Below, piece after piece: positions 1 through 37,542 of a stretch of DNA of 37,542 bases. This DNA is from a virus, in IMG/VR virus record IMGVR_UViG_3300028045_000040, positions 1 to 37,542 of that record; one strand, given 5' to 3'. Each line of letters opens with the position of its first letter. Position 1 is the first letter of the stretch. The notes below the pieces were generated by a model, which did not search any database, was not told the DNA's origin, and saw only the letters and a list, made by a program, of their open reading frames with translations. The translations under genes were made by a program, and so were the position numbers.

Positions 1-1
1 A

Positions 2-832
2 GCAGCAGAAGCTAGTGAACTGATCAAGGAGGCCGGTTTTTTTAACGATATGTGGCAAGGGATGGAAGGTAAGGGAGAATATTATAGACGAATGAATTCA
101 AATTTTGTTGATAAATTGAAAACTTTACAATTTCAACTAGATGCAATGAGTAAAAGACCTCAAGATGTAAAAAATACACATAAACAACATATTCGTAGTG
201 TATATAATAAAGGGCGTGACGAATTGCAAACATATGAAAATCAAGCTGCAAATGGCAGTCCTTTTGCTTCTAGACAAGTTAAATATATACAAAGAAAATG
301 GGAAACTGAGGTTTTACCAATTATAACCTCAGTAGTAATAGCAAAAAATCCGGCAGAAGTACAGCAAGCTGCTTCGCAAGGAGTTAACTCTTTAGGTCAA
401 ATACTACAAAAGCATGATACGGCAAAGCAACAAGCTGAACTTGGAACAGCAGAAAATCCTGTTACTCCAGAAGTTGTAGAAGATGCACCGCAAGATCAAG
501 CAAACGCTACTGTTACCCCTGATGCCGCAAAAGCACAACAGCAACAAGCACCGGCTCAGCAAGCAGCACCAGCAGCAAGCATGGAGCAAATTATGCAAAA
601 CATAAATCAACTACAACCACAAGAAATACAACAGTTGATACAACAGCTACAACAAGAGCTTAACAGCAGGACGCAACAAGTCCAAACATCAGGATGGGAA
701 GGATTGCAACAGCAGCCCGCACAAACGTCACAATATGGAATAGGATCAAAAAACCAGCAGCCTGCCCAATTTACTCAAAATTTGGGAGGAAAGCCATTAG
801 CAGCAAAGTCGTATTTCCGTCTAGTAAAATAA
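2..832 (+). CDS. Unrecognised phage protein, 5'-truncated
   Basis: The frame is open to the left edge of the window, so the gene begins upstream; the first Met inside (position 50) has no convincing ribosome site and is probably internal. The first 130 visible residues look helical and charged (KTLQFQLDAMSKRPQDVK, then WETEVLPIITSVVIAKN). The C-terminal half is very rich in Gln, Ala and Pro (QQQQAPAQQAAPAA, IQQLIQQLQQEL), typical of flexible or coiled phage structural proteins. It ends in TAA and is followed by a 270-base structured leader before the next gene. I do not recognise the family. Position just ahead of the head genes suggests a virion or assembly role, which is inference only. Confidence 0.75.
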   Translation, partial: AAEASELIKEAGFFNDMWQGMEGKGEYYRRMNSNFVDKLKTLQFQLDAMSKRPQDVKNTHKQHIRSVYNKGRDELQTYENQAANGSPFASRQVKYIQRKWETEVLPIITSVVIAKNPAEVQQAASQGVNSLGQILQKHDTAKQQAELGTAENPVTPEVVEDAPQDQANATVTPDAAKAQQQQAPAQQAAPAASMEQIMQNINQLQPQEIQQLIQQLQQELNSRTQQVQTSGWEGLQQQPAQTSQYGIGSKNQQPAQFTQNLGGKPLAAKSYFRLVK

Positions 833-890
833 TAAAATAAAGGATATTTATTTTAAAGTAGTAATATGTAAATATAGTTTTTCAAAATTA

Positions 891-1014
891 CCGTAGGGAC
901 TACGGGAAGGGTTTTTTATGATAAACCCATAGCCTCGGAAACTGATAACTTGTAAAATTTCCTTATTTTTAAGGTTAAGTAGGATTAAAGGAATTTTTCA
1001 CTTTATAGTGAAAA
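891..1014 (+). other. Structured leader with serial hairpins
   Basis: This lies in the largest non-coding gap (833-1103). Four inverted repeats follow one another: CCGTAG/CTACGG (891-905, 3-nt loop), GGGTTT/AAACCC (909-928), CCTTA/TAAGG (961-974) and TTTTCACT/AGTGAAAA (995-1014, loop TTAT). A weaker one, TTCCA/TGGAA, sits at 1066-1079 just before the ribosome site of the next gene. None has a downstream T-run on the plus strand, so they are not classical terminators. It may be a 5' leader or processing element for the gene at 1104. I could not match it to a known riboswitch. Confidence 0.4.
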
Positions 1015-1103
1015 TAGTTCAATTTAAAACATGAAAATAAAAGGAATAACAAAATTAATCTAATTTTCCAGTATTGGAAGATTTAAATGTTAAGGAGATA
1101 AAA

Positions 1104-1757
1104 ATGAGTAAGGAATTTGGTATCAAACTATGTTCAAACACTATCAGTCTTGGTAAAGGTAAAACTTTTGAAGACATCATTCAAAAAGTCGCTTCCGAGA
1201 ATGGAATGATGACAAAACTCGCTTCGAAAGAAGAGAAAGATGAAGCCGATTCTAGTGGTCAGCCTGAAGCTGAAGCCAAACTTGTCAATGAACCTAAAGT
1301 TTTAGACGAGAAGAAAGCAGACGCTGAAGAAGTTACCAAAGAAGCTGGCGAAAAAGGCATGTGCGAATGTGGTAAGCCTAACTTTATCTGCAAAGGTAAA
1401 TGCAAAGGTGAATCCAGCGACAGCGATGATGACAAAGACGATGACAAGAGTGATGATAAAGACGATGACGACGATAAAGAAGCATCGGCAGACGCAGACG
1501 TTAAAGAAGCTTCTGGTAAGAACGAAGACGAAAAAGCCGACTCTTCTGGTCAGCTTGACGTAGAACCTCTTCACCAAAAGGGCGAGTCTGAAAAGGCTGG
1601 CGATTTAACTGGTAAGAACAAGAAGACTGAAGCTGGAACGAAGCCTGAGTTTGTTAAAGTTGCAAAACTTAACAGCAAAACAAGAAGCTTCTTGCAGACA
1701 TACTACTCTCAGTACTATCCATCTGAGTTCGTAGAAGCTCTTCTAGCCGAAAAGTAA
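1104..1757 (+). CDS. Acidic Cys-containing phage protein
   Basis: 217 residues if started at the ATG behind TAAGGAGATAAAA; an upstream in-frame ATG at 1074 lacks a ribosome site. Residues about 90-105 hold a Cys cluster (CECGKPNFICKGKC) that could bind zinc. This is followed by a long Asp/Lys/Ser run of very low complexity, then a folded-looking C-terminus ending RSFLQTYYSQYYPSEFVEALLAEK minus its first residues. A short module, ADSSGQ followed by acidic residues, occurs twice (near residues 40 and 144). The family is not recognised. Acidic, repetitive proteins next to portal and protease genes are often scaffold or prohead core components; that role is an inference here. Confidence 0.8.
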   Translation: MSKEFGIKLCSNTISLGKGKTFEDIIQKVASENGMMTKLASKEEKDEADSSGQPEAEAKLVNEPKVLDEKKADAEEVTKEAGEKGMCECGKPNFICKGKCKGESSDSDDDKDDDKSDDKDDDDDKEASADADVKEASGKNEDEKADSSGQLDVEPLHQKGESEKAGDLTGKNKKTEAGTKPEFVKVAKLNSKTRSFLQTYYSQYYPSEFVEALLAEK

Positions 1758-1780
1758 TCAATAATTAATAGGAGTTTACT

Positions 1781-2437
1781 ATGAGTTTTGTTCCCAGCGG
1801 GAAGAGAAAGCGTATGGTCGCTCAGACCAATATGATGAGCGACGGTAATTCTTTCGGCAATTTTGAGACTGAAACCGAGATCCCTGACAATTTGGGATCT
1901 GCGGGAGATGATCTACAGCCACAGACCGAACAGATTCCACAAGAACAGTCAACAGATGATGGCGAACCAGATTTAACAGAGTACATTTTTAAAACTCTTG
2001 AAAAATTTGGCTATCCTCCAAGAAGGCTTGAAGAGTTCGAAAAAGAATTTGTCAACGAAAAGATATTTTCAGGTGGAATAAGAGAAGTAGACGTAGTTAT
2101 CCCAGATAGATATTATGGAACAAGAAAAAGAATATCAGACAACGATTTTAATCAAATAGTCAATGATATTCAAAATAGTTTTGGATTAACTTTTAGCGAA
2201 GCTGAAAGAAAAGACAAGAAAATTAATATCAGTTTCACGTCACAAAAAAAGGAAGAAGAAGATGATGTTCAATTAGGCGACGATTTAGATGATGTTTACG
2301 GTCCATCAAAAGATCGTAAAGGAAAGAAAAAGGCAGCATCATCAGTTGAATCTATAAAACACGCTGAAGATTTATATCGGGTTATTTTAGAGAGAAACCC
2401 TGATTTAAGACGACAGATAACAGGAGAAGGCGAATAA
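1781..2437 (+). CDS. Unrecognised phage head-module protein
   Basis: 218 residues with the start set by ATAGGAGTTTACT before the ATG, 23 bases after the previous stop. The N-terminus is basic (PSGKRKRMV), followed by an acidic, probably disordered stretch to about residue 65. A central folded-looking part, residues 68-155, contains EYIFKTLEKFGYPPRRLEEF and VVIPDRYYGTRKRISDNDF, and a Lys/Glu-rich C-terminal region follows. The stop overlaps the next start by one base (TAATG), implying translational coupling. No family is recognised; the gene belongs to the operon leading into the portal. Confidence 0.8.
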   Translation: MSFVPSGKRKRMVAQTNMMSDGNSFGNFETETEIPDNLGSAGDDLQPQTEQIPQEQSTDDGEPDLTEYIFKTLEKFGYPPRRLEEFEKEFVNEKIFSGGIREVDVVIPDRYYGTRKRISDNDFNQIVNDIQNSFGLTFSEAERKDKKINISFTSQKKEEEDDVQLGDDLDDVYGPSKDRKGKKKAASSVESIKHAEDLYRVILERNPDLRRQITGEGE

Positions 2438-3072
2438 TGGCGTTACAAAGACATAATAAATCTGGGTTAATAAGCTTTATAGATAAAGTGATAGAATCCA
2501 AAGCAGCAGAAGCATCAGCAGAAGCTACCAACGCAGAACCGCTTAAACCCGCCCAAAAAGCAGACAACAGTTCTGCGATAGATAATAGGGCTGGTTCTAT
2601 TTTATCAGCAGGCAAAGGAAGTGTTACTGATTTTGGTGGACCTTCCAAATATATTGGATCTCAAACATCAAATAGTATTTGGGACTCTGGAGTTATCGAA
2701 TCTTTAGCTGGAGAACAAGACAATGGCGAAAAGATTAAAGAAGAAAATCTTCAGTTAAAATCCAACAGAAATGCTATCAAAGAAGAAAGACTTGACAATA
2801 TGGCTCAATCATTACAAGAAACAGATATGAGAAAAGCTGATAGCGTTGCTAGTTCTGGTGAATTCAGTGGTAGCAAATATAGTATGCCTCAGAATAATAT
2901 TAGTATTTTTGACAGCGAGGAATTCGAAAGAGTCCCTGAAAAAACTGCTGGCGAACAACTTGAGAAAGAAGTCGTAAAAGATGATACATGGAAAGATATT
3001 AAACCGGCGACAAAAACAAGCGATCAGTTTAACAAAATGTTTGATAATATGACAGATAATGAAAAAGAATAA
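2437..3072 (+). CDS. Unrecognised low-complexity phage protein
   Basis: 211 residues, coupled to the upstream gene through a TAATG overlap, with AGGAGAAGG upstream. The sequence is hydrophilic and rich in Ala, Ser, Glu and Asn, with no obvious membrane segment or Cys motif. Short helical stretches (SFIDKVIESKAAEASAEA) and Ser/Gly segments alternate, suggesting a mostly disordered or coiled assembly factor. Its end overlaps the following gene by 14 bases. Function unknown; context suggests prohead core or portal accessory. Confidence 0.78.
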   Translation: MALQRHNKSGLISFIDKVIESKAAEASAEATNAEPLKPAQKADNSSAIDNRAGSILSAGKGSVTDFGGPSKYIGSQTSNSIWDSGVIESLAGEQDNGEKIKEENLQLKSNRNAIKEERLDNMAQSLQETDMRKADSVASSGEFSGSKYSMPQNNISIFDSEEFERVPEKTAGEQLEKEVVKDDTWKDIKPATKTSDQFNKMFDNMTDNEKE

Positions 3073-4270
3073 ACAAGCACAGTTTAGCAATCCGCAGCTA
3101 GATCTTTTTGAAAATGTTACACAACAAGCTCAAGAAGCAGGAGTAACGTTGCCAGATGACATCGGGAATTGGACACCACAAGAAATAGCTCTTTGGGCAG
3201 AAGAATTGGGTTTTCTAGCTGACAAAGGAATTAAAGTTATGGATCAGGTCGAAGACCATGCAAACGCTCAAAGAGATTTAGCTATACAACAAGGAACAGA
3301 AATGATAGCAAAAACAAAAACTTTTAATCTTAAAAAAGCACAGTTCAGTCCATCTCCAGATGAGTATGGAATGCCTGATCAGGGTGGCGAATTTGCTCCA
3401 GATCTCGATTCAATGCCAGGACAAGATCCATTTGAAGATGGACTTATGGGAGATGAAGACGGAGAGACAATCTGGGCTGACGCTGCTGATTTTAGAGATT
3501 GGTTAGATCAACAGACTGATAGATCTTCAGCGACAGATATAATTAGTGGAAAACTATCCAGTACCTTCGGAGAGGCTGTTGGCGAAGCTTTAGAAGCATT
3601 TTACGAACACGATCTTAGCAGACAAGCAAAACTGACAATAGCAAGTGGAATTTATGAAGAACTTCCTGATGAAAATAAACCCGAGGAAGCAAATATTGAT
3701 GAAGGAATTATTCCTGCCAATTATAAACAAGTATCTGCTTTTGTTAAAGATATGGATAAGCAAATTCAAAAGATGGCTCAGCAAAATTCTAAAAAATCAT
3801 ACAACCTAACTAAAACAGCACAACATAAAGGTGCTGTTGATAATATGAATATGTATGGACCAAGCGAAACTAGAATCGACCCATTCTTAAGACAACCAGT
3901 TTCTGATTATCACATAGTTGAGAGAAATAAGGGTTTTGGATTAGTCGTAGATGATATTTGGAATATCGACTGGGAAACAATTTGGCGTGGAACGATTATG
4001 GATAAATATAGTCGTCCATATAAAGATAAAGATGGCAATTGGACTGGCGGATATATTCAAAAACGTTTCGAAGTTGACAAATGGATTCCTGAAGAGAATA
4101 ATTTGCAACTTAAACCTGGTCAATTGCGTAAGCCTTATATCGCAAAAGAAAGAAGTACAGAAGCTAGATTAGAAGCCATGAGAGCAGAAAATGATAGAGG
4201 TTACGAGCCTGCATCATCAGGAAAGCCTTATAACTGGTCTAAAGAAGCTTCATCTAAAAAAAAAAGCTAA
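3059..4270 (+). CDS. Phage head-module protein ending at an A10 frameshift site
   Basis: 403 residues in the zero frame. The N-terminal part is helical (WTPQEIALWAEELGFLADKG), then acidic (residues about 100-145). The C-terminal part has aromatic motifs such as DDIWNIDWETIWRGTIMDKY and DGNWTGGYIQKRF. Short basic elements FNLKKAQF and NLTKTAQ resemble the leader motif seen in other genes of this window. The frame stops at TAA 4268-4270, directly after ten consecutive A residues (4256-4265). In the -1 frame the sequence stays open into a zinc ribbon, so the full-length product may be a fusion of about 555 residues. No strong ribosome site precedes the start, which overlaps the previous gene. 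Family not recognised. Confidence 0.8.
   Translation: MKKNKQAQFSNPQLDLFENVTQQAQEAGVTLPDDIGNWTPQEIALWAEELGFLADKGIKVMDQVEDHANAQRDLAIQQGTEMIAKTKTFNLKKAQFSPSPDEYGMPDQGGEFAPDLDSMPGQDPFEDGLMGDEDGETIWADAADFRDWLDQQTDRSSATDIISGKLSSTFGEAVGEALEAFYEHDLSRQAKLTIASGIYEELPDENKPEEANIDEGIIPANYKQVSAFVKDMDKQIQKMAQQNSKKSYNLTKTAQHKGAVDNMNMYGPSETRIDPFLRQPVSDYHIVERNKGFGLVVDDIWNIDWETIWRGTIMDKYSRPYKDKDGNWTGGYIQKRFEVDKWIPEENNLQLKPGQLRKPYIAKERSTEARLEAMRAENDRGYEPASSGKPYNWSKEASSKKKS
4256..4265 (+). promoter_or_regulatory. A10 slippery run, candidate -1 frameshift or slippage site
   Basis: Zero-frame codons are TCT AAA AAA AAA AGC TAA. A tandem -1 slip on A AAA AAA gives AAA AAA AAG CTA and continues for 153 codons. Ten As is also long enough for transcriptional slippage. 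No clear downstream pseudoknot was identified by eye. Confidence 0.55.
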
Positions 4271-4725
4271 CTGAAGCTCAACTCAAAGATAGAAAACCCC
4301 CTGGATCATCATACATAGATGGTCCTGGTGCAACTGAACCCAAAACTACATGTACGATGTGTGGATCAAATCTTGCCTCCGATGCCCCTATGTGTCCTAA
4401 CTGTGGAGCAAATTCAACACATAAAAATATTGGAGGAGTAACTCCAAGAAGTCCAGCAGACAAAGGAAAACAAGTTAATCCATATAGAGATGAAGGTATC
4501 TTTATACAGAAAAATACTCCATTTACTCGTGCAGCAAACACTAAACAAGCTGGAATCGATGAAGAAGAGAAACCTAAAAAGAAAAAAAAGAAGAAAGAAA
4601 GGCTTGGCGATTACAAATCTGATGAATTTAAAATGTGTAAAGATGAAGTTATGTATAGTGATGGCAAGAATTACGACGATACAGAAGTAGAAAAATCTTG
4701 TACAGACTTAGCCATTGATGGTTAA
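4258..4725 (+). CDS. Zinc-ribbon extension read in the -1 frame
   Basis: This frame continues without a stop from the A10 run. Immediately after the slip it reads KLTEAQLKDRKPPGSSYIDG, then a CxxC-x10-CxxC zinc ribbon (CTMC ... CPNC), a poly-Lys segment and a C-terminal domain with two further Cys. The only in-frame ATG near the beginning (4357) lies inside the first CxxC, between the Cys residues, and has no ribosome site; starting there would break the ribbon. No GTG, TTG or CTG occurs earlier in this frame after the A-run. The likeliest explanation is production as a fusion with the preceding gene by -1 ribosomal frameshifting or polymerase slippage; a homopolymer sequencing error would look the same. 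The portal gene follows after 17 bases. Confidence 0.65.
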   Translation, partial: KKKLTEAQLKDRKPPGSSYIDGPGATEPKTTCTMCGSNLASDAPMCPNCGANSTHKNIGGVTPRSPADKGKQVNPYRDEGIFIQKNTPFTRAANTKQAGIDEEEKPKKKKKKKERLGDYKSDEFKMCKDEVMYSDGKNYDDTEVEKSCTDLAIDG

Positions 4726-4742
4726 GCCAATTTGGAGGACTT

Positions 4743-7700
4743 ATGCCTATCAAAAAACTTTCACTACTTAAAAAAGACACTCAAGGAAAGAAAGCCTTGA
4801 TTGCTTCGACAAAGGGCTATAACACTGGAAATGGAAATGGCTATCAAAATAAAAGCGGACTAGTTAGTAGCCTTACAGCTAATATGCCTATAACAAAATG
4901 CTCACAAATGGCTGGGTCAGGAGCATCCGTTATCTGGACTCAACCTATGTTCTTTAGCCCACTTCACACTCCTCAGAACTGGCAAATTGCATCGAGGCGA
5001 CGAGAAGTTTATCAATGGAGCTATATATGTGGATATGATGGAACTCCTTGCGATATAACAACTTACGATGGCTCTTTGAAGTCGATCAAATTTTTCTTTG
5101 ATGAGGCGAATGACCTTACTTCTTCGTGTATTAGGTCTATAGACAGCAAAGACGCCACAATCGTTCAAGACGGACATGGAAATATGTCTCTTCCTGATAA
5201 AGCCTCAAAACATAAAGTAAAGAAAAAAGCAAACAAGATCAAAGCCCTTGGAATAGCAGAACCGCTTTCTCTAACAAATGATCATGATTGTATTGTTATA
5301 AAAAGAGAAGACATTCAATGTCATAAAAGCAAATGGAATAAGAAAAAATGCGTAGTTGATCATGTTGCTCCTACATGCGAAAGACATAAATGTAAAGAAT
5401 GTATAGATAAAGAATATAAAATATCAAAAATTAAAGCTAGAAACATAGAAAAAGGCGATCATATCCTTGTTCCATTCAATACAGATATAATTCCTAGTAT
5501 CATTGATGATGAAGATAAAGCTAGATATGCAGGTCATTTAGCTTCAGATGGATGGGTCTGTAGTGGGAACGATAACAAAAAAAGCTATGCTGGCATCTGC
5601 ATGAATACAGATGAAGTAGAATATGTAAAGCCGTGTATTGACAATGTATATAAATCTTTAGGAAGTAGTCAAACTTATATTGGGACACTTAAACATAGTG
5701 ATAAAGTAGTTTCTTCTTGCAATGCAACAAAATCTGTTTATAATTTTGCTTCTCAACTGGTAAAAGGCAAAGGAGCAGAGAAAAAATTTACAGATCAAGT
5801 AACACTATTAAATCCTAAACTTCAGCTTGATGTTATAGGGGCATACATACAATCTGACGGATCTTACAATAAGCAGAACTCATGCGTTGAAATTACGACT
5901 TATTCTCGTCATCTAGGTAATCAATTAATGCTCATGTGTTTTAGATGCGGAATTCTTGCTAGATTAAATAAACAACCTATTAGTAGATCTAAAAAAACCT
6001 TTAAAACAAAAAACACGCATAGATATATCTTAAATATTTCTTCTTCTGATTTAGAAAAACTTGCAGAATATGTCCCTGGAAAATTAGACGAATTTTGGAC
6101 AAGAGGAAAAAAAGATAACAGAAGATTTTTCTGGAAAAATTTTGTTGTTTCTCCTGTTGTATCTAATGAATCATTTGATTATGAAGGAGACGTATATGAT
6201 ATAAGGGTTCCTGGTTCATATACAGTAACTGCCAATGGTATCGCAGTTCATCAATGTCGATTTTATTATGACAACGAATGCAAAGTAGCTGCTGCTGTAG
6301 ATTTCTATGCAACATTCCCAGTCAACGGTTTTAAACTTGAATGCAAAAACAAAAAAGTTCTAAAATATTATGAACGTCAAACTAAAAGATTAAGAATCAA
6401 TCATTGGGCAAAACTTATTAGTCATGAGAATTTTCTTATTGGTGACGTTTTTCCTTGGGTAGAAGTAGCTTGTAACCATTGTGGTGGAAGTGGAACGCTC
6501 CCGAATGGAGAATCATGTAATCACTCTGGCGGTTCCATAAGTAGAATTGTTATACTCAATCCTGATTGGATTGAAGTACAAATGAACCCACTTGTATCTG
6601 AGCCAGTAATAGCTTTAGTTCCAGATGAAGAACTAAGAATGATTGTCCAAAGAAAAAGACCAAAACAGATTTATGACAATCTTCCTCAGAGACTGATTGA
6701 GTTAGTCTCTACTGGTGCTCCTATACCCCTCTCTAATAGGTCTGTAAGCCATATTAAGCATAATCCTAGTCCTTATGGGGCATATGGTAATCCATTGCTT
6801 AGAAGGGCATTTACTGTCCTTGCTTACAAGACTAAGTTAATGACAGCTAACTGGATTGTAGCTGAAAGACTTATTCTTCCTGTTAGAGTTGTGAAAATAG
6901 GAGACAAAGACAGACCGGCTGTTCCACAAGACATATCAGACGTTTCAAACCAACTCTCTGCTGTTGCAAATGATCCTAATTTAACGCTAGTCACTCACCA
7001 TGCATTTGACTATAATTGGCACGGTGCGTCTGGAAAGATACATAACATTAGCAATGAAATAGAACAAATTGGGAAAGAACTTCTTGATGGATTTATGCTG
7101 AATCAAGCGTTACTCAATGGAGAAGCAGGTAGTTATTCGTCAGCACAGGTTGGCGTCGAAGTCATGATAAGAAGGCTTGAAAGTTGGCGTGCTTCTTTAG
7201 CGGAATGGATTGAACAGCATATTTTCCTTCCTATTGCCATGATGCAAGGATTTATTGATGAGGAAGAAAGTAAAGAGATTGGCGAGACTGTTTATCTTCA
7301 TCCAACTATAAAATGGAATGATCTACAACTTAGAGATACTTCTAGTCAAAAACAAATGCTTGTACAGCTTCATGATAAACAGCTAATATCATCTCAAACG
7401 TTGTTAGAAGAGTTTGATTTAGATTATGACCAAGAAATTGAGAGGATAAGGGAAGAAGCTATTATGGTCGGTCCAGGTGGTCAGATGGGTGGTGGAGGAA
7501 TGGGTGGAATGCCTGGAATGCCTGGTGGCGATATGGGTGGAGGAGGAATGCCGGGCGGTATGGGAGGAATGCCTGGAGGCGATATGGGAGAAATGGGCGG
7601 TATGCCAGGTGGTATGCCAGGAGGAATGCCTGGTGGTATGCCAGGCGGGATGGGAGGAGCACCTGGTATGGGAGCGGCAGCAGGCGGTATGGAACCTCCA

Positions 7701-8240
7701 TTAAAAGTTGAAAAAAGAGGCAAAGGCAACGGTCCTCAAGAACAAGCTGAACCTGAAGTTCAACCTATGCTCAAGCTTACAAAGCTTGAAGGAAGAATGT
7801 ACAAAATGCTTATGGACCTAGGATTACCGCCGCAGTATAGAATGTTTGCGCAATACAAAGTAGCAGTCGCTGGAGAGCAACAACCGTATGTTATAGATTT
7901 TGCTATTCCGAATATAGGCATGGGCATCGAAGCGGACGGTTCTATCTGGCACGATCAAGCAGATTCAAAAGCTCATGACGTTCAAAGAGATCAAAAACTA
8001 TCTAATATTGGTTGGAGAATTTTAAGATTCAATGAAGAGGCTATAGAAGAACGCATTGATGCTGTGCGAGATGTTGTGATAAAAAATATTAAAGACGCAG
8101 ATAAACAAAGGAAAAATGCAAAAGATGGTGAAATAATTAAAATAGCTAATGAAATCTCAGAAGGCGACCCTGCTAAACTTATATACAAAAAGGTTGAGCT
8201 AGATGACAATCTGGGATATATGTATTTAATTGGGACATGA
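4743..8240 (+). CDS. Portal protein with intein and C-terminal DUF559/Vsr-like nuclease
   Basis: 1165 residues as encoded, about 756 after splicing; the start follows TTGGAGGACTT. The portal occupies residues 1-95 and 505 to about 905. Typical elements are YYDNECKVAAAVDFYATFP, a CNHCGGSG zinc-type loop, DVFPWVEV, NPLLRRAFTVLAYKT, and a helix-rich crown ending IERIREEAI. The portal forms the dodecameric vertex ring through which DNA is packaged. A Gly/Met/Pro linker (7465-7700, about 80 residues) then leads to residues about 1015-1115. These match the DUF559/Vsr-like PD-(D/E)XK pattern: VIDF (Asp1052), GIEADG (Glu1063), WH, QRDQKL and GWRILRFNEE. The intein covers residues 96-504. The stop overlaps the next start (ATGA). 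The portal call rests on context and motifs; the nuclease pattern is clear, its activity unproven. Confidence 0.88.
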   Translation: MPIKKLSLLKKDTQGKKALIASTKGYNTGNGNGYQNKSGLVSSLTANMPITKCSQMAGSGASVIWTQPMFFSPLHTPQNWQIASRRREVYQWSYICGYDGTPCDITTYDGSLKSIKFFFDEANDLTSSCIRSIDSKDATIVQDGHGNMSLPDKASKHKVKKKANKIKALGIAEPLSLTNDHDCIVIKREDIQCHKSKWNKKKCVVDHVAPTCERHKCKECIDKEYKISKIKARNIEKGDHILVPFNTDIIPSIIDDEDKARYAGHLASDGWVCSGNDNKKSYAGICMNTDEVEYVKPCIDNVYKSLGSSQTYIGTLKHSDKVVSSCNATKSVYNFASQLVKGKGAEKKFTDQVTLLNPKLQLDVIGAYIQSDGSYNKQNSCVEITTYSRHLGNQLMLMCFRCGILARLNKQPISRSKKTFKTKNTHRYILNISSSDLEKLAEYVPGKLDEFWTRGKKDNRRFFWKNFVVSPVVSNESFDYEGDVYDIRVPGSYTVTANGIAVHQCRFYYDNECKVAAAVDFYATFPVNGFKLECKNKKVLKYYERQTKRLRINHWAKLISHENFLIGDVFPWVEVACNHCGGSGTLPNGESCNHSGGSISRIVILNPDWIEVQMNPLVSEPVIALVPDEELRMIVQRKRPKQIYDNLPQRLIELVSTGAPIPLSNRSVSHIKHNPSPYGAYGNPLLRRAFTVLAYKTKLMTANWIVAERLILPVRVVKIGDKDRPAVPQDISDVSNQLSAVANDPNLTLVTHHAFDYNWHGASGKIHNISNEIEQIGKELLDGFMLNQALLNGEAGSYSSAQVGVEVMIRRLESWRASLAEWIEQHIFLPIAMMQGFIDEEESKEIGETVYLHPTIKWNDLQLRDTSSQKQMLVQLHDKQLISSQTLLEEFDLDYDQEIERIREEAIMVGPGGQMGGGGMGGMPGMPGGDMGGGGMPGGMGGMPGGDMGEMGGMPGGMPGGMPGGMPGGMGGAPGMGAAAGGMEPPLKVEKRGKGNGPQEQAEPEVQPMLKLTKLEGRMYKMLMDLGLPPQYRMFAQYKVAVAGEQQPYVIDFAIPNIGMGIEADGSIWHDQADSKAHDVQRDQKLSNIGWRILRFNEEAIEERIDAVRDVVIKNIKDADKQRKNAKDGEIIKIANEISEGDPAKLIYKKVELDDNLGYMYLIGT
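5028..6254 (+). mobile_element. LAGLIDADG intein in the portal protein (ends in Gln)
   Basis: 409 residues, portal residues 96-504. The N-terminal splicing block is CGYDGTP...ITTYDG; block B is LTNDHDCIV with the TxxH pattern. The C-terminal block is VYDIRVPGSYTVTANGIAVHQ followed by Cys. The last residue is therefore Gln, not Asn, after the penultimate His, with Cys at +1. Two homing-endonuclease motifs are present, YAGHLASDGW and VIGAYIQSDGS. A Cys-rich insertion (CERHKCKEC) follows block B and might bind zinc. The N-terminal boundary is uncertain: Cys96 fits intein spacing best, whereas Ser93 would restore WCRFYY in the spliced portal. Splicing is inferred. Confidence 0.88.
7465..7700 (+). 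repeat. Gly/Met/Pro-rich linker repeat in the portal gene
   Basis: Repeats of GGMPGG, GGDMGG and PGGMPGG in the protein, encoded by degenerate ATGCC(T/A)GG(T/A/C)GG units. It separates the portal crown from the nuclease-like domain and should act as a flexible tether. Confidence 0.85.
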
Positions 8241-8668
8241 TAACATTCAATCTTTTAAAATTTGCTAGTAGGAAAAGAATCCGTGACAGGGGCATCCGTT
8301 GGGATGAAACCTATCACGAAAGATCTGCTCCTCTTAAAAAACGTTTTGAAAAAGAGATTGGACCCGGTTCGTATCACAGATGGGAAGGACACGACTATAC
8401 GACTAATTCAGATTATTTTGTTGTAGTCGGACCAGCAATCCAAAAAAGTGGTCAAAAATCCTTTTTTGCAGGAGTTAAAAAACTTCCTCCAAGATATAAA
8501 AGAGAAAAGGTGAAAGCTTATGCTCCTAGTGGAAAATACTTTACTAATATTTTATCTGCTTTGAGTCATGCAGTAGAGATGTGGGGAATATCATTTCCCA
8601 AGGGACAACCAAAATACGATGAAAGTAGTTTAGCCCCTGTTGAAATACCTAGACACATTAAAGGATAA
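8237..8668 (+). CDS. Unrecognised protein coupled to the portal
   Basis: 143 residues; the ATG overlaps the portal stop as ATGA, so translation is probably coupled. The protein is basic and seems to be a single compact domain: RIRDRGIRWDETYHERSAPL near the start, then SDYFVVVGPAIQKSGQ, and a C-terminal part with APSGKYFTNILSALSHAVEMWG followed by FPKGQP. No membrane segment or metal motif is visible. I cannot name the family; tight coupling suggests a portal or assembly partner. Confidence 0.78.
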   Translation: MITFNLLKFASRKRIRDRGIRWDETYHERSAPLKKRFEKEIGPGSYHRWEGHDYTTNSDYFVVVGPAIQKSGQKSFFAGVKKLPPRYKREKVKAYAPSGKYFTNILSALSHAVEMWGISFPKGQPKYDESSLAPVEIPRHIKG

Positions 8669-8716
8669 TTATTATTTTAAAGGATTTTTTACTGTATAAC
8701 GAAAGATAAAAAGAAA

Positions 8717-9097
8717 ATGAGTACAGATAATACGCCTTCAACGGTAACGATAAACGAAAGTGCTAGAAAAGCTAGTGAAAATGGACAAGCTCAGGGGAGT
8801 TCCACTAAGGCTTTTGCTGGCGTGATCTCACTGTTGTTGGTTATAGCTGGTGTCTATGCCATGATGAAACCGATGAACCAAAATTTAGACTATATGAGAG
8901 CGGACATAACAAAAATTCAAAAAGTTATGGCTGATAAATGTGAGATTGAAAATCAGATGGAAAGTATTAAAGAGATAATGCTAATTAGAGATACAGAGCA
9001 GACCAAAAATATTGATAGACTTGAAATAAGACTATCGGAAACTCTGTTAGAAGTCGCTAGATTGAAAGAAAGACTTAAAATTAAATCAACGGATTAA
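8717..9097 (+). CDS. Small membrane-anchored coiled-coil protein
   Basis: 126 residues. A hydrophilic N-terminus of about 30 residues is followed by one membrane helix (residues about 32-50, FAGVISLLLVIAGVYAMM). The rest is a long charged helix with heptad character (IDRLEIRLSETLLEVARLKERL). This topology resembles phage membrane proteins such as spanin- or holin-like factors, but it is not diagnostic and the position inside the head module is unusual for lysis genes. The ribosome site is weak (AAAGATAAAAAGAAA). Confidence 0.75.
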   Translation: MSTDNTPSTVTINESARKASENGQAQGSSTKAFAGVISLLLVIAGVYAMMKPMNQNLDYMRADITKIQKVMADKCEIENQMESIKEIMLIRDTEQTKNIDRLEIRLSETLLEVARLKERLKIKSTD

Positions 9098-9126
9098 CCT
9101 ATGTTTTACTTTTTGAGGAAATAGAA

Positions 9127-9234
9127 ATGGGACTTGTAATAATTGCTGGAGTTGGAGTCTGTTGGATTCTGATTACTGAACCTAAATGGCTTACCAACCA
9201 CTGGTATCACTGGATGAGATGGTGGGACGATTAA
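9127..9234 (+). CDS. 35-residue membrane miniprotein
   Basis: A short gene with a good site, TTGAGGAAATAGAA, before the ATG, 29 bases after the previous stop. It encodes a hydrophobic helix (GLVIIAGVGVCWILIT) followed by a Trp-rich tail (WLTNHWYHWMRWWDD). One membrane span with an aromatic interface segment is likely. Small size means a chance frame cannot be fully excluded, but the ribosome site, spacing and amphipathic Trp tail favour a real gene, perhaps working with the preceding membrane protein. Confidence 0.6.
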   Translation: MGLVIIAGVGVCWILITEPKWLTNHWYHWMRWWDD

Positions 9235-9343
9235 TTCAATTATGTTGAATAATCTGAATATTTTAACCACCAACAAACCGCTACTGCTTCTATGTACTCA
9301 TTCAAATTGATACTAAAATACTACAGTTAAAAAAGGACATAAA

Positions 9344-12300
9344 ATGGCTTTTAACAAAATAGCAACAAACAATTTAACTATCCAAAAAGTAGATCCTCTA
9401 AACAGACCTGATTGGACAGAATATAATATGAAGCGAATTAAAACTGCTTCTATTATGAAAAACAGAGAATCTGATTTAGGCGGTTTTGATATTGGTTCTG
9501 CTATTCACAAACATCCAGAACATTTATTTGTAAAAATATTTGCTATCAAAAAAGATGAAGTAAACGACAATGGAGATGCTTTCTCTGAGAGCGAGTTAAT
9601 TAAAGCAACACCTTCATTCGTTGGCGTTCCTGTCTTTTGTAATCACCAAAATGATGATATAGAAAAGGCAAGAGGCATTATAGCTCATGCTTGGTATGAC
9701 AAAGAAATGGGTGGGATATACACTATCGCAAGAGTAGATAGGGTTGCGTGGCCTGATTTGGCTAGGGGAATAGAACAAGAAATTGTCACAGGTTCCAGCA
9801 TGGGAGCAACTCGTGGAAACGATCTCGTACTAATGGGAGACGGATCAAAGAAGAAAGTTAAAGAGCTTAAAAAGGGAGATACAGTACGAACCCATACAGG
9901 CAAAAAAGAACAAATTGAAGTTGTCTGTAAAACTCAAGAACATGATGAATTATATCTTGTCAAATGGAATGGAAATACAAAAGGATTAGCTTTAAGTCAC
10001 GAGCATCCATTGTTAGCAATTAAATCAGAAGATATATACTATACTAATAAATCTAAAAAACTATACAGAAAAACTCCAAGTGAAATTAGAGATGAAATAA
10101 AACCATCATTTATTGAATCTAGATCAATTAAGCCCGGAGACTACGTACTTGAATATGTTCCGCAAAAAGAAATAGTAGTAGATGAGATTAATGACGATAT
10201 TGCCTTTTTGCTTGGATTATATGCTGCTGAAGGATATATAAACGAAAAAAGTGTAGGGTTTTGTCTTGGAATGCAAGATAAAGAAAGTCAACATTATATT
10301 AAATTGTTGGATGTTCTTAAAACTAATTTTCCTGATTCAAAAGTAAGAATAGATGAGAAGCTAGAAAGAAATGGTTTATATGTTGTTACATGGAATGAAA
10401 AATTAGCTGAATTGTGCGACAAATATGTAGGCAGAGGGAGTCATGATAAAAAGCTTCATAACGACGTATTACTTCTTCCCAAAAATCAACAAAAACTAAT
10501 ACTTGGAGCATATCTAGACGGAGATGGATGTTCTATCAAAAAAAGAACTACGAAAAATGGACAATCTTCAGGACAGGGAGCAATGCAAGCATCTTCTGCA
10601 TCAGTTGATCTTCTTTCTGGAATGCGTATTATATGTATGAGACTTGGCGTTTCTGCCTGTTTGTCTAAACACGAAAGAACAGCTTCTAGTTCTACGGTTA
10701 TGGATCAAAGTACACAATATGTTGAATATATGTTATATATGACAAATGGGATTAGCACTGTTCTTCATAAATACAGTTCTAAAGCACATAACAATTTAAA
10801 AGCTATTAGAACTAAATCAGATTCATTTATATATGACTGCTACATGGCTCATAAAATTAAAAATGTAGAGATTATATCCAATGAAGAAACAACATATTAT
10901 GTACAAGTAGGTAAATTAGATGATAAAAATAGCGATCACAGCTATATAATTAATGACATAGCTACGCACAACTGCTCAGTAACCTCTTCTATGTGCAGCA
11001 TTTGCCACAATTGTGCATCTGTAGCTGACGAATATTGCGATTGCGTGAAACATAGAAAAAACAAAAAGTTTAGCGGAAAACAAAAATGTTTATACCATGA
11101 CAGTCCTATCAAAATAGAAGGACACGAAGATACATGTCCTATATGCGGATCTACATCAAAAGATAGTAAAACTAACGAACATAAAGAAGCTCAGATATAT
11201 GAGCATAACTTTGGTATCAAATTTATCGAAGATTCATTCGTAGTAAATCCTGCTTGTCATGATTGTTTAGTTCAAGAGATATTTAATAAAACAGGTATGG
11301 AACAGAAAGTTGCATCTCTCAAAAATAGAATTGTTAAAATGGCTGAAAGTCAAGCTTGCGATTCAGGGGCTTGTTCTATAGACGGTCAAATGAAAAAAGT
11401 TGCTGGGAAACAAGAGTTAGATGAGCTTGTTACTGCAATGGATATTGTTGAGAAAGTAGCTAAATCGTTAATGGCTCAAAAAGAATATGTTTCTATGGAA
11501 TATGTTAGTGATTTAGTAAAAACTTTAGCTGAGATGCAATCTATCTCTGATGAACTTACAGAAATGGGTTATGGACAGATCCCTTCTCCACAACTAACTG
11601 GAGCAGAATCTATAGAGCTTCCAAAAGAGGGAGCAGAGCCATTTGGTGCTGAACAACAGCCACTTCCTGGGGCTGAGCCTCTCCAACCAACTGCTCCAAG
11701 ACAACCTTCTGGAACGCAACAATCTGACATGAGTGGGCTTGGAACTGTAACCGTTCCAAAAATATCAAGAAAAAAAGAGGACTTTTTAAAACATTCTCAA
11801 ATATTAATAGAGAAGTTTAATAAACTAAGTGAAAATCTTACAAATATATCTCAAGATATGTTATCAAATAAGGAGTTAAATATGGCCGACACCAAGGACA
11901 GTCAAAGTAAAGATATAGAAAAGACTGCTGGAGCAACAGATGTTATTACCGAGAAGCAACTACCAGACAAGGATACAGGGGCTGGGCAGCAATGGCAAGA
12001 AAACCTTGACGTTACCACCGAGAAACAACTCAATGATCCTAATAAACATAAAGATGCTGGCTTGACAGGTAAATTGCCTAGCCCACAAGAACGTACTGGA
12101 TCTTATGAAGTTATTACCGAAAAGCAATTCAATAGCGTTACTGCTGATTATGTTGCTCGTTGGGGAGACTATCCAGAAGTTATCACTGAAAAGCAATGGA
12201 CCGAAATGAGTCGTTTAGTTGGTTCTGAACTTAGTAAGGATCAAGATGATATTATAACAGAAAAACAAATGGGCGACTTCCTATCTCATCACAGATATAC

Positions 12301-15300
12301 AGATTGGAACGTTGTCACTGAAAAACAGCTTCCTCAACAGGATGGTGATCTTGCTCGTTGGGCATATACGTTCGATCCAACAAAGGTTGTCAAATTAGCT
12401 ATGGACTCTGTTTCTGATACAATCGCTTTCTACAATAAGACTCCTGCTGAAGTAATGAAAGCATCAGCTTTTATCAATGATCCTAAAAATATCAATAAAG
12501 CAGCAATGCTTGTTCTTGTTAACGCTATGCCAAACAAGAAAGAAACTATTGCAGCAGAAAAAAGTAAATATAATTACTTCTCTAAACTTGCATCGTCAAG
12601 CGTAGAGACTCCAAATGCAGTTGACGCTTTAATTGCAAGCATGAGTAGCAACCTTAAAGATATTAGTGCCGATGACCTCATTGAAGGTTCTAAGCATGTC
12701 CTTTCTAGCGAAAAAGGTTTAAAGCAGGCTGAAGAATCTGCTAAAATTAAACTTGCTAATGGACCTTCAGTTGATGAAGTTGTATCCAAAACAGCACAGT
12801 TCGATTCAGCTATTAACGAACTTGGTAGAGAAGAAGATGGTCTTTACCAGATTAAAGCTTCTATCAGCGAGATCGGAGCAGATATAACAAATAAGAAAGC
12901 GTTTGTAGAAGCAACTCATAAGTTTGCAGACAAGCAGATTGATGACAGCGATCTTAAAACAGCTATTACAAATATAGATGTCGATGAAAAGGCTGGAATC
13001 GTAGTTGCAACCGTTAAAGATATTAATGCTTTGACTGAAGAAGAAAAAACATCTGTTGCTCAATTTAAAATTGATTCACCTAAAAAACCTAATCCTTTCC
13101 TTCCTGACAAAAAAGTTGAAGAAGAGGAAGTTGTTGATTCCTCTGATCCCGTTTTGGCAAGTAGACAAGCTAGAAGAAATAATTGGATAGAAGAAGATGA
13201 TACTGCGAATTTAGCAGACAGCACTATTAATCAACTTGAGTTAGATGAAACTGGCAAACCAAAACCACGTTCTCGAAGACTTGAAAGAGATTTTCCAGGG
13301 TTAGCTAGAGGCGTGAGAAATACTCAAGCCTCTAGACAAGCTAGAAGAAATACTTTGGTTAAAGAAGCTCAAATGATGGGTGGAGAAATGGGTGGGCAAG
13401 GTGGAGCAGCACAAGGACCAGGAGCAGGAGCTACGCTTCCTAATGCTGGCGGCGATCCAATGGATCAAGCTCCAATGGAAAGTTTCGAAAATTCTGACCT
13501 TGGAGACGATTTGGGTGGAACTGAAGATTTAATGCCTAAACCTCCTGGCTCTGTTTGCCCAGTTTGTACCAGTCAAGATGTCGATATCATCAAAGGTGCT
13601 GGTAAATGTAATAATTGTCAATCTGAGTTTGAATATAAAGTTTCTATCAATGTTACTAGATGGGCTGATGTCCTAGGTGACAGTCAAGATGATGGGATAG
13701 AAGAGGATAGCCCAATCGAAGGAGAAGGCTTTGAACTCCCAGAACCTGGTGCTATGGAAGAACCTGTAGCTGAAACTGCTGGAATGCCAGCAATGGCAAA
13801 CACAAACTTTGCTGCAATGGCTAAAATAACCAAAGAAGCAGCAACTAAGATTTCCGAAGCAGGCATTGAGCTAGGTTCAGTCAGTCCTTTCACTGGAACA
13901 ACTCAAACTGTCAAATTGGCTGATGGCGAAAGAAAATGCCTAGATACTGGTTTATCTTATAAAGTATCTTACGCAATTAATAAAAATAAACCAGAAGTAA
14001 TCTATGCTCAATGGGAATGGAACCCAACAGCATTAGACTTCGAATGTAACGATTGCTCAAGAAAGAAAGATATGTTCATTAAAGCTCTTGCATCAAGCGA
14101 TATCACAGAAGCTGGATTTGATGCTTTGAGTCCTAAAGAAAAGGGTAATGTCATTCTTGCTATGAAGAAATCTGGACTTACAAAAACAGCAAGTTCTGCT
14201 AAATCTGCAATAAGCATTTATAAACAGTCTCTTGGTCCTGTCAAAGATTTCCCAGAAGAAATTTGCAAAGAAAGAATTGCACGAAGATACGGTCTTGATG
14301 CTGTAGCTCTGAGCGGGCCTTACGAAGGCGAACTTCTTTGTGACGCAATCTGCAAATCTCTTAAGAAAGCAGAAGTTTATTCAAATTACCTCGCTATCAA
14401 AGTTGCTGACATTTGGTGCGATAAGAGCGGAACCGAAGAATGCATAGAAGATTATGTAAGAGAAGGTTTCCAATTGAAACAAGCTTCAACAATTTGTCAA
14501 ACAATGAAAGCTAAATACGCTCAGTTCGATGACATCGTTTCCGACGAGATCGGCGATATGGTTGAAGAAGACGAAGGTTTCAACGGTCCTGAAGATGAAT
14601 TTGACGGTGGCGGTGACTTTGATGGCGATTTCGATCCGTTTGAAGGCGAAGGCGAAGATGGCGGTGAAGCTACCGTTACTATCGAACTTCCAATAGAAGT
14701 CGCAGAACAAGTCGCAGAAGCAGTTGAAATTGCTACTGGAGGAGGCGATGAAATCGATGGAATCGATGATGGAATTGATGAAGGCGTTGAAGTTGACGTT
14801 GAAATCGAAGGACCAGAAGGAATTGATGGAGCAGACGATATCGTTGAAGACGCAACTGATGAGATCGTAGATGATGTAACTGATGGCGTTATCGGCGACG
14901 AGATCATTGACGAGATCGATGACGAAGAGGCTCTTGAAGGCGAAATTATCGAAGGCGAAGAAAAAGACATGTCTGCTGGCGGCGAAGTTTGTCCTCATTG
15001 CGGCGAAACAAAATCAATGGAACCTGGATGCTGCGGTGGCGAAACAAAACCTATGGAAATGGGTTCAGATAATGCTGAAGCACCTGTCGAAACCTCAGAT
15101 AATGTTGCTCCAGTCGAAGACGAATTAAAAAATTGTGAAAATAATAGAGGAACTGAAGAGCATATAGAGAATATACAAGAAAGACAGTTCAAAGAAGGTG
15201 ACCCACGAACTGTCGCAGACACAGACGAAGACATTGTAAGGGAATCGAATCAAATGAGTAAAGGACACATTAATAAGACAAACGAGATCAACATGGACCT

Positions 15301-16354
15301 TTCGGGCGTTCTTGCTGTTCTCAACAAATCAGCCGATAAAATTGGTCTTCAGAATGCTCAAGATACTGCAAAAGACTATTCTGGAAATTCAACGATTGGC
15401 GATGAGTCTTCATTTACTGCCGATAAACCTTCTGCACCAACTGGAACTGCAACAATGGGCGATGAATCGTCAGATTTGCAGAAACTAGATAATGCTTCCG
15501 CTCCTACGAAAGACGACAGGATTGGCGGCGAAAAAGATGATCCTACTTTAAAGCCTGAGCTTGATAATAAAGCAACTGGCGGCGAAGAGGGTGCAGGAAA
15601 TGCAAAAGCAGCATCTACAAAAGATAGAGTTCACGCTCTTGCCGACACGCTTGTAAAAAATGCTGATGAAAAGAAAGTCAAAAGAGAACAAGTTCAAGAC
15701 GACGAAGATGTAAAGCCTTACAGCGGAGACAGCTTCATCGGAAATGAAAAAGAATCTATTGGCGACATCCCTGAAGCAAAAACTACACCAGATGGAATTC
15801 CAGAAGACAATGATTTTATAGGTAACGAACAGGAATCTATTGGCGACAAGCCAGATCCTGTTAAAGATACACCAGATATTCCTACGAAAGATGATCGAAT
15901 TGGCGGCGAAAAAGATAATGAAAAAATCGCCCCAGAAAAAGAAGATCAAATGACGGGGAAAATTGATAGCGGAGCACTTGCGAGTAGCAAGGAAGATTCC
16001 AAAGTAACTAAAGAAGCATACGCATTAGCTGGTAGAATGCTGCAAAGCGGACTCATTGAAGTCGGCCAGCTTGCAACTAAGGTAGCAGAACTTTCTGCTT
16101 ATCAGCCAAGTCAATTGGCTGACCTTGAAAAAGGTATGTTTGTGAAAAAAGGACTCGACGCTTCGTCTGACGGATTAGAAGGGCCAGCCGTACTTATCTC
16201 TGAGACTAGTACAGAAAAACGAGCACAATCAGAACATGTCAATCCACAAGATGAATTGACAGGTAAACTGCAAGGCTTGTTCAGTCTAGATATAAGAAAC
16301 AAAGAGGCCGATAGTATTCCAGACACAGAACTCCGTCAAAAGTACGGAAGATAA
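9344..16354 (+). CDS. Head-maturation protease/scaffold polyprotein with intein
   Basis: 2336 residues, about 1947 after splicing; start after AAAAAAGGACATAAA. The N-terminal protease region has FVGVPVFCNHQ (His101) and EIVTGSSMG (Ser151/152); the 50-residue His-Ser spacing is like that of assemblin-fold prohead proteases. It continues after the intein as CSVTSSMCSICHNC. Next come a Cys-rich stretch (CPICG), a helical region, an internal start at 11882, six TEKQ repeats (11942-12331), and two copies of ASRQARRN. A zinc ribbon (CPVC...CNNC) near 13555-13620, a helical Cys-containing domain, a very acidic region (14521-14960), another zinc knuckle (CPHCGE) and repeats of TKDDRIGGEKD and IGNE(K/Q)ESIGD complete it. 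It is far longer than usual prohead proteases, suggesting protease, scaffold and core functions in one chain. Confidence 0.85.
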   Translation: MAFNKIATNNLTIQKVDPLNRPDWTEYNMKRIKTASIMKNRESDLGGFDIGSAIHKHPEHLFVKIFAIKKDEVNDNGDAFSESELIKATPSFVGVPVFCNHQNDDIEKARGIIAHAWYDKEMGGIYTIARVDRVAWPDLARGIEQEIVTGSSMGATRGNDLVLMGDGSKKKVKELKKGDTVRTHTGKKEQIEVVCKTQEHDELYLVKWNGNTKGLALSHEHPLLAIKSEDIYYTNKSKKLYRKTPSEIRDEIKPSFIESRSIKPGDYVLEYVPQKEIVVDEINDDIAFLLGLYAAEGYINEKSVGFCLGMQDKESQHYIKLLDVLKTNFPDSKVRIDEKLERNGLYVVTWNEKLAELCDKYVGRGSHDKKLHNDVLLLPKNQQKLILGAYLDGDGCSIKKRTTKNGQSSGQGAMQASSASVDLLSGMRIICMRLGVSACLSKHERTASSSTVMDQSTQYVEYMLYMTNGISTVLHKYSSKAHNNLKAIRTKSDSFIYDCYMAHKIKNVEIISNEETTYYVQVGKLDDKNSDHSYIINDIATHNCSVTSSMCSICHNCASVADEYCDCVKHRKNKKFSGKQKCLYHDSPIKIEGHEDTCPICGSTSKDSKTNEHKEAQIYEHNFGIKFIEDSFVVNPACHDCLVQEIFNKTGMEQKVASLKNRIVKMAESQACDSGACSIDGQMKKVAGKQELDELVTAMDIVEKVAKSLMAQKEYVSMEYVSDLVKTLAEMQSISDELTEMGYGQIPSPQLTGAESIELPKEGAEPFGAEQQPLPGAEPLQPTAPRQPSGTQQSDMSGLGTVTVPKISRKKEDFLKHSQILIEKFNKLSENLTNISQDMLSNKELNMADTKDSQSKDIEKTAGATDVITEKQLPDKDTGAGQQWQENLDVTTEKQLNDPNKHKDAGLTGKLPSPQERTGSYEVITEKQFNSVTADYVARWGDYPEVITEKQWTEMSRLVGSELSKDQDDIITEKQMGDFLSHHRYTDWNVVTEKQLPQQDGDLARWAYTFDPTKVVKLAMDSVSDTIAFYNKTPAEVMKASAFINDPKNINKAAMLVLVNAMPNKKETIAAEKSKYNYFSKLASSSVETPNAVDALIASMSSNLKDISADDLIEGSKHVLSSEKGLKQAEESAKIKLANGPSVDEVVSKTAQFDSAINELGREEDGLYQIKASISEIGADITNKKAFVEATHKFADKQIDDSDLKTAITNIDVDEKAGIVVATVKDINALTEEEKTSVAQFKIDSPKKPNPFLPDKKVEEEEVVDSSDPVLASRQARRNNWIEEDDTANLADSTINQLELDETGKPKPRSRRLERDFPGLARGVRNTQASRQARRNTLVKEAQMMGGEMGGQGGAAQGPGAGATLPNAGGDPMDQAPMESFENSDLGDDLGGTEDLMPKPPGSVCPVCTSQDVDIIKGAGKCNNCQSEFEYKVSINVTRWADVLGDSQDDGIEEDSPIEGEGFELPEPGAMEEPVAETAGMPAMANTNFAAMAKITKEAATKISEAGIELGSVSPFTGTTQTVKLADGERKCLDTGLSYKVSYAINKNKPEVIYAQWEWNPTALDFECNDCSRKKDMFIKALASSDITEAGFDALSPKEKGNVILAMKKSGLTKTASSAKSAISIYKQSLGPVKDFPEEICKERIARRYGLDAVALSGPYEGELLCDAICKSLKKAEVYSNYLAIKVADIWCDKSGTEECIEDYVREGFQLKQASTICQTMKAKYAQFDDIVSDEIGDMVEEDEGFNGPEDEFDGGGDFDGDFDPFEGEGEDGGEATVTIELPIEVAEQVAEAVEIATGGGDEIDGIDDGIDEGVEVDVEIEGPEGIDGADDIVEDATDEIVDDVTDGVIGDEIIDEIDDEEALEGEIIEGEEKDMSAGGEVCPHCGETKSMEPGCCGGETKPMEMGSDNAEAPVETSDNVAPVEDELKNCENNRGTEEHIENIQERQFKEGDPRTVADTDEDIVRESNQMSKGHINKTNEINMDLSGVLAVLNKSADKIGLQNAQDTAKDYSGNSTIGDESSFTADKPSAPTGTATMGDESSDLQKLDNASAPTKDDRIGGEKDDPTLKPELDNKATGGEEGAGNAKAASTKDRVHALADTLVKNADEKKVKREQVQDDEDVKPYSGDSFIGNEKESIGDIPEAKTTPDGIPEDNDFIGNEQESIGDKPDPVKDTPDIPTKDDRIGGEKDNEKIAPEKEDQMTGKIDSGALASSKEDSKVTKEAYALAGRMLQSGLIEVGQLATKVAELSAYQPSQLADLEKGMFVKKGLDASSDGLEGPAVLISETSTEKRAQSEHVNPQDELTGKLQGLFSLDIRNKEADSIPDTELRQKYGR
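9806..10972 (+). mobile_element. LAGLIDADG intein in the maturation protease (Ala at position 1)
   Basis: 389 residues, protein residues 155-543. Block A is ATRGNDLVLMGDGSKKKVKEL with canonical spacing but Ala where Cys or Ser is usual; block B is LALSHEHPLLA; the end is DHSYIINDIATHN followed by Cys. Ala1 with Cys+1 is the signature of class 2 (KlbA-type) inteins, in which Cys+1 attacks directly. Endonuclease motifs are FLLGLYAAEGYI and LILGAYLDGDGCS. Removing it joins TGSSMG to CSVTSSMC, so the insertion lies two or three residues after the putative catalytic Ser. Confidence 0.9.
11870..11884 (+). promoter_or_regulatory. Internal ribosome site and ATG inside the protease/scaffold gene
   Basis: AAGGAG, six bases, then ATG GCC in frame at 11882. 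This matches the sites of the decoration and capsid genes (AAGGAG with similar spacing before ATGGC). It would yield a separate protein from residue 847 onward. Confidence 0.6.
11882..16354 (+). CDS. Nested scaffold product of the protease gene
   Basis: An in-frame 1490-residue product that would begin MADTKDSQSKDIEK and lack the protease and intein. It starts just ahead of the TEKQ repeats, at a domain boundary. Lambda C/Nu3 is the established precedent for a scaffold translated from an internal start of the protease gene. The evidence here is the ribosome site and its position; no separate promoter is needed. It remains an inference. Confidence 0.55.
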   Translation: MADTKDSQSKDIEKTAGATDVITEKQLPDKDTGAGQQWQENLDVTTEKQLNDPNKHKDAGLTGKLPSPQERTGSYEVITEKQFNSVTADYVARWGDYPEVITEKQWTEMSRLVGSELSKDQDDIITEKQMGDFLSHHRYTDWNVVTEKQLPQQDGDLARWAYTFDPTKVVKLAMDSVSDTIAFYNKTPAEVMKASAFINDPKNINKAAMLVLVNAMPNKKETIAAEKSKYNYFSKLASSSVETPNAVDALIASMSSNLKDISADDLIEGSKHVLSSEKGLKQAEESAKIKLANGPSVDEVVSKTAQFDSAINELGREEDGLYQIKASISEIGADITNKKAFVEATHKFADKQIDDSDLKTAITNIDVDEKAGIVVATVKDINALTEEEKTSVAQFKIDSPKKPNPFLPDKKVEEEEVVDSSDPVLASRQARRNNWIEEDDTANLADSTINQLELDETGKPKPRSRRLERDFPGLARGVRNTQASRQARRNTLVKEAQMMGGEMGGQGGAAQGPGAGATLPNAGGDPMDQAPMESFENSDLGDDLGGTEDLMPKPPGSVCPVCTSQDVDIIKGAGKCNNCQSEFEYKVSINVTRWADVLGDSQDDGIEEDSPIEGEGFELPEPGAMEEPVAETAGMPAMANTNFAAMAKITKEAATKISEAGIELGSVSPFTGTTQTVKLADGERKCLDTGLSYKVSYAINKNKPEVIYAQWEWNPTALDFECNDCSRKKDMFIKALASSDITEAGFDALSPKEKGNVILAMKKSGLTKTASSAKSAISIYKQSLGPVKDFPEEICKERIARRYGLDAVALSGPYEGELLCDAICKSLKKAEVYSNYLAIKVADIWCDKSGTEECIEDYVREGFQLKQASTICQTMKAKYAQFDDIVSDEIGDMVEEDEGFNGPEDEFDGGGDFDGDFDPFEGEGEDGGEATVTIELPIEVAEQVAEAVEIATGGGDEIDGIDDGIDEGVEVDVEIEGPEGIDGADDIVEDATDEIVDDVTDGVIGDEIIDEIDDEEALEGEIIEGEEKDMSAGGEVCPHCGETKSMEPGCCGGETKPMEMGSDNAEAPVETSDNVAPVEDELKNCENNRGTEEHIENIQERQFKEGDPRTVADTDEDIVRESNQMSKGHINKTNEINMDLSGVLAVLNKSADKIGLQNAQDTAKDYSGNSTIGDESSFTADKPSAPTGTATMGDESSDLQKLDNASAPTKDDRIGGEKDDPTLKPELDNKATGGEEGAGNAKAASTKDRVHALADTLVKNADEKKVKREQVQDDEDVKPYSGDSFIGNEKESIGDIPEAKTTPDGIPEDNDFIGNEQESIGDKPDPVKDTPDIPTKDDRIGGEKDNEKIAPEKEDQMTGKIDSGALASSKEDSKVTKEAYALAGRMLQSGLIEVGQLATKVAELSAYQPSQLADLEKGMFVKKGLDASSDGLEGPAVLISETSTEKRAQSEHVNPQDELTGKLQGLFSLDIRNKEADSIPDTELRQKYGR
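11942..12331 (+). repeat. Six TEKQ repeats in the scaffold region
   Basis: Hydrophobic pair plus TEKQ plus hydrophobic residue occurs at 11942 (VITEKQL), 12011 (VTTEKQL), 12110 (VITEKQF), 12179 (VITEKQW), 12251 (IITEKQM) and 12311 (VVTEKQL). Spacing is 69, 99, 69, 72 and 60 bases. Codons vary between copies (ACC/ACT/ACA, GAG/GAA), so the peptide, not the DNA, is conserved. Confidence 0.9.
14521..14960 (+). repeat. Highly acidic low-complexity segment of the scaffold
   Basis: A nearly continuous Asp/Glu/Gly/Ile region (for example DGGGDFDGDFDPFEGEGEDGG and EIDGIDDGIDEGVEVDVEIE in part), encoded by repeats of GAT, GAA and GGC. It is typical of scaffold or core proteins that fill the prohead. 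Long antisense open frames here are by-products of this composition. Confidence 0.85.
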
Positions 16355-16378
16355 AACAAAAGATAAAAGGAGATTAAC

Positions 16379-16924
16379 ATGGCTTTAATACCTGTTCAAC
16401 ACGTAGTTGCAGATCAGTTCAATGTAGACCCAGATTGGGACTTCTCAACTAATGGTACAATCGAAGCTGGTCAATGCGTCGAACTCAGTACAACTGGATT
16501 CATTCAGTTGGTAGACACCGCTGGAGATAGAGTTCTTGGCATCGCTGGCGATAACCTTATGAATGCTGGAGGCGGTACACCTTACTCTACTAACCTTGTA
16601 ATTGGTGCTGGCGGAAATAGAACGACTTCGACTCAGAATAGAGTCTCTGACTTTTTCGATGAGACAGTCGCATCTGCTCTGCTTACCGTTTATACAGGCG
16701 GTGGACGTTTCTTGAGCGACCAGTATGCAGACCTATCGTACACGACTAACGATCCGCTTTATTCAGACGCAAATGGTGATATTAGTAATGCAAGTGCTGG
16801 TTCTGCTGTCGTTATGGGTGTTTGCGTAACTGTTCCTGGTGCATACCCAAGTGGAGTACCTGGCACAGACGTATCCGGTTCAATCACTCTTGGTAACTAC
16901 CTTGAGTTCATTCTTGTTCACTAA
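16379..16924 (+). CDS. Capsid decoration/stabilising protein
   Basis: 181 residues, start after AAAGGAGATTAAC. The sequence is beta-rich and Gly-rich: GTIEAGQCVELSTTGFIQLV, DTAGDRVLGIAGDN, RVSDFFDETVASALLTVYTGGG, and GVPGTDVSGSITLGNYLEF at the end. An N-terminal pattern of accepting a default value and a sandwich fold is typical of capsid cement proteins encoded directly before the major capsid gene. The position between protease and capsid genes fits this. I assign it by pattern and synteny, without an exact family name. Confidence 0.75.
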   Translation: MALIPVQHVVADQFNVDPDWDFSTNGTIEAGQCVELSTTGFIQLVDTAGDRVLGIAGDNLMNAGGGTPYSTNLVIGAGGNRTTSTQNRVSDFFDETVASALLTVYTGGGRFLSDQYADLSYTTNDPLYSDANGDISNASAGSAVVMGVCVTVPGAYPSGVPGTDVSGSITLGNYLEFILVH

Positions 16925-17015
16925 AAGCAGTTAAGTAGTTAAATAGTATTTATTAACATCGAGTACTTTAAAATTTCAAGGAATATTTAAAGACAGATAT
17001 AAAAAGGAGATTAAA

Positions 17016-17894
17016 ATGGCTTTAGCAAAAAATTCACTTACTGATTCGCAAAAAGAAGAAATTATTGCACAGGCTTTGAACACCGATGAAGGTAGAGTTG
17101 CCTTGGCACAAGCTATGGTAGAACCTATCAGACGTTCATTGGAGTATCAAGCTGTTGGACGTAAGCTTCTGATGGTTGACGAACTTCCACAGGGCGCACT
17201 TGCTCGTTACGAACGTGACGTTGCTGCAATCGCACATGTTATTGCTCGTAGAGGTGCTGTACCAGATCAGATCCAAGAAGGAGAAGAAATTCTCGTTCCT
17301 ACGTTCGAGATCGCTGCTCACCCAACCGTTAGACTGTCTGAAATCAAGGCACGTAGATTCTACATTGTAGACCGTGCTCAGATCAAGGCTAAAGAAGCTA
17401 TCCAGAAGGAAGAAGATACGAACATCTTCGCAGCATTGACAGCAGCCGCAAATACGCTGGGTACACAAGTCGTAACCAACGTTGGTACGCTGACAACCGC
17501 TTCGTTGAACACCGCGTTCCGTCTGATCGAACAGCATGACCTTGTTGCTACGAAGATCGTTCTTCATGCTAACCAGTATGCTTCAATCAGAACCTTCGGT
17601 AAAGATTTCTACGACGAGGCAACGACTCGTGAAATCATCACCACTGGCCTTTATGGTCACCTGTGGACAGCCGATATCCATGTCTCTTCAAGAATGGAAA
17701 CTGACGAAATTCTGGTAGTCGCTTCGCCAGATACCGTTGGAGCATTCCCAATTAGACAAGATATCACAGTACTGCCTGCTGATGATCCTAAAAAATTGAG
17801 ACTGGGCTGGGTTATCTACGAAGAAGTTGGTATAGTTGTAATCAATGATTACGCTGTCTCACTGATTCAGGTAACTACTGCTGCTGGTTCTTAA
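17016..17894 (+). CDS. Major capsid protein, HK97 fold
   Basis: 292 residues; start after AAAAGGAGATTAAA. An N-terminal helix-rich arm (TDSQKEEIIAQALNTDEGRVALAQAM) leads to an E-loop-like segment (GAVPDQIQEGEEILVPTFEI, KARRFYIVDRAQIKAKEAIQ). A peripheral-domain spine helix region follows (TTASLNTAFRLIEQHDLVATKIV), then the axial-domain end (LYGHLWTADIHVSSRMETDEILVV, WVIYEEVGIVVINDYAVSLI). It assembles the icosahedral shell and would be the substrate of the upstream protease. Codon use is more GC-rich than in neighbours, as expected for a very highly expressed gene. A strong terminator follows at once. Confidence 0.88.
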   Translation: MALAKNSLTDSQKEEIIAQALNTDEGRVALAQAMVEPIRRSLEYQAVGRKLLMVDELPQGALARYERDVAAIAHVIARRGAVPDQIQEGEEILVPTFEIAAHPTVRLSEIKARRFYIVDRAQIKAKEAIQKEEDTNIFAALTAAANTLGTQVVTNVGTLTTASLNTAFRLIEQHDLVATKIVLHANQYASIRTFGKDFYDEATTREIITTGLYGHLWTADIHVSSRMETDEILVVASPDTVGAFPIRQDITVLPADDPKKLRLGWVIYEEVGIVVINDYAVSLIQVTTAAGS

Positions 17895-17910
17895 TAGTCG
17901 TTATAAGTTT

Positions 17911-17946
17911 AGAAGGGCAAGTCATTTATGTCTTGCCCTTCTTTTT
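17911..17946 (+). terminator. Rho-independent terminator after the capsid gene
   Basis: AGAAGGGCAAG pairs perfectly (11 bp) with CTTGCCCTTCT across a 10-nt loop, followed by TTTTATAT. It lies 17 bases after the capsid stop and closes the head operon. Confidence 0.9.
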
Positions 17947-18102
17947 ATATACATTTTTATTAATCCGATTTTTATAACATACGAAGAGGTTTATAATAAG
18001 TAGTAGTAAAAATATTTTAAATTTTCTTTAAAGAAATCCTTCTGATTTGCCGATATGTATGTGAGAGATAAGATATATCTTAAAACAGAAAGGAATAAGA
18101 AT

Positions 18103-19101
18103 ATGAGAGAACAACCCCACTATACAAATTTATTGACAGAAGAGTTTTTCACAGAACATTATATACGAGGAAGAATGTCATATCCAAAGATAAGAGAAAT
18201 GCTGTTAAAACAAGGATATAATGTTCACGTAGGTACATTATATAATTATGCTAAGAAATTAGGTATAGGTAGAAACAGGTCAGAAGCAAAAAGAAATAGA
18301 GAAGAAAATCCACTTGATTGGTCTATAAGTTATATGACAGAAAGCATCATTGAAGCCATTGATGGGTTTTTATTGGGAGATGGATCAATTCATAAACCTC
18401 AAACTACAGGAACTCTAGACATTACAAGACTAGCTTGTGGTGTACAATATGAAGAGTTCTGCAATTATATGATGAAATGGTTCTCATCGTATAATTCATA
18501 TTGTAAAGAATATAGGAGTTCAAGCATGTCCTCTGGTTTTGTTTGGATGGGAAGAACTAAATTTCATCCTGATTTATATGCACAGCACAACCGCTGGTAT
18601 CATAAAAGCGAGAAAACAGGAAAATGGCTAAAACAACCACCAGATGATGTAAGAATAACTCCTAAATCTGTAATGTTATGGTACTTAGGAGACGGATCTT
18701 GTGTGCAAAAGAATAATACTGTAGTTATTCGTTTATCAACTGATGGATTCGATAAAGAAAGAGTTGAGTTTTTAGCTGATAAAATGAAAGAAAAGGGTAT
18801 AGATTGTTATAGAAATGGAGACAATCGTATACAGATTAAAACAACTGCTGTCCCTGCCTTCTTTAAGTTCATTGGAAAAAAGTCTCCCGTTAAATGTTAT
18901 GATTATAAATTTGATTTACCTGAATGGAGATTTGAAGCAAAAAGAATGAAAGCTGTTGCTGACGAGTTAGGCATTGACTATCAACAATTAGCTCATTTAG
19001 TTAAGATCGGTAAGATCCCTTGTTATAGGATTAGTGAGAAGGGTAGACCTAGATTTCTACCTGAGCATATAGAAGTTGTAAAGAAAGCATTTAGCTTATA
19101 A
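18103..19101 (+). CDS. Free-standing LAGLIDADG homing endonuclease
   Basis: 332 residues from the ATG behind AAAGGAATAAGAAT; an upstream in-frame ATG (18055) has no ribosome site. The N-terminal 70 residues hold a helix-turn-helix-like segment (SYPKIREMLLKQGYNVHVGTL). Two LAGLIDADG motifs follow, IDGFLLGDGSI (about residues 86-96) and LWYLGDGSC (about 192-200), each with the metal-binding Asp. The C-terminus has an excisionase-like helix-turn-helix (AVADELGIDYQQLAHLVKIG) that could help DNA recognition. It sits after the capsid terminator, ten bases ahead of a second endonuclease. It presumably makes a site-specific break that drives its own spread, probably at a nearby capsid-region site. 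Confidence 0.85.
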   Translation: MREQPHYTNLLTEEFFTEHYIRGRMSYPKIREMLLKQGYNVHVGTLYNYAKKLGIGRNRSEAKRNREENPLDWSISYMTESIIEAIDGFLLGDGSIHKPQTTGTLDITRLACGVQYEEFCNYMMKWFSSYNSYCKEYRSSSMSSGFVWMGRTKFHPDLYAQHNRWYHKSEKTGKWLKQPPDDVRITPKSVMLWYLGDGSCVQKNNTVVIRLSTDGFDKERVEFLADKMKEKGIDCYRNGDNRIQIKTTAVPAFFKFIGKKSPVKCYDYKFDLPEWRFEAKRMKAVADELGIDYQQLAHLVKIGKIPCYRISEKGRPRFLPEHIEVVKKAFSL

Positions 19102-19111
19102 GGAAACAAGA

Positions 19112-20386
19112 ATGTCAAGAAAAATATTTAATTACGAATCTGTCATATTAGTTAATGAGACTATAAAAGAATATGGCTACAATCCAGATAAATACGGAAA
19201 AGCTTCTGCCAAATTCATTATATGCTCATGCCGTTACTGCGGAGAACCTCATAAGATACGAAAAGGGTTTTATAACAAGTCTGGGTCTGCATGTCATAAG
19301 CAATGTAAAATAGAAGAGATGAAGCAGCAGAAGTCTCCTTTTTTAGATATTAAGGTTAGGGAGAAGGCTAAGAAGACTAATTTTGAGAGATATGGATTTG
19401 AGCAGGCAAGTAGTAATAAGGATATAGGGAAGAAGATATCTCTTTCTAAGTTGACTGAGGACTATAAAAACATTGATCTTACGGTACAAGATGAGAAATC
19501 TTTAAAGAAAAACCTTAGAAAGATAAATAAGCAGAGAAAGTTAATTGTAGAGACAATAAGGGAATTTTATTTTGGCGAAATCTTAGTTAAAGCTGGAAAA
19601 ATCATATCTCCTTATAAGTTAGACATATATTTACCTGAGAATAAGTTTGCTATTGAGTTTAATGGCAGTTATTGGCATTCAGAGGCTGTTTTAGATGTTA
19701 AAGATGCTAGAAGGAAGCATATTAACAAGACTAAGATGTGTAGAGAGAGAGGAATTCGTTTATTTCATATCTTTGAGTATCAGTGGGAGACTCGTTCTAA
19801 GCAGCTTTTAAACTTTATAAGGACAATACTGAATAAAAACGCTGTTAAGGTCGCAGGGAGGAAGTGTGAGGTCTCCAGCGACCCTTGTAAGGAGTTCTTC
19901 AATGCTAATCATATACAGGGATATGGTCAAGGAACTAAAAAGTTTTTTAATCTTGTTTATAAGGGAAAGATAGTTGCATCTATGACAGCATCTAGACATC
20001 ATAGACAGGGATCTGATAGTAAATCTATCGTTTTGAATAGGTTATGTTTTGATAGTGGGGTTAATGTACAGGGTGGATCTAGTAAGTTGTTTAAATATTT
20101 TAAGGAGTGGGCTAAGAATGAGGGATATGACAAGATTATATCTTGGTCTGACAATTGTTGGACTGAGGGGAATATTTATGGGGTTTTGGGATTTGATTTG
20201 GTAAGTGAGTCTGCTCCTGATTATTTTTATTGGGATATTAAAACTAAGAAATACATATCTAAGCAGAGTCAGAAGAAGTCTAATAGCGGATGTCCCAAAG
20301 AGATAACTGAGAGGGAGTGGAGTAAAGATAAAGGACTTTTCAGAATTTATGACTGTGGGAAGAAATTATTTGAATATAATTTATAA
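19112..20386 (+). CDS. Vsr-like PD-(D/E)XK homing endonuclease
   Basis: 424 residues; start after AAGGAAACAAGA. The N-terminal part has a Cys-rich element (CRYCGEPH and later CHKQC) that may bind zinc. The nuclease core, residues about 145-235, reads LDIYLPENKFAIEFNGSYWH, RRKHINKTKMCRERGIRLFHIFEYQWE. The Asp-x-n-Glu, Trp-His and hydrophobic strand pattern is that of the Vsr-like phage homing endonucleases (I-Bth0305I type). The C-terminal 190 residues resemble an acyltransferase-like fold often attached to such enzymes (NLVYKGKIVASMTASRHH, GSSKLFKYFKEWAKNEG, GNIYGVLGFDLVSESAPDYF); its role is unknown. It likely forms a homing pair with the preceding gene. Confidence 0.8.
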   Translation: MSRKIFNYESVILVNETIKEYGYNPDKYGKASAKFIICSCRYCGEPHKIRKGFYNKSGSACHKQCKIEEMKQQKSPFLDIKVREKAKKTNFERYGFEQASSNKDIGKKISLSKLTEDYKNIDLTVQDEKSLKKNLRKINKQRKLIVETIREFYFGEILVKAGKIISPYKLDIYLPENKFAIEFNGSYWHSEAVLDVKDARRKHINKTKMCRERGIRLFHIFEYQWETRSKQLLNFIRTILNKNAVKVAGRKCEVSSDPCKEFFNANHIQGYGQGTKKFFNLVYKGKIVASMTASRHHRQGSDSKSIVLNRLCFDSGVNVQGGSSKLFKYFKEWAKNEGYDKIISWSDNCWTEGNIYGVLGFDLVSESAPDYFYWDIKTKKYISKQSQKKSNSGCPKEITEREWSKDKGLFRIYDCGKKLFEYNL

Positions 20387-20399
20387 AGGAGTTGTATAA

Positions 20400-20426
20400 T
20401 TTTTGCGAAATATAAATATAAAATAG
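20400..20426 (+). promoter_or_regulatory. TTTTTGCGAAATA element, copy 1 (candidate phage promoter)
   Basis: TTTTTGCGAAATA followed by TAAATATAAAATAG, 13 bases after the endonuclease stop and directly upstream of the hairpin RNA/terminator unit. The same 12-base core occurs at 20525 and 33925, always in an intergenic region on the plus strand. Confidence 0.5.
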
Positions 20427-20507
20427 CTCTAACAGTCATCAGACTGTAACCATAGAGGTAGTCATAGGAAAGAAAGGTAAGTCATTTTGGCTTGCTTTTC
20501 TTTTTTT
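20427..20507 (+). ncRNA. Candidate short RNA between promoter-like motif and terminator
   Basis: About 80 nt. The 5' part forms ACAGTC/GACTGT (loop ATCA) inside an outer CTCTA/TAGAG stem (20427-20457). The 3' end is a rho-independent terminator. No open reading frame is seen. It could be an independent small RNA or just the trailer of the endonuclease transcript. Confidence 0.4.
20470..20507 (+). terminator. Rho-independent terminator
   Basis: AAGAAAGGTAAGTC pairs with GGCTTGCTTTTCTT through 14 bp including two G-U pairs, loop ATTTT, followed by five further T. It resembles the capsid-gene terminator (shared AAGTCATTT around the loop). Confidence 0.85.
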
Positions 20508-20524
20508 GTGAAGGTTTTTCTTAT

Positions 20525-20545
20525 TTTTTGCGAAATATATAATAG
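20525..20545 (+). promoter_or_regulatory. TTTTTGCGAAATA element, copy 2 (candidate phage promoter)
   Basis: TTTTTGCGAAATA then TATAATAG, located after a terminator and about 30 bases ahead of the start of the pyrophosphatase-fold gene. Position and repetition argue for a promoter used by a phage-encoded or modified RNA polymerase. Confidence 0.5.
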
Positions 20546-20568
20546 AACCTTACAGAAAAGGAAGTGTT

Positions 20569-21060
20569 ATGAAAATTATAGAAACAAGCAGTTATAGACG
20601 TTCAAAGAGAATCAAGAGAGCTATAGATGAAAATTTAGGATATGAAAGAGATTTCGCTGATATAAAGGTGAAGATCGAGAATGCTGCTGGTACAGTTCGT
20701 TATGGAATAGACCCAGACGGAAACGAATGGAGAACAGAATTCGAATATGACTATGGATTCGTAACAAAGTTAATAGGAGATGACGGTGATGGATTGGATG
20801 TATATCTTGGTCCTGATGAAGAAGCAGAAAATGCATATTCTGTTACTCAAGTAGATAAAGAGACAGGTGACTTTGATGAGTTGAAAATTATGTTAGGGTT
20901 CGATTCAGAAAAAGACGCAAAAGAAGCATATCTAAAGCATTATGATTCTCCTGATTTTTTTGGTGGAATAACAACAATATCAATGGATGAATTTAAAAAA
21001 GCCATAAATGGAAAAGGAGAGAAGGTTCCTCTGACTTGGAAGAAAAAAGATTTAGACTAA
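20569..21060 (+). CDS. Phage inorganic-pyrophosphatase-fold (InPase) protein
   Basis: 163 residues; start after AAAAGGAAGTGTT. It begins MKIIETSSYRRSKR, sharing the leader of the minus-strand genes at 26854-29412. The core (residues 45-110) has WRTEFEYDYGFVTKLIG, DDGDGLDVYLGP and a FDELKIMLGFDSEKDAKEAY segment. This matches the InPase domain found in phages and mobile elements. The acidic DGDGLD cluster could bind metal for phosphoanhydride hydrolysis; substrate unknown. The gene converges with the minus-strand block, the stops being only ten bases apart. Confidence 0.8.
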   Translation: MKIIETSSYRRSKRIKRAIDENLGYERDFADIKVKIENAAGTVRYGIDPDGNEWRTEFEYDYGFVTKLIGDDGDGLDVYLGPDEEAENAYSVTQVDKETGDFDELKIMLGFDSEKDAKEAYLKHYDSPDFFGGITTISMDEFKKAINGKGEKVPLTWKKKDLD

Positions 21061-21070
21061 TTTTAAAATA

Positions 21071-22174
21071 CTATGCTCTATTTTCTGTTCTACCACCAGC
21101 ACTTATCCTTAAATGCAACAATCCAGATAAATTGTCTGAGACAGTAAAACTTAACTCATCATCATTTTCTGGTTTCAATAATAAAGGCTCCATATGCTGA
21201 GATCTTAATGTCACCCATGTATTAGTTCCATCACTACCACTTCCAGCAATAATTGTACCTGGTAATTGCATGAAATCCATCAAAGATAGTACAGTTTGCG
21301 TAAATAAAGTTTTTCCGTCTTGTACCCGTTGATAGTTTAAACCTACAGTCAGTGTAACTCCTAAAAACTTGTCATAAGCAAGATAAGGCATTGTTGCATC
21401 TGCTAATGTTCCAGTAATAGCGTCTGCTACTGAAATTGTAAACTCATCGACATGGAACCAAGTATCTTTATCAGCATTGACTACAAACTTAATTGAACCT
21501 CCTGTTTCTTGGAATTGTATATCATCCATGTAAAAATCTGGTGCAGCACCTGATTTAGTAATTGCTTCTATTCTTATTGCATCTATGGTTCCAGAGGTTA
21601 ATCCCATGTCAGTAAGGGGAATGGATATCAAGTGCCATGTATTAAACGTAGAGAAGCTAAAATAATCTTCTAAAAATACTGCTGTACCTACTTGTGCTAC
21701 TGTTCCTGTATCCCATCCATATACTGAGTATGAATCACCTGCTGCCCAGTTATTAATAACTTTTATCCATATGGTTAATGCGGTATATGATGATACCGTA
21801 AGATTAGACCCTTTATCTATTTGCATAACATTACCAACTGCTGCTGCATTTGTGCGTATTACATTTGTGCCTCCATGAGCGGCAGGTGGTGCTCCAGCAG
21901 CATAATTAAATGTATATTTAACACCTGATATAGATGATGCTGTCCAATATACATCGTCTATCCCATTCCCATTATGAACGTTTTCTGGAGTACCTGAGAA
22001 TGATGCGTCTTGGTTCATATCTGAGCCATAAGTTGTATCAGAGAAAAACTTTATAGTATTCTCATATGTTTTTAAAACACGAGTGGCTACGACTAGGGCA
22101 TTTTCTTCTTCTCCATCAACAACACAAGCTTTGCGTCCTGTCAATGGGTCTGTAATGTGTACTTTTATAGACAT
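21071..22174 (-). CDS. Virion protein with jelly-roll (carbohydrate-binding-like) segment
   Basis: 367 residues ending in TAG; GGGAATAATCT precedes the ATG. The N-terminus reads VHITDPLTGRKACVVDG. The middle (residues about 75-230) is beta-rich with patterns of a galactose-binding-like jelly roll: LTIWIKVINNW, TWHLISIPLTDMGLTSGTIDAIRI, FYMDDIQFQE. The C-terminal third is another beta domain. Such proteins are usually decoration or receptor-binding components. It is last in the minus-strand operon, three bases after the previous stop. Confidence 0.7.
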   Translation of the reverse strand: MSIKVHITDPLTGRKACVVDGEEENALVVATRVLKTYENTIKFFSDTTYGSDMNQDASFSGTPENVHNGNGIDDVYWTASSISGVKYTFNYAAGAPPAAHGGTNVIRTNAAAVGNVMQIDKGSNLTVSSYTALTIWIKVINNWAAGDSYSVYGWDTGTVAQVGTAVFLEDYFSFSTFNTWHLISIPLTDMGLTSGTIDAIRIEAITKSGAAPDFYMDDIQFQETGGSIKFVVNADKDTWFHVDEFTISVADAITGTLADATMPYLAYDKFLGVTLTVGLNYQRVQDGKTLFTQTVLSLMDFMQLPGTIIAGSGSDGTNTWVTLRSQHMEPLLLKPENDDELSFTVSDNLSGLLHLRISAGGRTENRA

Positions 22175-22177
22175 AGA

Positions 22178-22753
22178 TTATTCCCTGTCAATAAAATAGA
22201 AAACAACTGTTCCCCTAAGAGCGACAGATCCTGCAACACAATATATGGTAAAAACTTGGTTTTTGGGAATTATAATATCTTGTTCTGCATTAAAATTAAC
22301 TGTTGCCGCACTAGTTAGCCATAACTTTTGTATTGTAGTACCTCCAGATACCCCTGTTATGTCTACTGCCGCATCAGCAGTTCTAGAAAGACAAATAACA
22401 TCTGCTATGTTTCCTGATCCAGCGTTTAGATTTGCTGGTGTAATGGTTTCTGAACTTGCTCCTCCTGCTGTCCCAACTATATCGCCAAGCTTATAATAGA
22501 CCTGTTCTGCTGAAGGAGTTTGCCACCAAACTCCTTCTATGACCATATCTTTATCGCTTGTGTTTTTTAGATAGAAAATTACGTCGTCTGCTCCTGCTGG
22601 AGTAGCTGCAAAAAGAGCGTTAAAAGATAATCCATGTTCATGATTAGCTTCATGCTCTGCCGTTACAATTGATGATAACGTACTCATTTGACCTTCAGAA
22701 TTAACTTTTACAGTTCTTCCAGTCCCGCCACCGTCTTCTATTTGAATTCCCAC
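22178..22753 (-). CDS. Virion beta-sandwich protein (GTG start)
   Basis: 191 residues with a GTG start behind AAGGAGATATA. The N-terminus has DGGGTGRTVKVNSEGQM, a divergent form of the DGTGxGFLAxV signature of the next two genes. The remainder is beta-rich: IFYLKNTSDKDMVIEGVWW, IIIPKNQVFTIYCVAGSVAL. It is probably the third member of a tandemly duplicated family of capsid- or tail-surface proteins. No enzymatic motif is seen. Confidence 0.72.
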   Translation of the reverse strand: MGIQIEDGGGTGRTVKVNSEGQMSTLSSIVTAEHEANHEHGLSFNALFAATPAGADDVIFYLKNTSDKDMVIEGVWWQTPSAEQVYYKLGDIVGTAGGASSETITPANLNAGSGNIADVICLSRTADAAVDITGVSGGTTIQKLWLTSAATVNFNAEQDIIIPKNQVFTIYCVAGSVALRGTVVFYFIDRE

Positions 22754-22762
22754 TATATCTCC

Positions 22763-23350
22763 TTATGTTGCATGTAATTCATAATACATTACATTTACTC
22801 TAATAATATCTCCTGCTGTTGCCGAATTTGCCAAAATCATCATTGTATTATTGGGTCCAATTATTAATGCATCATCGTATTCGTAAGTAAAAGTAGGTTG
22901 AGCTTGCCATCCAAGACGAATGTCAGCGAGTTCTATCCCTTCTGTCGCAAAAGTAATTGGTGTCGCTCCGTTATTAGTATCTTTAACTGTCGATGCTATA
23001 GCGTTTGCTGATCCAAAATTAAAATTTGTTGGTGTAGTATCGACTCCTCCTGCTAATGTTGTTGGATTCCCAAAAACTTCGAATTTAGTTTCGCCAGCAG
23101 AGTTTGTGCTAAAAACTATTTTTCTTATAGCAATACCTTTTGCTTTTCCTGTATACGTAAAATATCCAACAACTTCATTTGTAGCGTTTACTTGCTGGAT
23201 GTGTCTCCAATACGTATTAAAAGCGTTTTCATGTTCAAGACTATGATGAAAAATATGAGAGCGGTTATCATTTTGTGTTCTTAGCCTGTTTTCATCGTCT
23301 ACTGCTGCGAGGAAACCGTTCCCTGTCCCATCTTTAATAAAAGTTGACAT
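22763..23350 (-). CDS. Virion protein, DGTGxGF family
   Basis: 195 residues. It begins STFIKDGTGNGFLAAVDDEN, then a His-rich segment (HIFHHSLEHENAFN), a beta-rich body and a C-terminal signature DDALIIGPNNTMMILANSA ending VNVMYYEL. The same start and end signatures occur in the next gene upstream, giving clear paralogy at equal length. A decoration, fibre or receptor-binding role is inferred from composition and neighbours. Confidence 0.75.
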   Translation of the reverse strand: MSTFIKDGTGNGFLAAVDDENRLRTQNDNRSHIFHHSLEHENAFNTYWRHIQQVNATNEVVGYFTYTGKAKGIAIRKIVFSTNSAGETKFEVFGNPTTLAGGVDTTPTNFNFGSANAIASTVKDTNNGATPITFATEGIELADIRLGWQAQPTFTYEYDDALIIGPNNTMMILANSATAGDIIRVNVMYYELHAT

Positions 23351-23360
23351 ATTAGCTCCC

Positions 23361-23948
23361 TTACTCCATTTCCTTCATTATAAACGACAATCTTGTATAT
23401 AAAATTCCATTGGTTTGATCTCCGACGTAAGATAACTCCATTGTTCGGTTTGGTCCTATAATTACTGCTCCCTCTTTATTAAAAGCGTGCATATCTCCTT
23501 CTGCCTTTGTATACCATCTATCTATTTCGGTAGCCGTTCCAGCAAGTGTTGGAGCACCTTGATAAGCTGTAACTTCTGCATCATTTCCAGATCCAGCAAA
23601 CACATTAACAGGAGTTGTCACGCTACCTCCTGATGAATAAGTTCTGCCTAAAGCGATTCTATAATAATTACTAACATTTGGGAATGCAGTTCCACCAGAA
23701 CTATCTATAATTTGATGTCTTATATATGTTATAACCATATTTCTAGTTGATGATGTATTTTTAAAATGCAATCCGACTACGGTTGCCGCAGCGAGATTTG
23801 CAACTCCTATGCACTGATAGGCTTGTTGATCGTTTAGACTTATAAGGTGTTGTATAGACTCACTCTCTGCATTAACCCATAATCTTTTATTACTGTTAAC
23901 TTTAGCTAAAAAGCCTTTACCAGTTCCATCTCTTAAAAAATCTGACAT
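23361..23948 (-). CDS. Virion protein, DGTGxGF family paralog
   Basis: 195 residues. N-terminus SDFLRDGTGKGFLAKVNSNK; C-terminal signature EGAVIIGPNRTMELSYVGD. It is related to the gene at 22763-23350 throughout, so the two arose by duplication. The body is beta-rich with an aromatic stretch IDRWYTKAEGDMHAFNKEG. Its start overlaps the stop of a small upstream gene (TAATG). Confidence 0.75.
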   Translation of the reverse strand: MSDFLRDGTGKGFLAKVNSNKRLWVNAESESIQHLISLNDQQAYQCIGVANLAAATVVGLHFKNTSSTRNMVITYIRHQIIDSSGGTAFPNVSNYYRIALGRTYSSGGSVTTPVNVFAGSGNDAEVTAYQGAPTLAGTATEIDRWYTKAEGDMHAFNKEGAVIIGPNRTMELSYVGDQTNGILYTRLSFIMKEME

Positions 23949-24118
23949 TAGCCTACCTCTTGGTTAGTAATTATATTATCTGTTATTAAACTTAAATGAA
24001 GATTCATTTTTTTCAATTCTTTCAGTATGGACTCAAGCGTTTGTTGAGTGTTTTGGTCTGAAGTAATAGATTGTGGTCTATTGCCTTCTGTTTCTTGCGG
24101 TAATGGTGTATAGCTCAT
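23948..24118 (-). CDS. Small 56-residue protein with helical tail
   Basis: A short gene beginning MSYTPLPQETEGNRPQSI and containing a heptad-like helix (LESILKELKKMNLHLSLI). Its stop overlaps the next start as TAATG, the coupling used elsewhere in this genome. The ribosome site is weak. Coupling, sensible composition and lack of another gene in the gap support it; function unknown. Confidence 0.6.
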   Translation of the reverse strand: MSYTPLPQETEGNRPQSITSDQNTQQTLESILKELKKMNLHLSLITDNIITNQEVG

Positions 24119-24150
24119 AGTATCAATTAAACATTATATTGAAAAATCCT

Positions 24151-24573
24151 TTAAATTATTCTCCATTCTGATCCATCGCATACAACATGTATAGTTTGAT
24201 TTTCTGTTGCAACAATAATTATGTCCCATCCATCTATCTCGTCGTTTTCATTTCCGTCTATATTTACATTATTGCTGCTAGAGTCTATTTTTTTAATAAA
24301 GAAGTCTTTACCTTCCGAAGAAGCGACTGGTGGAAGAGTTATAGTCATAACTCCGGATGAAGCGTCACATAGAATAACTCGATCAGTTGAAGTTGCTGTA
24401 TAGTCTCCCGTTATTGGGTTTGTAGTTATCGCCAGTATTGGAGCCCCACCAGGAAAATTGATCCAAGACGTAGTTCCCGTATCATATTTAAGGATATCTC
24501 CGTTAGCTAAAGCTACAAGAGTTACGTCTGCAAGTTCTGAAATCTCGTCTACTATTCTAAGTGCACTTGGCAT
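24151..24573 (-). CDS. Tail-fibre/virion beta-prism domain protein
   Basis: 140 residues; AGGTGAATA before the ATG. The pattern DRVILCDASSGVMTITLPP, GKDFFIKKIDSSSNNVNIDG, then IDGWDIIIVA and HVVCDGSEWRII is a repeat type common in phage fibre and virion-surface proteins. The N-terminal 50 residues (ALANGDILKYDTGTTSWIN) resemble fibre tip modules. It is probably a trimeric or surface-exposed structural protein. Confidence 0.72.
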   Translation of the reverse strand: MPSALRIVDEISELADVTLVALANGDILKYDTGTTSWINFPGGAPILAITTNPITGDYTATSTDRVILCDASSGVMTITLPPVASSEGKDFFIKKIDSSSNNVNIDGNENDEIDGWDIIIVATENQTIHVVCDGSEWRII

Positions 24574-24628
24574 TATTCACCTATATAAAAAACAAATACT
24601 TAACATTAAATTCAATAAACTAGTGCAA

Positions 24629-25411
24629 TTATCCTTTTTTAGAAAGGTTAATTAATTGATTTCGAACAAAATTTGGTGTATATTTTGATTTGTTGTTTTT
24701 GTTTTTTTGAATTAGAATTAAAGCTAGACCAGCAGCAATGCTTAAAGATGCTGTTTTTTCATCGGCAATAATATATTTATTATTCAGATATGTCGTATAA
24801 TTATTATTTACTGCTATGACTAGTTTATCATTTTTATTTTTTATAGAAATGGTTTCAGCTTGTTCTGAGTCTATTATAGTGATATGTGGATTATCTTCCC
24901 ATGCTTTTGAGATGTTAGATCTATGGACGAATACGCAAAGATTCATCATATATGCTTTTCTTAGGACTTGTTCTATGTGTGATGATTTCTTTTTAGGTAG
25001 AGTAGTTAATATAGCAACATCGACCTTTTGGATCATTGACCATAATATTGAGCTTCCTATCGCACTAACTGAGCTATGCTTTTTCTCGTTTATAGCTTTG
25101 ACGTAGAACGCTTTAGATTTTGGAACTAATCCTTTTATTCCTTTGGGATTATTAGACGCTAGTATGCCAGCGTACATTGTTGCTATTCCAAGATTATCTT
25201 CTGTCATATTTGTTTTTTCTATGAAAACCTCTGTGTCTGATGGTTCTGTCAGATCTTTATGAGAAGGTAATCCGCTGCTTATTACAGAGAATGATGTTCT
25301 ATATCCTGTACATTTACCTTCTATGCCAAAAGAAAGTGCCGAGTAGGATGTTGGTTTAATTTTTGAGACTGTCTTTTTTGGTTTTGTATATTCTATTTTT
25401 ATGTGGTTCAT
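24629..25411 (-). CDS. Subtilisin-like protein lacking the catalytic triad
   Basis: 260 residues; start overlaps the upstream stop (ATGA). The fold of S8 peptidases can be followed: FSVISSGLPSHKDL, NLGIATMYAGILASNNPKGI, GLVPKSKAFYVKAI, SAIGSSILWSMIQKVDVAIL, LCVFVHRSN and KTASLSIAAGLALILI. These align with VIDSG, HGTHVAG, GVAP, the DVINMS strand, AAGN and GTSMATP respectively. The catalytic Asp is Ser45, His is Ile76 and Ser is Ala221; the oxyanion Asn appears kept (Asn166). It is thus a pseudoprotease, perhaps a structural or binding protein. It has no signal peptide or prodomain. It lies with a glycosyltransferase-like gene among virion genes. Confidence 0.75.
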   Translation of the reverse strand: MNHIKIEYTKPKKTVSKIKPTSYSALSFGIEGKCTGYRTSFSVISSGLPSHKDLTEPSDTEVFIEKTNMTEDNLGIATMYAGILASNNPKGIKGLVPKSKAFYVKAINEKKHSSVSAIGSSILWSMIQKVDVAILTTLPKKKSSHIEQVLRKAYMMNLCVFVHRSNISKAWEDNPHITIIDSEQAETISIKNKNDKLVIAVNNNYTTYLNNKYIIADEKTASLSIAAGLALILIQKNKNNKSKYTPNFVRNQLINLSKKG

Positions 25412-26124
25412 TTTATTAAATTCAATGGTACGGGGAAAATATTACCTTTACCAAATAGTTCAATTTTGGTATTTTGGGGCAAAGTCCTTAGAAAGAAAAC
25501 ATGTTTTCTAAGGAATACGGCTATATGCATTGTAAACGTGTCGTCTGTTATTATGTTGTTGCATCTGTTGACTTCGTCTATTCTTTTGAAAATATCTTCA
25601 TGATAAGGGATTATCCAAAGTGTACTTTCATTTAGTTCCATTTTTTGTATGATATATCTTTTAAGATTGGTATTAGACAGATAGAGACCTGTCTTATCTT
25701 TTTTTGTTTTGGTTTTTGGGTGATAATAGAAATCGTATGATTCGCCACGCCATTTTAATTGAGCTAAGCTAAAATATACTTGGAAGATATTTTTGTTTGT
25801 TTTTTTATTCCCGTGGAGTATTTCTAACGCTTTTTTATCATTAGAGTGTCCAAACCCAACTTTCTCTTTAGCCTCTACTTTGATAGAGCTAGAAGGATCA
25901 AAATTGATTAGTCTATCGTATGTTTTTTCAGTGGCTTTTCTGAATTTAGCTTTGGTGAAGACGTTTCTGATCTTTTTGTTATATTTAAAGATAGAACGTA
26001 TTTTCTCGTTTTTAACAACGCAATCTATTTTGACATTTTCGTTTTCAGCCTTTAATGCTTTAACGATAGGCGTTGAGACAAAGCAGTCACAATAGTTTCC
26101 AAGATTAATAATAAGTATTTCCAT
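25408..26124 (-). CDS. GT9 (heptosyltransferase-like) glycosyltransferase
   Basis: 238 residues from the ATG at 26124, one base after the upstream stop; an earlier in-frame ATG at 26190 lies inside the upstream gene and adds 22 poorly structured residues. The N-terminus EILIINLGNYCDCFVSTPIVKALK matches the GT9 nucleotide-fold start (usually RLGALGDxxxATP). The C-terminal ITDDTFTMHIAVFLRKHVFFL matches the GNDTGPMHLAAALGKP donor-site motif. It is short for the family, and the usual Gly of the first loop is replaced. It could glycosylate a virion protein or surface polymer; substrate unknown. Confidence 0.7.
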   Translation of the reverse strand: MEILIINLGNYCDCFVSTPIVKALKAENENVKIDCVVKNEKIRSIFKYNKKIRNVFTKAKFRKATEKTYDRLINFDPSSSIKVEAKEKVGFGHSNDKKALEILHGNKKTNKNIFQVYFSLAQLKWRGESYDFYYHPKTKTKKDKTGLYLSNTNLKRYIIQKMELNESTLWIIPYHEDIFKRIDEVNRCNNIITDDTFTMHIAVFLRKHVFFLRTLPQNTKIELFGKGNIFPVPLNLIK

Positions 26125-26125
26125 T

Positions 26126-26761
26126 TTATGCAAAATCGTCTGGCAACAAATTCCCTTCGTTTCCCGATCCTCCCCCTGTTCCTTTAACATCGATCTCTAT
26201 TGCATCGTAATGACCATCAACTCCTCCATCGCTTCCGCTTAGATAGCTATCGACTGGACCGTCTACGAGAATGTCATCCAGAGATTGATCTTTCATAGCT
26301 TGTCTCTTTTGTTGTTCTGCGAGGTTTTGTTGGGTAATCTTGTTTATTTCGCTTTCTGTTATTATTTGCAATTTGCCTTTTCTTAGCAATTTATCAATAT
26401 TTGGTTTTTGTAATACATCTTTGCCATATTTTTCAAAAAGGTCATCGATTGAGATAAAGTGGGCTGGCCCTTTGAATGTTATATCTATATCAGCAATATG
26501 CATATATCCTTTTGATGTGCTTCTTATATAAGATTTTCCATTATCTTGCCTTAACATCTTCTTCGTCATAGTTTTAGCTAAAGATCCTACAATATCTAAT
26601 ACATCCTTCTTTGTAGTTTCTATGGCTTTAGTTACATATATAACTCTTTCGTTCCCGATAAGCTGTTTAATCGTTTCTGTTTCTGAAAAACTACAATGTC
26701 TACATCCTGTATCAGTATAAATGTCCAAGCAGTGATCTTTCATGTTTAAAAAAACTATCAT
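26126..26761 (-). CDS. Unrecognised protein with CxxC
   Basis: 211 residues; AAAGGAAATAATT precedes the ATG. The N-terminus has DIYTDTGCRHCSFSETETI, a CxxC that might bind metal or be redox active. The middle is alpha/beta with GPAHFISIDDLFEKYGKDVL, followed by a helical charged segment and a Gly/Asp-rich tail (SGSDGGVDGHYD, GTGGGSGNEGN). I do not recognise it. It starts a transcription unit after the terminator at 26798-26832 and is coupled to the glycosyltransferase-like gene. Confidence 0.72.
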   Translation of the reverse strand: MIVFLNMKDHCLDIYTDTGCRHCSFSETETIKQLIGNERVIYVTKAIETTKKDVLDIVGSLAKTMTKKMLRQDNGKSYIRSTSKGYMHIADIDITFKGPAHFISIDDLFEKYGKDVLQKPNIDKLLRKGKLQIITESEINKITQQNLAEQQKRQAMKDQSLDDILVDGPVDSYLSGSDGGVDGHYDAIEIDVKGTGGGSGNEGNLLPDDFA

Positions 26762-26797
26762 AATTATTTCCTTTGGTTCAGACTACTATATATCGAC

Positions 26798-26832
26798 AAA
26801 AAAGCTCTATCTATATAACAGACAGAGCTTTT
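26798..26832 (-). terminator. Terminator between minus-strand gene groups
   Basis: On the minus strand AAAAGCTCTGTCT pairs with AGATAGAGCTTTT (13 bp with one G-U), loop GTTATAT, followed by T residues. It sits after the gene at 26854-27087. The stem is near-symmetrical but minus-strand genes lie on both sides. Confidence 0.8.
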
Positions 26833-26853
26833 GATTAAACAATTTTCTTTGTT

Positions 26854-27087
26854 TTAGTCTTTCTTTTTTAGTTTAGTCTCCATCTTGTCAAGTTCTTCAT
26901 AATAGTTGGAAAACTCTTCCAAATGATCCATTGCTATCTCTCTAGCTAAAGATCTATCGCTGGTATGCTCAAGTTCTATTTCTATTCCTTTTTGCAATTG
27001 TTCTTCTGGAAAATCTGAAGGCTTTTTGCCGCTAGACCTTCCTTTGGGGATTTTCTCTTTAAAACTTTGAGTCTCGATAATTTTCAT
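26854..27087 (-). CDS. DUF5661-family small protein
   Basis: 77 residues, beginning MKIIETQSFKEKIPKG (shared leader). The body PSDFPEEQLQKGIEIELEHT, then SDRSLAREIAMDHLEEFSNYY and ELDKMET, is the typical DUF5661 helical pattern. Function of that family is unknown; it recurs in phage and environmental virus genomes. Its ATG follows the upstream stop with no gap (TAAATG). It is the last gene before a terminator. Confidence 0.82.
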   Translation of the reverse strand: MKIIETQSFKEKIPKGRSSGKKPSDFPEEQLQKGIEIELEHTSDRSLAREIAMDHLEEFSNYYEELDKMETKLKKKD

Positions 27088-27570
27088 TTAGAATCCTTCG
27101 TCTCGACGTTGATCGAATTCAAAATCTCCTCTACGATCTTCATCTGAGTATGTATCCATTCCTGCCTCGTTTATTTCTTTTTGGTACTCTCGTTCTACTA
27201 TTCCAAAATATTGTGGGTTTAATTCTCCAACGAGTTGACCTCCAACCAAGAAAGTGACTTTTTTGATAGTTCTTTCGTCTGCACTTTCAGGGGGATAGGA
27301 GGTTTCAACTGGACCACCTGGTCTGCCTGGGTCATTATACCCAGAGCTTGCGAAATCAATTATCATTTCTGCATCGCCTCCTCTTATCGTATCAAGGTCT
27401 AGGACGCTAAGTATCGCCGCAGACATTTCTCCTGAGATATCTTTGTCGTAAGACATATCATAGATTTCTTCCATCTCTCCGACATCAAGACTGACTATGA
27501 GTTCACTAGGAGAATCTGTCCATCTACTCTGTTGAGCTATCGTGTATTTTGCTGTTTTTATAATTTTCAT
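27088..27570 (-). CDS. Unrecognised MKIIKTA-leader protein
   Basis: 160 residues. It opens MKIIKTAKYTIAQQ, almost identical to neighbouring leaders, and then diverges. The body is acidic: LIVSLDVGEMEEIYDMSYDK, a Gly/Pro segment GYNDPGRPGGPVETSYPP, and VTFLVGGQLVGELNPQYF. The tail is charged and possibly disordered (DRRGDFEFDQRRDEGF). Function not recognised. The shared leader suggests common localisation or processing with five other genes. Confidence 0.75.
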   Translation of the reverse strand: MKIIKTAKYTIAQQSRWTDSPSELIVSLDVGEMEEIYDMSYDKDISGEMSAAILSVLDLDTIRGGDAEMIIDFASSGYNDPGRPGGPVETSYPPESADERTIKKVTFLVGGQLVGELNPQYFGIVEREYQKEINEAGMDTYSDEDRRGDFEFDQRRDEGF

Positions 27571-27591
27571 TTATTTGCCTTTACCTTTTAT

Positions 27592-27987
27592 TTAGTTAAA
27601 ACTCTCACGCCCTGGTTCATCGTAAACTCCGTAATCACCAAAATCTTTATAATCACCATCAACGTCTGATGGATCTTGAAGATAACTATAAAGAACTGAA
27701 TCTCCTAAAAGTTCTTTTTTGACAGCTTCGTACTCTTTAGTGCCAGGAAGTATAGGAAATTCAGCATTTTCATCTTCTGCGTTGAAGAGTCTAGTTAATT
27801 CTATACCTTCTATTTCCGTTCCTCCTCTAAACCCTACTTCTGGCTCTGATTCTTGATAATAAGTATCTGAAATGTACCCCTCGACATAATATTTTTGATC
27901 TCCTAATTGGAATTCCTCAAACTCGAAGTTTCCATAACTTTGATTCGCCGTTTTTTTAATATATTTTGCTGTTTTAATAATTTTCAT
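27592..27987 (-). CDS. Unrecognised MKIIKTA-leader protein
   Basis: 131 residues starting MKIIKTAKYIKKTANQ. The remainder is acidic with many aromatic residues: YGNFEFEEFQLGDQKYYVEG, GTKEYEAVKKELLGDSVLY, ending DYKDFGDYGVYDEPGRESFN. No motif or membrane segment is seen. It is the third of a run of five minus-strand genes whose first 10-12 residues are conserved while the rest is unrelated. Function unknown. Confidence 0.75.
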   Translation of the reverse strand: MKIIKTAKYIKKTANQSYGNFEFEEFQLGDQKYYVEGYISDTYYQESEPEVGFRGGTEIEGIELTRLFNAEDENAEFPILPGTKEYEAVKKELLGDSVLYSYLQDPSDVDGDYKDFGDYGVYDEPGRESFN

Positions 27988-27989
27988 TT

Positions 27990-28796
27990 TTATCCTCTAA
28001 AAAGCCATTTATCTTGTGGTGTGTTAGGGTCGTTTTGATCTCTCGTATCCCATTTGAGATCTCGCAATATCCTATTGAGTGATTTTTCGTATGCTTGAAG
28101 CACTTCATTGATGCTCCATATACTTCGTTCTTCCAGTTCGTCATTTCTCAAAATTTGAAGAGATTGATCTCCTGCGAGAGTTTGTGAAATGTAATCGCTT
28201 CCATAGTAGTCCTGCCCTTCTGTTGCTCCTCCTTGCTGTGACAGATTTATAATTTCTGCTTCTAGATCGCCTATACTTGTAACGTGTGCTTTCATCTGTT
28301 TTAATTCTTTTGCAAAATCTGTTTCTATCTCTTGAACAGTTTTGTAAATCTGAGAGTAGTAATAATAACCGTCTTCTTGAGCAGTTTTAATATTTTTTTT
28401 ACTAGACGCAATCCCCATCTGTCTATCTTTTCGTAATCCTTCATGATAGTCTTCGTTCTCCCCCTCATATCTGTCTTGTTTTATTTGGTACAGCGACATC
28501 GATCCTCTTTTTTCTGCTATTTGTTTTATTCGTTGTACAAGACTATCTATTTTGTTTTCCATCTCTGTAGGATCTCTAGGGACGATCCTATCTGTTTGAT
28601 GTCCACCATTTTCCAGCCATTCCTCTAAAGCAGAATCTACCCCTACATATCCTCCGCTCGTGATTTCGTCTACCCAACTTAAGAGTGTATCCCCACGAAC
28701 TCCTGGTTCTGGCATATCTATAGATGCATCTTGAGCGTCAGTAAAAGACCAGTTTTGTGATTTTTTATTATATTTTGCTGTTTTAATAACTTTCAT
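27990..28796 (-). CDS. MKVIKTA-leader protein with internal second leader motif
   Basis: 268 residues. The N-terminus is MKVIKTAKYNKKSQ, and a second copy, SSKKNIKTAQEDG, lies at residues 131-143. It is followed by YYYYSQIYKTVQEIETDFAKE and a helical C-terminal domain. This internal motif plus the QIYKT element is also found in the next gene upstream, so the C-terminal halves appear to be related modules. The N-terminal part, with SWVDEITSGGYVGVDSALEEW, is distinct. Function unknown; the structure suggests fusion of two leader-bearing units. Confidence 0.72.
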   Translation of the reverse strand: MKVIKTAKYNKKSQNWSFTDAQDASIDMPEPGVRGDTLLSWVDEITSGGYVGVDSALEEWLENGGHQTDRIVPRDPTEMENKIDSLVQRIKQIAEKRGSMSLYQIKQDRYEGENEDYHEGLRKDRQMGIASSKKNIKTAQEDGYYYYSQIYKTVQEIETDFAKELKQMKAHVTSIGDLEAEIINLSQQGGATEGQDYYGSDYISQTLAGDQSLQILRNDELEERSIWSINEVLQAYEKSLNRILRDLKWDTRDQNDPNTPQDKWLFRG

Positions 28797-28800
28797 TTTA

Positions 28801-29412
28801 CTATCCCATATTAACGGTTATGTCGTAACGATCTAATGGTTGTTCTACGCTCCCTGCTCCAGCAGCAACTAAAACTCCATACATTGTGTTTGGTCTGCCT
28901 TTATTGTTTGTAAAATTAATTTCGAATTTCCAAGTCTTTCTTTCTGAAGGCAGAGTTTTGTCGTATTGTCCACTTCCATAATAAGATTCAGTCATATTCC
29001 AATCTAAGCCTAACTCATCAAACGCTTTCCAAACCTGGTTTACTCCCTGCCAAGATTCATCACTATAGAATTGTTGAGTAATTGGATGTATTGTTTTGTA
29101 TATCTGCGTTTTTAATCTTTGTTTTGATATTCCAGCTTCTTGTGCATATTTTTCTGTTTTAATAGATTTTGAACTTCCAAACATATCGTGTGCTCCACCT
29201 GGTCTTTCATTCTCATATGCTGCTTGTTCCATTCCCTCTTCTTCTGCACAACCTTTGCACATGTTGGGATCAAAAGATTGTAAATCATCTATGTAATGTA
29301 CTTTTTTACAGTAATCACATTGTGCCGCATATCCTTCATAAATAGCTTTTTCTGGATTTTCTACAACTTCTGGCATTTTCTTAATAAATTGAGCCGTTCT
29401 AATAATTTTCAT
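28801..29412 (-). CDS. MKIIRTA-leader protein with zinc ribbon and internal leader motif
   Basis: 203 residues; AGGAATTTAATC before the ATG. After MKIIRTAQFIKKMP comes a zinc ribbon (CDYC at 32-35, CKGC at 52-55). A second leader-like motif, SSKSIKTEKYAQEAG, sits at about residues 80-94. A domain with QIYKTIHPITQQFYSDESW and an aromatic beta C-terminus (TWKFEINFTNNKGRPNTMYG) follows. It is the first gene of the minus-strand block, reading away from the divergent region. Function not recognised. Confidence 0.75.
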   Translation of the reverse strand: MKIIRTAQFIKKMPEVVENPEKAIYEGYAAQCDYCKKVHYIDDLQSFDPNMCKGCAEEEGMEQAAYENERPGGAHDMFGSSKSIKTEKYAQEAGISKQRLKTQIYKTIHPITQQFYSDESWQGVNQVWKAFDELGLDWNMTESYYGSGQYDKTLPSERKTWKFEINFTNNKGRPNTMYGVLVAAGAGSVEQPLDRYDITVNMG

Positions 29413-29592
29413 GATTAAATTCCTATGTAAAATAAGCCCTATATAACACTTTCGTCTTTATACATACCATTCCTCCATTATTTTAAAAAAACAGCACACA
29501 AGACAGATACGGATCTCCTATAGGCTATTGTTGAAGAAGATTTAACAGTTAGTCGATATAGATGTATCTTTAACTAATTAACGGAGAATATC
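29413..29592. promoter_or_regulatory. Divergent intergenic region
   Basis: 180 bases between the minus-strand block and the plus-strand genes, so promoters for both are expected. On the plus strand TTAACA and TATCTT are 17 bases apart, a weak sigma70-like pair. On the minus strand GGAGGAATGGT precedes an ATG at 29465 that opens an 8-codon frame MYKDESVI (29465-29439), a possible leader peptide. No TTTTGCGAAATA element is present here. Confidence 0.35.
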
Positions 29593-29763
29593 ATGAATTT
29601 TACTATTACTTTTACAGAAAAAGAACTCGAAACAGTACTTATATGTCTAGCAGAACAACCTTATAAAATTGCAGCACCAGTTATACAAAAACTACAAGTT
29701 GAAATAAAAAAAACTCAACAAGCTGAAATAAATAAACCAGTTCCTACTGTTGAACAAGACTAA
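29593..29763 (+). CDS. 56-residue small phage protein
   Basis: The start follows TAACGGAGAATATC. It encodes MNFTITFTEKELETVLICLA, then a helical Lys/Gln-rich part (PVIQKLQVEIKKTQQAEIN) and a Pro/Val tail. It is likely a small helical, non-membrane protein. The frame remains open after the TAA for 33 more codons up to the next gene (see findings). Function unknown; it leads the plus-strand virion block. Confidence 0.68.
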   Translation: MNFTITFTEKELETVLICLAEQPYKIAAPVIQKLQVEIKKTQQAEINKPVPTVEQD

Positions 29764-29862
29764 TTATTTGCACATCCACTACCTTTTTTTTTAAAAAAAA
29801 GAAAGGATATCAATACAAAAGAAGAATATAAAAGATACGCAGAATTATTAAAAGGAGATTAA

Positions 29863-30111
29863 ATGGCTAAATTAACAATAAATATTCCAACAGATAAAGT
29901 TACAAGAGTTATAAACGCTTTTTTAGTACAGCCAATACCCCAAATAATAGATCCAGGAAATCCTGGAAATCTTGTAGATGAATATACACCTGAAGAATGG
30001 GTTAAAGTCTCAATAATTACCTTTATAAAAAATACAGTAAAAAAATATGATCGAATTGAAGCAGCCAAAATAGTAGATGACCAAAATACTCTAGGCATAA
30101 CATATGATTAA
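29863..30111 (+). CDS. Small phage virion-associated protein
   Basis: 82 residues; start after AAAAGGAGATTAA. MAKLTINIPTDKVTRVINAF is followed by a Pro/Gly stretch and then EWVKVSIITFIKNTVKKYDR, probably two helices. Similar short proteins are common among phage tail and adsorption genes, but I cannot assign a family name. Nine bases separate it from the next gene. Confidence 0.7.
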   Translation: MAKLTINIPTDKVTRVINAFLVQPIPQIIDPGNPGNLVDEYTPEEWVKVSIITFIKNTVKKYDRIEAAKIVDDQNTLGITYD

Positions 30112-30120
30112 AGGGAAATT

Positions 30121-30471
30121 ATGAGTTATACACAAAATATAGATATCGGATTAGGGACGAGTAAAACGGGATTAACCCTAGTAGCACAACTAGTAACGTC
30201 AGCAGGAGCAGATAGCGGAAGTGCTATCACTACAGGCTTTAGCGAAATAGGAGCAGGAAACTATCTTTGGACTTATGCAGCTTTTGCAGATGATTTCAGA
30301 GGTGGAGTTAAATTCTATGAATCAGGCGTTCCAGGGACAGTACTTGCATTCACAAGGATTAATCCAGAAGAATCAGAAAATCCAGATATTAAAACATCTG
30401 AAGTACAAACATCAATAAACAATAGTACAATAATGAGCGTAGATGCACTTAAAGATGCATTACTATCTTAA
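30121..30471 (+). CDS. Phage virion beta-domain protein
   Basis: 116 residues; AAAGGGAAATT precedes the start. The core is GLTLVAQLVTSAGADSGSAI, FSEIGAGNYLWTYAAFADDF and RGGVKFYESGVPGTVLAFT, a compact immunoglobulin-like beta domain seen in phage tail or fibre genes. A C-terminal helix (SVDALKDALLS) follows. Probably a structural or fibre-associated protein; exact role not visible. Confidence 0.68.
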   Translation: MSYTQNIDIGLGTSKTGLTLVAQLVTSAGADSGSAITTGFSEIGAGNYLWTYAAFADDFRGGVKFYESGVPGTVLAFTRINPEESENPDIKTSEVQTSINNSTIMSVDALKDALLS

Positions 30472-30550
30472 TTAAAAAAAAGATAAAGAAGGAATGTTAA
30501 AAAATATAACCAATATAAGTATAGATCTTTAAAATAGGAGTTTTTTAAAA

Positions 30551-30946
30551 ATGGCAAATATATTAAAAATAGAATTAACAGACGATCCGTTGGGACGCGG
30601 TTATAGTGGCATGTCAGATATAGATGCGGCTAATGATCTGAACACCGCTTATCGTTCGCAAAATAAGTCCTCACTGAGTGGAAATAGTTTATTTACAGCT
30701 ACTGACTTCACAGAGTTCGCTGGGCTTACAGAAGAGAGACGAAGTCTATGGGTGAGTTGGTGCGGGACTGATCGAGATCCGTTCGATACTGAGAACATTG
30801 CGTTTGTCAATTGGATCTTCGGCGGGGCGTCAGCGACTCTCACTGCATTAGCTGCGATTAGGACAGAAAATATTAGCCGGGCAAGTGAACTCGGAATTGG
30901 CACAGTTAAAGAAGGATATGTTGCCCTTGCAAGAGGAGGAGTATAA
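30551..30946 (+). CDS. Phage tail-region protein
   Basis: 131 residues; TAGGAGTTTTTTAAAA before the ATG. DDPLGRGYSGMSDIDAANDL followed by NTAYR is a sequence type often found in small tail-region proteins of siphoviruses and related phages. The remainder is helical (FTEFAGLTEERRSLWVSWCG, TLTALAAIRTENISRASELG). Its stop overlaps the next start (TAATG). GC content is higher than in the flanking AT-rich genes. Confidence 0.7.
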   Translation: MANILKIELTDDPLGRGYSGMSDIDAANDLNTAYRSQNKSSLSGNSLFTATDFTEFAGLTEERRSLWVSWCGTDRDPFDTENIAFVNWIFGGASATLTALAAIRTENISRASELGIGTVKEGYVALARGGV

Positions 30947-31407
30947 TGTTACATAAATATTACAAATTCGTTATCGTTAATAATTCAGGACAGACTGTGA
31001 CTCATGGTGCAGGAACTGGAGACCTCCTTCTTAGAGTGACAGGTGTATATGTTGTTCCAAGTACTGGTTTGCTGGCCTACGATATTTTTACACCAGATGA
31101 GTGCGGTTTTGACGCGACAGATACATGGGCGAATGGCGCTGAAGTTGAATCCTCAGAGATCGACAATGCCACAAATAAGTATATTAATGCTTTAGTAAAA
31201 ATAGAAGTTGAACATACCCTTGCAGCTACGGCGGAAGGTTCGTTTGATATTTATTATACTGGTGGTGATGCTACTGGAGCCCTTGAAACAGATGCAGATG
31301 GCTACAATTCTGCTGAAAGTATGAAGCTGACTTTTATCGGATCTTTGACCTGGCCAACTGGTGTAACTAATAATGAATCACTGCTATCTCCTACATTTAC
31401 AATTTAA
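30946..31407 (+). CDS. Phage virion beta-rich protein
   Basis: 153 residues, coupled to the upstream gene and preceded by AGAGGAGGAGTATA. It is beta-rich: YYKFVIVNNSGQTVTHGAGT, INALVKIEVEHTLAATAEGS, FDIYYTGGDATGALETDAD, SMKLTFIGSLTWP. Such proteins occur together with the preceding type in phage tail clusters. It is followed by a terminator. No enzymatic motif. Confidence 0.7.
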   Translation: MLHKYYKFVIVNNSGQTVTHGAGTGDLLLRVTGVYVVPSTGLLAYDIFTPDECGFDATDTWANGAEVESSEIDNATNKYINALVKIEVEHTLAATAEGSFDIYYTGGDATGALETDADGYNSAESMKLTFIGSLTWPTGVTNNESLLSPTFTI

Positions 31408-31429
31408 TCGCTAAATTAAAAAAGACTTA

Positions 31430-31474
31430 AAAAAAAACATCATAGAGATTAAATTCTTTATGGTGTTTTTTTTA
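31430..31474 (+). terminator. Rho-independent terminator
   Basis: AAAAAAACATCATAGAG pairs with CTTTATGGTGTTTTTTT including G-U pairs, closed by a short AT-rich loop and followed by TTTAAC. It ends the 29863-31407 transcription unit. Confidence 0.85.
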
Positions 31475-31537
31475 ACTTTTGATGAAATTTAAAGGATTAT
31501 CCGATAATTAAAATAACTTAAATGAAGAGGAGTTTAT

Positions 31538-31873
31538 ATGGGTTATGCAGACACAGCATACGCATACGCAAAGAAGAATGGTTTAACGGCTGAACAGGTC
31601 GAGGGGATGTCTTATCGAGACTTTGCGGGGGCATGCGGCGTTAAGGTTGAAGCCAATGGAGATTCGCCATCGGATTTCTTTTACGCTCCAGTGCGTAAAC
31701 AGGTGACTGGAAGACTCTTCGAAGAAGAGTCCACCACTGCCGCAGAAGCAAGGTTGACCTCGATATTGAACAAAACTAAAGAGCTTCCAGCAGAGAGCAA
31801 TACAACTGCTGAATTCATTCCAGAGGGTAAGACATCCAAAGGGCCATTTATTGCCATCAGGGAGGTTAAATAA
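31538..31873 (+). CDS. Phage tail-region hypothetical protein
   Basis: 111 residues; AAGAGGAGTTTAT precedes the ATG. DTAYAYAKKNGLTAEQVEGM then SYRDFAGACGVKVEA suggests a small helical N-terminal domain. The C-terminal half (SDFFYAPVRKQVTGRLFEEE, KGPFIAIREVK) is extended. The stop overlaps the next start by one base (TAATG), linking it to the beta-helix tail protein, of which it may be a chaperone or attachment partner. Family not recognised. Confidence 0.7.
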   Translation: MGYADTAYAYAKKNGLTAEQVEGMSYRDFAGACGVKVEANGDSPSDFFYAPVRKQVTGRLFEEESTTAAEARLTSILNKTKELPAESNTTAEFIPEGKTSKGPFIAIREVK

Positions 31874-33264
31874 TGGCTGCGACTGACAATAAGACCAATT
31901 TTTATGTTGGCCTAGATTACGGCGATGACACACATGGCGGATCAAGTGCCGGGGACGTGAAAGAAACGCAAGCCAATTGTTCGTCGAGTGGCGATGGTCT
32001 AACCATTACAAATGATAATCTAAGCGGATGGACGAGTTCTGCTGTTGGGGATTTTATCTGTTTTGATACTGCAGGAACAAAAGACTATGCTCGTATCACT
32101 AATATTTCGGGAGATGATCTTACAGTCACGCCAGAAGTGGCGTTTTCGGCATCAAGTAAAAATGTAAATGTTGGCGGTGAATGGTTGTTGATAGATCACG
32201 CGGTAGGGACGGTACAAAACACGGACTTCCTTAATGCCGATGGCGACCCTATTACAGTATGGGTCAAGGCGGGTGATTATAGTGGTGAACACGCTGGCGG
32301 AACAGGCATTCCAACAATCGTCAACGCAGGAACTGCTTTACTACCCATAACGGTTGCGGGGTATAATACGGACGAAGGCGATGGATACGATTATTGGGAT
32401 ACAGATCTCCCGTACATGGATGGGGATAGTCAAACAAACGAAGTAGGCATACGAGCACCGTCCGGTTCGGTGTATTGGATATTCAGGCATATTGTTATTA
32501 CCGGTTCATCAAGTGGTGCGTTTATCAATAATAATGTTTCAAATTATATCACATGCGAGCATTGCCTGGCGGATGGTAATGACGGCAATGGCTTTTATTC
32601 AAACGATTATCTACATGTGATTAACAGCCAAGTATCCAATAATACAGGCTATGCCATTGACGGGGATAACGTCACGCTGGCGGAACAATGTGCCATATTC
32701 AGCAACGCCGGAGGTGGGATTCGTGTACAAAATGGATATGCGTATAATAATATATTCTGGGATAACAATGGGCCTGCTTTTTTAGCAACATCTTATGGGG
32801 CACTTGCTTTCTGTGGGAATATCGTTGACGGTGGATATGATAATGTCTTCGGTAATGGGGCGAGAACAAATTCCAGCGGAGTAAACCTACTTGATAATAC
32901 TCCTGGTACTCCATGTCACTTCTATAATAACTTAATTACAAATTGTGATTTAGGCATGTATACAATAGCAAGGTCACCGATATTATTCAGCAAGTACAAT
33001 AAAGTGGATAGTTGCAATACGGCAGAGTTTTCACCCTTATGGATAATGGGAGAAGGTGACGAAGCGAATGCGGCAGGAGCTCCAGGATTTACAAACGAAG
33101 CCGCCGCGAATTTTCAGCCAACAGCATTATCACCTGCTAATGGTGCGGCAGGACCGCTTATAATAGGATTGACAACAATCAATAGAGCCTGCGGCGCAGC
33201 CGAGCCAGAGACAGCTGTAGGCGGAGGCACAACAGTAATTCAATCACACAGGAAGGTAAGATAA
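31873..33264 (+). CDS. Right-handed beta-helix tail spike/fibre protein
   Basis: 463 residues, coupled to the upstream gene. An N-terminal beta domain (NFYVGLDYGDDTHGGSSAGD, TNISGDDLTVTPEVAF) is followed, from about residue 170, by solenoid repeats. These contain the Asn-rich turns of pectate-lyase-type parallel beta-helices (FRHIVITGSSSGAFINNN, DGNGFYSNDYLHVINSQVSN, TLAEQCAIFSNAGGGIRV, AYNNIFWDNNGPAF). Such proteins bind or degrade surface polysaccharide. No catalytic residues can be assigned. GC content is higher than in the surrounding genes, which may indicate recent acquisition. Confidence 0.8.
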   Translation: MAATDNKTNFYVGLDYGDDTHGGSSAGDVKETQANCSSSGDGLTITNDNLSGWTSSAVGDFICFDTAGTKDYARITNISGDDLTVTPEVAFSASSKNVNVGGEWLLIDHAVGTVQNTDFLNADGDPITVWVKAGDYSGEHAGGTGIPTIVNAGTALLPITVAGYNTDEGDGYDYWDTDLPYMDGDSQTNEVGIRAPSGSVYWIFRHIVITGSSSGAFINNNVSNYITCEHCLADGNDGNGFYSNDYLHVINSQVSNNTGYAIDGDNVTLAEQCAIFSNAGGGIRVQNGYAYNNIFWDNNGPAFLATSYGALAFCGNIVDGGYDNVFGNGARTNSSGVNLLDNTPGTPCHFYNNLITNCDLGMYTIARSPILFSKYNKVDSCNTAEFSPLWIMGEGDEANAAGAPGFTNEAAANFQPTALSPANGAAGPLIIGLTTINRACGAAEPETAVGGGTTVIQSHRKVR

Positions 33265-33328
33265 TAACGGCATTAAACGCAAATAACATAGATACACTAA
33301 TAGAAAGATAAGATAAAAGGAGAAAATT

Positions 33329-33814
33329 ATGAGAGGCGTATATACAGCACACGAAATTATAGCAGCATTAAATCCGACAGCAGGAGATGGAATAATGACA
33401 CTCGTACCACCAACCGATATGTGTGTCGAAATTCTATCAGCATCAGTTACAAATATGGACACCGACACCGCAGAACAACTCGATGTTGGACTATATCGTA
33501 TTACAGATACCACAAATCTAGCTGGAAACGCTATAACACCAGAAAAACATGAAGTTGGCGATGTTGCCGCTTCAGCTACCGCTCTCGGGGGAGGCAATGC
33601 TGGAATGACTACAGAACCTGATGGATGGGGAAGCGAACCTATAGATAGACAAGGATGGAATAATCTAGGTGGCTATCGTTACGATCCTATTCCCGAAGAA
33701 CGTCCTATACTTAGCCCAGGCACAGCTACAGGGATTGGACTACGTCTAATGACCGTCCCTTCAGCAGCATTCCAAGCTTCAGTACAAATAGTATTTAGAG
33801 AAATAGGTGGATAA
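33329..33814 (+). CDS. Phage virion protein, beta-rich
   Basis: 161 residues; AAAAGGAGAAAATT precedes the ATG. GVYTAHEIIAALNPTAGDGI and LVPPTDMCVEILSASVTNMD are followed by EQLDVGLYRITDTTNLAGNA and a C-terminal strand pair (GIGLRLMTVPSAAFQASVQI then VFREIGG). The alternation resembles head- or tail-surface proteins with a jelly-roll-like fold, including those of the minus-strand block. It is closed by a terminator. Function inferred only from context. Confidence 0.7.
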   Translation: MRGVYTAHEIIAALNPTAGDGIMTLVPPTDMCVEILSASVTNMDTDTAEQLDVGLYRITDTTNLAGNAITPEKHEVGDVAASATALGGGNAGMTTEPDGWGSEPIDRQGWNNLGGYRYDPIPEERPILSPGTATGIGLRLMTVPSAAFQASVQIVFREIGG

Positions 33815-33837
33815 TCAATAATAATTATGTTTTTTCA

Positions 33838-33876
33838 AAGAAAAGATCCTAATTAGTTGGGATCTTTTCTTTTATT
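33838..33876 (+). terminator. Rho-independent terminator
   Basis: AAGAAAAGATCC pairs perfectly with GGATCTTTTCTT (12 bp, 10-nt loop) followed by TTATT. It separates the tail genes from the giant LamG-repeat gene. Confidence 0.88.
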
Positions 33877-33923
33877 AAGAGGAAAAGATTTTTATATTTT
33901 GAAATATTAGTGTATATATACTT

Positions 33924-33946
33924 ATTTTGCGAAATAATAAATGTTC
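33924..33946 (+). promoter_or_regulatory. TTTTGCGAAATA element, copy 3 (candidate phage promoter)
   Basis: ATTTTGCGAAATA followed by ATAAATGTTCC, located between a terminator and the LamG-repeat gene, about 80 bases before its start. It shares the 12-base core with copies at 20400 and 20525. Confidence 0.5.
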
Positions 33947-34023
33947 CAACAAAATCAACATAAAAAGGATAATAATCTTCTTCTATTTTTAAAAAATAGA
34001 TAGAATTTTTGTTTAAATAAAAA

Positions 34024-37000
34024 ATGAAAAGCATTATCGGTTATTATCGTTTAGGACAAAGCTATCCCAGAACACAACTAAGGGAAGATTATCCTCGTAA
34101 AAAACGTACATTTATACCTATAGTTGCAGCACCAGCAGAAGATAAAATAACTTCTTTACCTCTTGATATAGGTGATACTGATGTTAGACTTTCATATTCT
34201 ACAGGATTTGCTAGAACCTCACAAGAAGCAAGGAATCCTGGATTAAGAGCAGGGTTAGTAGGTCATTGGGATTTCTCTTTAGGTGCAACTGGTGATAGAG
34301 CTTATGATGTAAGCGGAAGAGGAAACAACGGAACATTGGTCAATGAGCCGTTATGGGTGCCTGAGGGGATGCTGTTTGATCGAGCGGCAAGCCAGACCGT
34401 GACTTTTGGCGATGTAACTATCTTCGATGGGTTATCCGCTTTAACTGTTAGTATATGGGTCAAATGGACAGACGTTGACCCCGATGCATCTCAGATGATT
34501 ATTGGTAAATCTGGTGCAGCTAATGTTACGTTCTATTGTCAGATGAATAGTTTTAATCAGCTAGCTTGGACGTTTAAAGTTCAAGGCGGTGATACAACAA
34601 CCTCAGATTCAACTACTCCGGCCTCTTTAAATACTTGGCATCACCTTGTAGGGCAATTTACAGGAACGGAAGTAACGCATTTTGTAGATGGTATTGAAAT
34701 TGGGTCAGCTAATGCTTTGGTTGGTGTCCTAATGAATTCGCCTTACGAATTTGCTATTGGTTCTAGAGATGGGGTATCGTTATTTTTACCGGGTTCTGTT
34801 CGTAATGCTGCCGCATGGAACCGAGTCCTCTCCGCCTCAGAAATCCTCCAACTCTACGAAGACCAACAAGCATTAATAAGAAAACCTACTAAAGTTTACT
34901 TCTTTGACGTTGGAGCAGCACCAGAATCTTCATCTAGTTCGTCTAGTACATCTAGCTCTAGTTCATCTAGTACAAGTTCGTCTAGTAGTGATTCATCTAG
35001 TTCTAGTAGTACGAGTTCATCTAGTTCGTCTAGTACAAGTTCATCTAGCAGTAAATCGTCTAGCTCATCTAGTACGAGTTCATCTAGTTCGTCTAGTACG
35101 AGTTCATCTAGTAGTGATTCGTCTAGTTCTAGTAGTACAAGTTCATCTAGTACGAGTTCATCTAGTAGTACTTCATCTAGTTCTTCTAGTACGAGTTCAT
35201 CTAGTTCATCTAGTACATCTAGTTCTAGTTCATCTAGTTCATCAGCAGCACCAGCAGAAGATAAAATAACTTCTTTACCTCTTGATGTAGGTGATACTGA
35301 TACCAAATTAAGTTATTCTACAGGATTTGCTAGGAATTCACAAGAAGCAAGAAACCCTGGATTAAGAGCAGGGTTAGTAGGTCACTGGGATTTCTCCCTT
35401 GGAGCCACTGGTGATACCGCTCACGATATTAGTGGAAAAGGGAATAACGGTGGTATCTTAGTTCACGGTTCGCCTGATTTATCTTGGGCTAAAGATGGCA
35501 TAGATTTCCCGGCCCATGCTTCATCATATGTTGACTTGAACATTCCATCAACAGACCCAATAAATAATTCTGGTCCGTTTACGTGGACTGCTAATATAAG
35601 ACCTCAAGGAAATCCTCAAAACGGAGAGGGGCGGATATGGAGGTTTAGGAGCAATAGAGAAGGTTATATACTGGACGATGGCACATTTGAGGCTCTAGTT
35701 TATATAGGTGGTTCAATACGGACGCCAATAAGCACAGATGTTATTGCAGACAATGAAGAGGGTCATGTTGCACTAGCCTACGATGGAGCGGCGATATATT
35801 GGGTAGTCAATGGTATTAAGCAAACTCCAGTTGCTTGTACCGGTGATGTTACTACTGACAATTTTGTATCATTTATTGGAGCCTATGGGCTCAACAACTT
35901 CGGTTTTAATGGTATCATTAAAGACGTTGCTATTTGGAATCGCGGGCTTACTCCTTCAGAAATCCAAACGTTATATGAAGATTCTCAAGCATTAATCCGT
36001 CGCAGAACTAAAGTTTACTTCTTTGACATTGGAGCAGGAGAATCTTCTTCTAGCTCATCTAGTACAAGTTCTTCTAGTTCATCTAGATCTTCTAGTAGTA
36101 TTTCATCTAGTTCCTCTAGCAGAAGCAGTTCTTCTATATCTTCTAGCAGCTCTTCTACTTCATCTAGCTCATCTAGCAGAAGTTCATCTAGTACTTCTTC
36201 ATCTAGTACTTCATCATCTAGTTCATCTTCAGAAGAACAAGTAGCAACATTAGCAACTTTACCTATTGATATAGGAGATACAGATACTAGATTAACTTGG
36301 TCAACAGGTTTTGCTAGGAATTCACAAGAAGCAAGAAATCCTGGATTAAGAAGTGGACTTGTCGGTCACTGGGACTTCAGTTTAGGTGCAACAGGATTAA
36401 CTGCTCATGACGTTAGTGGCAAAGGGAACAACGGCACGCTGACCAATGGGCCGCTGTGGGTGCCGGAGGGGCTGTCTTTTGATGGTACTAACCGTGTTGA
36501 GATGTCGGGGACCGAGGATTTTACTGAGGATTTCACCGCCATATCTGTCGCTGTATGGGCAAGGAACGATACGACGGAAATTTCGGGCACGATGTATATA
36601 GGAAAGGGCGATGCGATTAACGGCGTTGGGTCTTTTACTATATTTAAGACTGATGCCGAGGCGTGGCAGTTTAGATGTGAATCCAGCTCCTCAGTAGGAA
36701 CAACAGTAACCTCACCTAGCAATTTCCAGGAGGATCTGCTGTGGCACTTTATTGTCGGCACGTGGGATGGAGCCGTCCTTCGACTTTACTCTGACGGAGT
36801 AGAGGTTGGGACATCTGCCCCGGCATATACCGCGGCGTTTCGTAATACGTCGGAAAACATAACACTAGGCGATAGACCGGCTGGCGGCAAAGGGTTGTCG
36901 GGTGATATAGGGTCAGGAATTATTTGGAACCGCTCCCTATCCCCATCAGAAATCCAGCAACTCTACGAAGACCAGCAAGCATTAATAAGAAAACCTACTA

Positions 37001-37542
37001 AAGTTTACTTCTTTGATGTTGGAGGAGAACCTGCTTCTAGCTCATCTTCAAGTACCTCTTCTAGCTCCAGCAGTGCTGTAGGGTCTAGCTCGTCTAGTAG
37101 TAAATCATCTAGCTCATCTAGTAGAAGTTCGTCTAGCACAAGCAGTTCATCCAGCAGTAAATCATCTAGCTCATCTAGCAGAAGCAGTTCTAGTACAAGT
37201 TCTTCTTCTAGTAGTAAATCATCTAGTTCGTCTAGTAGAAGTTCATCTAGCACAAGTAGTTCTTCTAGTAGTGAATCATCTAGTTCATCTAGTAGAAGTA
37301 GTTCTAGCACAAGTAGTTCTTCTAGTAGTGAATCATCTAGTTCGTCTAGTAGAAGTTCATCTAGCACAAGTAGTTCTTCTAGTAGTGAATCATCTAGCTC
37401 GTCTAGTAGAAGCAGTTCTAGCACAAGTAGTTCTTCTAGTAGTGAATCATCTAGCTCGTCTAGTAGAAGCAGTTCTAGCACAAGTAGCTCTTCTAGTAGT
37501 GAATCATCTAGTTCGTCTAGTAGAAGTTCATCTAGCACAAGT
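34024..37542 (+). CDS. Giant LamG-repeat protein with Ser-rich linkers, 3'-truncated
   Basis: The frame is open from the ATG at 34024 (in-frame TAA just before it) to the window edge, at least 1173 residues. Three modules each start near ITSLPLDIGDTD, STGFAR and ARNPGLR. They continue LVGHWDFSLGATG, DVSGKGNNGTL, an LamG/concanavalin-like sandwich (LTVSIWVKWTD, WHHLVGQFTGTEVTHFVDGI), WNR(V/S/G)LSxSEI and YEDQQALIRKPTKVYFFD. They are joined by Ser-rich linkers at 34927-35244, 36043-36231 and from 37036 on. No strong ribosome site is visible. LamG folds usually bind carbohydrate or protein, so an adsorption fibre or surface adhesin is likely; linkers may be glycosylated stalks. Modules 1 and 2 are nearly identical at their 5' ends, a sign of recent duplication. 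Confidence 0.88.
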   Translation, partial: MKSIIGYYRLGQSYPRTQLREDYPRKKRTFIPIVAAPAEDKITSLPLDIGDTDVRLSYSTGFARTSQEARNPGLRAGLVGHWDFSLGATGDRAYDVSGRGNNGTLVNEPLWVPEGMLFDRAASQTVTFGDVTIFDGLSALTVSIWVKWTDVDPDASQMIIGKSGAANVTFYCQMNSFNQLAWTFKVQGGDTTTSDSTTPASLNTWHHLVGQFTGTEVTHFVDGIEIGSANALVGVLMNSPYEFAIGSRDGVSLFLPGSVRNAAAWNRVLSASEILQLYEDQQALIRKPTKVYFFDVGAAPESSSSSSSTSSSSSSSTSSSSSDSSSSSSTSSSSSSSTSSSSSKSSSSSSTSSSSSSSTSSSSSDSSSSSSTSSSSTSSSSSTSSSSSSTSSSSSSSTSSSSSSSSSAAPAEDKITSLPLDVGDTDTKLSYSTGFARNSQEARNPGLRAGLVGHWDFSLGATGDTAHDISGKGNNGGILVHGSPDLSWAKDGIDFPAHASSYVDLNIPSTDPINNSGPFTWTANIRPQGNPQNGEGRIWRFRSNREGYILDDGTFEALVYIGGSIRTPISTDVIADNEEGHVALAYDGAAIYWVVNGIKQTPVACTGDVTTDNFVSFIGAYGLNNFGFNGIIKDVAIWNRGLTPSEIQTLYEDSQALIRRRTKVYFFDIGAGESSSSSSSTSSSSSSRSSSSISSSSSSRSSSSISSSSSSTSSSSSSRSSSSTSSSSTSSSSSSSEEQVATLATLPIDIGDTDTRLTWSTGFARNSQEARNPGLRSGLVGHWDFSLGATGLTAHDVSGKGNNGTLTNGPLWVPEGLSFDGTNRVEMSGTEDFTEDFTAISVAVWARNDTTEISGTMYIGKGDAINGVGSFTIFKTDAEAWQFRCESSSSVGTTVTSPSNFQEDLLWHFIVGTWDGAVLRLYSDGVEVGTSAPAYTAAFRNTSENITLGDRPAGGKGLSGDIGSGIIWNRSLSPSEIQQLYEDQQALIRKPTKVYFFDVGGEPASSSSSSTSSSSSSAVGSSSSSSKSSSSSSRSSSSTSSSSSSKSSSSSSRSSSSTSSSSSSKSSSSSSRSSSSTSSSSSSESSSSSSRSSSSTSSSSSSESSSSSSRSSSSTSSSSSSESSSSSSRSSSSTSSSSSSESSSSSSRSSSSTSSSSSSESSSSSSRSSSSTS
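34927..35244 (+). repeat. Ser-rich linker 1
   Basis: About 106 codons, mostly TCT, AGT, TCA, AGC and TCG (Ser) with interspersed Thr, two Asp and one Lys. The DNA is built from degenerate AGTTCATCTAGT-like units. It joins LamG modules 1 and 2. Confidence 0.9.
36043..36231 (+). repeat. Ser-rich linker 2
   Basis: 63 codons of Ser with scattered Thr, Arg and Ile, between LamG modules 2 and 3. It is shorter and less regular than linkers 1 and 3. Confidence 0.9.
37102..37542 (+). repeat. 57-bp tandem repeats in Ser-rich linker 3
   Basis: Units begin at 37102, 37159, 37216, 37273, 37330, 37387, 37444 and 37501, exactly 57 bases apart, and run off the window. Each encodes 19 residues: one charged residue, six Ser, Arg, four Ser, Thr, six Ser. 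The charged residue is Lys (AAA) in the first three units and Glu (GAA) in the next five. Confidence 0.93.

Follow-up and report, generated by a model that had tools for sequence, protein, structure and literature searches.

The portal protein of a large, uncultured lineage of giant phages is fused in frame to a C-terminal nuclease domain of the Vsr-like PD-(D/E)XK type. Both the fusion itself and the assignment of its portal and nuclease parts to their respective families are firm. The window analysed here comprises 37,542 nucleotides (positions 1 to 37,542 of IMG/VR virus record IMGVR_UViG_3300028045_000040).

The portal-nuclease protein of the window

The fusion is encoded by an open reading frame of 1165 aa at 4743-8240 on the plus strand. 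A sequence-only reading had proposed a portal joined to a DUF559/Vsr-like nuclease, which is confirmed by portal and DUF559/MTES_1575 profiles and by in-frame relatives. The span given there, 6955-8240, does contain the nuclease, but represents only the C-terminal third of the whole protein. Pfam and PHROG scans returned, in order along the frame, portal residues, an intein, the main portal body and DUF559 with MTES_1575, and the following features were distinguished:

4743..5018, plus strand: portal N-extein (aa 1-92, ending in ...RRREVYQW), from tblastn of aa 1-96 against intein-free relatives
5019..6254, plus strand: intein of LAGLIDADG type (aa ~93-504, ending in ...VHQ before Cys505), from PF14528 (E 3.8e-6) and PF14890 (E 4.5e-4)
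6255..7472, plus strand: portal C-extein (aa 505-910), the body through the last crown-like helices, from phrog_16240, phrog_2833 and Foldseek
7473..7772, plus strand: Gly/Met/Pro-rich tether (aa 911-1010), from pLDDT <50 and composition
7773..8090, plus strand: Vsr-like PD-(D/E)XK nuclease core, DUF559/MTES_1575 (aa 1011-1116)
7896..7952, plus strand: predicted active site D1052 ... E1063-x-D1065-G ... H1070, from invariance in relatives
7929..7934, plus strand: intein insertion site of seven relatives, between aa 1063 and 1064, empty in the window
8091..8240, plus strand: C-terminal tail (aa 1117-1165) with the stop, under weaker constraint (dN/dS 0.10-0.41)

The portal part matched phrog_16240 (E 6e-40, aa 503-846) and phrog_2833 (aa 503-906), and Portal_Mu was detected in the same frame with 30.6 bits at a cut-off of 23.9. 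For the portal model, Foldseek gave 89 matches in the PDB (E <= 0.001), headed by solved portals including T4 gp20, HK97 and G20c; the model of portal plus nuclease is only modest (pLDDT 61). Portal helices run to model residue 405, equivalent to aa 909. The tether that follows is disordered by prediction (pLDDT <50 at model residues 405-505, about 100 residues) and ends in a basic KVEKRGKG stretch and then an acidic/Gln stretch. Across 126 relatives, the tether measures 75-196 aa, with on average 25% Gly, 9% Met and 11% Pro. The portal lies in a head gene cluster with a maturation-protease/scaffold ORF and then the major head protein downstream; the protease gene matched phrog_18299.

The intein, marked by LAGLIDADG_3 and Intein_splicing domains at aa ~93-504, had been missed by the sequence-only reading. 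Since it occupies this part of the frame, the mature portal-nuclease should have about 750 aa; the N-terminal splice residue may be S93 or C103. Four relatives (L006, L010, L014 and L022) are intein-free at this site and read EVYQW-A-RFYYENEPK without a break, where the window has EVYQW, the intein and then CRFYYDNECK. Inteins are known in the portals of cluster C1 mycobacteriophages (PMC5050341). The window also holds a LAGLIDADG ORF (18055-19101), a homing-type ORF (19112-20386) and inteins.

In the nuclease part, VIDF (D1052), GIEADG (E1063), WH (H1070), QRDQKL (R1082/D1083) and GWRILRF follow one another exactly where they had been read from the sequence. When the whole protein was scanned, DUF559 was matched at aa 1047-1116 with 37.5 bits (cut-off 20.6, E 2.4e-9); the isolated domain scored 41.7 bits for DUF559 (cut-off 20.6) and 39.1 bits for MTES_1575 (cut-off 38.2). 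All 37 aligned relatives matched both families at E <= 0.001. A restriction-endonuclease fold was predicted by AlphaFold (pLDDT 83), and Foldseek placed I-Bth0305I (3r3p) first, followed by PvuRts1I, NGO0050 and Vsr. The domain model contains a helix at 14-25, strands at 35-40, 49-55 and 60-65, a helix at 73-88 and a strand at 92-97, which is the alpha-beta-beta-beta-alpha-beta core of Vsr-like PD-(D/E)XK nucleases. A PDB search with the domain profile likewise returned I-Bth0305I (3r3p, E 2e-6) and NGO0050 (3hrl), which is a DUF559 protein, and gave a weak match to Vsr. Besides portal, intein and nuclease, Pfam detected no DNA-binding or modified-base reader module in ORF 4743-8240.

The domain thus resembles I-Bth0305I, an EDxHD homing endonuclease, in fold and in the order of catalytic motifs (TM 0.75-0.77 to 3r3p by target length), and to a weaker degree E. 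coli Vsr. Neither of these is part of a structural protein, whereas here the nuclease is a fixed part of the portal. EDxHD homing endonucleases are moreover mobile, patchily distributed and equipped with DNA-recognition modules, none of which is seen for the domain of the window. PvuRts1I and AbaSI share the Vsr-like catalytic fold (Foldseek E 0.0025 and 0.02), but are modification-dependent restriction enzymes, and no modified-base reader was detected in the window protein.

Distribution of the fusion and selection on the nuclease

A first scan of viral contigs yielded 63 loci, of which 59 reached the end of the portal, and 57 of these 59 carried the nuclease in the same ORF. The two exceptions are L048, whose locus is cut by the contig end, and L063, a frameshifted assembly. 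Searches starting from the domain, the portal alignment and a divergent fused portal raised the number of distinct in-frame fused portals, all from uncultured viruses, to 126, and portal and nuclease are thus not normally separate proteins in homologs. Overall, the exceptions within the clade are two end-cut contigs, the frameshifted L063 and L308, whose tether is interrupted by an in-frame TGA; the nuclease of L063 and L308 is encoded by the next ORF after the portal. No clade member with sequence available was found to lack the domain.

Portals without the nuclease all fall outside this clade; they belong to phage G and its metagenomic relatives, to cluster C mycobacteriophages and to other cultured phages. 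In a tree of 48 portals (36 fused, 12 outgroup), the fused proteins form a single clade with support of 100/100, corresponding to one change. The fusion was therefore gained once, with no loss where this is visible. The nearest cultured portals are those of Bacillus phage G (gp14, 31% identity) and of cluster C mycobacteriophages (24% identity), which have a homologous body and a Pro/Gly-rich C-terminal extension, but no nuclease domain after the portal. DUF559 occurred nowhere in the phage G or Myrna records, a tblastn search of 50,697 records of cultured phages with the domain gave no DUF559 fused to a portal, and a profile search found no nuclease domain in seven further cultured portals. 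A single-protein search of genome contigs from hosts returned no locus encoding the fusion.

Within 108 distinct domains, D1052, E1063, G1066, H1070, D1079, R1082, D1083 and the G-W of GWR are invariant (108/108), and D1065 is kept in 104, being replaced by E or C in the other four. In NG86 estimates, for which some pairs have high dS, dN/dS was 0.03-0.09 for the nuclease core and 0.03-0.07 for the portal body of the same pairs; one further pair gave 0.02 for the portal body and no computable nuclease value. By comparison, values were 0.23 for the intein (portal body 0.05 there) and 0.10-0.41 for the C-terminal tail. The pairwise identity of the portals correlates with that of the nucleases (r = 0.79 for 231 pairs, which are not independent). 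The nuclease active site is held by purifying selection, and dN/dS in the nuclease core is as low as in the portal body.

Seven distinct relatives (L030, L031, L037, L045, L057, L061 and L219) carry an intein exactly at E/xDG, with the junctions ...E/CLHPDTLV...THN/CDGxxWH (slashes mark the junctions). As this intein sits between the equivalent of E1063 and the next residue, the active site of the nuclease in those viruses can form only through protein splicing. Phage inteins typically adjoin invariant or active-site motifs, and one has been described within a PD-(D/E)XK motif in mycobacteriophages (PMC5050341). An intein at this position is what would be expected for a strictly conserved catalytic motif. 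The portal nuclease is likely to be catalytically active.

Packaging context and predicted position at the vertex

In the relatives checked, about 9 kb separate the portal from the large terminase subunit gene (TerL, phrog_2) upstream of it; PF17289 gave no TerL in 32 records, while phrog_2 did detect it. In eight related TerLs, the RNase H-like triad (HLDPA, YDQWNS, TDD..DALAG) is intact, and the portal nuclease would thus be an additional activity. RuvC (Pfam or phrog_159) was absent from all seven fused records of 296-548 kb, contigs that may be fragments. Among records without the fusion, RuvC was matched strongly in phage G and more weakly in the 485 kb LR745208. A strict complementarity between fusion and resolvases is, however, broken by G040 (147 kb), where RuvC and the fusion occur together, and by G034, which has an Endonuclease_7 domain. 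The resolvase search further gave weak matches below the cut-off for RusA and endonuclease I and none for Hjc. The absence of RuvC alongside the fusion is suggestive, but the pattern is not strict.

A small gene directly after the portal (8237-8668) without a PHROG match was considered as an immunity or partner gene. It is present in 51 of 52 members of clade 1, but in none of 60 in the second fused clade, so that no immunity partner is evident.

In T4, only the clip of the portal lies outside the capsid, which encloses stem, wing and crown (PMC9958956), and the crown of P22 extends into a C-terminal barrel that lies within the virion (PMC5850374). As known crowns face the capsid interior, a nuclease that follows the crown should be lumenal. 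By analogy, as many as twelve metal-dependent nucleases would be tethered to the portal ring next to the DNA channel, most probably on the lumen side. This position weakens a simple debranching model, as branches stall outside; a lumenal nuclease could instead inspect entering DNA, act at the inner mouth of the channel or be released for ejection.

Of the 126 relatives, 28 have the motif K-x-A-[SQ] in the tether and 45 have it in the tail (9.2 and 4.1 after shuffling); the motif is also enriched in the window proteins (26 versus 7.0 +- 2.4 in shuffles). It may represent a maturation cleavage site that frees the nuclease, which we regard as a lead rather than a result.

Possible roles of a portal-borne nuclease

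We tentatively favor packaging-coupled DNA processing at the portal as the role of the fused nuclease. The tethered domains would nick or resolve irregular DNA (branches, flaps, mismatches) that reaches or crosses the portal, and DNA lacking the phage's own modification may be a further substrate. Translocation would thereby be unblocked, and defective DNA would be kept out of sealed heads. The precedent is T4 endonuclease VII, a structure-specific nuclease that attaches to the gp20 portal and relieves packaging that has stalled at branched DNA (PMC3012670, PMC10893049). The likeness is one of placement: T4 endonuclease VII is a separate, non-covalently gp20-bound protein of unrelated fold, of which the portal nuclease would be a built-in counterpart, and we claim no Endonuclease_7 homology for the window protein. 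Besides this precedent, the single gain of an in-frame fusion now present in 126 portals, the catalytic residues kept in 108/108 domains, the low dN/dS, the inteins at E/xDG, the Vsr-like fold, the intact TerL triad and the lack of RuvC in seven of seven large fused records, compared to its presence in the non-fused phage G, all argue for such a role. Against it stand the geometry, as the crown side is inside the capsid but branches stall at the motor outside and a channel filled with DNA would scarcely let a folded 12 kDa domain through, the incomplete RuvC complementarity (G040, G034) and the K-x-A-[SQ] motif, which in some relatives may indicate release of the nuclease at maturation. The more specific proposal that a ring with up to twelve catalytic Vsr-like domains inspects and cuts DNA as a packaging resolvase or quality-control nuclease, in replacement of RuvC-type resolvases, appears possible but doubtful.

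Rather unlikely, in our estimate, is a virion-carried nuclease that lies in the lumen, is cleaved off by the prohead protease or else remains tethered at the exit, and acts on host or competitor DNA in the next cell. The predicted lumenal position, the enrichment of K-x-A-[SQ] in tether, tail and window proteins and the downstream protease gene are consistent with it, and MuF effectors provide a portal-binding precedent: these polymorphic toxins are portal-associated virion proteins, and more than half of the set carry nuclease domains (PMC5576092). MuF toxins are, however, encoded after the portal and not fused to it in that study, and have variable C-terminal domains, as toxin cassettes do, whereas the same domain is found here in 126/126 relatives; Pfam detected no MuF domain in the window portal. 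Furthermore, the tether motif is missing in more than half of the relatives, its meaning is unproven and kinship inflates the counts, and an immunity partner is not evident, the downstream gene being absent from the second fused clade.

That the domain is a domesticated homing endonuclease, an EDxHD/Vsr-like enzyme captured by the portal gene and retained mainly for a selfish or marker activity, is improbable. The closest solved structure is indeed that of the homing endonuclease I-Bth0305I, and the window holds homing-type ORFs and inteins. Homing genes, however, come and go, while the fusion shows one gain and no loss (36 fused, 12 outgroup), portal identity rises with nuclease identity (r = 0.79), and a DNA-binding module was not detected; nor were close relatives seen that differ in whether they have the domain at a given site. 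A homing endonuclease accordingly fits the origin of the domain, but not its present role. Quite improbable, too, is a relic that binds DNA or serves as a scaffold at the portal without cutting. It would accommodate the replacement of D1065 by E or C in four of 108 domains, but inactive members of nuclease families usually lose catalytic residues, and D1052, E1063, H1070 and D1079 are invariant in 108/108. The preference of inteins for active-site motifs (PMC5050341) points in the same direction.

That the domain makes the headful or end cut in place of the terminase nuclease would suit the location at the packaging vertex, but is very unlikely and largely ruled out by the RNase H-like triad kept in eight related TerLs. 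An assembly or annotation artefact, to which the separate ORFs in L063 and L308 might point, is refuted by the 126 distinct fusions in frame, whose tether composition is conserved and whose dN/dS is low.

Both parts of the protein belong to known families; a fixed, selected fusion of nuclease and portal was not found described in the open-licence literature searched. There, portal proteins and DUF559 come up together in a single paper, a general review of thermophile phages, and a survey of jumbo phages (PMC7824862) makes no mention of Vsr or DUF559.

Portals are seen as passive channels or as sensors of pressure, and the cutting of DNA at the vertex is attributed to the terminase or to helpers that bind loosely, T4 endonuclease VII being an example. 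The strongly selected, never-lost fusion suggests that in this lineage the DNA gate may itself be an enzyme. With a nuclease covalently attached to the portal, how the packaging motor handles irregular or foreign DNA becomes testable with one recombinant protein.

Inteins and a possibly split locus in the portal genes

Across the portal genes of the lineage, inteins occupy five distinct sites (L061:3630-9785 and the related viral loci L030, L031, L037, L057 and L058), and the portal gene of L061 carries at least four inteins within a single gene. The sites are:

after aa ~92 of the portal
C-extein residue ~18 (counted in the portal part following the first intein)
C-extein residues ~251-258
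C-extein residue ~294
E1063, a predicted active-site residue, in the nuclease

Portal and nuclease were seen as separate ORFs, both in one frame, solely in the related locus L308, where an in-frame TGA lies between tether and nuclease (L308:5380-5480). This TGA may come from a sequencing read error, may be read through, or may mark a genuine split.

Other ORFs of the window

8237-8668: 143-aa ORF, start overlapping the portal stop
9344-16354: 2336-aa ORF, N-terminus head-maturation-protease-like (phrog_18299, weak match)
18055-19101: LAGLIDADG homing-endonuclease-like ORF, immediately after the major head protein gene
19112-20386: ORF matching phrog_3339, a PHROG named homing endonuclease (E 2e-74)

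The 143-aa ORF was found in 51 of the 52 assessable loci of clade 1, a group of portal-nuclease fusions; it was not found in the second fused clade or in phage G, a cultured relative without the fusion, and a PHROG search gave no match. In the 2336-aa ORF, the protease-like N-terminus is split by an intein at GSSMGA...HN|CSVTSS and followed downstream by a long acidic, scaffold-like stretch. The ORF at 19112-20386 also weakly matches both MTES_1575 and a Mom-like acetyltransferase, and resembles the Mom-nuclease fusions on record for jumbo phages (PMC7824862). At the contig end, an incomplete ORF (34024-37542, extending past it) contains repeats that look LamG-like on visual inspection, with long Ser-rich runs between them.

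Recurrent short motifs

K-x-A-[SQ] occurs 26 times in the window's proteins, compared to 7.0 ± 2.4 in shuffled proteins; carriers include the ORFs at 1074, 3059, 9344, 27990 and 28801, among others. In addition, several ORFs at 27088-29412 share the N-terminal start MK(I/V)I(K/R)TA(K/Q)(Y/F). These motifs and starts could be maturation-protease sites or a capsid-targeting tag.
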